64,000 bases of DNA, taken from positions 12,199,501 to 12,263,500 of the forward strand of contig NC_088323.1 in NCBI RefSeq assembly GCF_910592395.1, written 5' to 3'. This document shows, in pieces, positions 1 to 64,000 of the stretch; the first letter of the stretch is position 1, and every line of letters starts with the position of its first letter. This DNA comes from Lineus longissimus (taxonomy: Eukaryota; Nemertea; Pilidiophora; Heteronemertea; Lineidae). A program made the translations under genes and the position numbers. The notes below the pieces were generated by a model that did no database searches, was not told the DNA's origin, and saw nothing but the letters and a program-made list of their open reading frames with translations.

Positions 1-1520
1 CATGTTTTGTATATATGGTGTACATTTCTTTTTATCTTTGGTAAATGTCAGGAGCCATTTTCTCTTGACAGGGGAATGTGTAACAGGTTCAATTTGAACA
101 GTTTGAAGAGTTTATTCCCCCTTTAAGTCTGCTATGACCAATGGTTTAGCTCAGGTTATTTTGGGCCTTCACGGTCCCTGAGCCTTATGTCATTTCATTG
201 TATGTGCTTTATCAGCTATTATTGTTTGTATAGTTTTCCTGGTCTACTGAGTTTCCCTCCAAATTCAGTTAGCCTTGGGATCCCGAACTGTGTACATGCA
301 TGTTGTAGACCTGGTCAGATGAGTTTAATATAAACATTTCTATATATTTGATTTCTTCCTTTTTCATCAACAATGTCACAAGGATTGGAACAGTGAATCT
401 GTGGACATGAAGACTGATATAATACAGTATTACATATTGTTGTACAAAACTTTACACGGCAATAGAAAAGATCAACCAGAATGTGTTCAAATGCCCTCAG
501 AATGATGGGCTTAACGGAATTTGGTAAAAACAACTTTCGAATGGAGTATTCTTTCTTCGCGAAAATTGAAGCGACGACCTCATTATTTATCGTAATTCAT
601 GCAGATCATCTGAGACTTGGTGATGTTGTGATATGTGTTCAAAATATTGGAAACTGCGGAAATTAGTTCCATTAGTATTGCTATTCTGCATGAGTTTATT
701 ATATCCATTGATTTTGACCGAACAAAGCACGAAAACTTTGTTTATTTATCAAACTGTATCGAGTGTTATCGAATCGAATGGATGTGTCGATCGTCGGAGC
801 GGATTGATATGTGATTGCATGAAAGGCGATATAGGTCTTTCATTTAGTTTGAGAAAGATGCGTGTTGATGCGTTAATGATAACTGAAAAATAATTTGACG
901 CTATTAGTGGTGTTGTTATTGCCATTTTTTGCATGGAATGATAGATCATGAGCTCTTATCGACGTATTCAACATTGAGGGAAAGTAGGTCCGTATTTGGC
1001 AAGACGCCAGCTATCGCACATGTTCACGAATTGATTAGCGCTGGTAAGATGTCTGAAGATTTTATCGCAATATAACTTTGATTTTCTGCCAGGCATTGGC
1101 CATAGGAACTCTTATTTGGCGGAGCAGATTGTAGTATGAATCCCATAGCATTGTAACGATACAACATGGTGCCGTTTCAGGCATAATACATCCGGTAAAT
1201 TTAGATCGCCGAAGACGTCGACAACGAAAACGAAACAATCGCAATCAATGCGAAAAATGGCGTTTTCTTGCACGTGTTGACTATTTCCTTGGAAGATCAC
1301 TTATCAGAAGACAACAGCTGAGCGCCAGGCCCGTGGGCCTCTTGTTGTCACAACACTTCATATATACTACGTAGTATTCATGTTACGCCATGAATGTACT
1401 GTTCAGCCTATTCCTGACGGACGGGTTCCATTACATTTTCATGTCGCATGCTGCATTGTTAACTCCCAATGTATGATAAGGCATTATGTCTTTGAATTTT
1501 ATCTGTTTCCTCCCCTGCAG
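1..1520. other. No recognised gene; presumed intron or upstream of HECT exons
   Basis: Only short frames without recognisable domains occur here. Positions 1315-1345 carry a repeat built around CAGGCCCGTGGGCC whose reverse complement reappears at 63610-63640 with one mismatch in 31 bases, so this stretch includes a dispersed element end. Earlier exons of the HECT gene could lie here or left of the window; I could not identify them. Confidence 0.4.
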
Positions 1521-2189
1521 GATTGGATACTCTGGGTGTACTTGGCCTAATGAGGAAATACCCTAACCAGTTCCGACCACTATTACTCCCTGGTGTGGAA
1601 GAGTTGTCCACAGACAGCATGATCGAAATGTTCGAGGTCCAGTTTAGCCCAGTTAGTTCCAACAGGCGGGAAATGGAAGAAAAGCTTTACTTGAACTGGA
1701 CATTTTACCTAAATGATGTTGAAGGTAGGTTATCAAATCCTCCATTGTTAGTAGGCAGTTCACTACACATTATGTTGAATTGGCATTTACAATAATGGTT
1801 TTCAACTGACTAATCCTATGATTGTTCAAGACCCATGTTGAGCTTTGTTGAGCCTAATGTGCTGACAAAATTACTATACATTTATTCTTGTTTCTGTTCT
1901 TAAAGCCAAGAGGGTAACGACGACAACGATTATTGATGAAGAAGATGTCACAATCACATTGGGCATGGTACTACAATTTGTTACCGGCAGCAGTACAGAA
2001 CCAGCAATTGGTTTCAGCGTCCAGCCTGAGGTAGCATTCAATCATGCTGCTCTCAGTATGTACCCAGTGGCCAATACATGCGGAAATACTTTGTCAATTC
2101 CAGTATTGCCTCAACTCGTGGATTTCGATAGATTCAAGGAAGTGTTCACTGCTTCTCTGGTAAATGCACAAGGATTTGGTTCCATCTAA
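1521..2189 (+). CDS. HECT E3 ubiquitin ligase-like, last two exons
   Basis: Two exons are seen: 1521-1724 (after TCCCCTGCAG, donor GTAGGT) and 1906-2189 (after TTCTTAAAG, stop TAA). The first ends with one base of a codon and the second supplies two, so the frame is kept. The product contains a VLQFVTGSS segment, then YPVANTCGNTLSIP and a C-terminal GFGSI. This is the end of a HECT C-lobe; the Cys in ANTC corresponds to the residue that forms the ubiquitin thioester. The upstream SNRREMEEKLYLNWTFYL segment resembles the divergent G2E3-like HECT proteins that are multicopy in many aquatic animals (established knowledge). The N-lobe and the start codon are not visible, so this is a partial gene or a captured fragment. 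No disabling change is seen in the visible part. Confidence 0.75.
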
Positions 2190-2360
2190 TGTCAAAAACC
2201 AGGGACATGTCATGGACCGTTGTCATTAATCGACATCTTGCGAATCTGTGTTCTGCATTTAAAATACTTGGTAACTAGTACCGGTAGCCTCTTTATGTTG
2301 TGTAGGTGTAGTGGATTATGTAGCATGCATTGTGCATAGTATTGGTACAGTGAATCATGT

Positions 2361-2525
2361 TTAAAGGACATCATAGGCGAGCAGATTCACCCGCTTAAAA
2401 ATGGCCACAACACTAGATGGCAGCACCATTCACACTGTACATGATGCATTGTGTGAGTGGTGCTGCCATCTAGTGTTGTGGCCCTTTTTAAGCGGGTGAA
2501 TCTGCTCGCCTATGATGTCCTTTAA
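2361..2525. mobile_element. Foldback MITE with TTAA ends
   Basis: A 165-bp near-perfect hairpin: arms of about 75 bp begin TTAAAGGACATCATAGGCGA and return as its reverse complement, with about two mismatches, around a loop near 2440. The palindrome runs into TTAA at both ends, the target duplication used by piggyBac and Kolobok elements. It lies 170 bp downstream of the HECT stop. Confidence 0.8.
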
Positions 2526-3354
2526 CCCAATATGGTATATCAATGAACCATTGCAAAAGGTGGCACTGACGAACAACTACGATCGTAATGCTAGAGATGT
2601 TCTGTTAGACATCGTCCTGGGCAGCGTTATTTGAGCATTACCATGTCACGACGAAAAATTTGATTATGTGTTACTGCAACCTTGGAGGACGCATATACCT
2701 AGTATATGCATAATGTACGTCTCTAAACCGTACTTTTTCCCAGCGCCATCTTTTGCCAAGCCGGTTCTTCATTGTGCAATGATCTTAAACAATGGCAACG
2801 TTACACAAAACTGTTTTCTATATGTATGTATCTATGTTAAATTTTATTCACGTTTATGTATGTATCTATGTTAAATTTTATTCACGTTTATGTATGTATC
2901 TATGTTAAATTTTATTCATGTTTATGTATGTATCTATGTTAAATTTTATTCACGTTTGTCATGATGACACAACACATTGTTTAACCATGGTAGTCAGCGT
3001 CAAGATAAAATCTAAAGCCAAGATAATGAGAAATTGGTTTCATGCATCTTGGCCCAGGGTATCAAATATTGTGAGCTTCATTTGTATGTTATAAGTTGGA
3101 TATCCTAAAATTCTGTGATGATACATGTCTACATCACAATGCAGTTCTCATGTAGTGAATTATGTTGAATAACTGAATATGTTATATCAGGTATTGTGTA
3201 CGCTACTCAACAAATATTGCTGGTTTCATCTTTTGTGATTTTTGGCTTGAGCATGGTAGACCGTGGCTCCTGTTGTAGTTATTAGTGAGGTTAAGAAACA
3301 GCCCGCTAACACTATTAAAGGCAAATGCTTTTTTTGTACATGACACTCTGTACA
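2526..3354. other. Intergenic; only a minisatellite recognised
   Basis: No coding segment is recognised. The stretch contains the 34-bp tandem repeat at 2821-2956 listed separately; the rest is unique-looking AT-rich DNA up to the pogo element. Confidence 0.4.
2821..2956. repeat. 34-bp tandem repeat, four copies
   Basis: The unit TATGTATGTATCTATGTTAA plus ATTTTATTCACGTT is repeated four times head to tail with one substitution (CATGTT for CACGTT in copy 3). The very low divergence suggests a recent expansion. Confidence 0.85.
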
Positions 3355-3356
3355 TA

Positions 3357-5579
3357 CAGTGAGTACTTAGTTAACTGGTGCTGGTCTAAAATTTTCTAAG
3401 TCCATAATAGGTCATTATAATATGCATTTTAGGCCCAGATGGGTTGTGCAGGGCCTACATTCCTTTTGAGAAGCATGAATGGGCTAATAATGACAACTTG
3501 AGCCTACTGCACATGTCGGCATTGATACCTATTGACTATGATCACTTTCATCAAGTACTCAGAAAGTTTTAATAGCTTGAAATCCGACATGCAGAAAGTC
3601 CATCCAAGACTACGATCACTGGCCAGTGCTTTTCATGGAAAATGAATGTCGTTACAAGCTTTTTACAGGGTAAACCCTAAAAAAAGTGGCATTTGAATCA
3701 GGGAGGGGATGTGAGATTTTTGCCCAAAAGTTTAACTTGGGGGGTAAAGTAACTAACACTTACATAACCGATGCCATTAACAACATTTACTTATTCACTA
3801 CTTTGCACTACAACTGTTTTACAATTCCAAGTTGTCGTCAAAATTTAAGTTATCATCATCATTATCGGAGTCTGACAATTCGTTTTCACCAAGCAACAAA
3901 TCATCTGCAACATCATCACGATAATGACCATCTGGTTGAGGTGTTAAGCCAGCCACTTGAAATGACTTAGCCGCAGACTCAGGAGCTACATCATTCCATG
4001 CTCTACTTATAATGCCGAGTACATCCTGTAATGTAATTTTGCGGCAATTTCCGTCAGCCTCAGTTGCATCACATTTCCATAACTTCCAATACTTTCGCAT
4101 TATAGCTTTAAATCCCCTCATAATAGTGAGATCTAACGGCTGAGCCAGCAATGTACACCTAGCAGGAATATTGTCTAACAGTATGCCTGCTTCAACCATT
4201 GGGTAACAGAAATCCTCTGCTTGATGCGGTCGGAATCTGTCCAAAAGCAGAAGGATGTCATTAAAGTCAAAATCGCCAATGTAAGGGAAAAGAACATTGT
4301 CCAACCAATGTTGCAGTGTCTCTCCATTCTCCCAACCAGACCTCGAGGATGTGACCCGTACGTTATCTGGAATGTTGTTCAAATCTCTAATCTGACGCAC
4401 GAAGCCCGGCTGCCTGAAAACAACATGAGCAGGCGTTTTTTCTCCGTTGGAGCCAACTGTCAATCCAACGGTGCACCCGAGTTTGGCATTTCCTCGCGAT
4501 GTTTTCACATTTACATCTACTGTACCTCTGGTCTCAGCTGTATACATCGGAGGGAAGTCCAACTGAGCAAACGTTTCGTTAAAGTTCAAGAGCGTGTGGA
4601 CATGGTTGTCAGCTACAGTTTGCCTAACGCCAGTCTGAAATTCTCTCACTCTCTGTGGTGCATCAGCCGGTACAGTGGTGGAATCTTTCGTTTTACGGCG
4701 GAAAACAATCTTTTTCCGTTTCACAAAATTTGTAACCCAACCCACTGATGCAGAAAACTGGGACCTTTCGGGGCGACGTGCTGCAATGTCCTCAAGTTCA
4801 TTGTGTGGGAGTTGGCCCCACCAGTTCTGAAATTCAATCGTTGCATCATTAACAATGTCCGACCGAGAAACGGGCAGGGCAATATTCCTCCGTTCTTGAA
4901 AATGCTGGTGCACGATATTCTCAACTTCCGGCCAACAACCATCATGGTCGGTTCTGACTCGCCGGCGTTCTGCATTTTCCTCCACTTGATCCGTCATTTC
5001 ATCGATGTTCTGTATCCATCTCCTGAGCGTTGTTGGGGATAGTCGATAGCGCCTAGCATACTCATTGACATTTAGAATGCGGCCATGTTCAATTGCTGTT
5101 TGGCAATCCAAGGCATGTCGCAGCCTGGCTTCAACAGTGTAACTGTTACATCGTCGAGGGAGACCAACTGCTGCAGCACCATTCTGCTGATCGGCATCAT
5201 CATCATCATCATCATCATCATTGCCAGCATCCATCATAGACTGACACATGACAAAGAGCGAAAGCATCAGCAGTAACAACAACGTTGTGTTCCTCATGAT
5301 TTGAACTTTCTACAGGAATGACCAATATGATTGTTAGGGTAAAGGGCCTAGGAAATTACACAACTGCAATTGCCTTTCATACCAACCATTGATTGATAAA
5401 ATTGGCCACAGAAGACCAGATCGAGAAATGAACATGTAATCAAAACTCTGTCATTTTCTTCATTGAAATGTGATTAGTATAGGCCCTACATGGTCGTAAA
5501 TCGACAATATCCCATTCTGGGCCTCTATTAGTGACTTAGAAAATTTTAGACCAAGCACCAGTTAACTAAGTAGTCACTG
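3357..5579 (-). mobile_element. Pogo/jerky-type DNA transposon, both ends present
   Basis: Terminal inverted repeats of about 50 bp are seen: the left end CAGTGAGTACTTAGTTAACT and the right end reading CAGTGACTACTTAGTTAACT on the minus strand, both continuing into a TCTAAAATTTTCTAAGTC segment. Each end is flanked by TA (3355-3356 and 5580-5581), the duplication expected for the Tc1/mariner-pogo superfamily. The 2223-bp element contains one long minus-strand gene (3819-5297). The ends differ at only a few positions, so the insertion is fairly young. Confidence 0.9.
3819..5297 (-). CDS. Pogo/jerky-like transposase, 492 codons
   Basis: Single-exon protein for cut-and-paste transposition, inside matching terminal repeats. 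The order seen is an Asp-rich tract from an ATC microsatellite (residues about 26-34), a CENP-B type helix-turn-helix (NVNEYARRYRLSPTTLRRW), a Tc5-like second HTH (SASVGWVTNFVKRKK), then a DDE_1-type core with NFNETFAQLDFPP, LLLLDRFRPHQ and LLAQPLDLTIMRGFKA. The tail is acidic. Family members have Asp at the third position of the first motif (N-x-D-E/Q-T); here the codon is AAC, Asn, so the first catalytic acid looks lost by one base change. The frame is otherwise open. The first 21 residues are hydrophobic, but a later Met (MMDAG) before the Asp tract may be the real start. Confidence 0.88.
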   Translation of the reverse strand: MRNTTLLLLLMLSLFVMCQSMMDAGNDDDDDDDDADQQNGAAAVGLPRRCNSYTVEARLRHALDCQTAIEHGRILNVNEYARRYRLSPTTLRRWIQNIDEMTDQVEENAERRRVRTDHDGCWPEVENIVHQHFQERRNIALPVSRSDIVNDATIEFQNWWGQLPHNELEDIAARRPERSQFSASVGWVTNFVKRKKIVFRRKTKDSTTVPADAPQRVREFQTGVRQTVADNHVHTLLNFNETFAQLDFPPMYTAETRGTVDVNVKTSRGNAKLGCTVGLTVGSNGEKTPAHVVFRQPGFVRQIRDLNNIPDNVRVTSSRSGWENGETLQHWLDNVLFPYIGDFDFNDILLLLDRFRPHQAEDFCYPMVEAGILLDNIPARCTLLAQPLDLTIMRGFKAIMRKYWKLWKCDATEADGNCRKITLQDVLGIISRAWNDVAPESAAKSFQVAGLTPQPDGHYRDDVADDLLLGENELSDSDNDDDNLNFDDNLEL

Positions 5580-5581
5580 TA

Positions 5582-5877
5582 TATCTACCTCTATGTAATG
5601 ACACCTTGGATAGTGAATTTCTGTCCGGTCTGAATCGTTGGTTTCCAGGTGGCTAAAGTCGAAAACACGTACCGGTATACATTATAAACTGCTATAGTAC
5701 CTTTTATTTGTTCATCATATTTGACGGTACATGACATAAATGACACGGGTTTTACAAGGTCAAGAATGAACTACCAGGTTTTTTAATAAAGAGATTTTAT
5801 TTCAATCAAGATTTGTCTCCATTTTTATTTCTCTGTTGACACTTTCCCACAAGGGATTTGTGAAACACTCACCCACA
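5582..5877. other. No gene seen
   Basis: A short AT-rich spacer between the pogo element and the foldback cluster, with no recognisable coding or structural feature. Confidence 0.4.
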
Positions 5878-6313
5878 AGGCACAGTAGGCCTATAGGCCG
5901 AGCTATATGGCAGGCAGAATGTCCAGATATTCAATTAGTTCTTTTGAGAATAACCATGCCCTTTGCATGAAATAACCGTGTCTTTTGGCCAAAAAACGTT
6001 TTTTGGCCAAAAGACACGGTTATTTCTCAAAAGACATGGTTATTCTCAAAAAACTTAGTTTATTGAATAACTGGACATTCCGCCTGCCATAGAGCTAGGA
6101 CAGCTGACGTCAGCCAGCCAACACTAAAAAATGTCACTCGGTACACCTCAGTAGGCATCGATTTACACATCCTCATATACATATACGTGTACTTAGGACC
6201 TATCAAAATACACGTGAACTATGAGGATGCGTTAATGCCGAGTGACATACTATATTTTTAGCATAAGTGGACGTTAGCTGTCCTACTTGTAGCTCAGCCT
6301 ATACTGTGCCCCT
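5878..6313. mobile_element. Outer foldback MITE interrupted by another MITE
   Basis: The left arm (GGCACAGTAGGCCTATAGG, then GAGCTAGGACAGCTGACG and ATGTCACTCGG after the nested insertion) pairs with the right arm (CCGAGTGACAT, CGTTAGCTGTCCTA, TAGCTCAGCCTATACTGTGCC). Without the inner 186-bp insertion and one duplicated hexamer the element would be about 245 bp. The arms are more diverged than those of the inner element, so the outer element is older. The target duplication is not clear. Confidence 0.7.
5906..6091. mobile_element. Nested 186-bp hairpin MITE with GAGCTA duplication
   Basis: The element begins TATGGCAGGC and ends GCCTGCCATA, and is almost entirely a hairpin centred near 6000 (CCAAAAAACG/TTTTTTGG). 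It is flanked on both sides by GAGCTA (5900-5905 and 6092-6097), a perfect 6-bp target duplication inside the arm of the outer MITE. This fixes the order of insertion. Confidence 0.85.
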
Positions 6314-6429
6314 TTAATACTCTTTTACAAAATTTGTGGTGTTCTTAGAAGTACCCAGTATGTACGTACAAGAAACTGAAACATGAAATTGACACTTGGA
6401 AAAGAAAAGCTACAGTGTACTTCATGACA

Positions 6430-8117
6430 TTACTCCACCTCTGGTCGATTGCTGATGAACTGCATTATGCGAGCAATAACGGCCCTATAAACATCAATAC
6501 CAAAATTATCACTGTCAGCCATAGGATTTATTTCAATTAACAGCATCTGGTGTTCAGTTTCAGTAAGTGGATTGAGAAGATGAGGGACTACAACATTGTT
6601 CGGCCAGTGTTCATCTGCTTCTGCTTCTTCAGCAGGAATGGGCCCTTCAGCATCTATTCCATACCCTTCTACACTGTCTGGGTCAGCATCTGTAATATTG
6701 TGAGCTGCCAAATGTATGTGGTTTTCCATTACATCACGAACTGCCAACTGTCCTTGATTTCTTGCTGCAAGCATACCATTAACCCAAAGCTGTATCGGAG
6801 ACCTTTGTTGCTCTGTTCGCAAACCATGAAAGTTCCATGATTGATGAAATGAATGGAGAGCTTGTCTGATACGAGGAAGGAATGTAAAATGCAAAGCAAA
6901 AACATGAATGTTAGAACTTGGATCCAACTCATCCTCTTCTTCCAAGAAATAAAATAGACTGTAATATGTATGCAACACACAGCGAAATGTATCTCGCCAC
7001 AATCTTTCAATACGCTGGTTGTGCACCGACCTACCAGCAATGAAACTGCCTCGATCATTGCCCCTTCTCTCTATCATAAAACGAGCCACATCATAGTTCT
7101 CTTTGCCTTTGTCACCTCGCACCCGAGAAGGACAACCATAGTTATCAACTTCAGTGGAAAATATACCTAAAACAGTCTCTGCACAATTGTTATCTGCACA
7201 ATGGAGATAAATTATAAGTCTTGAAAATCCATCAATGCAGCCATGCACGACAAACTGCCAACGAATCAGACTATGATGACTGTCCATGTGCCACAGAGAA
7301 TTTGGCCCAGGAACGGAATACCTTCGGCGGCTGACAACCGCACCCCATAGCAAGCCAGCACCTATTGGGTCTATCCTATGTACAGAATTCCGTACCCTGG
7401 CCTGTTGAACAACAAGTCCCTGGCTCCGCAGATTTCCTTGAATCATTGTGACACCAATATTGGGATTCTGACTATGTTGGTTATCAAAGAGTCTAAATCG
7501 TCATCGCTTATTTAGGAAAATCTTGCTTGTCGATCTATCCCATACTCATTGCAACGTCTGTAAATTGTCCACCTGCTGACACCAAACATACGTGCTATAG
7601 AAGCGAGGCTGTTACCAACTCCTTGTAGCGAAAGGATCTGTGATGGATCAATGAATAATGAGGGTCTTTCCTGCTGACGACAGTCGTGGGTTTGAGTCAT
7701 AGGCATATCATCCATCTCATCAATGTTATGACTTTGCCTCGTCACCACCATGGGCATGATGGGGGGCATGGGCAGGTTTATGGCGGCACTTACAATGATA
7801 TCATCACCACGATGATGGGTCCTTGTGGTAGTATTCGACAGTGAATTCGTCCATAGATAAAGCAAATTGTTGACCTGCCTATGCAACGCACTCGTATTCG
7901 CCAAAAATAACTGGAATGAATCAGCTGATGCAGCCCGTTCGGGTTGTGTCCTTAAAAGTTCTGCGTGTGGTAGAAGCTGTCCATGCACAGTATGTAGTGT
8001 GCGAGCATGGCCTTGTAAACGCAGAATAACGTCTTCTACTTCACCACGATCTACGGTCCCACAATGGCGCTCACAGTGCGCAGTAAAGCACCTAAAGACT
8101 CGCAGAACTGTAACCAT
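6430..8117 (-). pseudogene. Integrase-core (rve-like) transposase, two broken pieces
   Basis: Two minus-strand frames, 8117-7512 and 7446-6430, make one protein. The upstream frame ends in a helix-turn-helix (GNSLASIARMFGVSRWTIYRR). The downstream frame carries an integrase core with acids in [16 protein letters not shown] and [10 protein letters not shown] (a D-D-E arrangement), then a C-terminal region with [12 protein letters not shown]. Between them are one in-frame TAA and one frame change within about 65 bp, so this copy is disabled. The arrangement matches a family of single-integrase proteins scattered in cnidarian, lancelet and fish genomes; assignment to the IS3EU group is my inference. 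Terminal repeats were not located. An acidic linker rich in Asp and Glu follows the core. Confidence 0.8.
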
Positions 8118-8209
8118 TGTTCAGTACTATTGACCTGACCACGAGCTACACTGATTAGGCTTTTAGAACCTAATAAAAATACTAAAATGACAAAAAACAC
8201 AAATTTTTG

Positions 8210-8222
8210 AACGGCAGCCATT
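8210..8222 (-). promoter_or_regulatory. YY1-like motif upstream of integrase gene
   Basis: On the minus strand this reads CAAAATGGCTGCC, close to the AANATGGCGGC element bound by YY1, about 95 bp upstream of the integrase-gene ATG. Similar sequence occurs at about 10228, 15297 and 61392. Functional status is inferred only. Confidence 0.3.
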
Positions 8223-8225
8223 TTG

Positions 8226-9060
8226 TTAGTTTGTCACGTGACTACGATTGACCAATCAAAATTGAATAGAAATCTACGAAAAATCGAATGACATATTCAA
8301 TTTTAAATCGAATGGTCTATTCGATTTTAAATCGGATGACCTATTCGATTTAAATCGAATGAGTATTCGATTTCTAAATCAAATGGTCTTATTCGATTCT
8401 GCTCCTATTCCATTCGATTCTAATTGGTTGCTAGTTTGTCACGTGACTATGATTGACCAATCAAAATCGAATAGAAATCTACACAAAATCGAATGACATA
8501 TTCGGTTTTAAATCGAATAAAATCTGATGATAATTCGATTTTAAAATCAAAAGACCCATTCGATTTCAAATCGAATATATGAAATCGAATAATACTAAAA
8601 TCTAATTCATATATTCGATTTGAAATCGAATTTACATTTGATTTAAATATCAAATCGAATAGTGCATTCGATTTTGAAATCGAATAGCTATTCGATTTCA
8701 AAATCGTATATACTTCTTATTTGATTCTGAAATTGAATATACTTTGATTAAATTGAAAGATTTGGTGTAATTAAAATCGAAAATGCTTCGTTTTTTGACC
8801 AGTTAATGCGATATATTTTAATCTGATTTTGATCTATTTCTTTCACCTTTTGATTTTTTCTAAGTTATATTCGATTATGAATTCATAGTGTTTGATTTGA
8901 TATACAACAAGAACAGTATTTTTTGTTGATAAATGTTTGAAAAAAATCGAATGAATATGCAAAAAAATCAAATGATTGAGGGAAGAATCGAACAAAGTTG
9001 ATTAAAATCGAATAGATAGGCACAAAAATCGAATTTTAATTGCAATGTTGCTCAAATCGA
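8226..9060. repeat. ATTCGATT/AATCGAAT-rich palindromic array
   Basis: About 800 bp are dominated by the octamer ATTCGATT and its reverse complement AATCGAAT, often as palindromes of the form ATTCGATTTNAAATCGAAT with degenerate spacing. A longer module starting AGTTTGTCACGTGACTA occurs twice (about 8229 and 8433), each time followed by GACCAATCAAAATNGAATAG, so the array partly grew by duplication of about 200 bp. No coding potential is evident. Confidence 0.75.
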
Positions 9061-9085
9061 ATTTTGCTACAAAAAACATGCCATA

Positions 9086-9556
9086 GGCAAGGAAGGACAA
9101 GGCCATGGGGGAGGTCCGAATGGAGGAGATGGATAACGAGTTGCTCAAGGGCAAGGAAGGACAAGGCCATGGGGGAGGTCCGAATGGAGGAGATGGATAA
9201 CGAGTTGCTGCCAAGGGCAAGGAAGGACAAGGCCATGGGGGAAGTCCGAACGGAGGAGATGGATAAGGAGTTGCTGCCAAGGGCAAGGAAGGACAAGGCC
9301 ATGGGGAGGTCCGAACGGAGGAGATGGATAACGAGTCGCAGCCAAGGAAGAACAAGGCGAAGGGGGAGGTCCGAACGGAGGAGATGGATAACGAATTGCA
9401 GCCAAAGAAGGACAAGGCCAAGGGGAGGTCCAAACGGAGGAGATGGAATCGGATAATGAGTCACAGCCAAGGAAGGACAAGGTCAAGGGGGAGGTCCGAA
9501 CGGAGGAGATGGATAACGAGTCGCAGCCAAGGAAGGACAAGGCCAAGGTGGGAGTC
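9086..9556 (+). repeat. 60-bp-class coding tandem repeat, seven copies
   Basis: Copies of GAGGTCCGAACGGAGGAGAT plus GGATAACGAGT..CAAGGAAGGACAAGGCCA start near 9111, 9175, 9241, 9306, 9366, 9425 and 9491. Spacings are 59-66 bp and not all multiples of three. A G run before each copy has four or five bases, so successive copies fall in different plus-strand frames. The repeated peptide is KDKAKGEVRTEEMDNESQPR-like. Confidence 0.85.
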
Positions 9557-9772
9557 GACAGAAGTCCTAATGTTGATGATAAGCTAAGTCAGGAACGTCA
9601 CAATAAAGCGTTGCAGAAGGAACTAAAGAAGAGAACTCCCAAGGAAAGGGTCGTCGAAGAGCTGTTCAGGAAGGGGTCAAAAGCTCGGATTGAGTGGATT
9701 CATGATTTGGATGGAGGAACGCGAGCAAAGTATGTTCTCCTGACATACCCTTGCTATTCGACTGCCAGCTAT
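9443..9772 (+). CDS. Possible exon: repeat end plus basic domain
   Basis: Unrecognised. The last two tandem copies are in frame with a non-repetitive tail of about 65 residues rich in Lys, Arg and Glu (KELKKRTPKERVVEELFRKG, then ARIEWIHDLDGGTRAKYVLL), and the frame meets a good donor, AGCTAT|GTAAGT, at 9772/9773. That pattern suggests a real exon of a multi-exon gene whose repeat part has been scrambled by copy-length changes. No acceptor or downstream exon was found. It may equally be a pseudogene fragment. Confidence 0.35.
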
Positions 9773-10848
9773 GTAAGTACATAACTGTAAACCAGGAAAA
9801 TTTAACTTTAATTTTGCTGACACCAATTCCGAAGATGAAATAATCAAACGAGTCCATGCTACTACTAAGGTGCCTGGTGTAGTAACTGTGCTGACGATGT
9901 AGTTTTCAAGCGTCTGCTATTAGTATTATTATGAGGGTCAAGGTCATATTATAATCGAGCGCCCTGATTGGTTGGTTTTCTGACTTCGCGACGCTCAGAG
10001 TTGGATCATAGCTACAAAGAGAAAAGTCTTGGAAGAGAGAGGATCGCCTTTTTTCGGGATTCGAAAACGCCCTAAATTCGAGAACGTCATGCCAGGAGTA
10101 TAGAAGAACAAACCTGCTGTTTCCACAGACGGACGACCTAGAGAAGGAAGGAGTGAGCAGCTTGTATCCATCGTAAAAAATGAACTTTTGAATCCAATCA
10201 AAACATTCAAAGTTTGAAGGCGTGGCCGCCATTTTTGAAAACTCCGTCTTATCGTAAACTTTTGAAAATAGCTAAATAAGATCATAATTACTTGGCAGGG
10301 GATCCCTTATAACCTTAAAAACCTCTCTTCCGAACTTTGGCCAATTTTAACTGAATTTTATATGTAGACGTCCATGTTTTAAGGACTTTAGTTAGACAAT
10401 TATGTTGACTTGTTTAGTCTGTTAACATATTATTATTACATGGCGGATGCACACTGTATAGAACACCGTTTTCAGTTACATACTGTTTGTGTCGGAATTA
10501 GCCGGCAGCACAGTATTTAGTGCATTTCACACTGTGCATTAACCAGTTGAATACCGGCGACAGCAATAGTCGGTAGCTATTGAAGTCAAGTTTTTACCGC
10601 TGCACAGTTTTTCGGTCGCTGCCTAATTATTTTCTGTACATAATTAGGTATAGCCTATAGTTATTTGATCGGTGTATGGAGTTGATATGGGTTGTATGAA
10701 ATGGCATGAGAGCTTCTAGTTTGACCTAAAATGTATAGATGGCGAAACTTTTGATTATTTTTGGTGCTGAATCAGGAAGTCTCTGAGAAGCACATGGCGT
10801 GTATCGTGACTTTCTGGATCGTTTCTATTGTATTATTTTACGTTGAAT
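9773..10848. other. No gene seen; upstream of piggyBac
   Basis: Only short unrelated frames. A CCGCCATTTTT motif lies near 10228. Piggybac-type ends (TTAA next to a C-rich repeat) were searched for by eye upstream of 10849 and not found with confidence. Confidence 0.35.
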
Positions 10849-13164
10849 ATGAGCTGGTGGGCTAAGTTTGGGGTGGAGGAGGCCCTTTCTAGGATATTAG
10901 AGGACTCTCAAGACTATGACACTAGTGGTGAGGAGTGTCTTGATGGGGTCGATGACCTTGATGAAACTGATTTGGAGTTTCCAGCATCAATGGTTCAGGA
11001 TGATTTGAACGATGACCGGTGTGATAGAGACGCTGCTTGTGATGATGATAGCAGTGAAGAGGAGTGGGCCCCTGAAGACTTAGTTCCTTTAGCACATCTG
11101 AGGTCCACCCCAATTGCTGGTCCCACTCCCAGTACGTCCACTAAACGTACGCCTACCGATAGTCTTAGGCCCAGGGCCAGAGTTGCCCGCAAGATCATGC
11201 CTGCTGCCGTCGCTAGTACCAGTGCAGATTACAACCGTAGGCCCATGGACATCACTGATGATGACGATGATGATGATGATGATGCCGGTCCTGCTGATGA
11301 TGGGGATGATGCCGGTCCTGGTGATGACGGGCCTAATGATGGGGATGATGATGGATCTGATGACGGATCAGATGACGGATCTGGATCTGATGGTGGTGAC
11401 GATTGGGTCATGCCAGAGCTAAATTGGAGACCGGCGGCGATGGAACAACCAACTGTTCACCCATTTACTGGGGCAGCAGGTGTAACGGTCAACACTAAGG
11501 ATTTCAAACCTATTGACTATTTTGAGTTGTTTGTTGGGAACGACATGATAGACTACATCATCACCCAAACCAATCTTTTTGCAGACGAATATATTACTGC
11601 TCAAGGGGGGGGGGGGGTAGATAATCTGCCGAGGTATTCACATGTCCGGGAGTGGAGGCCTGTTGATAGGCTGGAAATGAGAAGGTTTCTGGGACTGACT
11701 TTGCTCATGGGCATCGTGAAGAAGCCTTGCATTCATTTGTATTGGTCAACAGATGGTCTGTACAGGACCCACATCTTTGGACAAGTCATGGGACGAAACA
11801 GGTATCAACTGATGTTGAAGTTCTTTCATTTGAATGAATCAGCCAATGAGCCAGATCGCATCGACAACAACCGAGATCGTCTGTACAAGTTGCGACCCCT
11901 TATTGATAAACTCTTCGATGTGTTCCAAAGAGTCTACCTACCAAATGAGAACATTTCCATCGATGAGTCCTTACTTCTTTGGAAGGGGAGATTGGTTTTC
12001 CGTCAGTACATTCCTCTGAAGCGTGCGCGTTTTGGAATCAAGATATACTTGCTGTGCGAGTCCTCAACTGGCTACACCTATCGCTTCCGTATTTACACAG
12101 GAAGGGAAGATCCTACTCGAGACCTGGCTAATGATCTACCTCCGCTAACAGCCAACTTCAGCAAAGCAGAAAAGATGGTGATCTACCTCTTGCTTCCCAT
12201 TCTTGATAAAGGCTACAAGCTTTATGTCGACAACTTCTACACAACACACAGATTGTTCTTGTACCTGTTTCACCGACTGACAAATGCCTGTGGAACTATT
12301 CGAAAGAACCAGGTTGACAGAGCCATACGAAATGTCAACATCCCAGCTGGGCAAATTAGAGGGTACCAGACTGGTAGGATGTTGCTCATCAAGTTTCATG
12401 ACAGAAAGGTGGTTCATGTCCTCACCACTATTCATACAGAAGAAACTGTTGCTGTGAGAGCAAGAGGCCAACGTCGGGATGAAGCGCCAAGACTGAGGAA
12501 GCCGAAGGCAGTAACAGATTACAATAAATTGATGGGAGGCGTTGATTTCCAAGATCAGATATCCTTTTCAAACAGTACCATACCAGCAACTTAGTAATGT
12601 TTGTTCCCTATCTCAATTTCTTATTTCAATTCTTTCTTTCCTTGACGAATGTGCACATTATCAAACCTTACAATGCTGCCCGAAAGACAGTCAAATGGTA
12701 CAAGAAGCTGGCGTTCCATCTCATCCAAGTTGCCCTTCTGAATGCCCATATTCTGTACAAGAAACAGGAAGGAAACCAAGCATTCCTAGCCTTCTCTCAT
12801 GAGGTAAGTTTATGTCTTCAAGGATGTTATAAAAAGGAATAATATTTATCACATTATGTCACATGTTTTTTACTTTTTTCCAGGTTATTGGGTCCCTTAT
12901 CTTCCCCAACCCAGACGATGCTGGGCAACTGTCAATGTCAACAGAGTTGAGACGATTGTAAGGCTGACAGAGCGCCACTTTCCATCCAGGAAACCGGACA
13001 GTGATACTTGGAAGAACCCAGTGGCAAGATGCAGAGTGTGCACAAAGAAAGGCGTCCGACGTGCGACAAAGTTCATCTGTGCGAAGTGTCCAAGCCAGCC
13101 CGGGTTGTGTATTACGCCATGCTTCGAACTCTGGCACACCAAACATGACTATGCTGCTGAGTAA
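10849..13164 (+). pseudogene. piggyBac transposase (PGBD-like), frame broken near C-terminus
   Basis: A DDD cut-and-paste transposase. From ATG 10849 the protein has an acidic N-terminal region with poly-Asp (about 11260-11400), then the DDE_Tnp_1_7 core: YSHVREWRPVDRLEMRRFLG, a first Asp in NENISIDESLLLW (about 11960), a second in YKLYVDNFYTTH (about 12220) and a third in DYNKLMGGVDFQDQ (about 12540). All three acids are present. The main frame stops at 12594. Conserved KPYNAARKTVKWYKK resumes at about 12664, runs to a donor at 12803/12804, and after an 80-bp intron continues from 12884. A further frame change near 12955 precedes RLTERHFPSRK and the C-terminal Cys-rich finger (CRVCTKKG, CPSQPGLCITPCFELWH). 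A 13-G run lies inside the CDS near 11605. The copy is probably inactive. Confidence 0.88.
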
Positions 13165-14389
13165 ATACTCTCTTGACTGTAAAACTTAGAGATCTAGAAC
13201 AGTTAGTTTCGCTGGCAAAGTGTGTTGTGGACTTGAAAAGGAAAAAAATCGGCTAAAATCTGGCCAAAAATCACTTATCAATAACCAATTAATCGCTAAT
13301 CAATAACCAATCAATCAGTATTCATGTTTATATCATCATGTTTATATCATTATGTTTGATCATATAGGCATATATGTTGAGTATCCTTGCTTCAAAAGTC
13401 CAAATTCAAAGGACAAAGGTTGATGTTATAGAACGTTGAAAATCTCGATAAGTAGTGTTTGATTATCGATCAATATCGATCAGCAACTGGTCATATATAA
13501 ATTTTTACTTGATCTACTGTTCACTGACAATAAAGAGAAGACATGTTTTGCAAAAAAATCTGTTTTTTTCCTGTCTATATAGAAAATCACAAAAATCAAT
13601 CACATCGATATTGGTGATTGATCACCAATTTACAGATATGAACTGGCAACCAATTCCAATCGATAGGCCTGTCGATTCCCTTCACGAAAATGTATAGTTT
13701 TTTGGGTGTATCACCAAAAACCTAATTGATATAATTTTTTGAAAATTGGTATCATAATTCTGAATAATTACTACAGGTAATGCGGTATAGACGCGTTCGA
13801 ACTGCACCTGTGTCTCACAACAGGTTGACCAGTCTCACCGAGCCAAAGGGTGTCGCCACTTGGGAGCTGTTATCGTCGAGCTACCCAGCTGTAGGGGGAT
13901 TACGTTTCATCTAGAAACGCCATGCATTTACAGATGTTTAGATAGATGTCGCAGTTATAGATGATACCTGTTGCAGTCTAGTCGTTTAGCCGGACGCCGT
14001 TCGTACCCCGTTATTGCCATAGTCAAGTCGTTGAGCCAGATGTCACTTGTAAATCCCCGTTAATACCATCAAACTAACGTAGATGTCGCCTGCTGTGCAT
14101 GTCGCCGCCCTAGATGTCACCTGCTGTTGGAGGTTGCTGCCATAGATGTTGCTGATCTGATGTGACGGGTGAGAAGCCAGACGTGGTCAGCTGAGTAAAC
14201 GTTGTGAGTTCACTATTATTCCAGTTTTGAACCTTTAGTTAGTTGGTCATACTGGTATATATATTTTAAGCATTTACTGCTGTAAACGCTTGTTAGTCAA
14301 TAGTAAATATCAATATAGTGCTAAATAGTTGAAAGCACTCTTAAGTCATTATATTTTAACGACTTTATAACATTGAACTGCCCCTTACG
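13165..14389. other. No gene; AT-rich then possible retroelement leader
   Basis: 13165-13780 is AT-rich, with a small duplication of AATCAATAACCAAT around 13270-13320 and several ATCGAT-rich words. 13790-14390 has degenerate TAGATGTCGCC/TAGATGTCACC repeats and a long AT-rich stretch; it may be an LTR or leader of the Gypsy fragment that follows, but no paired copy exists to prove it. Confidence 0.3.
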
Positions 14390-14519
14390 AGGAGAACCGA
14401 TGTCGACAACAGGATCATCGAGGACCGCCTGCTGAATGCAAGGGATCCAGATTCCAGTTTTCAAGAATACGTTAGCCTGCTGGTAAGATATACCTATTTA
14501 GAGTAGATATAGATACATA

Positions 14520-15205
14520 CAGTCGCTAATCGTCGGTACAGTAACTGTGACAATTAATCGTCAGCGATTGAAAGTCGTTCCTGATACTGGTTCAGAAAAT
14601 ACGATAATTTCAACTGAACTTTACAACAAACTTTTTCGATGATACTTGCTTTATACTACAAAGAAAAAGATTATGGCGTACGCACAGAAGGAACCTCTGA
14701 AATGCCGTGGTTTCTTTACTGCTAACATTGGTTGGAACCGCAACATTGTGAAGACTAAGGTCTACGTTATAGATGGTGATGCAGAATCCCTTCTTGGGAA
14801 AACCGCCTGTTTTAACCTGGGAGTCATCACTCAGATGCCAGATGTGGAACACATTAAGAAGATATCTGATGATGAAAGACTTTCAAATTTAATTGAAGAA
14901 TATGAAGATGTCTTCCACGGGATAGGAACGATTGCGAATTACGTTCACAAGGTAACAGTCAATCCTACTGTCACACCTGTTGCGCAAAACTTACACTAGA
15001 AACCATATGCTGTAGTGGATGCTCAGAATATTGAACTGGACAAACTTCTTGACATGGATATTGTTGAACCGATAGACGAAGGTACACCTTGGGTGTCGAA
15101 TATTATCGCTGTTCCTAAAAAGGATTCCAAAGAGATCCGTTTATGTGTTGACCTGCGAGAGGTTAACAAAGCCGTCATACGCGCACGGTGGTTCAAATCA
15201 CCAAA
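14520..15205 (+). pseudogene. Ty3/Gypsy pol fragment: protease and RT start
   Basis: A plus-strand frame around 14540 reads VVPDTGSENTIIST, the retropepsin active site D-T-G, followed by an in-frame TGA at 14640. The frame continues through VYVIDGDAESLLGKTA (the flap-to-C-terminal part) to a stop at 14997, and a further segment (15015-15200) has DMDIVEPIDEGTPWVSNIIA and RLCVDLREVNKAVIR, the first motifs of a Gypsy reverse transcriptase. Sequence similarity to pol then ends abruptly near 15190. It is a truncated, disabled remnant. Confidence 0.8.
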
Positions 15206-15221
15206 AAATTGTGTGTTTTAG

Positions 15222-15818
15222 TTTTCTAGGCCACAGCAGTGATAATCATCAGCGGAAATGGAGTCACTGTCATCTCCTTGGCAATACCTTTGTTTCAAAA
15301 TGGCGGCCATGAATAGAATAGTGTGAGGTCTGCAACTTCTAATGACTAATAAATGTCTGTCTCTAAGTGAACTTTGTGTTTTCTTGTTTACTGCTTCCCG
15401 TATCACATATCTGATCATTAAAGTCAGATTCTTTTCTTGCTTCTCATTCTTAAAAGTGGTTTACACGTGGCATGACTGTAGCATTGGATTATGTGTGGTT
15501 TCCTCATGAAAGTGGATAATCTAGCGTAGAATTGTGGGGTGTTCTCTGGTTCTGACCTCAAATTTCGGAATTATTATATCAGCATTAGTCTGTTAGGATT
15601 TGGATATTTCATGAATTCAAGGTTATTTTGAACACCCATTGTCAAGGTACCCGTGAGTAGATTTTTCACTATGCTTGTAAATTTTGTGTCTTTTCCTTTT
15701 CTTTAAGCTTGATTTCATGTTGGTATGTTTTCTTTTTGTTGTTTTATTGTTTGTAGCATGCATTATTTTGATATCATTGCATTGTATTGTAATATGTCAT
15801 TTTAACCTCTTTTTCACC
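15222..15818. other. No gene seen
   Basis: A T-rich spacer between the Gypsy fragment and the RAG1-like segment. An AAAATGGCGGCCATG word at 15297-15311 matches the YY1 core. No repeat pairing or coding domain was identified. Confidence 0.35.
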
Positions 15819-16401
15819 ATGCACGATCAAATTACTCATGTGAACAATATTAATAGGGTGTGCAGAATATGTATGAGACCAGCACAATCACCAAGTCAAG
15901 CTCAGAAAAGAAAGTCACCTTTTTTGTGCAAAAACTATGTAGAAGGGATTTTTCTTCCACCTGGTGCTTAGATATTCGGTGTGACGTTGCAGGGCAACAC
16001 CCAGATAAATTGTGCATGCTGTGCTATATCTTCATGATGAAATATTCACCAGATTCATCTGTAGTTGCAGAGCAGAGAGTCTTGGCTGCTGATAATGAGC
16101 GGTTATTCACTCCATTCCTTCCAACTGAGGAGTCATGTAAAGTCTGTGCCAAGTTGCTATTTATAAAAGGGGTGGGTGTAATGCGAGAGAAAAAAAGAAA
16201 GCAGGGCGACCCAGTAAGAAGAAACTAGACTTTGTTCTAGAAGATGCAGCAGATGGTATTTTTCAGCATTTATTTCCAGCTCATGAACAACGTATTCCCC
16301 TGTTAGGTGAATACGAAATTGTCGGTTTATCAGAGGAATTAAGTTCTACTTTTATTTGCTGTGTGTGTTCGAACATATATCATCCCCCCAGTCAGTCATA
16401 A
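15819..16401 (+). pseudogene. RAG1 N-terminal-like zinc region, frame broken
   Basis: Three overlapping plus frames give one protein-like series. First, from ATG 15819: INRVCRICMRPAQ then KRKSPFLCKNYVEGIF. Second, from about 15968: LDIRCDVAGQHPDKLCMLC, IFMMKYSPDSS, then PTEESCKVCAKL. Third, from about 16200: KAGRPSKKKLDFVLEDA, then GLSEELSSTFICCVCSNIY, ending TAA at 16399. The spacing C-x2-C, D-V-x4-H-P-x3-C-x2-C, C-x2-C and a final RING-like C-x2-C follows the N-terminal zinc-binding region of RAG1. RAG1 N-terminal-like elements (N-RAG-TP type) are known from molluscs and other invertebrates. Two frame changes (about 15965 and an A-rich run at about 16192) and a truncated RING show decay. 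No RAG1 core is visible nearby. Confidence 0.65.
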
Positions 16402-16617
16402 CCCCATGCCAGCATGTATTTTGTTCATCTTTTTAAGCATTTTGTTTTGCAATGCAAGGCTCAATACAATCAGTTGCCCTGATTGTAAAAGTAAAATTAG
16501 TTTCTGTGATATTAGGTTCCTGAAAGGTTTAGGAAACAGGTATTGCACTTGAAAGTATAATGAAAACTCTGTGGTGTTCAAAATAACCTGAATCATATTC
16601 AAAAACATGACATTCCC

Positions 16618-18200
16618 GAACCTGACATGCCAGACCCACAAGAACCTGACATGCCAGAACCACAAGTACAACCTGACATGCCAGAACCACAAGTACAACC
16701 TGACATGCCAGAACCACAAGTACAAGAACCTGACATGCCAGAACCACAAGAACCTGACATGCCAGAACCACAAGTACAACCTGACATGCCAGAACCACAA
16801 GTACAAGAACCTGACATGCCAGAACCACAAGAACCTGACATGCCAGAACCACAAGTACAACCTGACATGCCAGAACCACAAGTACAAGAACCTGACATGC
16901 CAGACCCACAAGAACCTGACATGCCAGAACCACAAGTACAACCTGACATGCCAGAACCACAAGTACAACCTGACATGCCAGAACCACAAGTACAACCTGA
17001 CATGCCAGAACCACAAGTACAAGAACCTGACATGCCAGACCCACAAGAACCTGACATGCCAGAACCACAAGTACAACCTGACATGCCAGAACCACAAGTA
17101 CAACCTGACATGCCAGAACCACAAGTACAAGAACCTGACATGCCAGAACCACAAGTACAACCTGACATGCCAGAACCACAAGCACAACCTGACATGCCAG
17201 AACCACAAGTACAAGAACCTGACATGCCAGAACCACAAGAACCTGACATGCCAGAACCACAAGTACAACCTGACATGCCAGAACCACAAGTACAAGAACC
17301 TGACATGCCAGAACCACAAGCACAACCTGACATGCCAGAACCACAAGTACAAGAACCTGACATGCCAGAACCACAAGTACAACCTGACATGCCAGAACCA
17401 CAAGTACAACCTGACATGCCAGAACCACAAGCACAAGAACCTGACATGCCAGAACCACAAGTACAAGAACCTGACATGCCAGAACCACAAGCACAACCTG
17501 ACATGCCAGACCCACAAGTACAACCTGACATGCCAGAACCACAAGTACAACCTGACATGCCAGAACCACAAGTACAACCTGACATGCCAGAACCACAAGT
17601 ACAAGAACCTGACATGCCAGAACCACAAGTACAACCTGACATGCCAGAACCACAAGTACAAGAACCTGACATGCCAGAGCCCCAGTACAACCTGACATGC
17701 CAGAACCACAAGTACAACCTGACATGCCAGAACCACAAGTACAAGAACCTGACATGCCAGAACCACAAGTACAACCTGACATGCCAGAACCACAAGTACA
17801 ACCTGACATGCCAGAACCACAAGCACAAGAACCTGACATGCCAGAACCACAAGTACAAGAACCTGACATGCCAGAACCACAAGTACAAGAACCTGACATG
17901 CAAGAACCACAAGCACAACCTGACATGCCAGAACCACAAGTACAAGAACCTGACATGCCAGAGCCCCAGTACAACCTGACATGCCAGAACCATAAGTACA
18001 ACCTGACATGCCAGAACCACAAGTACAAGAACCTGACATGCCAGAACCACAAGTACAAGAACCTGACATGCCAGAACCACAAGCACAACTTGACATGCCA
18101 GAACCACAAGTACAAGAACCTGATTTGCCAGAACCACAAGTACAACCTGACATGGCAGAACGACAAGTACAACCTGACATGCCAGAACCACACACTCCTG
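16618..18200 (+). repeat. 24/27/30-bp minisatellite encoding PDMPEPQVQ
   Basis: Roughly 55-60 copies of CCTGACATGCCAGAACCACA with endings AGTACAA, AGAA or AGTACAAGAA give units of 27, 24 and 30 bp. All are multiples of three, and no stop occurs in most readings, so several frames on both strands stay open for more than 1 kb. Two copies near 17680 and 17960 share the same variant, GAGCCCCAGTACAACC, which is one base shorter and shifts the PEPQ frame. The larger block containing it was therefore duplicated. Confidence 0.95.
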
Positions 18201-18541
18201 TCATGGCAGAACCACAACCCAGAATAGCATTCCTCCATGGACAAGCAAAGACAACACCACTAGGTCCGGAGGAAGAACGCCTGTTGACTAGCCTTGTCCG
18301 CAGGAAATTCCAGTCATCTGCCAACAAGAAATTTCTAGTGTGTAAAACTGGAGGCCAGGTATGTATAATTCCTTTTTGTTCATGAAAATGTTATTTCAAA
18401 TTTTCTCAAGTACCCAATTCAGTCTGTTGATTTGAAACTCTGCGAGTACCATCAGGCAAATACTATTTACAAATTGATTTATCCTGATTACAGCCGATGT
18501 GTTTTAACAAACACATCAAACCTCGCAAGCCAACTGACAAG
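16627..18541 (+). CDS. Repeat protein with conserved tail exon (function unknown)
   Basis: The PDMPEPQVQ frame opens at 16627 and runs to the first one-base-short unit (about 17685); the same peptide then continues in a second frame and, after about 17965, in a third. The third leads into a non-repetitive segment (PRIAFLHGQAKTTPLGPEEE, then SLVRRKFQSSANKKF, LVCKTGGQ) that ends at a good donor, GGCCAG|GTATGT, at 18358. An in-phase 48-base exon, 18494-18541 (PMCFNKHIKPRKPTDK), is bounded by TTACAG and GTATCT. The tail therefore looks like genuine exons. The repeat part is either frame-shifted or translated differently. Because it lies just downstream of the RAG1-like remnant it may be part of the same element; that is inference. 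No known domain was recognised. Confidence 0.4.
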
Positions 18542-18673
18542 GTATCTTCTACACTACTAAATCTAAATCTATAGACTTCCAAGGAAAGCAGTATGCCTCA
18601 TCTTCTCGTTGCCTGGAGCATTGAATGCCCTCCCATAGTTATAGAATAACCAATGCGACTTCTAGACTTCTAG

Positions 18674-18775
18674 ACTATGCCGATGGGTGGGGTCACGGTA
18701 CTCCTTGCCGGTGACTTTAGACAGACTCTACCAAGTATTCTGTTCCATCAATCAGAAAAACAACTGCATGTATAA
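18674..18775 (+). pseudogene. Helitron (PIF1-like) helicase scrap
   Basis: A 33-codon frame reads PMGGVTVLLAGDFRQTLPSI before a stop. LLAGDFRQTLP is the Walker B-containing motif typical of Helitron helicases. No other helicase or Rep motif was found around it, so it is a tiny remnant. Confidence 0.6.
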
Positions 18776-20268
18776 AAACTTTAAATAAATATCTTTCTAT
18801 TGATACCAAATGTGCAGAAATGATAAATGCAAGACCCATCATAAATCAGACTGGAAAAACAATCTTTTACGCTGTTCTGCCTGCATTACACGTTATTAAA
18901 ACAATGCGTCACCAATCAGCTGATCGGTAAAAACGATGGCTCTGTAAAAAAAGCGAAGTGCTCTCTTGGAGTTGTGGCTAGGAAAATTATCATTTACCAT
19001 GTTCAGGAGTGTCCAACACTGGTCATTTTCATACCCATTTGTCTAGGGGTATTTTCGTGAAATTCAGCTCAAAATACATAAAAAGTTTGTCTTCCAACTT
19101 TCAAAGTAAATTTCGACCAGATCCTCTCAATAAAACCCAGGGAAACGTAGTACCACAATAAAGGTCATGACAACTACTTTCAAATGAAACCCATTTGAAT
19201 ACAGCACACGATATTCCAAGAAAGCGCCAGACATTTGAAACTGAGGTAACATCTTATCTGCGCATGTGCCGACAGTGCGAAAAACAAGCCATCATGGCAG
19301 CGCCCAGCGTTGACACAGACCCAACTTTTTCTGCTTTTCCAGTGGCAATAACTCAAGAATTAGGTGAGCAAAGACATTATCCTGAGGTAGTATCAATAAA
19401 TAAAGACGTAATAAATAGTTTATGGCCCGTCTGGTGGAGTATATCGCCTTTGATTAGACATTCGTGATGTTTATGGAGGTCACCAGATACTGTTTTTCTC
19501 GTCGGCCTCATTAAAAAACGATCCTGACAGGCCAATTTTAGTAATCTCCTGTCATCACTTTTCTAATTATTTCAGCACCATGTTCTGAGAGTATTTAGGC
19601 CTAGAACGAAAGATGAGCATGTATTCTCTGAAGTACTTTTGTTTTTGACGCAATAAAAATGTTTGAAAGCAGTATAAAAGGGATTTTTTAAAAGTATGTC
19701 ACAGTGACCTAGATTTAAGCAGATGCATAAATTATGCATGACGCAGTGATGACGCGTTGTAAGTGGTCACGTGACTGGATTCTAGCCTCTGATTGGTGGG
19801 CGATTCATGGTGCTTTGTAAACAAAAGCACATGGCTGGACTTCTTCCATTCTTTTTAATTTGGCACAGGGAAATCATGAATAAATCAAGTCAACAAATAA
19901 TAAATTTGATATTTATCACAAAAGATAATATACACAGTGTCAATTTACGGTCACACTACAGATGTTTCTTGATAAAATTACATTTAGAATCTTAATACAT
20001 GCAGGCCCCGATGAAATGAGATGGACAGTCACAGTGGTTTAGCCGAATACTAAATCATACTTTCTTTTTTACAACTGATGAACAGTATGTTCCGTGATCT
20101 TATGTTTATACTTAGCACACTGTAGTTAGTCACATCATTAGTAGATGGCACCACCAACCTGTATCCTTTGTCTTTACAATATGGCTGATTAGTTAAGAGC
20201 ACTGTATTCTACATCCGCTTTCATTGTCAAGTTTATGACCTCCAATCAAGAGACAATCACACGAAACA
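18776..20268. other. No confident gene; possible first exon and LTR end
   Basis: An ATG at about 19293 in good context begins MAAPSVDTDPTFSAF and runs to a GTGAGC donor near 19365. It could be a first exon, but nothing downstream supports it. From about 20125 (TGTAGTTAGTCACATC) to 20268 (ending ACA) the sequence could be the short 5' LTR of the Gypsy element. No second LTR exists in the window to test this. Confidence 0.3.
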
Positions 20269-20280
20269 TGGTGGCAGCGG
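20269..20280 (+). other. Primer-binding-site-like TGGTGGCAGCGG
   Basis: TGGTGGCAGCGG follows ACA directly and lies about 150 bp upstream of the gag ATG. This is where a Ty3/Gypsy element places the site that primes minus-strand synthesis. The cognate tRNA was not determined. Confidence 0.45.
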
Positions 20281-20422
20281 TAAAACATATTGCAAAGACC
20301 CATGAGCTCTAAGATTCGTGCTTAAAAGTGACTTTCTGCTGTGAAAACTGACTCTGAGTGGTGACCCACTTCTCAGATCCGCCCCCTAGTACATCTGTCT
20401 GTGCATTAATATTGTATATATA

Positions 20423-23400
20423 ATGCACTACATCATGACTGATCCCGTTGTGGCTCCGGTGCCCGCGGTATTGCCGTTTGTTAGCGGCATTCGGCCTCCA
20501 CAACCCCCGAGCCTTGATGTTGGCTGTGCCGCTGATAACTGGAAACTTTTAAAACAAAAGTGGTTGAATTACGTTGTAATTACGAAACTAGCACGTCAGG
20601 ATCGTGAGTACCAGGTGGCCCTGCTGTGCCACACGCTGGGAGATGACGCTCTGAGGATATTTAACGGATTCACTTTTGACACTCCCGAGGCGGACCGAAC
20701 CTGTGCTGAAATAATCGCCAAATTCGACGAATTTGCAGTGGGAGAAGTCAATGAGACTAATGAATGCTTCATCTTTAACAAACGCGATCAGAGGGCAGAC
20801 GAAACCTTCGATTCGTTTCTCTCGAACAATCGTCAACTCATCAAAACGTGTAACTACAACGATGCTTCTATCGACTTCATCCTTAGAGATCGGATTGTGC
20901 TTGGCATAGCGGACAAGGACACACAGAAGCTGCTTCTGCGTGAAAGGAACCTGTCGCTCGAGACCTCCCTGAATATCTGTCGAGCGGCTGAAAATGCAGT
21001 CACCCATGGCAAGGCCATCTAATCCGATCAAGCAGCAGCAGTGAACAAGATTCGTTCAGCGCCAGGAAGACGTCCCTCATCCAGCAGGAATGCACCTGAG
21101 AGGCCCAAGGAATGCAACTACTGCGGTGGAGCTCACGTGATGAAGAAGTCTGAGTGCCCTAACCGGGGCAAGACGTGTGCCGCATGCAAAGGGAAAAATC
21201 ACTTTGCACGTAAATGCAAGACTAAAAGCAATGTTCACAGCATTGATACGAATGTGGACGTCTCTGATGATCATGACTCTGATCCGGACTGGATCAATTC
21301 CGTCTCCTCTGATGCAAACACTAAGTCCAAGGAAATCCGTTGCAGGATGACCCTGCAAGAAGAGAACCAATCGCTTACGTTTCAAGTGGACACTGGTGCT
21401 ACTGTTAATCTCATACCATTGCGGTGCGTAGTTCATGCTCATATCACTCCGACAGCCAAGCGTCTCAAGATGTGGAATGGCTCAGAGATCGTCCCTGTGG
21501 GCACCTGCCGCACGGTGCTCATGAATCCAAAAAACAGGAAGCGCCATTCCGTCGAATTCGTGGTTGTGAGAGATGAACTCACTCCTATTCTTGGTCTAAA
21601 GGCAGCAGTTGGCATGAAGCTGGTCACTGTCAATGACTTGCTGATGGAACGCGTTGCTGCGATAACGGTCCCCGATAGATACTCTGATGTGTTTGACGGA
21701 TCTCTTGGTAAGCTACCAGGGAAAGCTTCCCTGAAAGTAGATGAAAACATCACACCTGTGATGTCCGCCAGTCGTCGGATTCCTGTCTCGCTCCAGCCTA
21801 GGCTAGAAACGGAAATATATCGTCTTGCAGATATCAATGTTCTGACCCCTGCTGAAGAGCCCACCCCATGGGTAAACCAGATGGTTGTCACAGAGAAAAA
21901 GTCGGGTGACCTCAGGATCTGCCTCGATCCAAGAGAACTCAATCGCGCTCTTCAAAGGGAACATTTTCCAATGCCAGTGCTCGAGGACAAGCTTCACAAG
22001 ATGGCGAGCTCTCGTGTCTTCTCAAAGCTTGATCTGTCATCAGGTTACTGGCATGTGGAGCTCGACGAGGAGTCAAGTCTACTGATGACTTTCCAAACCC
22101 GCTTCGGGCGCTTTAGGTGGCGCTGCCTACCGTTTGGACTCTCAGTATCCTCTGAAATCTTTCAGAAAAAACTGCTGGAGGCTATTGATGGGCTACCTGG
22201 TGTGGAATGCATTTCACATGATGTGGTAGTCCATGGCCCTGACACTGAAACACATGACCGCAACCTGGATGCTTTTCTTACTCGATGTCGTGAGAAGGGA
22301 ATAAAGCTCAATCTGTCGAAGCTAGAACTGAGACTCTCTCGAATCGCCTTTATGGGACATCAGATCACAGACAAGGGTCTTGGTATAGACCCTGGAAAGG
22401 TGCGCGCTATTGAACAAATGCCAAGGCCTGATAACTTAGAAGCTCTCCGTCGTTTCTTAGGACTTGCGAACTATCTAGCTAAATTTCTCCCCAACTTAAC
22501 CTCAGAAACTACGCCCATGCGAAACCTCACGAAGAAGGACGTACCCTTCTCGTGGTCAATGGCACAAGAAGAGACCTTCAACAAAGTCAAGAAACTAGTT
22601 GTTGAAGCGCCAGTACTCGCGATGTACAACCCGTCTGAGGAACTAACTCTGGAAAACGATGCGTGTGACTATGGAATCGGATCTGTGCTAATGCAATGTG
22701 GCCGCCCGATAGCCTATGCTAGCAGGTCACTCACGGACACCGAAACGCATTGGGCACAGATCGAAAAGGAAATGCTGGCTGCAGTATACGGGCTCGAAAA
22801 ATTCCACTACTACACTTATGGACGGAAGGTCCAAGTCGTCACTGATCACAAGCCGCTGGTACCCATAGTCACCAAGCCACTGTTCAAAGCGCCAAAGAGA
22901 CTCCAAGCTCTGCTGCTCAGGGCTCAGAAGTATGACTTTGACCTATCTCACAAGGCTGGGACCGCAATCCCAGTCTCCGACATGTTGTCCAGAGCGCCTC
23001 TTCCGGACAAACCTAAAACTGAAATGGTTACTGTAAATGCCGTTCACTTCTTACCGATCAAATCTGATCGCCTTGAGCAGATCAAGACTGCCACTGCTCA
23101 AGACCCGATTCTTCCTGAGCTCATGGACATGATCTCAAAGGGCTGGCCTAATGACAAGGACACTGTCCCAGATGCTCTGTCAACATACTACCACTGTCGA
23201 GACGAGCTCGCAATTCAAGAAGGGCTACTGTTACGAGGAAACCGCGTAGTGATACCAACCAGCATGCGCGCCGAGCTTAAGGATCAGCTACATGCAGGTC
23301 ACCTCGGTATAAACTCATGCCTGTGCAGGGCTAGAGAACTGATAAATTGGCCGCGTATGTCTGCTGAAATACGGCAATATATCGAAGCCTGCGAGACATG

Positions 23401-23731
23401 CGCAACTTACGCTGATCGACAAGGACCTGAGGAACTCAACCTACATGAGGTCCCAGATCGTCCCTGGCAAAAGGTTGGAACTGACATATTCACGTACGAA
23501 AACAGATCGTATCTGGTAACGGCTGATTACTACAGCACCTTCTATGAACTCGATTACCTTCCGGACACTCTTACTGAAACTGTTGTGACGAAGGTCAAAC
23601 ATCACTTCGCGCGTCGCGGAATACCAGACACCGCCTGGGGTTTCTCTCACGTACGTAAGCCCAAAAGGCTCTTTCCAAATTCCAAATTCCAAATTCGAGA
23701 TTCGAGATTCCAAATTCTACATTTTTTTTGA
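20423..23731 (+). pseudogene. Ty3/Gypsy gag-pol, stop after gag, RT mutated, integrase truncated
   Basis: One frame runs from ATG 20423 to 23731 with a single TAA at 21020-21022. Before it lies gag (about 199 codons). After it come two zinc knuckles (CNYCGGAHVMKKSECPNRGK and CAACKGKNHFARKC), a retropepsin (FQVDTGATVNLIP), reverse transcriptase (VFSKLDLSSGYWHVE, FRWRCLPFGLS), RNase H (LENDACDYGIGS, VTDHKPL) and integrase with H-H-C-C finger residues (AGHLGIN, CETC) and the first core Asp (KVGTDIFTY). Integrase similarity ends at GIPDT (about 23630), before the second Asp and the Glu. At the RT active site the sequence is CISHDVVV: the first Asp of the DD pair is His (CAT, 22217-22219). The copy is therefore defective in RT and integrase. 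The TAA could be a readthrough stop, but is more simply another mutation. Confidence 0.9.
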
Positions 23732-23857
23732 CCAATCAAATTACTCGTTACATACTGCATGTAGGAAAAATCCTAATAATAGATCACACGTCAGGATCAC
23801 AGTGTATCATGGAAATTGCCCATACCTGGATGAACCTTGGAGGAATTGTTAGCAACC

Positions 23858-25622
23858 ATGCCATCGATTAAAATTTCAGTTAAACCTGAGACTGGTGATT
23901 CTGCCTTTTCGTTCGTTATTGATGATGATACCTTCAAGATGGACGAACTTCGTAAGTAACCCGTCAGATCATCCTATATATAGGCATGCAGTCATGCTGA
24001 TGTAGCTGTACAGCATCCATCGTGTACAGCAGACTTTACGTACATGTAACTATTTTGGGGGTCCTTCATTCATGTCATTATTCTTCAATTTGGTGAACTC
24101 AAATGCAAAGTGGTAGGCCTACACGGCGCCTGGACGCGTCCTCCCAAAGCATGTCTTTTGGCTCGTTCCTCTCCATACACTCACACAAAGCCCTAGTGAA
24201 GGAGACGAGTCTATGGGATCATTGGCCATTCGATGTGCATCATCCTACCGTCCCATCCCAAGTTGGCATGTAACTGATACCCTCAATCTCTCAGTTTAAA
24301 TAGAAGCGACCCAGAAACTCATCATGAAAAACAGCCATGATGCAACTTAAACTGAGGTGGAATGTCTGCGTCAGTACTGTATGGTGGCTGTAAAATAGCA
24401 TATAGGCCATATGGATGTGTAGCTGACCTCATCTTGGGTTGAGATTAGACAGTTGTCCTAATTAATTTTGCATTGTAATATGTACGAGTACATTCATCTT
24501 AGGCTGAATCAATGAAAAGTGCAAAGTGCTAATGTTGGCATTTCATGCCATTGGCCCCAAACCAGAAAGGAGGGGATATATTTGGGCCTACTTCTTGAAG
24601 TTCAAATGTTGTATGCATATTCATACATTGAATTATTGGTTTCAGGTCAAGCATTTCCAGGAACGACGTCTCTCGTCTACACAGACGACATTGACGAAGG
24701 CGACGAAAGAATTGTTGTTCCAGCAACTGATGATGGCGTTTTTAAAGTTCCTCTTGGAGGATGGCTTTGTAATGGGAGGAGCTATTTCGCCATTAAAGGT
24801 GTGACTTAAGTTTTTTTCGAGAACCTAGACTTATGCTTAGTCAGACAAAACAAATTCTTTTTGAAACTGGTCCCTTGTCTTCGTAACCCTGCTAACTAGG
24901 CTTCTGACAGGTCCTCGAGAATCTTGCATTGTGCATTTTGAAGGCTTTTCGTCAGTTCTTGGTTTATGAGTCTTTGCTATCGTAGAATCTGATATTGCTG
25001 TGGTTGACAGTTCTGTTGGGCCTTCGTGGGGCAAGGGCAGTTGACTAAATAGGATCCAGTGCCTTTATAAAGCCTGATTCTATGAAATCGCGACTATCAC
25101 CTGTCACGAAATCCCGCACGAAATGCTCGCTAACATTGACGGCGCAAAAGTAAAACTTACTAAAAAAACCGTATGTGCGTGTCAAAATTGATCGGAGATC
25201 ATAGAAGCCTAATACGATGAGCTGAAGATGTTAAAAATTGTGCAGACTGGCACTTTAACGGGGACGTTACCGAGAAAAATAAGAAAGGTCTGGAGTCAAT
25301 GTCAAATCTACAATTCAACGCAATAAATAACTATTGGACATGTTTTCAAGAGATTACAAAATAAACTTAAAGCACTGCAAGGGTTAAACACGTATATTAG
25401 GTTGAATGAAACTATATATACTTTTCAGGTGATTTTGATGGACGGTCAAAACAGATAAAATATATTTTGGCTGGATTTAACAGCAGAAGACCGGCAAAGT
25501 ATGCCAGCTTGAAACGAACGTCCACGGAAAAATCGGCAGCAGAAGAGACGGCGTCCAGTAAAAAACGCAAAGTGGAAAGTTCAAAGGTTGGTAAACGGAA
25601 ATCAAAGACACACAATGCCTAA
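23858..25622 (+). CDS. Small three-exon gene with TDP-43 N-terminal-like domain
   Basis: Exons 23858-23951, 24646-24798 and 25429-25622 join with consistent phase (1, 1) through GTAAGT/TTTCAG, GTGTGA/TTTTCAG junctions to a complete frame of about 146 codons ending TAA. Residues 1-85 (KISVKPETG, DELRQAFPGTTSLVYTDD, VVPATDDGVFKVPLGGW, GRSYFAIKG) follow the hydrophobic pattern and the FPG, D/E-G and P-x2-GW landmarks of the TDP-43 N-terminal oligomerisation domain (a ubiquitin-like/DIX-like fold). The C-terminus has SSKKRKVESS and VGKRKSK, a strong nuclear-localisation signal, as TDP-43 has after its own N-terminal domain. There are no RRM domains here. It sits directly upstream of an orphan-transposase exon and may be that element's N-terminal exons. 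Domain assignment is by eye. Confidence 0.5.
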
Positions 25623-25673
25623 TTTCTTGGTAAAATTAATAATCTGTAGTATACCTTGTGTGCGAGTGTCTAG

Positions 25674-25997
25674 GATCCAATGTGCCTACTGAAAGCATAC
25701 GAGGACTGATTGGGGCCTTTGTGAAGAGTTTGGGTGCAAGGGTCAAGGACATCCTAAGTCGAAGCACCATTGAGACTATGGCTGTTGAGTTGGGTGTGGT
25801 CAGTGACTTTCAGGCTGCTGAGTTTCTGTACAAAACAGAAAACGTCACCATTGGTTTTGATGCAACCGCCCAGGAGGGCACTCATGCCAATGAGATTCAC
25901 GGCACATCAAAAGACAGTTGCCTTGTTCTAGCCCTTGATGAGCTTGCAGGAGGCACGGCTAAGGACTATGCTGATCACATCATAAAGACAGTTTCAG
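25674..25997 (+). pseudogene. Orphan transposase family, single internal exon
   Basis: An exon-like segment between GTGTCTAG and the donor TTTCAG|GTAGCA contains SNVPTESIRGLIGAFVKSLG, ELGVVSDFQAAEFLY, then NVTIGFDATAQEGTHANEIH and LALDELAGGTAKDYADHI. The Asp in GFDAT precedes a conserved block shared by a widespread but unnamed transposase-like family of aquatic invertebrates, and corresponds to YHTDATTRD in the gene at 27.3 kb. No following exon in phase was found, so this copy is truncated or scattered. It could extend the TDP-43-like gene by alternative splicing, but the phases do not fit neatly. Confidence 0.5.
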
Positions 25998-26529
25998 GTA
26001 GCAGACTCTCCAAGCTTTGAAAATCTGGAAGAATTTTGACTAGAGCTTGAAAATTGAGGAAGTTATGGGCGATTTAGTGCTGGTGGTCGATTGCTAATTA
26101 ATCACGCCTAATTAATTAATTGTAATTAATTAATTAGTGAAGATTAATTAATTAATTAATTCATTCATTTGATTGATTACAGCAATTCAAAAGTACATTT
26201 CACAATCTTTCTGATAATGTCTACTTTTTAGATTTCTATCCACATTTGAGGAAACTGTGATGCTTCAAAGTCTCAGTTTTAACATTTTTCATAAAATTTA
26301 TGTAAAAACTGATCACACTCATTCTATTGTTTTCCAATTAAAACAAAGGAGTCCAAATTGCCCCGACTTTATAAGTTTTAAAATGCTGTAACTTTCTTTA
26401 TTCTTAACCTATTAGCAAACTTTAAGGACCATTTTGTTTTTTTTCTCAATCTCTTTCCAATGGACTTGCTCTTGTTGATTAAAAGCAAGTTTAAATTTTT
26501 TATGTCACATACCTACTAAATGCCTGGCT
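25998..26529. other. AT-rich spacer with TTAATTAA-type repeats
   Basis: 26090-26165 is a degenerate (ATTA)n tract (AATTAATTAATT repeated); the rest is AT-rich with no coding signal. Confidence 0.5.
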
Positions 26530-27330
26530 TTCAATTCATCGCACTAGTACAAAACATGTGCAAGCCTTGCCTCCTGCCATGCATGTCAGAAGAGACACCA
26601 CACGTCCACTCACGAATACTTCTCAACCCCGCGACAAACCCAAGGCCGATTCGGAAACCGATTATGACTAGACGATCACCAACCAGGACAATGAACAACC
26701 GCATCAAAAACCAACAACAAAGGACCTTAAAGTAACAACCAACCAGTCACCTTGTGTTCAGACAACACGACAAAACAAACGGACACTGCACTTCTCGAAA
26801 CAGGAACGACAACTTTCAAAGATAAAGACAACGAAATCAGGGCTGGAGTCTTGATTGACCGTGGAAGCATGGCTTCATACATCCGAAGGGATACCGCATC
26901 AAAACTAAAACTACTACCTACCAGAAAACAGAAACTTAACATTAATGGCTTCGGAGGCCAGACATCCCAGCGAGACTACGATTTCGTGAACGTAACAGTC
27001 AAAACAATGGATGAAAATAGTACCATAGAAGCTCTAGTCACCGACGAAATCATGAAACCAATCAATCAACATGGATGGAAGGAATGTCTCAAGCACGCCT
27101 ACATCCACGAACATCAGGACAGGTTAGTAAACAACTTCGATCAAATAACTCTCACCATCGACATCCTCATTGGGTGCGACTTCTGCTTCGAGTTCCTAGA
27201 AAATAAAATGATAAAGGGACACGGCCCAACCGTACAATTTTCTAACCTAGGATGCTTTGTATCAGGACCACTTAATGCCAAATCTGAAATTCACACAACC
27301 GTATCATCGCAGAACAGTACTTGCAGATAG
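26530..27330 (+). pseudogene. BEL/Pao retrotransposon fragment: gag knuckle and protease
   Basis: Near 26555 a plus frame reads YKTCASLASCHACQKRHHTS, like the C-terminal Cys-His cluster of BEL/Pao gag. A second frame (26752-27330) carries the protease: AGVLIDRGSMASYI, INGFGGQTSQRDY, then IDILIGCDFCFEFL and NLGCFVSGPL, the pattern of the BEL/Pao aspartic protease (peptidase A17/DUF1758). The catalytic D-S/T-G reads D-R-G here, so the enzyme is probably dead. The fragment ends at TAG 27328, where the next transposase begins. Confidence 0.75.
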
Positions 27331-29920
27331 TACTTGCCAAGAACCACATAGCAGATTCCATCATCAAATCTGACGGAGTTGATTACCACACTGATGCCAC
27401 TACACGGGATCACCGGAAGTATCTTGGCACCCAGGTCACTTTATCATCAGGGAACATATTAAGCATTGGTTATTCAATGATGATGACGGAGGACACGCAA
27501 ACTCTTCTCGATGCAGCAATTGCTGTCCTCCAGGAGCTGGCTGATGTGTACACTGACATTGACACTGTTGATGAAAATTTCAAGCGGATCATTTCTAAAC
27601 TTAGTGGATTAATGTCAGATAGGGCCAGCGTCAACAAGTCATACAACAAGGCATTGACCAAGAAACGTTGTGAAATTCTTGGTGACGAGTGCCTCCAACT
27701 TGAGTTCGTGTACTGCAGCGCTCACTTTCTCCTTGGACTGAGCTCTGAAAGTGAGAAAGTAATGAAAGAAATTCAGCGTGAAATAAACGGTGGAAAGCTT
27801 GGGCGAGACAAACTTCCGAAGTTCAAGACATGGTCATCTGGTGGGGAGACAGCTGTAGCCAGTTACATTCGAACTGCTTGTTCTGTCCTTGGACCCCGTG
27901 GAGATGACAAAAGTGGTTGCCGTGATGCCTGGGAGGCCTACTGTGGTTTGAAAGAAGTGGTTTCAATGATCAAAAGCTACCGGAGCAATCGGTTCAACAA
28001 TTACTTTGAGGGAGCAGCCAGCCTTCACTACTACAGGAAGGATATTGAACATTTCTTTTCCAACTTTACCAGCACCCCCAAACTCAGGTTGCAAAGTGTC
28101 CTTGCTGATTGCGAGTCGGATGAAATTGACGCTTTCCTCAGTGCGCTTGGTATTGCATACTTTGTTCTGACAGGTCCTTATTGGCAGCTGATTACCAGTA
28201 CTACAGAATACTTTGACCTTTACAAGTACTTGACACCTATGAGAGAGAAAATGGTACAATATGCTGAGGATGCATCTAGTCTCCTAGAAAGCCCACCATC
28301 CATCGTACCTGACTTCTCTGTGGATGGGAAAGATGTTCTGCCAAGGTTACTCGATGTGACATCCCACGAGCAGTTACGTGAAAGTCTGCAGAGGTTGTTC
28401 AAAGGTTTTGTGGCAGTAACTGATCATCAGCTGACTGACTTCTTGCCAGGCGGCAAGTATCACGATGTGCAGGACCCAGAACGCCACCAAAAAATGAAGC
28501 ACACCCAGCACATGATGGCGAGAAACCACACGATGTCCAACTGGTTTCATGACAAGAGTGAAGAGGAGCACCGTCGTTTACTTGCAATATCTGCTGCCAA
28601 GGCCCAGCCACTCCGCAAGAAGCATCGCGATGATGAGAAGTCAATCATTACGCAGAGAAAACAACACCTTCTGATGACGAGTCAACTGCTTGAAAAGAAG
28701 CGAGAGAAAACTCGGCAGCACAAGGCCTCGCTTTCCAAGAAAGTCAAGGACCATGGTGGACCTTGTATCTTGCCAGCAGATGTGGATCGCCTTGTGAAAA
28801 AGTATACGACCCAAACTGCCATCAAATCCGCCCTGAATGACGAAATCCAGTACCAAAAAAATCGTCCTCGGTTCGAAGTCGAAACTGCTGAAGTCTTCGA
28901 AGCTGACCAGCACCCAGATAGTGAAGAACCTGAAGGACTACCTTGGTGGTGATGAATATGATGGAACTGGAATTCTGCAGGTGCAAGACGATACAGGTAA
29001 GAGTCAGTTTATTATAACTTTATGCATTGTCATGATTGTAAATGTATGATGATTGATCAAGTTATTACAATACAAACTACAAGGTGATGTAATATTTTTG
29101 CTCAATAGACTTCGTAGTAATGGACTCACTACTGGTAAAAATTAACTCATATTCATAATAATCAATGATTATGTTTCTGTTGTCTGTCATTGCAGGTGCA
29201 GATCAGTCCACAAATGATGCAACACCAGACACCAATCCAACTGACGAGCTTGCAGAAGTACAACTACAATCTGATAAAGAATTGGTGACTGGAGGATTGG
29301 ATTCAGAATCTGAGCTCTCTTCAATCTATCAGTCAGACTCTGACTCAGAGTCAGATGCAGGTATGTGCCTAGAAAAATAGAATAGATCCTAAGACTAAGA
29401 GAAGAGTAACACTAGGTTGAGTGTAAAATTATTAAGAAATTGTAATTGTTGTTCTCCATCCTTATTAGTTTTCTGTCCAGTTTCAGAATGCGACTCCAGC
29501 CAATATGATGATGACGGCAGGGACAGTGACAGATGGGAAACAAAACTATTATCCATCTCGATATCTTCGTCTTCCTCAAAGCTTCGTGCTCTTGTTCCAT
29601 TTCGCTTCACGAAACAAGGAGAATTCGTAGCTGCTTATTATAGCACAAATCGAGGACATACGTTTTACATTGGACAAGTGTTGAATATTGACAGTGAGGA
29701 GAAAGGTGTCGTCTCCTTTCTAGAATGCTCTAAATTGAAAAAGGAAACCTTCAAGTGGCCATCGTCTCCTGATATTGAGGAGGGACTGGAATCAAAATTT
29801 GTGTTCCATTCTGACATTCAGCTTCAGACAACAAACGGTCGCGCATGGATTGCACAAGACATGGACACCCTGATGAAGAAATTTGATATATTTGTGAGGA
29901 GATTCACAATGGCATTGTAA
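27327..29920 (+). CDS. Orphan DDE-like transposase gene with C-terminal Tudor/SH3-like domain
   Basis: A long exon opens after TTGCAG at 27327. It contains SDGVDYHTDATTRDHRKYLG, SKLSGLMSDRASVNKSYN and FVYCSAHFLLGLSSESEK, then a Cys/Arg-rich SVLGPRGDDKSGCRDAWEA region and a basic coiled-coil-like tail. The spaced Asp residues (TDAT, SDRAS) suggest a DDE nuclease of an unnamed family common in cnidarians and lancelets. The main frame stops at 28952. An overlapping frame (DYLGGDEYDGTGILQVQDDT) reaches donor 28996/28997 and joins in phase exons 29196-29360 and 29481-29920. These end in an acidic stretch and a Tudor/SH3-like module (GEFVAAYYSTNRGHTFYIGQ, FKWPSSPDIEEGLESKFVF). A one-base change near 28930 therefore probably separates core and tail. 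The 5' end abuts BEL/Pao sequence and may be truncated. Confidence 0.6.
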
Positions 29921-30022
29921 AATGTATGATATTGATGATTAACTACAATGTATAAAGATTAATAGAATATCACTATCAGCTTGATTTTCACATGATGCAT
30001 GAAATTTCAGAAATTTCAAATC

Positions 30023-30231
30023 CGCTCTACCAAAACTAGGCGCTTGTCGCATCTGAACTTGACAGGTTGACACGGACTTGTTGTTCATTTCCCTATTGTA
30101 GACCTTTGGTGAAATGTAACCAAATCAGTTTGTAATAGATTTCACAAAAGGTCTCCAATAGGGAAATGAACAACAAGTCCCTATCAACCTGTCAAGTTCA
30201 GATGCGACAAGCACCTAGTTTTGGTAGAGCG
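30023..30231. mobile_element. 209-bp foldback MITE, CGCTCTACCAAAACTAGG ends
   Basis: The arms begin CGCTCTACCAAAACTAGGCG and end CTAGTTTTGGTAGAGCG. The pairing continues through GCATCTGAACTTGACAGGTT and AACAACAAGTCC, with few mismatches, around a loop near 30130. No target duplication is clear. Confidence 0.8.
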
Positions 30232-30259
30232 AGTCACATTTTTCAAAAAATTCCATTTT

Positions 30260-30446
30260 CTTAACCACTTGTATTTTAAAGAACTGTTGAAGATAGCTTA
30301 AAATGGATGATTCCAATGGATTTAGCAGCTCATTTTACCTTTAGGACAGTAACTTCACTGAATGGCATTTAGAAACATAGATTCTTTGACTTTTTAGAAA
30401 TGACTCATTTTGGGGAATTTTTGTATTTTTTGAAAAATTTTCCATA
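30260..30446. repeat. Dispersed repeat, copy 1 of 2 (second at 42701-42850)
   Basis: The segment contains AACTGTTGAAGATAGCTTAA, then GATTTAGCAGCTCATTTTACC and TTCACTGAATGGCATT. The same ordered words occur at 42723-42840 in the same orientation at lower identity. The two copies abut the two ends of the 12.25-kb segment from outside. Confidence 0.6.
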
Positions 30447-30900
30447 TGTGACCCTCCAGCACAAAACCGATCGGAAGTCGCACGGCCGTATTTTTAGCAA
30501 TAGGCCAAAATGCATTCTTCATATGAAAATCATCTATTTTTAGATTTATGATTCAAACACAAGAAAAATCTCTAAAGATCACTTCCCAGTTATTTTTTGT
30601 GTGAAATTCCTACCTAAAATGCTTCAAAACATGCTTTTATTGAGAGGGTGCTGCTAAATCCACAAGAAAAGGGTCTTGAAATGATGAAAAAACAACCTAT
30701 AAAACCATCTGCTGCCGCACGGCAGACAGGGATACCCCCACCATGTTTGATATCAATAGAAAGCTTGAGATTCCCTTGAGGTGCATATTTAATTACGATA
30801 TACGTCATTACCCACATAAACCAATGAGAGGCCGTAATACAACCTCCACTTTAGTAAACAAAAAGTCTTTGTTGCTAGGATCAAGCTGAAAGGCCGCTTC

Positions 30901-30930
30901 TGATTGGTCAAAATCACTTTGCGCATGCCC
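30901..30930 (+). promoter_or_regulatory. Promoter-like: inverted CCAAT box and NRF1-like site
   Basis: TGATTGGTCA (30901-30910) contains an inverted CCAAT box, and GCGCATGCCC (30921-30930) resembles an NRF1 half-palindrome, 35 bp upstream of the ATG of the DUF7869-type gene. Activity is inferred. Confidence 0.35.
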
Positions 30931-30964
30931 AGTTCGAAATTTTCATCCACTTCCGTTTTTCAAC

Positions 30965-33900
30965 ATGGACAGAGAAATTGCAACTTTACTGAATTTAAAC
31001 ACCAATGATTCCACTAATTTGTCTGAATTAGTGAATGATTTCTTTGGAGAATCATGGGAAGATGACAAGGAAAGTATTGAAAAGGATTTGAGTGAAGAAG
31101 ATGGGTCAGATGAGGATGAATTTGATCAAACTGTGGCTCCTTTCGATTCGGTCATGCAAAATGATGATGCAGTGCAATGCTATACTGATCACAGTCCTGA
31201 GAGTATCGACAGTGTTGAATGTGAAAAGGCCACAAAATATAGGTGAGTTGCTTGTCATGTTGTTTGTTGACATCCTGGGACTGTTTATCAAACATTATCT
31301 GACCTCAAACTTTTAATTAATGCTCAATCTTGCATGAAAAACGTAGTGTATACAACATAACAACATGCACATGATGATGCATGCTTCTATTTCTAATCTA
31401 TCAGATCAATCCAGCCTGGCTAGATGGCTAGGGCTAGACCTAGGCCTATGTCATATGGCCAATGGGTTTTCGAGTAAGGGTAGTGCTAGTATGTGCTCCT
31501 TCATGTTCTTTATCCTCTATTCCAGCTGTGACTGCCAGTATAATGATGGACAGCCATGTTATAGACGTTACACCCCTGAGGAAATGATTAGACGAAGAAT
31601 GGACATGAGAGAATTGACACCTAGTAAGTACAAACTCATCACATTTATTTGTCAGTCGTTCTTTTATTTTATATTGATACAATCTTTTGCAGGCAGTGAT
31701 AGTATTTCTTAATAACAATCTGCATTCATAGATAAACAATACAATGTCAATGAATACAGAATGAACTCTTGTGAACTTTGCTTCTTGATCTTCTAATCTT
31801 GTCACCTTTCCTAAACTCAACTTCATTTATTTCAGGAGATCAAATGCTTATCCTCCTTGGAAAGCTTTCAACAAATATCAATCTATCAGGCATAACTTCC
31901 AACTCTAAGAGAAAAGAACAAACACCACGAAAAACTGGTCAGAGAATGACGTACTGGCTCGAAAGTCGACAGATTTGTCGTGAAACTTTCAAATTCTTGC
32001 ATGGGTAAGTAATGACTGTCAGTGTCAAAATTGTCATTAGGCTATTCTAAAGGCATGATACAACAGAATGAACATGAATAGTAATGATCCTAGTATTGAG
32101 TCAAATCAATCAGTGCGATTCCTAAACAGTAGATTGTCCTTTTATTCTTCAACACTTCCGACATTTGAAATCATTTTGTGCATCAACAAAGGTAATGTTG
32201 ATTACTTGACTTGATTAACATTTGTTCTGATCAAAAGGTTTAGTTGGTTGTGATTGATAACCAGGATCTTACCTTTTCAGGATAGGAAGTCAGGGACGTC
32301 TGAACGGATTACTCGAGCACTACAGAGAGCATGGTATTTCGCCTAAGGAGAAAAAATCTGGTGGTCGAAAAAACAATAAGAACTCGTTTACCTTCGAAGA
32401 TGCCAAAAGTTGCTCGGTTTCTGACGAATTATGCTACCGAACATGCGTTGATTCTGCCTGGTCGAGTTCCAGGGTTCAAGCGAGATGACATGCAACTCCT
32501 ACCATCGTCACACACAAAGATTTCTGTGTACAATTGCTACAGAAAATCTCTTGAGGAAACAGGTTAGTTATTATCATAACAGGGGCATCATAACAGAGCC
32601 ATCATGAAAGGAAGTTAAATTGTTTTAGACTTGTCTTATGATGTGATGGTAATGTTCAGTTGTTGACTAATGGATATACTATTTCAAATGAGATTTTAAT
32701 GTTGATATCGATTTCCTTTTTTTTCAGAATGCCGGAGTATGGGATCTAGCAGTTTTTTTGACGTCTGGAAGCAGCTCTGTCCTTTCATCATAGTGTGCAA
32801 GCCCATGACTGATCTTTGCTGGACATGCCAGAACAATAACAGTCTTATCTTCAAGAGTGCCAACATGAACGAGGGAGATAAATGCGAGCACATCCGACTT
32901 CAGGAGAAGCATCTGCAGATCGTGCATTGTGAAAGGTCCCTGTATAACAACATGATCCATGAGGCTAAAAAGGCTTGTAAAGACAATGACATTCTGGAAC
33001 TGGCACCAAATGCTCCCTGCAGTCGCAACATCAGAATGCACTACTCATTCGATTATGCCCAGCAAGTTCACCTGCCGAGTAACCCCTTACAGCCTGGCCC
33101 CATTTATTTCCTAGTCCCTAGGAGGTATGGCCTATTTGGGGTCTGCTGTGAGGGGCTTCCTCGACAGGTGAACTTTCTGATTGATGAAGCTCATCTGATC
33201 AGCAAAGGCTCAAATGCAGTGATCTCTTTCCTGCACTACTTCTTCAGCAATTATGGCATTGGAGAATCAGACCTTGATCTCCACTGCGATAATTGCTCAG
33301 GACAAAACAAAAATCGTTACGTCCTATGGTATTTTGCATGGAGAGTGGCAACAGGCTTGCACAAGTCCGTTACCCTCAACTTCCTAATTGCCGGGCACAC
33401 TAAATTTGCGCCTGACTGGTGTTTTGGGCTTTTGAAAAGAGCATTTAAGCGACATGTGGTGCCATCGCAGAGTGTGCTTGCTGATGTTGTGAATGGCAGT
33501 TCCTCAGTCAACATTGCCCAGGTGGTTGGAAGGGAGAATGGTGCTTCTGAAGTCCCTGTGAGCAATTGGCAGAACTTCTTCAATGGTGCTTGCAAACCAG
33601 TCCCTGGAATCAAGAAGTATCAGCATTTTAGGTGAGTCAGCAAATTAATGAAAAAAACCCAAAGATATTCTTCTGAAAATGCTTTAATCTGACCAGTAAA
33701 AGAAATGAATGATACCGATAGTAATAATTAGCAAAGAGGACACTAGAATGCAGCTTGTTTTTTGTGTAATGATTATTGGAAGACAATGTATGGCTGGAGT
33801 AGATGCACATAACCTCTATAATGTCTGCAGATTTAGTTTTGAGAGAAGGCTTCATGCTACTGACTTACCACATGTTAAAGGGTATGAATTAGTGACCATG

Positions 33901-34403
33901 GGTCTCGTTTTTGTCTTTTCAGGTTTGACGCGGACTACCCAGGCATGGTCTTTGTGAAAACTGAAACGGACAGCGAGGAGTTCGAGTTCTCCATTCTCCT
34001 CCCAGGAATGGACTTTCCCCAGGGACAGCCAGAGGGGATCGATCCACTTGGTCTTCCTCTTCAGAGGCGACAATATCTCTACAAAAGCGTCCGTCAGTTT
34101 GTAGATGATCCGTACAAAGATGTTGTATGTCCAAGGCCCGACGTGATTGCTGCAGATGATTCAGATGCAGAAGGTGCAGAGATTGGAAATGTGAATGTTA
34201 GACTTGAAGTTGTTGAACAGTTAGGGGAACAGGATGTTGTGAATGGAAGGGGTCGTGGCAATGGCAGACGGGGTCGTGGAGCCGGGCGAGGTCATGGTGG
34301 TGGGCGTGGCCGGGGTGGTGGGCGTGGCCGTGGGCGTGGTGGTGGGCGTGGCCGGGAGAGGAGCCGCAGTCCTCACAAGAGAATAGGATTATCAATTATG
34401 TGA
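30965..34403 (+). CDS. DUF7869-type transposon-associated protein, six exons, one frame change
   Basis: Exons 30965-31242, 31526-31623, 31836-32004, 32281-32562, 32728-33631 and 33923-34403 join with consistent phases at standard GT-AG sites. The N-terminus is acidic. The middle has SGGRKNNKNSFTFEDA and YATEHALILPGRVPGFKRDD, then CKPMTDLCWTCQNNN, SFDYAQQVHLPSNPLQPGP, FGVCCEGLPRQVN, LDLHCDNCSGQNKNRYV, IAGHTKFAPDWCFGLL and VPGIKKYQHFR. This matches the large multicopy family covered by DUF7869, whose Asp spacing suggests a DDE-like nuclease fold (inference). The C-terminus is an RGG/GRG-rich tail ending RERSRSPHKR. In exon 4 the frame changes at an AAAA run near 32405, so either this copy is disabled or the assembly has one extra A. 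All splice sites are intact. Confidence 0.8.
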
Positions 34404-35612
34404 TAAGCAATATGTTCAGTATATCATTTATGGACATCACGCTATGAAAAAAGAGGGCAATGGCTCACTCTCGCCAACAGAAAGGGAAATAATTTTTCAC
34501 AAAAAGTGAAAATATGAAAGTAAGATTATATACAGTTCCTGTTGAGATATCTCTATGAAAATTGAGGATAATAAAGGTCATGTTATAGTTAATAATTGGT
34601 GTTAATTTCAGCTTATTCTATTGAGTACAAGTATGCGTTGCTATGGAATACATTTCACCAACTATGATTGCGATTTTCGCAACTTTTGGAAAAATGTTAG
34701 GTCCTAAATTCCCGATCTTCAAATCGCCATATCTTGACCAAATATGAACGGATTTTAAAGATCTATACATCATTGGAAAGCATCTTCAATGCCCTTTCCA
34801 GAAATGTATTCATCTCCATTTCTTAAAGGGCCTGTTCACTTTCGTTTTAAGACGTTAAGAAATAGGGTCGTTATGATCACCCTGAATGTTATGTCATTAC
34901 TAGGCCTATAAGGTGATTACATGACCATCTTAGTGAAGTTCGAGTCAGACTGCCCCATTTCCTCTCTGGGGGTGAAAGGTGTTGTTACCCTTTATAAATT
35001 GGTTATGCATTGTTGATTGAGATTACTTGTGGTTGCGTAATGTGCCTTTAGGCCTACTCTCTGGAGAATGTAACACTTTTCCGGATCATAGGGTCTTTTG
35101 GAAGGGAGGATTTTATCAATAATAGGTGCTGAGCTATTCAAAGACAGCACCTGCTTTGTATTCTGTCATTCAGACAATAGAGCTGTGCATGAATGAGAAC
35201 AATCTATTCAACAGATGAGTTTCTGCAGGGACCCTGTCCATGAAAATATTGTCTAATGTCTAGTGTTTGAATAGGGTCAAGGAAACCATAAGATGTTACA
35301 TCATCATTCCTAATAGTTCCTTTTGTCAACATTCCAGCATGCTTTCTACCATCAGAACACATTAGACGTTTGTGCATTGAATGAAGACTGCCAGCTTTAG
35401 ACATGGTGCTCCATGTATGTGAAGGTTGTGGGGCATTGATACATGAGAGTGGACAGCGAATTTCGAATCTACAAAGACATCTTCGGCATTACTGCATAAA
35501 TAGAGATTTGTTTGTAAGTATTATCCTCCGAACTATGTGAACCAATGCATTTCGAACATCGTCGATTTCCCGATTTGAGCAGCTTTGCCATCCTGTTGGT
35601 GAGGGTTTTGTA
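34404..35612. other. No gene seen
   Basis: AT-rich spacer. AAAGGGCCTGTTCACTTTCG (34825-34844) resembles, in inverse orientation, the subterminal sequence of the right end of the 12.25-kb segment (about 42637-42657), so a related end may once have been here. A run of 13 or so G residues lies at 35650. Confidence 0.35.
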
Positions 35613-35931
35613 TAGACCTCTTGCCTTTGTCCGATAAAGGGGCTGATGGAGGGGGGGGGGGGCTAATTCTAATGTCGTTTATACATTGTGAATCCCTATA
35701 TCTTAAAATCTACTGGACCGATTTTCACCAAACTTTTTCTGCTTGTAGACATGATAAACATTCTACAGAGATTTGTAAAAAAATGGTATGTTGCTGATCT
35801 AGACTTTCAGTAAAATGTTTGGCGAAAATCGGCCAAGTTGATTTTGAGATACAGGGATTCACAATTCATGAAGCCATTAGAATTTACCCCCGGCCAATCG
35901 GCCCCTGAGTCAGACTAAGGCAAGAGGTCTA
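35613..35931. mobile_element. 319-bp foldback MITE, TAGACCTCTTGCC ends
   Basis: Ends TAGACCTCTTGCC and GGCAAGAGGTCTA are inverted; inner arms also pair (GATAAAGGGGCTGAT with the GGCCCCTGAGTC region, CTAATTCTAATG with CATTAGAATTTA, TTGTGAATCCCTATATC with GATACAGGGATTCACAA). Divergence is moderate, so it is an old element. Confidence 0.7.
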
Positions 35932-36018
35932 TTCATTGAAGAGGGTGTGTACATACGACCCAGGCCAACAGGTGGCCATTGTCAAATTCGGGAAAGCCAC
36001 CATGTTTGAAAATCCTCT

Positions 36019-36194
36019 GGAGTACTGTAAACCTCTTAAATGTTTTTCTCGTTAAACGCAAAAATACAAGTAAAAGGCACGAAATTGTATTACTCTTATC
36101 ATGCATTTTTAGATTGCCATAGGAGACATTTGATTAAAGGGTGAAATACGGTCATCAAGTCACTAGCGAAAATAAGGGGGTTTACAGTATCTCC
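36019..36194. mobile_element. Short MITE with GGAGTACTGTAAACC ends
   Basis: The left end GGAGTACTGTAAACCTC and right end GGGGTTTACAGTATCTCC are inverted copies with one or two differences, 176 bp apart end to end. No coding content. Confidence 0.5.
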
Positions 36195-36608
36195 ACTAGT
36201 TTAGAAAGGGCTGCCAATCCAGCAATATGGGCCAGGGTGAAAACCAAAAAAAATGTACATGAAATGTGCATAGGGCTTCCTCTGATGAGGATGCTGTGTA
36301 CATTGTAAATGGGCTTTACAACTTGGAATAGTGATTGTTTATAAAAAGTGAAAACTACCAAAAACGTTCATAGATTCTTAGAAATACCATTACCGGGTGT
36401 ACTGCTTTTTTGTTAGGTTGTGTTTCTGATAACAAAACTAAAAAATATAGCGTAGGTTGGTAGTTTTTACTTTTTTTAAGATCAAAGATTCCATAAGGGG
36501 CTGCAGGGGTAAGGTCAGTCCATGTCCCAAGGGCGATTTCAGAAAATATCAGTCGATTGCAATGATTTATTGCACTCTTGAAATTGAGTAACACACGAAA
36601 TGCCTACT

Positions 36609-36880
36609 TACTGTATACACAATAATTTAATTCGGTATTGCGAAGATTATTCCCCGCGAACATAAATCAAAACAAGGAAAATTCTAGGAAAACAACCACA
36701 CAGTGACGAATTTCTGTGATTTTTTCAGAGTGATTAGCACCAATTCCATCGATCAGGAGAATATCGGAATTTTCTACAAAGATTTTTGGGATCCCATCGC
36801 GAACATTATTCCTCGCGAAATAGTCAGTGCAGGGCCAAATCGCGAAATCTTTCCTCACAAAAATATTTGCGTATACGGTA
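36609..36880. mobile_element. Probable MITE with TACTGTATAC ends, CGCGAA-rich
   Basis: Left TACTGTATACACAA and right TTTGCGTATACGGTA are imperfect inverted ends. The interior has repeated TCGCGAA/CCGCGAA words (36655, 36801, 36813, 36841). The end match is short, so confidence is limited. Confidence 0.4.
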
Positions 36881-37339
36881 TCTAAAACGAAGATTCCTGA
36901 TTTTTAGAGCAAAAGATTAGAAATACGATGTAAACATCATTTTACCCTCAAGGTTTACACCGGTGGTCAGTTCTTTCTCTGCCAGGTTTCAGTGTTTTAA
37001 AGATATAAAATGATTTTACCTAGCAATTGTAACATTTCAACTAAAATGTATTCATGGTACATTTTCATTTGATACCAAGTATCAGCACTTTCTGAATTGG
37101 TCCACTAGTTTCTGAAATTGCACACTTGGGACTGGTACTGCCATGCATTGGATGACTGCTGTAAGTTCATGAACCACTACTTTGTCAAAGCCTTCAGCTG
37201 ATTAAAACTAAAATCATTTGATTCTGGAGAAAAAAGGTATTAAATAGGGAAGGCATGTGCCTACAGCAGCCCACCTGCAAAGTGCAAAGTGTCATGTATA
37301 ACTCACTAGTAACTGCAACAATTCCTTGTTCTATTACAG

Positions 37340-40300
37340 GCTCAATATCACCAAGGTAATCCAGACGTCCAAGGCAATGGGACAATTGATGGTCAACATG
37401 ATGACGCTGATACTGCCACCCATGATGAACCAATCGGCACCGCCAGCCATGATGAACCAATGGACACCGCCAGCCATGATGAACCAATGGACACCGCCTC
37501 TTCTGATGATGAACCGGAGACTGCTGCTAACAACGACGTAGACTCTGAAACTGCCAGTCCCAACGATAGGCCTGGCCAAACCTCCAGCCGCAGTGAAAAC
37601 AACACTGATGGAACATATGTTTATGGGGTATCAGACAGTTGCTATGATGCTGAGTTTCCAAGACATGAATGGCCTGAGAACCGACGACGGGACTGGAATC
37701 ACATGCGAAAGCCATGGATGATGCCAGATTGGAAGCTAGAGAATCTCACAGGCATGAAAAAGGAACAGTTCTGGCTGCTTGTGTGGGAGCATCAGCAGGG
37801 GAGGACCCAGAAGTCAACCTGCCGTAGTTTGGATCCTTCTGCTAGAGTATTGTTGTATCGGCACAAAATGCGGAGTAACGTAGAGTTTCGTGATTTGGCT
37901 GCGTACTTTGATATAGGTCTGCCAACTGCCAATGACATTTTCTGGACTGAGTTGTGTGCTGACATTCTCAATAGCTCAAGCCTTCCATTGCAGTGGTTTG
38001 GTAACCTAAGTGACTCTGAGAAAAATGATGTTTACTCCAATATGAAAGGTCGAGAATCCCCCATCCATAGTGAGTTGCTGTCCTACTTTTCTGATCCAAA
38101 AGATGGTTCTTCAAGGATGCCTGTTGCTGCAAGCATGGATTCTAAAAAAGTGAAGGTGCAGAACTCAATGGATTATGAGCAACAGAAGGATTGTTATTAT
38201 TCCAAAAAGGGAGGGCATTTCATAACCTTTTCTACTTTGGTGGATACTACAGGACATGTGGTTTTGACACTTCCTGTGGCTGCAGCAGCCACCCCAAGGT
38301 GTGGTGATAGCAATCTGTGTGGTGTTGAGTTGCAATTATGCGAAAGTCAGGCTGACAGTGAGGTCGCACCTCAGGGACTTCTGTCTCTCCTTCAAGGAAC
38401 CTCGGACTACTTCGTGATACTCGCTGTGGACAAGGGGTACATCTATGTGCCACATAATGTAAGCCAACAAAATGTGACAAATCTGAAGCAGTGGTGTTCT
38501 GAGAATGGTTGCAGGCTAATATGGCCTAGTGAGGGGGATGAGGATATTCTCCAAGTTGATCCAACAAGTGGTAAAATTGAGATGACGGCATCTCCCAGCG
38601 ACCCTGTTCTCACAAAAAACAGCAAAATCATAGTTGGAAAGCTCAGATTCGGAGTAGAACAATTTCATGGAGCTATTGCTGATGAAAAAATCCTGGACAT
38701 AATACCTTATCAGTTCCTCCAACCACTTGGAGAACAATTTTGCAACAAATATGGTATACCTAATGATTATGTGAATTGTCCTCGTATCTACCTTATATGG
38801 CTAGCTGCAGTGTCACATTTCAATCAGTTCCATGCAAAATTCAACATAAAGTTCGTGGATGATCAGGAGCAGGTTCGCCTGGCGAAGCTGATTAAGCACC
38901 GACTCAACATCAGTAACTTCCTGCATGACCCCTCAGTCACTCTTCCTCCTCATGTGCTGCAGTTCCCTTCTGCCAGGAGTATTCAGTGGAACAGTGTTGA
39001 AGTCGGAGACATTGGTCAACTCAGAGACCGCCTTGACTTGCCGGCTCTTAGTGCACAGCAGATATACGAATTCACTCTTGGACCGTACTTGGTTCGTAGG
39101 GGTTGTTCTTACATTACCCATTGTAAGCAACTCGAAATCGGTGCTCAAATGGGCCAATTCGAAAGTATTGCTGAATACTGGGACATGGCACGTGAACTTC
39201 CAGTTACCACCCGTGTTTACTTCACAAATGTCGATGAGATTCCGGATGGCTGGAACAATGAAACTTACTTCCAGTGGCCCGAGACAGGAGTGACCATCAT
39301 AACGATGAAAATGCCATCGGCAAACAGGACGAACAGAAACCCGGGGAACATGAAACGGCCTCTAGTAGTGTTCACACAGAGTGGTTCATCGAGGAACAGC
39401 GAGTTGGAGAACTATCTAGGATTTACTGGGCCGCTACAGAGACTTTGTGGTTGGACTTGTGGGACAGCTGCCAAGAGGGACCTTGGCTCCCGTATGCTCA
39501 CGTCAGATGCCCATGTAGCCGCACTTCTGATGATACTGTGTGCTGAGGAGAGGTTTCGGGATCCTGTAGTAAGAAAATGTCATCTAGCCGACCCAAAGCT
39601 GCCAGAACCCCTTCAGCCTCGCTACACTGCGCCAAGGGGTCGCACACCAGTTTTCCGTAGGACACAAAGACAACGCCCACCACAACAGAGCACAAGTCCC
39701 CAACAATCTGAGATCCCTGACACCCATGACTCTGAAGTGACCAACATTGCTGATGTGGACAGGAATGATGAGCCCATGCCGCCCCAATATCCAGGATCAC
39801 GACTGATCAATGACGCAAACATTTGCTACAGCAATGCTGTGCTCCAGTGTTTAAATCATGTGAATCTTGGCCAGCACATACAAGGTGATCAACCAAATCT
39901 TGTGGACAACACCTTTCTTGATATTTGTGCCAGGATGGCTGGACAGGGTGCACCTTTCTCTGTCCAGGAACTCATTACCACTCTGAATACCACAATTGAT
40001 GGGAGAGGGTATGTGCTAGGAGTATACCAGGATGCAGGAGAATTTCTAATGAGCTTGTTGGAAAAACTCAGTATACCTGAAGGAGTTCTCACTTCGTGGC
40101 CAGGGCAATTCCACTGCCCCCTGGGGCACATTGACTTACAGTTGGTGAGGGATGGCACCGTGTTAAGGATTAACGTTCCACGTGGCCCCCAAGCAGTGTC
40201 ACTTATCGATCTTTACCATGATCACTTTGCAAATTCAGGTATTCTCCAGGGTCACTGTCAATTCCAAGGACGAAATGGGAGAGTCTGTGAACGCCACTCG

Positions 40301-40600
40301 CAGGGGTTTCAGATCACTGTAGATGGACCTATAACTATAATCGAGGTCAACAGACGATCAGGCAATCAAAAGTGCATGACCAAGATTAGACCTCCAGAGG
40401 GAGGTACCCTAGATGGCAAGATAATTCAAGGCATCATGTGCCATTCTGGGGACCAGTGCAATGTGGGCCACTGGTTCGCCTATCTAAGAGACCCCAACAA
40501 CATCTGGTGGAGGATGGATGATGATAGGCAACCAGTGGCTGCATCACCTTGGGACCAACAAGGGAACAACTTTACCCTGAATGTTTTCTTTTTGGCCTAG
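37340..40600 (+). CDS. DDE transposase - SWIM-like - ubiquitin protease (USP) fusion
   Basis: A single long exon follows TATTACAG at 37339 and ends TAG at 40600; with residues counted from the ATG at 37460 the frame is 1046 codons, plus about 40 upstream in-frame codons from the acceptor. The N-terminus has 27-bp repeats encoding SHDEPMDTA. Residues 95-165 are a helix-turn-helix (LTGMKKEQFWLLVWEH, EFRDLAAYFDIGLPTANDIF). A DDE_Tnp_4/IS4EU-like core follows, with Asp227 (AASMDSKKV), Asp324 (ILAVDKGYIYV) and Glu400 (LRFGVEQFHGAI). Residues 660-695 (LCGWTCGTAAKRD, SDAHVAALL) resemble a SWIM finger. Residues 775-1046 are a C19 ubiquitin protease: LINDANICYSNAVLQCLNH (Cys789), YQDAGEFLMSLL, NVGHWFAYLR (His1004) and WWRMDDD (Asp). 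All catalytic positions appear intact and no stop or frame change is seen. At least one 5' exon is missing from view. Confidence 0.8.
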   Translation, partial: AQYHQGNPDVQGNGTIDGQHDDADTATHDEPIGTASHDEPMDTASHDEPMDTASSDDEPETAANNDVDSETASPNDRPGQTSSRSENNTDGTYVYGVSDSCYDAEFPRHEWPENRRRDWNHMRKPWMMPDWKLENLTGMKKEQFWLLVWEHQQGRTQKSTCRSLDPSARVLLYRHKMRSNVEFRDLAAYFDIGLPTANDIFWTELCADILNSSSLPLQWFGNLSDSEKNDVYSNMKGRESPIHSELLSYFSDPKDGSSRMPVAASMDSKKVKVQNSMDYEQQKDCYYSKKGGHFITFSTLVDTTGHVVLTLPVAAAATPRCGDSNLCGVELQLCESQADSEVAPQGLLSLLQGTSDYFVILAVDKGYIYVPHNVSQQNVTNLKQWCSENGCRLIWPSEGDEDILQVDPTSGKIEMTASPSDPVLTKNSKIIVGKLRFGVEQFHGAIADEKILDIIPYQFLQPLGEQFCNKYGIPNDYVNCPRIYLIWLAAVSHFNQFHAKFNIKFVDDQEQVRLAKLIKHRLNISNFLHDPSVTLPPHVLQFPSARSIQWNSVEVGDIGQLRDRLDLPALSAQQIYEFTLGPYLVRRGCSYITHCKQLEIGAQMGQFESIAEYWDMARELPVTTRVYFTNVDEIPDGWNNETYFQWPETGVTIITMKMPSANRTNRNPGNMKRPLVVFTQSGSSRNSELENYLGFTGPLQRLCGWTCGTAAKRDLGSRMLTSDAHVAALLMILCAEERFRDPVVRKCHLADPKLPEPLQPRYTAPRGRTPVFRRTQRQRPPQQSTSPQQSEIPDTHDSEVTNIADVDRNDEPMPPQYPGSRLINDANICYSNAVLQCLNHVNLGQHIQGDQPNLVDNTFLDICARMAGQGAPFSVQELITTLNTTIDGRGYVLGVYQDAGEFLMSLLEKLSIPEGVLTSWPGQFHCPLGHIDLQLVRDGTVLRINVPRGPQAVSLIDLYHDHFANSGILQGHCQFQGRNGRVCERHSQGFQITVDGPITIIEVNRRSGNQKCMTKIRPPEGGTLDGKIIQGIMCHSGDQCNVGHWFAYLRDPNNIWWRMDDDRQPVAASPWDQQGNNFTLNVFFLA

Positions 40601-40840
40601 ACTATGTTCATAAAAGCAGTTTGACTAGATTCATATGATTCATATGATTCTGACGTTCAATTTTTGGCCTAGACTGTGTTCATAGCATACTTTAGCTGGA
40701 TTCAAGTCCTGGATTATTTGTTGTTCCATTGGATACTGAGGTGATTTGACGTTTGGCCTAGACTGTGTTCATAACGTACTTTGCTGGATTCAAGTCCTGG
40801 ATTATCTTTTGTTCCTTTGGATTACTGGTGATTCTGACTG
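40588..40840 (+). repeat. About 90-bp degenerate tandem repeat beginning at the stop codon
   Basis: Three copies start TTTTGGCCTAGACTRTGTTCAT at about 40589, 40662 and 40753, the last two continuing GCTGGATTCAAGTCCTGGAT. The first copy includes the last codons and the TAG of the USP-fusion gene. Confidence 0.7.
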
Positions 40841-41468
40841 TGGATAAACTGATGGGGATGTGACTGATGATTCCATTTATGGGCAGTTGATTGCAGATAG
40901 GTAGGACAACCTATACCATAAGTTTTATTCTCTAATAACCAGTGTCGTTTTTCAATTTCAGATGCGTTGCAGGCTTCACAGTAGTATATCAATAGCATGG
41001 CCAGACAATAAATTCCTCGGGCAATTAGAAGAATAACAATGTTCAGATGACAATTGCTAAAATAGTTTGGGTTTAATTTTGAAAGAATAATGTGTTAAAT
41101 TAGATATGGGGTTATTTGTCACAAATAACACTTCCAGTGTATGTCTCAGAGGTAATCATCATTTCATTTGCCACACTTGACATCAGTGCCACCATTGGAG
41201 AAAAGATAAACAACTGGTCATAATCTGCCACCTCGCCCCAGGCAAAAATGATTGATCGCACATGCGCACTTGGGATGTTTTCCTGGTTTGCAAATTCTGT
41301 CCGATTGTTTCTCTTTACTCCTATGGTGGCGCTGATGATGATTTTGGCAACCTCATGTAATCAAATCCATTTGTTGTTGAACTAAAAATGTATGCCTTGC
41401 ACGGTTCAACACAAGTTCTGTTCATAGAAGAAAAAACAAACTACAATAATAAGCTATATCACACTGAT

Positions 41469-41500
<32 letters not shown>

Positions 41501-42676
41501 ACATCAAACCAGAAGGCCAAATGCTTGCTCTTTCCCTTATCATCTAAAGCATTCATTGCCATACAAAGTCCTCTTATTGGTGTGTCTGTCCCCTAAGTCC
41601 ACTGGGTAGTTTTCACTGCATGCAGTTCATTGTGGTGGGTGCTTCACAATTGAGGGATTTCAAGCATGCCTAGTATAGATGTGTTGACAGTAGGCTTATG
41701 AACACCAAACTATACTTTTCTCACAAATGAAATGGTACTGGTATCCGCTTTCATATTTGCCATTGGTTTCATTTGTTAGAAACACCCTGAAGAAAAAAAA
41801 GGCAACAGGAAGACTGGTGATATCCAGGGGAAAACCCAACTCTTATCTGTAGCAAATGCGATGAAATGGTTCATTTTATTATCATTTCTTTTCTTTCTGA
41901 TGTCCATTTGGATTTGATCACTTTTATAGACATCATTCATTCTCATTATGCCCTCTTGATGAAGAACAAGTCATTTTTATGAAAGAGTAGGGCCATATTG
42001 AGATTCAATACATTTATTACGACATTTTTAGGAGCTAAAAGTAAAGAAAACTATTAGAAAGTTCATCAGCAGTAGGCCCAGGTAACTCAAACAATTGGCT
42101 TTTTGTGTCCTTCAATAGGAAAATGATGGCAGCTCAGCACATCTGCCATTCTATAGGCCTATGAACCCTAGGCCTTCATTGTTCACTGTGGCCATTGTTG
42201 TCCAGCACGCAGTGCACACCCCCACAGTTGAATGGTTCAATCTGCTGTGTTACAAACAGATTCATGTAATACCCAACTCGAAGTAATGAATGGCTATTTT
42301 TAAAATGGCTTGAGGAATTAATAGTTCATCTGAGGTCAACTCTCCCTTAAACGATGAATTTCAAAGTCATTTTTTGGGGTGTTTCTGATAATTATGAATC
42401 AAATTATTGGATTATTTGGAGCTCTCATGACCGGCACAACCCATTTCTGAAGTAATATTTAGAAAATCATGGCATTTTCACAAGGCCTAATCAGTTCAAT
42501 TGTTCTTTTGTCTTAGTTAATGACAAGTAAACGAATTGTCATTTCACCCAATATTAATCATTTTAATCATTGTATCATCCCTGCAATTTTCAAATTCCTC
42601 GCTTTTTCCGTTTTCCCAAGGATCACAAAACTTGGTCACAAAACGAAAGTGAACATGCCCTTTTACCCAAGTGATC
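40841..42676. other. No gene; contains a 30-G homopolymer
   Basis: No coding domain was found. 41470-41499 is an uninterrupted run of 30 G residues, which is prone to polymerase slippage and G-quadruplex formation. The remaining sequence is AT-rich and leads to the right terminal repeat of the 12.25-kb segment. Confidence 0.45.
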
Positions 42677-42700
42677 TGTTTTGTGCTGGAGGGTCACATA

Positions 42701-43650
42701 TTTAAACCCCTATATCTAAAAAACTGTTAAAGATAGCTTAAAAAAGATGATTTCATCTGATTCAGCAGCCCTTTCTACCTATGGGGCTGTAGTTTCACTG
42801 AATTACATTAGGAAATGAGAATTTTCTGACTACCTAAAAATCACCAAATTTCAGCAATCTTCAACTTTTTTTCAGTCTTTTTTCCGTTGGTCAAATTAGG
42901 GCTGGAAGCATTTTGAGACCCCTATAACTTTTTATTGTAAGACTCTAAGCCCCTGAAAAAAATTGTGCCAGTTAAGGCCACATAGTAGACCAGGAAAAAT
43001 GGCATTTAAGGCTTGATAGGGGCCAAATTTTGAAATTGTGGTCCTCCCAAAATGCAATGTCTGCCATTTGGCCGAAATTGGCGTCGCAAAATTTGAAATA
43101 AAATCCGTTTTGAAATGGCCCTAATTTGAAAAAGAAGTTATGTACACTTCTAGGTCTCCTGATATGTATTCTAGGCAGTAGAAAAGATAGGAATTTGGTG
43201 ATAAACTGTTTTCGATAGACTTAGTTCTTGAGTTATTGACTTGCAAAAACCATACTTTAAGATGTGGCGGAGCCTCTAAGCTGTGGGGGGGGGGGGGCGG
43301 GGGTACCCCAACCCCAATATTTCGAAAACTGTTAAATATAATTGGCTGAAATTTTCTGTGCTTCTATTTGGGACCAAACCAAATGCAGAAATGTCCTTAA
43401 ATGGCCAAAACTCAAAAATTTAATTTTTGACTGCTGGTACCTATTTAGACGACATGAAAAAAACCACATGTGATCCGATCGGATCCGAATGCAATTTAAA
43501 TTGTTCTTGTCAAAATGCAAAATGATCCGGATCAATGGGGCCCCAATGGATTAAAAGAAAACCATCGATCTAGGTAGTTTTAATCCGGATGCATCCGGAT
43601 CAATAGCGTCGTCTAAACCCAAATGGATACCCAATATGGATTCATTCTAC
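42701..43650. other. Dispersed repeat copy 2 and unrecognised repeats
   Basis: 42701-42850 is the second copy of the repeat seen at 30260-30446. 43270-43300 has G-rich runs. Phrases such as CGAAAACTGTTAAATATAAT (about 43323) recall the same repeat family. No gene is recognised. Confidence 0.4.
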
Positions 43651-43654
43651 CTGG

Positions 43655-43664
43655 GCGCATGCGC
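43655..43664 (+). promoter_or_regulatory. Perfect NRF1-type palindrome GCGCATGCGC
   Basis: GCGCATGCGC lies about 140 bp upstream of the coding part of the Myb/SANT-like gene and next to CACTGACGTG, which contains a CRE-like half site. It is a plausible TATA-less promoter for that gene; activity is inferred. Confidence 0.4.
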
Positions 43665-43795
43665 ACTGACGTGTTTGTTGGTACTTAAAACGTTTTGCGT
43701 TGCACGAGAATTGTGTTTTTGGCACGGAGAGTCAGAGTGAGATTGCATGGATTGTGAGTTGAAGTGCCTTGGTTGAAGTGTTTTTTTAATTTGCG

Positions 43796-45726
43796 ATTTT
43801 TCAACAAGCTATCACTAAGGCGTATCGGTTTACGAATAGTGATGTGATCGATCTTTTGGAGATCTGGAGCGATTCAAGTATTCAGAGAAAACTTGACTCG
43901 AGCTATCATAAAACTTCAGTTTTCAAAGACATTGCTACCAAATTAAACGCACCTGCTGGCGAAGGTATCGAGCGTAATTTTGATGGTACTGCCGTGTGTA
44001 CTAAGTTAAAGAGATTAAAAACAAAATACAGACAGGTGAAGACTGTTTACAATACTTCAGGACAGGCAGGCAGGAGAGCCCGTGCCTGGAAGTTTTTTGA
44101 AGTAATGGACAGGGTGTTGGGGGTTCGTCCAGCGAATGCCCCAAATCTGATGAATACTTCGTCTTCTGCCGGCACTGCAAGCACTCAAGAAGATGATTTT
44201 GGTTCTGACATAGATGAAGAATCTCATGAATCGGAGACGGAGGCCAGTCAATCTCCGCTGACTGGAATTAGTGGAAACAGCTCATTCAGAGGTAGGTAGG
44301 CCTATATGCCTATAGGCACCTCATCAGATAAATAGATTAAGGCATTCTAAAGTGACACACAGAACAGAGTAGCCTATGCACGTAAAATCGAAACTGGTAA
44401 AACATGTCTGAGGAAGGGGAACAGAGTCAAAGTCGAGCTAGCTGCTAGCAACCCTGATAAGCGTCGAACCATAATTCCAATGTTCTCTAACAGCTATAAT
44501 TGAAGAAGACGCTGAAAATACAAGAGATTTCAGCGACAATGAACAGCCTAACCCTACCCCTTGCAGAAGTGTGTTTGTTGGATTATCGGATAATGAGGAC
44601 GTAAATGATTTACCAGGTAGGTTGCATCACAGAAAGAAGCAGAAAGCCTTCAAATCAAAAGAGAGTGTATTGGCTGAAAATATCCCTGAATGAAGCTTGC
44701 CTTGGATGGATAGTAGTGAATTAGAAGACGGCTGCAATAAATTTCGGCAGGCCTCATTTTTAACCCTCCTCGGATACCAGTAATCACTTCTTGATTTGAT
44801 TAATAAATTAATAAGCATCAAGGATCAAGTTCCTAAAATAGATTAATATATCTAATAATCAGTTTCTTACTTCAGCACTTGATACATCGCCTGTGCCATT
44901 CACTAGTAAAGGAAAGGGGAAAGGAGGAAAGGGGTATGGAGGAAAGGGGAATGGAAAGGGCACCACAAAAGTGGTATTCCCAGCTGCTACGTCTGCTGCT
45001 GCACCAGCACGGAAGAAGAAGAGGAGCCGAATTGAAATTGCTTGCGAAGCAACAATTGGTGCCTTCCGCCAGTCACAAGATGCCGCAATGACAGCACTAC
45101 GCAAAATAGAAATACAGAGGCAGGAGAAAGATATTAAATTCGAGAAGAAAAGACTTGAGGTAAATAAGAGAGTTGTACATGCAGGCCTAGTTGCATTTAA
45201 GTCATGCCTCACCTGTATTGGTTGTAAGGCATAAAATGGAGCCATATCTGAGGGAAGAAAATTAACAAAGAAGTGTCTGATGTGATTGTGATTGTGATTG
45301 TGAATGCTTCACTTCTCTGTTCTTTTTTTCTCATTTTTGGTCTTTCATGTACTTGTAATGAAAATATTGACACAGTTGTTTATATTGCAGTCATAGGAGA
45401 GGATGAGGATGCAAGACAGGGCTCATGAGGCGTCTATGATGAAGATGATGATGGAAATAATGTCACGCACGAACAATACAGCATCCATGACGCCACCATG
45501 TCTGCCAAATTTTGGACACCAACAGGCAATTCATGTACAAGCACCTCAACCTCAAATGCAGGAATTCCAGCCACCATCTAGGAGCTTCCACCTGCCGAAA
45601 CAGCAAATACCACAGCAAGTAGCCCAAAAGCCACTGACCATGCCGAATAAGCCTACAGACCCTAAAGCAGACAGGCAAAATTCTGAGAACATTTTTAACA
45701 TTTTCAGTCAATATCAGAACCTGTAA
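43796..45726 (+). CDS. Myb/SANT-like (MADF-type) DNA-binding protein, four exons
   Basis: Exons: about 43796-44291, 44494-44616, 44876-45159 and 45397-45726, joined in consistent phase. The first contains the trihelix/Myb-SANT-like domain (RFTNSDVIDLLEIWSDSS, SVFKDIATKLN, VCTKLKRLKTKYRQVKTVYN, RAWKFFEVMDRVLGVRP). Exon 3 encodes a Gly-Lys repeat (GKGKGGKGYGGKGNGKG), a basic RKKKRSR signal and a helical tail EKDIKFEKKRLE; exon 4 continues ERMRMQDRAHEASMMKMMME, and then a Gln/Pro-rich end. No ATG is in frame at the beginning of the domain, so a short first exon is missing. Proteins of this type are often the DNA-binding partner of Harbinger-like or other transposons, but they also occur as host genes. 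No disabling change is seen. Confidence 0.75.
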
Positions 45727-45937
45727 TAATCTGCATTGCCATTGATATGATGTGGGAGGAAACTACTGAACTGGAGGGCATTCTCGAGAAATTCGGCTTC
45801 CTTGAAGGACTTTGCTGATTAGTACTATTGTTTTAGAATTTGCCACTATCTTTTATACAGAAAATTTAGAGAGAAGGAGTGCCTCAGTTTTGTGTTGTTT
45901 TAACTTTGCTGCTGCTGATTCATGTAGACGTGTGTAC

Positions 45938-46006
45938 CGGGGCATCGTTGTAAGTAACCCTTCGATGAAAGTTTCAACCCTTCGATGTTACCCCTTCGTT
46001 GAAAGT
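45938..46006 (+). repeat. 69-bp inverted repeat, left copy (partner 57822-57890)
   Basis: CGGGGCATCGTTGTAAGTAA through CCCCTTCGTTGAAAGT matches the reverse complement of 57822-57890 at 68 of 69 positions. Internally it has three CCCTTCGATG/CCCTTCGTTG modules. The match stops sharply on both sides. Confidence 0.85.
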
Positions 46007-47647
46007 GCGATTACTGTCCTTAACGCGAGAGGGCAGTGGCATCTAATTCAACGAAGCATTGAGGCACGTCTTCAGTGAAAATGAATCTGTTTGCGCTTTT
46101 TTACGCTGTTTTAAAAGATGGCAAGTGTGGTGATAGCGACGAACAGACTGATGAAAAAGTAGGCAGTACTAGTAGGCAAGATGAAAGCTTTTTTTTCATT
46201 TTGTTAGTAACGATATACAATGTATATCTCGTCTCATCAGGCGCCGCTGGTCAGTGCTTCCATGTAGAACAGTTTGACCTATAGGCTACATGTGCTGGGC
46301 TTTTACAGGTGTAGGCTGGATCAGGACGTGATAATATTAGCATGTAGGGACATACGCACGCAGTGTGTGCTGATGTGCCATGGGGATCCCGTTGCTTTAC
46401 TCAATGTGATAGAAAATCTGCGTTAGCAAAGTAGAGGGAAAATGTTGCGTTTTGGCCTGTGTGAAATGTCCCGCCCAGCAGTGATCATCTGGACCCAAGG
46501 TCTGGACCATGCCTAATTTTTCTCTGGCAGATGATCTGGGGCCGGGCTAGTGTTCCCGCTTGACCCGGTGCCACCGCTGATTTGAAAGTTCAATATGCCT
46601 ATGACTTAATGACATGTCAATTTGAGAGTTCTTTGAATCGATATAGGCTTATTTGCCCTACTAAAGTAATTTAGTTGCCCTTCCAGTGCTAGGGCGCAAG
46701 TGGCAGGTAATGTCATATGTCTAGAACATATTAAAATGCTAAATCCCTTTTCGGGTAGTTATTTTTACCGGAACGGAACGAACTGAAAAATGTAGTATTT
46801 TTTACGGAACGGAATAGAAAAAAAACAAAAAAAAGAAATCATAACATTACGTAAAGACTATCAAAAAGTCTACATAAGTTGAAAAATAAAGCCACAGACC
46901 TAATTACTGAACTTTGTAGCTACATGTACATGGGAAATTGGTACGCAAGGCCTAATATTTAACCGGTGTAACAGTTTTAAGTGTACCCCTGGGTAAAATA
47001 TCTGGGGTAGTAAGTCGTGACGGGTTAAGCCGCGGTGTTCCTTTGTGAGTCGTTATGTCACCAAACCAAACTACAACCCTTATCAATATATACAGATGTA
47101 CAGGGCTATTGAGAGCCGGTGTAAAAGTAAAAAATGTCCCCCTGGAAAATTCGTCCGGTTCTATATTAATTGACGGAATCAGGCCTCTCCATTGCATGCT
47201 TCTCGGGCCGTTTAACGGCCTAAAGAATTGGCACTATGCCCAAAATAAACCCTGAAAAAATATGCCCAAATTAGGATTCAATGCCCAAAATACGATCTGT
47301 AAATAAAAAAAATCTTTAAATACATGACTATTCGACGGTGAACAAAGGAAATCCACATGTCATCACACATTTCTCTCAAAATAAATTAGTTTTGACGATT
47401 TATTTCCGTTATAAATTTCACTTTTTTCCGACCACGTGTTGGTGTACCCACTGCCACCTTTGCCGCGTTCCATTCAACAAAAGGGCATCGATAATTTCAA
47501 CCTCGATACAGGTGCCCTGTTTTATACACAGCCCTTGTACACACCGTAAGTGCATGGGACGCGGCTTCTTCTCGGAAATATGTTAATGAGCAGCATGACG
47601 GCCAATCCGAACTGTCAGTGCGCGATATATGTCAACTCGATTCTGCT
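46007..47647. other. No gene recognised
   Basis: Short frames only. 46770-46810 contains ACGGAACGGAA words whose complements (TTCCGTTCCG) recur at about 52535. The 5' part of the hAT element and its terminal repeat may lie here, but no matching 8-bp duplication was found by eye. Confidence 0.3.
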
Positions 47648-50600
47648 ATGACTGGGCACCGTGGTCGGCCAAAAAAGACTGGAAAGTCCCATAACAGAAG
47701 CAGCAGTACATATGCTTCCGATACGAAAAAGCGCAGGGCCGATGATCATGAAGGAACATCGCTGTTCAGCTTTTTTCAGCGTGCCCCAAAAAGACCTGCC
47801 GGTATGTACACAATGGACAATGCTTCTTACATGCATTGATATGCACATCACATAATTTATGCAAGCAACACCTCACCTTCTTTACGACGCCGTTCACTAT
47901 TTATCGGCTGCATCAACCAACCAATCCGTCAGCATGAAAGCAACTGAGAATGTGAATGCCATTCAGCATGTAACGATGTGTTAGGCCTTTGCGTTTTGTG
48001 TGGACATCCTCACATTGCTATGGTCGGATCGATTGGAAGGTGCAACCCCCACTGCAATGGCCGACGCTGGTTGGTTGGCTGCTTTGGTCACAAAATGTTT
48101 AGTAAACACTACCACATGCGTTGGCCACCAAGCTGGAACATGTTAACCCTTTGGCTTCACTACTCGCACTACTGGCGTACTATTTCACGCAGGCCTAGTT
48201 ATACAACCTGATTAAGCCTAAACTGATTTTTTTCTCATTTTATTGAACAGGGCCAAGTGATGTGAGTTCATATGCTGATACTGTTGCTGCTGATGTCAGT
48301 TTGGCTAATGATGATGGTGATGATGACGTCCAACCCCAAAGCCCGGGTGATAATAATGATGCTGCGGATCTCAGTTTGGATGATGCTGATGATGTCCATG
48401 ACGTACAACCCCAAAGCCCAGGTGATAAAAATGATGCTGCTGATCTCAGTTTGGATGATGCTGATGGTGATGATGACATCCAACCCCAAAGCCCAGGTGA
48501 TAACAATGACGCTACTGATGTCAGTTTGGATGATGCTGATGATGATAATTATGACGTCCAACCCCAAAGCCCACGTGATGATACCGATGCTACTGATGTC
48601 AGTTTGGATGATGCTGAGGTGTGTAATACTATAATGGTTATCGTATAACTAGTACTTGAAGTAACATGCTCAGCTCTTGGCAACCTCTGCCTTGTGTCTA
48701 AATTCTTAGACACTTTTAACCCTTGAATACAATCAGCTGTCCATCAGCATACATGTACATATCTGACTGAATCAAAAGTAGACGCTGCAATCAATTTTTC
48801 CAGGTGTCTTCTGATGCTCAGGCATCTGATGTGAACTCAATTAGCAGTGGAGGTTATAGTCAACATGAAGAACTGGGTGACTCGTCAGGAGATGAAGGTG
48901 ACCATGATCAGCCGTTATCACGATCTCCTGAATACAAGAAAGATAAGAGAAGACGGGATGACTTGACTCTGCTCAGACTATACCCGGACTTTCTTCTTGG
49001 TCCTGATGGATTCTTGTGTCGGGTCTGCTCCGCCTTTGCCTCACCTACAGACAGGAACAACAAGTTATTAAAACCATTCATTTCAACAGGCTCAGATTTG
49101 GGGGATCATCCCTCTCGTCGTCTTCAAGATCATTTGACTTCAAAATTGCATTTGAGATGTCTTGAGAATGAAAAAAACGTCAAAGTGTTGATGAGTAAAG
49201 GTGGGCTGGCTGGACTCTTCGACAAAAGAGCCCAGAGCACTGTGGAAGCCAAGAGGGCATATTTTGGTCAGCTGATGAAGTCCCTGCATTACCATGTACA
49301 CCATTATATTCCGAAATCGCAACTTGCTGAGTTTATTCCTTTCTTAGCAAATGATTTGGGGGAGAAAGTCACCAAGGACTTTCTGGAGAAGAATGGTTCC
49401 TCAATGTATGGCACATACCTGAGTGCAAGGTCAATTGATGATCTCTTGAGCTCCTACTCGATCTATTGCCAGAAAAAGGTAAAGGAGTCATTATGTTCAG
49501 CTGAAGTCGCCACAAATTACTCAGATGACTCGGATGCACATAACGACTGTGATGAAATGATATCTTTTCTGACGTGGGTGGACCCCAAGGAGATCTTGGG
49601 GACAATGCAACCTTATGCCTTCTTGGATATCAGGTCAGTTGTCCCTCCTGCCAATGAACCTGCAGAACCTGGTGTGACTTCACATTTCAGTGCCAAAGCC
49701 CTTTATGCTGCGATGAAGAGGGTACTTCAAGATGGCGACATCAAGCAAGAGCTGGTCAAGTACATTTGTTTTGATGGGACGAACACTATGTCTGGGGCAA
49801 CTGGTGGGGTGCAAAAACTCTGGCGTGACGATGAGCCATCAACCATCTACATCAATTGTCGGAACCACCAATTGGCCCTAGTGTTTGTACACCTTAAAAA
49901 GAGATTCCCTCCTATAAATGAATTCGACCAACTCCTGCTTGATATCTATCTCAGTATCGACTACAGCAAGGTGGCAAAAACTATGTTCAGCTACATTCAG
50001 GCTATCAATGGGGAAAACTGCCTCCACATTGTGAAGGTAGCCATGACCAGATGGCTCAGCCACTTCAAAGCTGTAGAGCGTGTTCTGGCCAAGTACAAGC
50101 ACTTGCTTGATACATTTGATAGTTTGTAATTGAAAACCAAGGATACAAAATACCAGAGTGTCAATCAGCGCCTTAGTGAACCAGAAAATATTGCCGTCCT
50201 CATCTTGATGCAATTCATCCTGGAAAATACAAACCCCCTGTCTCTTGTTCTCCAATCAAATGAGGCAAAGATGAGCTTGGTACTTGACCAAGTGGGTCTG
50301 CTGAATGACTTCTTGGAGGCTTTGCCTTCTAATCAGCTGTACAAGGACAGATGCCATGAATTCCTCCAGCAGGGAAAGGCCTACAGAGAAGACAGTGCAC
50401 AATTCATCCGGCAGACCAGGGGTCGTGACAAACCAGCATTTGATTTCGAAGAATTCAAGAAAGAATTCGTCTCCCCCTTCTGCAGTGCTCTGTCGGATGA
50501 GTTGAACACTGCCTTCTATGATGACATGAGCCCAGTTGTACAGAGCTTGCACAAACTCTTCATTGCCCCTGTCAGGGCCACAGCACTGTCTGCATCACTG

Positions 50601-51218
50601 TCTAGTGCTTCAGTAGATGTTCACCTGAAACGACTCAATGATCATTATCACCTGGTTGATGCTGAGGCAGAGGGGAATCATGATCATGAGACCCAGGGCG
50701 AGGCACCTTCTGACTTGGTCAAAGAGTATGATCTGTTCTCAAAGCATTTGTGCCTCATGAAAAGAAGGCATCAGAAAGAAAATGATGCAGAGACATCTTC
50801 TTGCTCCCAAAGGTTGGATAACAAAAAGAAAGAGAGGGAGAAGAATCCAAGGGCAGTACCACAATATGCTCTTAAAAAGATTGAAGGTGAACTGAGCAAC
50901 CTGAAAGAGAAAAGACTGTTGAGCCCCATTGATGTTCTGACATGGATGACAAGGGATGACTTGAAGCAAGTGTACCCTAGCGTCTGGTATTTCATGTCTC
51001 TGTCTTCAATTCTTCCCATGTCAAATGCTATATCAGAAAGGGGGTTCAGTTTCATGCAGCTCGTTTGCAGAAAGCATCAGGGATCAATGAAGTCTGATAC
51101 CATTGATAAACTACTGAGAATTAGATTGTTCCCATTGCCATTGACCCAGGATGCAATTTCTGAAATAATTCACATTTTCAATACTCATTTTAACAAGTCA
51201 AGATACATCCAACTTTGA
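47648..51218 (+). pseudogene. hAT transposase (ZNF862-like), three exons, one in-frame stop
   Basis: Exons 47648-47801, 48251-48618 and 48804-51218 join in phase (GTATGT/GAACAG, GTGTGT/TTCCAG). Exon 1 encodes an AT-hook-like RGRPKK and a GTSLFSFFQRAPKR motif that resembles a PCNA-interacting peptide. Exon 2 is an acidic coding minisatellite. Exon 3 has a TTF/BED-like finger (GFLCRVCSAFASPTDRN, RRLQDHLTSKLH), the hAT core (YICFDGTNTMSGATGGVQKL, NCRNHQLALVFVHL, MTRWLSHFKAVERV) and a C-terminal dimerisation block (YPSVWYFMSLSSILPMSNAI, SERGFSFMQL, DTIDKLLRIRL). One TAA at 50127-50129 interrupts the frame; everything else is open. This is therefore a recently inactivated copy, or a readthrough gene. 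Confidence 0.85.
48331..48618 (+). repeat. In-frame 75/78-bp acidic coding repeat
   Basis: CAACCCCAAAGCCC recurs at 48331, 48406, 48481 and 48559. Units are 75, 75 and 78 bp, all multiples of three, and encode QPQSPGDNNDAADLSLDDAD-like peptides inside hAT exon 2. Confidence 0.85.
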
Positions 51219-51390
51219 AGAGCCACCCAGACAACACTCTGCTGGCTGTGCATGCTGCAATATTAATTGAAGTCATTGGTCAGATTTTGAAATTCGAAGA
51301 AATCAGAGATTAATACTTACTGCTGTCTTTTGTATCATTTATATGTAGACTTCACTTGACTTTACATTATAATATTTCTAGACTAACAGA

Positions 51391-51511
51391 TGGGGTGATA
51401 TGAATAAAGACTAGCAAATGCTTTTACTTCAATTTTGTACAGAAAGGCCTAGTGTAAATGTACATGGAGTTTTAGATAAAAGCATTTGCTAGTCTTTATT
51501 CATATCACCCA
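51391..51511. mobile_element. 121-bp hairpin MITE downstream of hAT
   Basis: TGGGGTGATATGAATAAAGA plus CTAGCAAATGCTTTTA at the left pairs with TAAAAGCATTTGCTAG and TCTTTATTCATATCACCCA at the right; arms of about 36 bp with one extra G. It begins 170 bp after the hAT stop. Confidence 0.75.
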
Positions 51512-51620
51512 TTGTATTGAAGCTAAAGAATCGCATTAATAATTTGCTGAGGTCATACATTCAACTACTGGAATCTGAGATTCCAATCCAGCATCGTTGT
51601 ATGTGACTGAAGTTGTTCTA

Positions 51621-51813
51621 GAAGGTCGATACTGCTGCTGCTTGAAAACAAAATTTTAAGTCATTTAGATAAGTGCAATATTTGTGTCAATTTCCAACTA
51701 AGTCCAAGTTCGTTGTATGTGAAGTTGTTCTTTATATGTGAGTGAGAAGGTCGATACTGCTGCTGCTTGAAAACAAAATTTTAAGTCATTTAGATTAGTG
51801 CAATATTTGTGTC
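51621..51813. repeat. Direct duplication with 125-bp period
   Basis: GAAGGTCGATACTGCTGCTG plus 48 further bases at 51621-51688 recurs at 51746-51813 with one mismatch (GATAAG/GATTAG). Flanking GTTGTATGTGA words are also repeated. Confidence 0.8.
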
Positions 51814-53278
51814 CATCACTCAGTCATCATTTAAATAGTATGTTGACTGTATCATGAAACTGTGCAATTCTGACTTAGTCCTCACCCACTCTATTCCTGG
51901 AATTTAAAGAAAAATAAAATGAAGTTACCGTAAAAACACATTGATTGTTGAATGATTTCTTCACTTGTCTTCACTCACCGACTGGGGCTTTCCCTTAGGA
52001 AAATGACACTAGGTGACACCTCAAGTCATTGTACTCTCCAGCCACCAGTGCATCATCAGGCTTGGATCCAAGAGGGGCCGCCACGACAGTCAAAAAATTA
52101 AAGAGTCCCTAATAAAAAACCCTACTTCAGGCATTGAATTATTGGTGAACATTGTCTCTCAGATGCCTGGAAAAAGCATCTGAGAGCATCTAGTTTCCAA
52201 AATTTCCTGGGGGAGGCCCCCCAGACCCCCCGCCGTAGCTCGCGCCTTCGGTGCTCGCACTGATCGGGCTCCCCCAAAATAGGGTAAAAAGAACTGGGTG
52301 TATTGCTCTTCATGCAATGGAGAGGCCTGGGAATAAGCCGCTTGGTTCATTATACAACTAACCCTCACCCAAACCCTTAACAATGCCAGGCTATTGTACA
52401 TAGGACATTCGTTCCCAGGACATCTTTTCCTATCACACTGGACATATTTTTCCTAGGTCATTTAAAACTTCTACACCGGCAATAAATAAGTATAATTGTT
52501 TCGTTCCGGCCAGTTGCCGATCCACATTTTAGTTTGTTCCGTTCCGCTCGTCCGTTCTGTTAACTACACTAAATGTGTTATTTAATACACCGAAATTCCT
52601 TTATCATCTCCCTTTTCAAGCCAAGTTGCCCATGTAGCCCTTGACAAGGGGACAAAATAATTTTTTGCCTCTTTTGTCACCTTCCACAGAGCCCTATGGA
52701 GATTTTGACATATATATCTCTTCTTGAAGCACATTCAATCATAGACCCTCAGTTTTGCACCCATGTTGACAGTATCTGATAACATCACATTTTTGGCACC
52801 TTCCTTCAATCTGTTTGGGCCCAAAGGGTCACTTTAAGGTTTTCTAGGGCCCACATGCACCGGGGTTCCCCGGCAGACACCTATTTTCGCATTACAGTCA
52901 AACCGACCAACTAAAAGCTTAGTAATAAACTCAGATATTCGGATATGAGTTGACACGCCCAAGTCCCCCCCCCTTCTTTCAGGGAGCTACATGTTTCCAG
53001 AAGGAAAACCGGGAGAAATTGAAATTATCTGACAGCAGAATGAGTTGGACAGATCAGACAAAGGGTTTTGAATACAGTTCTGAACCAAGCCATGAGGATC
53101 CGAACCATATATGCTGTTCTCCTGGTCCTCATCTTGCTCTCCACTCTTGTCAGATGCAGCTAAGATCCATACGGGATTTCCTTCGAAAGCTGGAAGGCAT
53201 AATATATCGGCGAAACAGGAAAACTATTGCCAAAAGACTTACATTTTTTTGTTATCCCGTTGTTTTCTGTCTATCAGA
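51814..53278. other. No gene recognised; C-rich and low-complexity parts
   Basis: 52200-52275 is unusually GC-rich (GGAGGCCCCCCAGACCCCCC). 52950-53230 could hold a first exon of the integrase-OTU gene, but no frame there shows a recognisable domain. Otherwise nothing was recognised. Confidence 0.3.
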
Positions 53279-56200
53279 GTAAATCGAATACAAGAAATCG
53301 AACGGTCTGGCCCCTGGATGATGAAGTGTATGATCTGTTGTTTCGATACTTGGATGACGACAAGAAGTGGAAAGAAGCAATATCGGTGGTTGAGAAAAAG
53401 GCCTATCGAAAGCGTCAGTCTGGGAATTATTTGATTCTAAAGACAAAAAATCATCTGACTGGCATGGAAGAAGAAAGAATTGTTGATATAAAAACTCACA
53501 GAATTGTACCAAGGCAATCGGAATAGGCAGACATTGTTGATTTTTATTTCCGTGCTTGTAAAGGATTAGGCGCCAGGAAACTCTCAATAAAGATTTTGGA
53601 ACAATATTGCGGCATGGGAGAACGGCTTGTCAGCAGACATCTCGAAAAGATTCAGGCTCACCAAAGACGAAAACCGGTGTTTTCAAACAAGGCCCCTCTA
53701 CGCTCAGTCCAAGCAAACGGTTTTAAAATTGATTTCCCTTTCAGCTGAACTTGAACCCATACTGTGTCGAAAGTATTTTTGAACCAGAGTGTTATTCATA
53801 GCTGCTCTGCGGTCGGTCGTGCCTCTAATTTTCACAACACTCAAATTATCATTTTTGACAAAAAATTTGCCCCCTGATAACGTTCCTATGGCTGTACCAG
53901 AACAGTTTAAACCCCAGTGCAGCTGCCGGCCCAGTCTTTAGTCATGTCCTTTGAAATTAGCCGAGTCATCCTCAGTAACACACCTGTTGAAAACCGGTGA
54001 CAGGGATGATCGCCCCCCGGAGCCGTAGTCCAGGTATATTGTTCGCAAACTGAATAAGCCGCATGTCAAGAGACCAATGACTGTCAATCGATGATTCGCA
54101 GTGGATTCTGTTGTTACCCGAACTATGTGCGCAGGGGACTACCATCCCTTGCACACCTGTAATATTGCAATACCTAATTTACGAGGATTTCTAAAACATC
54201 GTTATTCTGCTTTCAGATCGAGAGATCTCATCAAACCTGGAAGGAAAAGCTGAAGTTCGACCTAACGGAAATGTGCCAACAGGGCGGGTCGTTGAATTGG
54301 GTGGACCAATTACCCATATACGATCAAATATACAACTCTTCTCCGCACGAAGCCTTTAATGGTGAGCATATTCATCGGTCGCGAACCCCATTGTCGAAAG
54401 ATCTGAATAAAGACACCCGCCTTTTTTCAAAGGGGAAATGGTCGAAATAATACTACTTTGCAGACAAGTGACTTTCGGAGGGACCCATGAAATGGACTAG
54501 GAATTGGAGCCCCCTTTTTTGAAAGTTCTAGAGTCAAGCCCCCTTTCTGGTTTCTATTATGAAACCGAAAACTGGTACATCAATGGGTGCAATTACAATA
54601 GAAATCCTGGGTACAATACTACAAAGGTCGGGTCCTACCTCATCAAAAACGGCAAAATACATGAAAAGGCCTAAGTAAAAATAAGTAGTTGTCGAATCGT
54701 CACGTGCTGGGGAATCAGGAGTACATGTACATGCCAAAGAAGTGCTTTTGAAAATTGATGCTCCGGGAAGTCGGAATATGAAAAATATGTACACACACTG
54801 CATTAATGGGGGGGGGGGAGGGCCGGACATCTTTGACTCCCCCCCCCGCTGAAAACGTGTCTGCTGTAATATTTCGTATTAGGTGTCTTTTTGGCCATAA
54901 TAGATACCTTCTAAGAAAAATTAATTTAAATCGTTTTTTTTTTCTCAGATGGACTGAGCCCATTTGAAGTTTACTTCGCACGTAAACCTTGGTCACCAGA
55001 GAAGATTCCTCATGATGGCACAGCAGCATCTGATGACAGTGGCACGGAAAACTTAGAAGACGACGGGGAAGAACCTGAGGTAACGCATCCACTGATGACA
55101 AGTGTATATTTTTTTTAGTCAGGACATGCACACATCATCTCAGAATGTAAGCAAATAGAGCCTGCTATACGTTTTTGCCACGAACATGTCAGCATTACCA
55201 ACTTTGCCCGCCCATCATTTTTGTCTATAAACCACTCTCCCTTACTTCAAATGAATTTTTAAGGATCAATACCCAAAGCATGGCAAGGATTTGAAATTCA
55301 TATATCAAAGACCTAAACCTCACATACATACAATACGCGTTGACGGCCATGCGGAAAGGTTTTAATGAAATAGTGAGTGGCCAATAATTAAAATAAAAAT
55401 ACAAACAGCTACAAAAGTATCTTCTTTCTCTAGGTAATGATTGAAGAACCCACGGTTGCGGAAGTTGACGCTTTTCGAGAAGCTGCTGAAGCCATCAGGA
55501 AGAAGGCAAAAGGAGCTTCCAAATCAGCAGTCGAACGGATGATCAAAAGACGTCTAGGCAAGAAACCACCAAGTACGTACGAGGTCGGAGATCAAGTCTA
55601 CGTTCGGGTCAAAGGCAAAGATAAGGGAGTAAAGCGAGGAGGACGAAAACTATCGGTGCCAAACGCTGTCGAGGGAACCGTCATAGCAGTAAAGAAATCT
55701 AGATACCGGTATAAGGTTGCGTATAACCTGGATGGAGCTGACGAAGAGAAATGGTTCTCCGTTAATGACATAACATCTTTGTCTGTACAAGAGGAAAAGT
55801 GTCGAAAGAAAAAAGCCAGCGAGCCCATTGATTCAAGTTCGTTTACTAAGTATTTAATGAATTCAAGGCCTTTTTCTTCAGCTGAAGCCATGATTGACTT
55901 TATCAATTTACAGCAAGCTATCGATGAATCAATTCGTCAGTCCCGAGCTGTTGCAGATGTACGACAACAACTATTGACAAATGCAGGCGCACTTGGCTAT
56001 AGCATCAGGAACGAGATACCCGGTGACGGTAACTGCATGTTTGCAGCCATAAACGACCAGCTTCAGAGAGTTGGAATCAGTGACTTCACCACAAAATCAT
56101 TGCGATTAGGAATTGTGCATTATCTCAGGAAACACCCCGCAATGGACGACGGTTCGCCTATACATTTGTTCACAGACGGTAACTGCTCCTGGGAAGAGTA

Positions 56201-56480
56201 CCTAAGGCGGATGGCTAAGGAGGGAACGTGGGGAGACCATATCATCCTGCGGACGGCTGCCAAAATGCTCCGGATGGAAATTGTCATTATATCTAGTAGC
56301 CGTGAGAACAATAATCCTGTTATCATAACACCACCAAATCTCCCCCCACAAAGACATGTCATATATCTGGGTCATATATCTGAACTTCATTACATGAGTT
56401 TGGAACATGAACCTACACAGTCTGGTTCTCCTACATATTTTACTAACGAGACCACACCCAGGGCCTTACAATCCTTCTGA
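53279..56480 (+). pseudogene. Integrase - chromo/SH3-like - OTU protease gene, integrase core damaged
   Basis: The exon after TCTATCAG (about 53279) encodes YDLLFRYLDDDKKWKEAIS and YRKRQSGNYLILKTK. An in-frame TAG near 53524 is followed by ADIVDFYFRACKGLGARKLS and RRKPVFSNKAPLRSVQA, the region before a KRBA2/Ginger-type integrase core. The core segment carrying the first two acids is not recognisable between 53750 and 54216. Exons 54217-54361 (IERSHQTWKEKLKFDL, with the catalytic Glu), 54949-55079 (GLSPFEVYFARKPW) and 55434-56480 join in phase. The last has YEVGDQVYVRVKGKDKG and a barrel-like segment, then an OTU cysteine protease: EIPGDGNCMFAAINDQL (catalytic Cys), EGTWGDHIILRTAAKMLRME and LGHISELHYMSLE (His). 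OTU residues look intact; the integrase does not. Linkage to Ginger-type elements is inferred. Confidence 0.7.
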
Positions 56481-56908
56481 TACAATACCAATGGATGACT
56501 CTCCTGTGTCACCTACGCCTATGGATATTCACAGTGAAGAACTTCGGACGATGGCTAGAGAAGAAAAAGACATTCATGAAAATTTCGTTCCGGATAATAT
56601 GCAGCCAGGCGAAGGACTTCTCGACCAGAACCATAAAAGCATGCTTTGGGCCAGGCACATGGAAGAGAATGGCAACAAACTGAGGAAAGTCCCCGGCCAC
56701 TATATTCTTAACCTAAATGAATTTGATGGCTTTGATACTTTTGTGGACAATATGCTGGAAACTGATCACGGGAAAAGGTTCAAGGACGCAAGGGGCATGG
56801 ATGGCGGCATATCGTCCAAACATCCAATATGAAACGGATGGTGATTTTGTCATCCTTGACAGGACAGCCGCTCACGAATTTGATAAGTGGAAGAACAATT
56901 TGATGTAA
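56407..56908 (+). pseudogene. Downstream frames after the OTU stop
   Basis: Immediately after the OTU frame stops at 56480 an overlapping frame continues (PMDDSPVSPTPMDIHSEELR, HYILNLNEFDGFDTFVDNML) to 56832, and a third (AYRPNIQYETDGDFVILDR) to 56908. The continuous hydrophilic character and short overlaps suggest the C-terminus was split by two frame changes. No known domain is visible. Confidence 0.4.
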
Positions 56909-57821
56909 AGTAAAAATTGCATATTTTCATTACATCCCTATAACAGTAAGTTCAGTTCAAACACGATGTAGAGTTATGCACCAATTAGTCTTTGTAGTTT
57001 AGTATAAATCAAGTTTATTTGCATTTTACGAAAGTTTTGAAGTCTGTTTTTCAGTGTCAATGATCTCGGTCTGCATGTGCAGCTAAGTTAGGAAACAGTC
57101 TTCCTTAACCAAATGTATGTGATATTGTAAATTGGGCTTCAACATTATGGCTATCTCATATTATAGAATTGAGACAAATAAAGATTATTTTTGAATTAAT
57201 TAAAGTGTTCGGATGGTAATGATGCGTGCCATTAGAGTGTCAATTCCCAAACGATGATACAACAGACAATGTGAAAAGAAACACCTTGCGATCTACCCAT
57301 GAGCACTTTAGGAGGCTAAAATAGGCCTGCAGGTTTGCCATTTGTTACGGAAAGCTGGGCGGCAGAAGCAGGCCGCAAATGGACGAGAAGCGGCACGGTA
57401 CCTTCAGACTGACGGCTCGGAGGTTGGCTGCATTTGGCGGAAACGTGTCAGCAGCTGCAATTGAGTGGGCCTCAGTCTATCATGAAGTGGCGGGCAGGCG
57501 GCAAGAGAGTGGCCCAGAGGTGCGCTAGATTAGGGCCAATGAAGAAATAAAATTACTGCCCCACCTTTATCTCACTGTGGCCAAAAACAAACTGAAGTGT
57601 CCCCCAAAAAGTCGCTTAAGTGCTGTCCCACCGATGGGTCACTGTGAAGAGTATGTGAAAATAATGATTAATTTTGAAAAACGCTTCTTTGAATGGCCTG
57701 CCAGTTAACGTTTCATATAGTGAAACAATGAAGGGATAACATTAAAGGGTTGAGATAAATAATCTCAATAACTGCGCCCTGCTACATTATCGCCATCTAT
57801 AATGGAATGGCCGAACCTGCA
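56909..57821. other. No gene; GC-richer block near 57340-57540
   Basis: AT-rich 3' flank of the OTU gene with a polyadenylation-like AATAAAG at 57177. A GC-richer block at 57340-57540 has no recognisable frame. The region ends at the right 69-bp inverted repeat. Confidence 0.35.
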
Positions 57822-57890
57822 ACTTTCAACGAAGGGGTAACATCGAAGGGTTGAAACTTTCATCGAAGGGTTACTTACAACGAAGCCCCG
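57822..57890 (-). repeat. 69-bp inverted repeat, right copy (partner 45938-46006)
   Basis: Reverse complement of 45938-46006 with one mismatch (CTTCG for CATCG). The two copies face each other across about 11.95 kb. Confidence 0.85.
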
Positions 57891-57959
57891 TAACAGACGT
57901 GGTCCACACTTGTATTGCTGTAAAATAGGTCATGAGAGACACATTTTTGTTGGGGACTG

Positions 57960-58655
57960 CAGTACCATCATGGTTTCTGTTGTTCTGTGGTAACTGGAGT
58001 CTTTATGAATATCAGCCATTGGATGTCATCTGGAGAGCGGTGGTATCCCCTGATGTACTTACCAAAACGTTGTAATAATGAAGTGAGTCGTGTTTTAACT
58101 TTGCAAATGAAACTAGTCAACACTTGTATTGCTGTAAAAGATGTTAGTAACTTTGCTGATGAAACTGGTCTAGACTTTGAAATGCTGCAAAGTAGATCAG
58201 AAGAGATAACCTCTTTCCAGGTGGCACAAGTCTTAGTAGAGCTTGTAACATGTGCTGTCATCTGGAGTGGAGTGGTGGTCTCCCCCTGGTGTACTTTTAT
58301 AGTCGATTCTTCAAATGTTATGTTTCAACTTTGTTGATGAAAATAGTCAACACTTGTATTGCTGCAAAATCTCATTTAGGCTAGGCGGTAATTATTTAAG
58401 CCACACAGTCTACGTTGCTGAGGAACTGACTCATGACCTTGTCTTGGGGTTGGACTTCCTTGAACATCATAAGGCCAAGATTGATTTTGAAAATGGAGTT
58501 CTCAATCTTGATTGATATAGGCCTGTGCCACTTAGTACAGCACACGACTTTAAGCCAATAAAGATACGAGCTAATTCGACAGCCATAATCCAGCCTGGCA
58601 TGCAATCCATAGTGTGGGCAGAGTTAGTGACAGATGTTAAAGGAAGACTTTTTTT
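57960..58655 (+). pseudogene. Tandem repeat then Ty3/Gypsy protease scrap
   Basis: 57985-58365 has about two degenerate copies, roughly 225-240 bp each, of a unit containing CATCTGGAG, CCCCTGRTGTACTT and GTCAACACTTGTATTGCTG. From about 58375 a frame reads YLSHTVYVAEELTHDLVLGL, then FLEHHKAKIDFENGVLNL, the C-terminal part of a Gypsy-type retropepsin; after a stop, IRANSTAIIQPGMQSIVW follows as in the protease-RT spacer. The active site itself is missing. Confidence 0.6.
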
Positions 58656-58776
58656 ATGAAAACCCAACAGAAGACCCATATCAGAAGTTGCAATAGCGTA
58701 TTCTAAGCATAATCAGAAAGTTCCGCTGAAAAAAGATTTACTTATCGATGTTTTTTTTGCTTTTATCTGGGAAAAA

Positions 58777-59220
58777 GAGACAAGACCACAATTGATTTTT
58801 TAAGCCTTTTAGCAGTTAAATTGTCAATGTTTGACCGCGACGCATCAAAGAATGCGCCAAGTAGTGAAACTGAAATTCGGATATGATATACGGGTTAGTC
58901 TTGCGAGTAACTGGTGCGATGGAAATTGGTGATTGACCACGGAAATTTTTTTATAATCGACAAATTAGACAGACTTTGATATTTTCTACTGTTTTCAGCC
59001 AACTGGCAGAAAAAACTCAAAACACGCCCCCTATTACCGAATTAGCAAAATTCGAAATTAATTTTTTCATCAAATAATTTCTTTTTATCTGTAGACTTGC
59101 CACAGCAAATATTTTTTCAATACCTCTCCAAATATGTACTTGAGAGTAAAAAACATGCACTTGTCTAATTGATAGGCCTCGACCCTCCAACCTATGAATA
59201 TTCATTAGTGGTCTTGTCTC
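58777..59220. mobile_element. 444-bp MITE, GAGACAAGACCAC ends, copy 1
   Basis: The left end GAGACAAGACCAC and the right end GTGGTCTTGTCTC are perfect inverted ends. A nearly identical copy is at 60933-61375 in the same orientation. Confidence 0.85.
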
Positions 59221-59275
59221 AATGAAGGTACATTTCAGGGGTTAACATTTTGAGATTTTTTTCAAACTAATGTAG

Positions 59276-59454
59276 ATGACATCCCACAACTCTCCAACAA
59301 AGGAAAGTCATATCTGGACATTTTTGGAGAAATGAGAGACATTTCAAAGAGTGGTACAACTGTGCCAAAGCGACGAAAGAGGACAAAATCGACAAAAAGT
59401 CATGATTTTGCAGCCAACAGCACCAAATTCAAAGACCTGCCCTGGCCAGAATAA
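59276..59454 (+). CDS. Possible terminal exon with basic nuclear signal
   Basis: After a pyrimidine-rich stretch and AATGTAG, a frame of about 59 codons reads DIPQLSNKGKSYLDIFGEMR, then TTVPKRRKRTKSTK and KFKDLPWPE before TAA. The composition and the basic cluster look protein-coding, and the length fits a last exon. No upstream exon was identified, because the MITE copy 1 ends 55 bp earlier. Unrecognised. Confidence 0.3.
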
Positions 59455-59599
59455 GCAAGCTATGGAGCTGAAAATTTAGGATGTGATTTAGGAATATCTT
59501 TGCTGCTTAGGACACAACTTTCAGAATCAAGGCCTAAGTAGTTTCAAAGAAATTACAAAATGAATGGCAACACAACAAGACTTGTAATGAAATGGCCAG

Positions 59600-60626
59600 G
59601 GCCATTGTGCTCACCTCATGTGGAGGAAAGATGGATAAAGAGCATGGTATTGTGTCATGTAGTGTTAGGTTTGATGTAGGTCCAAGCAATTATAATTTCC
59701 CCAAAATGGCCAATTTACAGTACATTCGACCTCTGTGACCTTGAAAAGTAGGTCAAATCAAAGAATACCCGGGTGACACATTGAATGGTTGTTAGAATTA
59801 GATGTACCTATGATATAAAATTGGTGCCAATCGGGCAAGTCATTACTAGGAATAATGGCATTTTGAAGAATTTAGGATTTGGCCCCCTCCCTGGAGGCCA
59901 AACGGCAAATCAGATTGCACCAAACTTCGGTACCTGAGATCACCTGACCAAGGGGTACATGTGTACTTAATTTGTGATCAATAGTCATTGCAGTTAAGAA
60001 ACGTGCCATAGTTACGGCCTGACGGCGAATTTACGCCATTTGACCTCTGTGACCTTGACAAGAAGGTCAAATTAAAAACCTGTGTGACATATACTGTATG
60101 TTGGTTACATGTACCCATGATATCAAATTGGTGGCAATCGGGCAAGAAGTTAAGGAATAATCACATTTTTAAGGTTTTTGGATTTTGCCCCCTGGTGGTC
60201 AAGTGGTGAATCATATTGGACCAAACTTCGGTCCCTGAGATCACCTGACTAAGGGGTAAATGTGTACCAAATTTGGTATCAATAGTCATTGCAGTTTAGA
60301 AACGTGCCATTGTTTCATCCTAACGGCCAATTTACACCATTTGACCTCTGTGACCTTGAAAAGGAGGTCAAATCAAAAAACCCGGAGGATATATGATGCA
60401 CCTTTGCTAGAAGTACCTACAATATTTTTTTCAAAATTTCCCGACTACTATTAAGGGAGATATTGCATATTTTCACTTTTAACGTTTGGCCCCCTGGTGG
60501 CCAAACCATGAAACGAATCGGACCGAAACTTGGTCTCCAAGGTGTCATTACATAAGGCTACATGTGTACCAAGTTTCAACTCAATAGCTCTAACAGTTAC
60601 GAAACGTGCCCTGCTAACGGACGACG

Positions 60627-60697
<71 letters not shown>

Positions 60698-60750
60698 ACG
60701 ACGGACGCCACGGTATGGGATAAGCTCACCTCTGCTAAGAGGTGAGCTAA
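59600..60750. mobile_element. HINE/Helentron-like nonautonomous repeat
   Basis: Three tandem units (periods about 314 and 301 bp, anchored by GACCTCTGTGACCTTG at 59728, 60042 and 60343 and by GAAACGTGCC at 59999, 60300 and 60602) are followed by an (ACG)n microsatellite and a hairpin, AGCTCACCTC-TGCTAA-GAGGTGAGCT (60723-60748). GTGCTCACCTCATG at 59607 is a related subterminal word. Core repeats plus microsatellite plus 3' stem-loop is the structure of Helentron-associated elements (DINE, Pearl, CvA types). Confidence 0.55.
60622..60706. repeat. (ACG)n microsatellite
   Basis: About 23 nearly uninterrupted GAC/ACG triplets with GGACGACGG edges. It generates spurious poly-Arg frames on both strands. 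Confidence 0.95.
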
Positions 60751-60932
60751 AAATGAGACCGAACTTAGACCGGGGTTAGGTTGACTCTTATTTGGGTCAA
60801 ATTAAGTTTTTTTCTCATTATTTTAGCTTGTTTTGACCTTAAATCATCAGCAATACAATATTCTAAATGAATTAGAGTGATTTGAGCACATTCAAATTTT
60901 TCACTATATTGACCCAAAATGTAGTGTAAATG

Positions 60933-61375
60933 GAGACAAGACCACAATTGATTTTTTAAGCCTTTTAGCAGTTAAATTGTCAATGTTTGACCGCGACGCA
61001 TCAAAGAATGCGTCAAGTAGTGAAACTGAAATTCGGATATGATATATGGGTTAGTCTTGCGAGTAACTGGTGCGATGGAAATTGGTGATTGACCACGGAA
61101 ATTTTTTTATAATCGACAAATTAGACAGACTTTGATATTTCCACTGTTTTCAGCCAACTGGCAGAAAAAACTCAAAACACGCCCCCTATTACCGAATTAG
61201 CAAAATTCGAAATTAATTTTTTCATCAAATAATTTCTTTTTATCTGTAGACTTGCCACAGCAAATATTTTTTCAATACCTCTCCAAATATGTACTTGAGA
61301 GTAAAAAACATGCACTCGTCTAATTGATAGGCCTCGACCCTCCAACCTATGAATATTCATTAGTGGTCTTGTCTC
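60933..61375. mobile_element. 443-bp MITE, GAGACAAGACCAC ends, copy 2
   Basis: Differs from copy 1 (58777-59220) at only a handful of positions (for example GCGTCAAG for GCGCCAAG, CACTCG for CACTTG, and one missing T near 61140). The copies are direct repeats 1.7 kb apart, flanking the HINE-like element. Confidence 0.85.
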
Positions 61376-61391
61376 AAAAGTCCGAAATTCA

Positions 61392-61454
61392 TGGGCGCCG
61401 CCATTTTGTGATAATATTGCAGGTCACATGATCTGTTCATCAGGCTGTGACGTC
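61392..61454 (+). promoter_or_regulatory. YY1-like motif and CRE upstream of THAP-Kolobok gene
   Basis: GGCGCCGCCATTTTG (61393-61407) contains an inverted YY1-type core and TGACGTCA (61447-61454) is a full CRE palindrome. Both lie within 140 bp upstream of the ATG at 61531. Promoter function is inferred. Confidence 0.35.
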
Positions 61455-61530
61455 ACTCGTGCTGTAGTGTGTAAATCATCCATTGTTTACAAATCCAATC
61501 TCTCGTTTGCGCTATTTCAAAGATCAAATC

Positions 61531-63656
61531 ATGCCTTATTGCATAGCCCAATATTGCAAAGTTTCGGACAAAAACAATCCCCGCAGCGCCTGCTTTCTCA
61601 CATTGCCGAACATAAAGAAAAAAGCTGCCCTTCAATGACAGTGGCTGGCGAAATGTTGCCGTCCTCCTGGAAATGATAGGGAAGCACGTGTGTGCAGTGA
61701 ACATTTTAGGGAAGAGGACTATGCGAACCTCATGCAGTATCAGTCTGGGCATGCAAGCTATCTTTTGCTGAAACCAGACGTTGTTCCGTCCGTATTTGGG
61801 GATCCCGAAACCCCTACTCTGTCAGCTAAGACAACAATGTCTGATAGCGCTAGCAAACAGAGGAACAGAGGCCAAGCTAGGACCAATAGAAAGGTTAGTT
61901 CTCATATCTGCATGTTCTGCATTGCTTGTCTACCTCTTCGAAAGTGACTGTTAAAATGTGTGTGTATAGGCTAGCCATAGCCAGGCCATAGATAAACACT
62001 CAACACTGCTCAACTCAAGTACCCTAATTCATATCTAAAGTATTTATTTGGACGTTAATAATTTTAGTATTTTTACCCGAGCAACTGGTGTAATTTTTCA
62101 TTGTCTTTACTACAGCTCTGACAAGAACTGACTGCTGCTACTGTGGAACTCACTACTACAACAAGCTCTGCACCTGAACCTGGACCTGAGGTGGCCCCAC
62201 TGGCACTTGTTACTGATGACATGTCTGAAAAAGGTCAACAGTCAGATGTAGACGATAATTGTGATCGTTGGCTATTGGAGCAACACTTGGTTGACATGGT
62301 TGATGTGACAAAAGGACGCTGCCAATGTTGTGGCAGTTCCCTATACTGCAGGCAACTGGTCTCTCGAAATGGTAAATACGCATGTCCATTGCAAAATTGT
62401 TGTGTGCACCTTATCAATGCAATTGCAAGGCAAGGAATATTAGTCATCTCATTTTGTTCATGGCAAATTAGTAATCTAAAATATATACATGTACGTGTCA
62501 TTTTCTCAGAATTAATATTATTAATGTTGAATATTCCAGTTTCTACTCTAAAATCAAGACAAATCAAGTTATAAAATGAAACACCCAGATGCATTGAGCA
62601 TGTTTGCTTTTTGTTTAATATGATGACTTATCTTTCAGATGCTTCCACTCAGACAGATATGGATAAAATTATTGAAGCCATCGCCAAGGACCACACGTAC
62701 CCCAAGTTGCTTCCCAGTCATGATGGTGGTGAAGTCACTCCTGCCGATGAGCCAGAAACGGAGGTCACAACACCACCTATTGGAACCAGGCCCACAAATT
62801 CCAAAGTCACCCAAGCCAATGTCGAGTATGATGACATCACAATGAACGTTGTTGGTGCAGTTTTTGATGAAATGGAATTGGTGGAGGAGAACGTGTCCAA
62901 CTTCATGGACAGACTGAGTGATTCAGACTATGTACCTGAATCAGATTCCGAATCTGATTATGAGGACAGTGAGGAATGCGATGTTTTCAGTGAAGAAACT
63001 ATGAACATGTACCAATGTGGCAGAGCATCAGAAATTTTTAGTGTTTGAGCAATGTCGTATGAGCCTGTTTAAAAAATGCCAGAAAACAGGATGTGCTGCT
63101 GAAGTGAAAGAGTAGAAAAAAAACAATTTCTGGTTCCAGGTTGATTGTGAAAACCAAATGTGCAAGAGGTTGTTCCTATGTTTGGTCTTCACAGCCAACC
63201 CTGAACAAGATGGTAGCTGGAAATCTTATGCTTTCTGCAGCAGTCCTGTTTTCAGGAAGTACATACACAAAGCTAAAAGACATAGCTGATTTGCTAAAAA
63301 TGTCGATTCTTGAGGAGAGTCAATTCTATGCCCTGCAGAAGAGATATCTGTTCCCAGTTGTAAATGAAGCATGGGTCTCTGAGCAGAAATCGGTTTTGGA
63401 TGGGCTGACTAATGAGGAAGACATCATCATGTGTTGGGATAGTCGCTGTGACACCCCAGGTCACTGTGCCCAATATGGCACATACACACTGATGGATGTG
63501 AAGTTTGGGTTGATAGTAGACTTCCGCGTCAATAACACTGCGGACCCTGCCGTTAAAAATTCCAATGCAATGGAACCAATGGGAATGAGGCATTGTTTGG
63601 ACAAATTGAACAAGAGGCCCAAGGGCCTGGCGCTCAGCTGGATGACCTAATAACAT
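61531..63656 (+). pseudogene. THAP-Kolobok transposase, several disabling changes
   Basis: Exon 1 (61531-61893) encodes a THAP zinc finger: MPYCIAQYCKVSDKNNPRSA, FLTLPN, QWLAKCC, VCSEHF, and LKPDVVPSVF. Exon 2 (62116-62371) and exon 3 (from 62639) join in phase and lead through an acidic segment (DRLSDSDYVPESDSESDYED) to the Kolobok block: KFLVFEQCRMSLFKKCQ, LIVKTKCARGCSYVW, AGNLMLSAAVLFSGS, FYALQKRYLFPVVNEAW and CWDSRCDTPGHCAQYGTYTL with the first catalytic Asp. Damage seen: TGA at 61636-61638 and at 62119-62121, a frame change near 63015, another at the A run near 63118, and loss of similarity after 63605. Both TGA codons lie where CGA (Arg) would fit, as expected from CpG decay. Kolobok elements with THAP transposases are established; the family assignment is by motif. 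Confidence 0.8.
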
Positions 63657-64000
63657 AGGACAGAGGGTATAAAGTAGTAAATATCGGCTTTATACTACTG
63701 TTTGAAGGTCAAGAGAACACGTTATACCACTAAAATTTCCAATGCAGAGCTGCCAGCTGGATGAAATATGATTGAACTAATCAGCCATGGTATGTAAATA
63801 TTACAGGAGGCAACGGAAGATATCCCTAGTTCAGCATGTTGTATCAGTAGATGTACAGAACAAAAGTGTCAGAGAGGATGAGACTTCTCCATGGACAACT
63901 GTGGTATGTCCAGGCTGGGTTGTACAGCACAAGGATACAAAATGCTGTCTGTAATTGAGAGGTATCATGATTTAACAGAGGTCAGAATAAATAGAAATTA
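63657..64000. other. No gene recognised at window end
   Basis: The remaining DDE part of Kolobok is not recognised here. 63610-63640 belongs to a dispersed repeat also seen inverted at 1315-1345, so the transposase frame runs into unrelated repeat DNA. Confidence 0.4.

Follow-up and report, generated by a model that had tools for sequence, protein, structure and literature searches.

A C-terminal ubiquitin-specific protease domain fused to a divergent DDE transposase in a recently mobile DNA transposon of Lineus longissimus

Results

A mobile element encoding a transposase-USP fusion

The window that we analysed is a stretch of 64,000 nt from Lineus longissimus (RefSeq assembly GCF_910592395.1, contig NC_088323.1, positions 12,199,501 to 12,263,500 of the forward strand); all coordinates below are those of the window. 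Within it lies a transposon whose main exon holds a single 1046-aa open reading frame, 37460-40600 (+), for a divergent DDE transposase followed by a C-terminal ubiquitin-specific protease (USP; peptidase C19) domain. The features of the locus are as follows.

34825..34827, no strand: left flank, AAA half of the target site (AAA at the left in 11/11 insertions compared)
34828..42660, +: whole transposon, 7,833 bp (identity to other copies; paired termini)
34828..34848, +: 5' terminal inverted repeat core, GGGCCTGTTCACTTTCGTTTT (paired termini, inverted repeat)
35403..35513, +: predicted first coding exon, BED/C2H2-like zinc finger (MVLHVCEGCGA...HLRHYC), with ATG at 35403 and donor TTT/GTAAGT
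35514..37339, +: predicted intron, 1,826 bp, GTAAGT...TATTACAG, phase 0 on both sides
35609..35935, no strand: imperfect palindrome inside the intron, inverted repeats I1 and I2 (self-match in 4/4 long copies compared)
37340..40600, +: main exon, transposase-USP fusion, frame from ATG at 37460 to the stop at 40600
37826..37942, +: helix-turn-helix, HTH_Tnp_4-like, residues 123-161 (Pfam, below cut-off)
38138..38659, +: DDE catalytic core, residues 227-400, with D227, D324 and E400 (triad conserved; hhalign)
39797..40597, +: USP (peptidase C19) domain, residues 780-1046 (Pfam UCH, 8e-12; PDB profile matches)
39809..39826, +: Cys box, N784-C789 (sequence motif, aligned rows)
40466..40525, +: His/Asp box, residues 1003-1022, with H1004 and D1020 (motif, PDB profile alignment, aligned rows)
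42640..42660, -: 3' terminal inverted repeat core, GGGCATGTTCACTTTCGTTTT (paired termini, inverted repeat)
42661..42663, no strand: right flank, TTT half of the target site (TTT at the right in 9/11 insertions compared)

Four other copies match the element at 99.7-99.9% identity, from 34824/34825 to 42660-42671. The termini are paired at ten elements and one short derivative, with none found in a reversed-pattern control, and the usual flank pattern is AAA[GGGC...GCCC]TTT; each of the two triplets makes up about 0.03 of the trinucleotides in the window. Two sister subfamilies, represented by four elements, have AAA on the left in 3/4 and TTT on the right in 4/4. The empty site of another insertion, matching over 71 bp to the left and 20 bp to the right of the junction, reads AAA/TTT without duplication, which led us to reject a TA duplication suspected from the flanks; no shared target-site duplication was found in the flanks of the 11 insertions. 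These data show the marks of mobility of the element, which is a recently mobile animal DNA transposon.

A likely splice acceptor, TATTACAG/GCT, lies at position 37340 and shares the frame of the open reading frame, and we predict that the zinc-finger first exon is spliced to the main exon. The predicted first exon matches zf-BED at E 0.017, below the cut-off, and is 51.6% identical over 31 aa to its counterpart in subfamily L046; in P0001, one of two outside homologues, the same zinc-finger segment is contiguous with the transposase. Elsewhere outside the main coding region, a convincing match to sister elements is lacking. Sister subfamilies have an extra C2H2-type open reading frame, of which the window matches only the first-exon piece. 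The element has no large second frame, the longest stop-to-stop stretch outside the main coding region being 110 codons, and a second open reading frame resembling YqaJ or Myb was rejected for that reason.

The fusion frame and its copies

A preliminary description of this locus had reported an uninterrupted frame that fuses a transposase to a USP retaining its active-site residues, and the sequence bears this out. The full fusion frame is kept at eight loci on eight contigs, counting that in the window, with at most four codon differences from the window copy; W1017S, adjoining the His/Asp box, occurs in one of the eight. Because the frame is whole at all of these loci, we rejected an assembly error that joined two separate genes. 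Relatives with 44-60% identity to the window protein have the same fusion, as does P0002, the second outside homologue, while P0001 (822 aa) stops before the USP. A search of this genome with a relative as query yielded 38 transposase loci, all 38 with USP sequence, which at one of them (L051) is reduced to some 25-30 residues from the C-terminus. Five of the 38 had seemed USP-free in tabulated results and suggested a subfamily without the domain; USP remains lie downstream at all five, and this candidate was dropped. Scans of viral and prokaryotic contigs, with two short peptide patterns per scan, detected no relatives, a search for other proteins with a similar USP found none except P0002, and an NCBIfam search gave no match.

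The USP domain

Pfam UCH matches the whole protein with 40.5 bits (E 3.1e-10) and residues 776-1046 alone with 45.7 bits (E 8e-12), against a cut-off of 23.9 bits, so that a UCH-family match in the C-terminal part is confirmed. The Cys box, QDAGEF motif and His/Asp box of the preliminary description are all present. We take N784 to be the oxyanion asparagine and C789 the catalytic cysteine, and presume catalytic roles for H1004 and D1020; with all four present, the C19 residue set is complete. The N, C, H and (N/D)-D positions are kept in 7/7 rows with the whole USP readable, from 11 rows in total. The best solved-structure matches in a PDB profile search were USP14 (2.9e-10), USP36 (3.1e-10) and PDB 1vjv (1.5e-6), the last presumably yeast Ubp6, and in the three corresponding alignments the matched stretches are mainly the Cys and His boxes. 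Unlike these three enzymes, the element's USP has a shorter finger region, cut down to C-x3-H...C...C (C3H type). With the single window sequence as query, the best solved-structure match was just E 0.0058, and the two alignments shown to a solved USP cover the two catalytic boxes and nothing else.

The transposase part

The transposase part comprises about 735 residues. The proposed helix-turn-helix is probably present, with an HTH_Tnp_4 match (E 0.0096 in the window protein, under the curated cut-off) that recurs in 4/5 members of the transposase alignment. DDE_Tnp_4 matches at E 0.14, also under the curated Pfam cut-off, and recurs in 3/5 members. The positions previously assigned to the catalytic triad were right: D227, D324 and E400 are invariant in 11/11 aligned rows, and hhalign against five of the genome's own PHIS-type transposases aligned the three acids, with E 8e-4 but a probability of 24.6%. 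A DUF2719 match (E 0.0042 in the window protein; 2/5 alignment members) was taken for chance, and solved structures gave a single match to the transposase part, at E 0.98. A SWIM-like finger, also proposed, was rejected; the fusion protein has neither a CxCx5-30CxH motif nor a Pfam match to this domain, and the cysteine of RRGCSYITH is not conserved.

Selection on the USP and age of the fusion

We compared five sequences, three of them broken copies, with the window copy as reference. For the USP, pS was 0.72-0.84 and pN 0.28-0.42; for the linker, pN was 0.52-0.70, a range inflated by the poor alignment of this control. Judged from these substitutions, the USP has evidently been kept under selection and the linker is apparently unconstrained. 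Such constraint on the USP argues that the domain is used and not just carried along. In trees of seven rows, the transposase half and the USP half show the same major split, with support of 100 and 99, and the USP evidently joined the transposase before the known subfamilies split.

Discussion

Every copy of the family that we examined in this genome retains the pairing of transposase and USP, a pattern suggesting that ubiquitin removal helps the transposon. We propose, with a probability of about 0.5, that the C-terminal USP is an active deubiquitinase that works in cis and guards the transposase-DNA complex until insertion is done. Because it is tied to the transposase, the USP would deubiquitinate both its own fusion partner and the proteins that sit at the bound ends of the element, and the complex would therefore escape degradation before insertion is finished. 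We infer this biochemistry, namely that the USP is enzymatically active, that its substrate is ubiquitin and not some other modifier, and that the benefit is self-protection. With somewhat less assurance, we suggest that the element represents an undescribed Spy-like lineage that may need an active USP for efficient transposition, whether to protect the transposase or to remodel ubiquitin at the site; if so, USPs would join OTU, Ulp1 and VTD among the deubiquitinase classes acquired by DNA transposons, and this element would be the first with a USP to be characterised in full.

It is less likely, though the strongest of the alternatives, that the USP targets proteins of chromatin or of DNA repair where the element is excised or inserted (histone H2A/H2B, PCNA or others), steering repair or opening chromatin instead of stabilising the transposase. 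The top profile matches, USP14 and USP36, argue against this, neither being to our knowledge a histone-dedicated enzyme. Repair pathways are nonetheless under ubiquitin regulation, a DNA-binding fusion partner would carry the USP to chromatin, and such a role is described as a proposal for the OTU and Ulp1 domains of Ginger1 (Bao et al., 2010; PMC2836005). We consider it improbable that the USP-like domain is no longer a ubiquitin protease and instead serves as a ubiquitin binder or has SUMO or another ubiquitin-like protein as its substrate. A USP fold may act on other modifiers or merely bind ubiquitin. The reduced finger and the restriction of both single-sequence alignments to the catalytic boxes would agree with such a change, and USPL1 is described as a USP fold that prefers SUMO (PMC8983731), but the Cys, His, Asn and Asp/Asn positions are conserved across lineages. 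Marginally less probable again is counter-defence in trans, with the USP disarming a host repressor of the transposon, either a ubiquitin ligase or a silencing factor; deubiquitinase-type domains recur in published accounts of unrelated transposons (OTU/Ulp1 in Ginger1, VTD/OTU in Helitrons), but no target is known, and a protease tethered to the transposase would more probably act locally. Lastly, it is very improbable, and already contradicted by the present data, that the USP is just carried along or that two genes were joined artefactually, since the USP-less P0001 is the sole point in favour of this reading, against USP sequence at 38/38 loci, constraint on the USP and not the linker, and a whole frame at eight loci.

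Among known transposons, the flanks and target site of the element fit the Spy group of the PHIS superfamily, rather than ISL2EU. The preliminary description had assigned the core to a DDE_Tnp_4/IS4EU-like type, which appears roughly right at the superfamily level but not for the group. Spy elements such as cgSpy are described as inserting into AAATTT without target duplication and as encoding transposases that are about 700 aa long and combine DNA-binding and DDE domains (PMC11304231, PMC4482050). The element resembles them in target, lack of duplication and transposase size, and differs in its fused C-terminal USP, its length of 7.8 kb and its predicted spliced zinc-finger exon. ISL2EU and PIF/Harbinger, also PHIS, have a helix-turn-helix and then a DDE domain, the same order as for the putative HTH_Tnp_4-like and DDE_Tnp_4-like parts of the fusion protein. 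ISL2EU is described with AT duplications, THAP and YqaJ, and PIF/Harbinger with TWA duplications and a Myb/SANT partner. The empty site shows no duplication, a TWA duplication is likewise absent from the flanks of the 11 insertions, Pfam detects no THAP in the main open reading frame, and no THAP, YqaJ or Myb/SANT partner was found inside the element. From 1317 first-look candidates in the genome, 150 DDE_Tnp_4 matches were scored, and none of these 150 has an open frame longer than 635 aa.

Transposon fusions with OTU, Ulp1 and VTD, and one C19 fusion from Trichomonas, are already published. Ginger1 is described with a transposase followed by a C-terminal OTU or Ulp1 domain (PMC2836005) and thus, like the element, places a ubiquitin- or SUMO-type cysteine protease after the transposase; it differs in its integrase-type transposase, its CCGG/CCGT duplications and its protease family, the fusion protein having no rve match in Pfam and the target here being AAA/TTT. 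Helitrons are described with VTD and OTU deubiquitinase domains, with activities reported for VTD (PMC9741609), and share with the element a deubiquitinase domain within the transposon's own open reading frame, but this is a rolling-circle RepHel protein and the domains are not USPs. The earlier statement that no well-described transposase carries a USP mostly stands, with the exception that a single sentence published in 2010 mentions a transposase_11 domain with Peptidase C19 in Trichomonas vaginalis XP_001314237.1 (PMC2836005), which by that one-sentence description differs from the element in coming from a protist and having another transposase domain; the passage describes neither a mobile element nor termini or conservation. 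OTU, Ulp1, VTD and now USP have thus been taken up separately by unrelated transposons, a recurrence that points to a general part for ubiquitin in transposition, as an obstacle or as a tool. In the present element, protease and transposase form a single protein, and the known termini, known target and near-identical full-frame copies make possible a clean test in cells of the need for deubiquitination.

A transposase and a ubiquitin-specific protease in one frame

A single plus-strand frame (37460–40600) encodes 1046 residues without interruption, joining a transposase to a ubiquitin-specific protease (USP; peptidase C19, Pfam UCH). UCH was matched at E 3.1e-10 in the whole protein and at E 8e-12 in its last 271 residues alone (45.7 bits; Pfam cut-off 23.9). 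The preliminary description had proposed this uninterrupted fusion, and the USP motifs that it listed are all in the USP half: a Cys box, LINDANICY, with N784 and C789; QDAGEF at residue 857; and a His/Asp box, GHWFAYLRDPNNIWWRMDDD, with H1004 and D1020. It had also placed the DDE residues correctly; D227, D324 and E400 are identical in all 11 aligned rows. HTH_Tnp_4 (15.9 bits) and DDE_Tnp_4 (12.2 bits) both fall below their Pfam cut-offs in the fusion, but the weak matches recur in four and three of five relatives, respectively, with the DDE_Tnp_4 match beginning at the first Asp wherever coordinates are given. The SWIM-like finger that had been described is absent from the fusion.

A profile built from four USP domains (with a single wrong letter in one row, ahead of the domain) matched the solved structures of USP14 (2.9e-10), USP36 (3.1e-10) and "Ubiquitin carboxyl-terminal hydrolase 6" (1.5e-6); as a single sequence, the window USP reached 0.0058 at best. 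The USP finger is reduced (C886-x3-H890...C933...C943), and its cysteines and His are kept in the readable whole-USP rows with the sole exception of C933Y in the related locus L014. In the protein collection searched, presumably poor in animals, the only homologues of the fusion, its transposase or its USP were P0001 (822 residues, ending before the USP) and P0002, itself a fusion.

Ends, copies and insertion site of the transposon

The fusion gene belongs to a transposon. Counting the window, eight loci of the 391-Mb genome, each on a different contig, carry the whole frame, and each of the other seven copies differs from the window copy by at most four codons; codon 644 (39389–39391) is Ser in the window copy and Pro in the other seven. 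Identity with four further copies spans 34824/34825 to 42660–42671, and the termini are the inverted repeats GGGCCTGTTCACTTTCGTTTT and GGGCATGTTCACTTTCGTTTT. Allowing two mismatches, the terminus pattern occurs at 24 sites genome-wide, versus none for the reversed pattern. Twenty of these sites are the paired ends of ten elements, which measure roughly 6.6 to 7.8 kb and lie on nine contigs. Another pair bounds a short derivative on contig C3; the derivative's 3' part shares 80% identity with the element over 341 bp. The last two sites are unpaired.

In all 11 insertions, those of the short derivative and of the ten elements, AAA directly precedes the inserted DNA, and TTT directly follows it in nine, the other two reading AAG and TTA on the right; AAA and TTT each make up about 0.03 of window trinucleotides. 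Two sister subfamilies have the termini GGGGCTGTTC and GGGGATGTTC; among four of their elements, AAA is on the left in three cases and TTT on the right in all four. The insertion on contig C13 sits within a tandem repeat whose adjacent unit is an empty site, GAGTTTCAAAA|TTTCAATTGTA. This site matches ungapped across the junction for 91 bp at 96.7% identity, 71 bp of which lie to the left; to the right, 19 of 20 bp are identical before the sequences diverge. The element therefore inserted between AAA and TTT with nothing duplicated. Within the retrieved sequence, this was the one empty site found for the 11 insertions. Such flanks and empty site are the mark published for Spy (PMC11304231, PMC4482050). 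Spy elements are reported in Arthropoda, Cnidaria and Mollusca, three phyla of invertebrates (PMC11304231).

Spy belongs to the PHIS superfamily, with ISL2EU and PIF/Harbinger. When the fusion family was aligned with five ordinary PHIS-type transposases from the same genome (DDE_Tnp_4 E-values as low as 1.6e-43; one protein also has THAP), hhalign gave E 8e-4 and a probability of 24.6%; the alignment is collinear between the HTH and the Glu, and D227, D324 and E400 face the known triad, which supports, without proving, a place for the fusion transposase within PHIS. No fusion-type protein was found among the best 150 of 1317 initial DDE_Tnp_4 candidates in this genome, whose open frames reach at most 635 residues, a search that would miss any USP encoded by an exon of its own.

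The gene is probably longer than the main frame, judging from a predicted first exon:

35403–35513, plus strand: predicted exon for a BED/C2H2-like zinc finger (sub-threshold zf-BED match, E 0.017)
35609–35935: imperfect palindrome of 327 bp inside the predicted intron, present in all four long copies compared

The predicted exon ends at TTT|GTAAGT, in a phase 0 junction with the acceptor at 37340. It resembles the start of the L046 subfamily (51.6% over 31 residues, E 2e-9), and in P0001 the zinc-finger segment is contiguous with the transposase. The palindrome is perhaps an old nested insertion.

Neighbouring elements

The window is rich in further mobile elements (Pfam), and the transposon is flanked by two other coding regions:

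3819–5297, minus strand: DDE_1/Tc5-type
6430–7446, minus strand: rva_4 integrase
10828–12594, plus strand: DDE_Tnp_1_7, presumably piggyBac-type
21041–23731, plus strand: retroelement (RT, RNase H, integrase zinc domain)
32739–33635, plus strand: DUF7869 protein (5.6e-15), flanking on one side
43844–44299, plus strand: Myb/SANT-like protein (2.7e-08), flanking on the other
50130–51218, plus strand: hAT
55437–56480, plus strand: OTU cysteine protease frame, 347 residues (6.3e-14)

Upstream of the OTU domain, the same frame has a segment judged SH3/chromo-like on visual inspection. The frame may encode the C-terminal end of a Ginger1-like transposase, so that mobile-element proteases of two classes may lie 15 kb apart. 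Sister subfamilies have an extra frame; it encodes a C2H2 finger and also a conserved domain, IC..G..A.PG.WP.....PPWTLP, for which no counterpart was found in the window element:

L046:1437–2126 and L048:6646–7362: extra frames, 34% identical over 146 residues

Age and maintenance of the fusion

The fusion is old and has been kept. It has at least 61 matches in its own genome (counts here are lower bounds, the best candidates being scored), where intact or almost intact relatives are 44–60% identical across aligned parts; L015 (listed at 48%) is almost identical to L019 (52% over the transposase part). P0002 gave at least 65 matches in at least 38 loci (same strand, gaps below 2.5 kb), counting as one the cluster C12:7300599–7305918, which may be two overlapping copies. 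The USP is in the search table for 33 of these 38 loci, and USP remains were present at the other five on sequence retrieved further out; the remnant at L051 is only about 25–30 residues.

Five sequences, with broken copies (L014, L017 and L028) among them, were compared with the window copy. pS was 0.77–0.82 and pN 0.23–0.37 in the transposase part, and 0.72–0.84 and 0.28–0.42 in the USP part; the linker (about 32–42 codons), our internal control despite its poor alignment, gave pN 0.52–0.70 and pS 0.51–0.89. Transposase and USP trees of seven rows share the same major split (support 100 and 99), their remaining nodes being weak (31–79). The USP residues N, C, H and [N/D]-D are retained in all seven rows with a whole readable USP (the window copy, L011, L019, L014, L015, L017 and P0002), leaving out L013 (end lost), L028 (Cys box deleted), L027 (frame lost) and P0001 (no USP).

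The fusion to a transposase and the selection seen in the active-site boxes are most simply, and most probably, explained by a USP that works in cis as a deubiquitinase; we infer its activity, substrate and benefit. The fusion would bring the protease to wherever the transposase is, and the USP would keep the transposase and its bound complex free of ubiquitin. Less likely alternatives are that the USP targets repair or chromatin proteins, that it counters host silencing in trans, or that it has moved to binding or to a different modifier.

Comparison with known elements

The preliminary description knew of no well-described cut-and-paste transposase with a USP. No transposase–USP element appears in titles or abstract beginnings among the matches listed in full-text literature searches (Repbase and most subscription journals lay outside their scope), but a single sentence of PMC2836005 names a Trichomonas protein that combines transposase_11 with Peptidase C19, the only mention of a transposase with C19 among those matches. 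Like the window fusion, that protein pairs a transposase with C19. TET/JBP dioxygenases on fungal transposons of several superfamilies are thought to aid escape from methylation-based silencing (PMC12730594). Ginger1 transposases have OTU or Ulp1 at their C-terminus (PMC2836005) and Helitrons have VTD and OTU domains (PMC9741609), whereas the window fusion has a USP.
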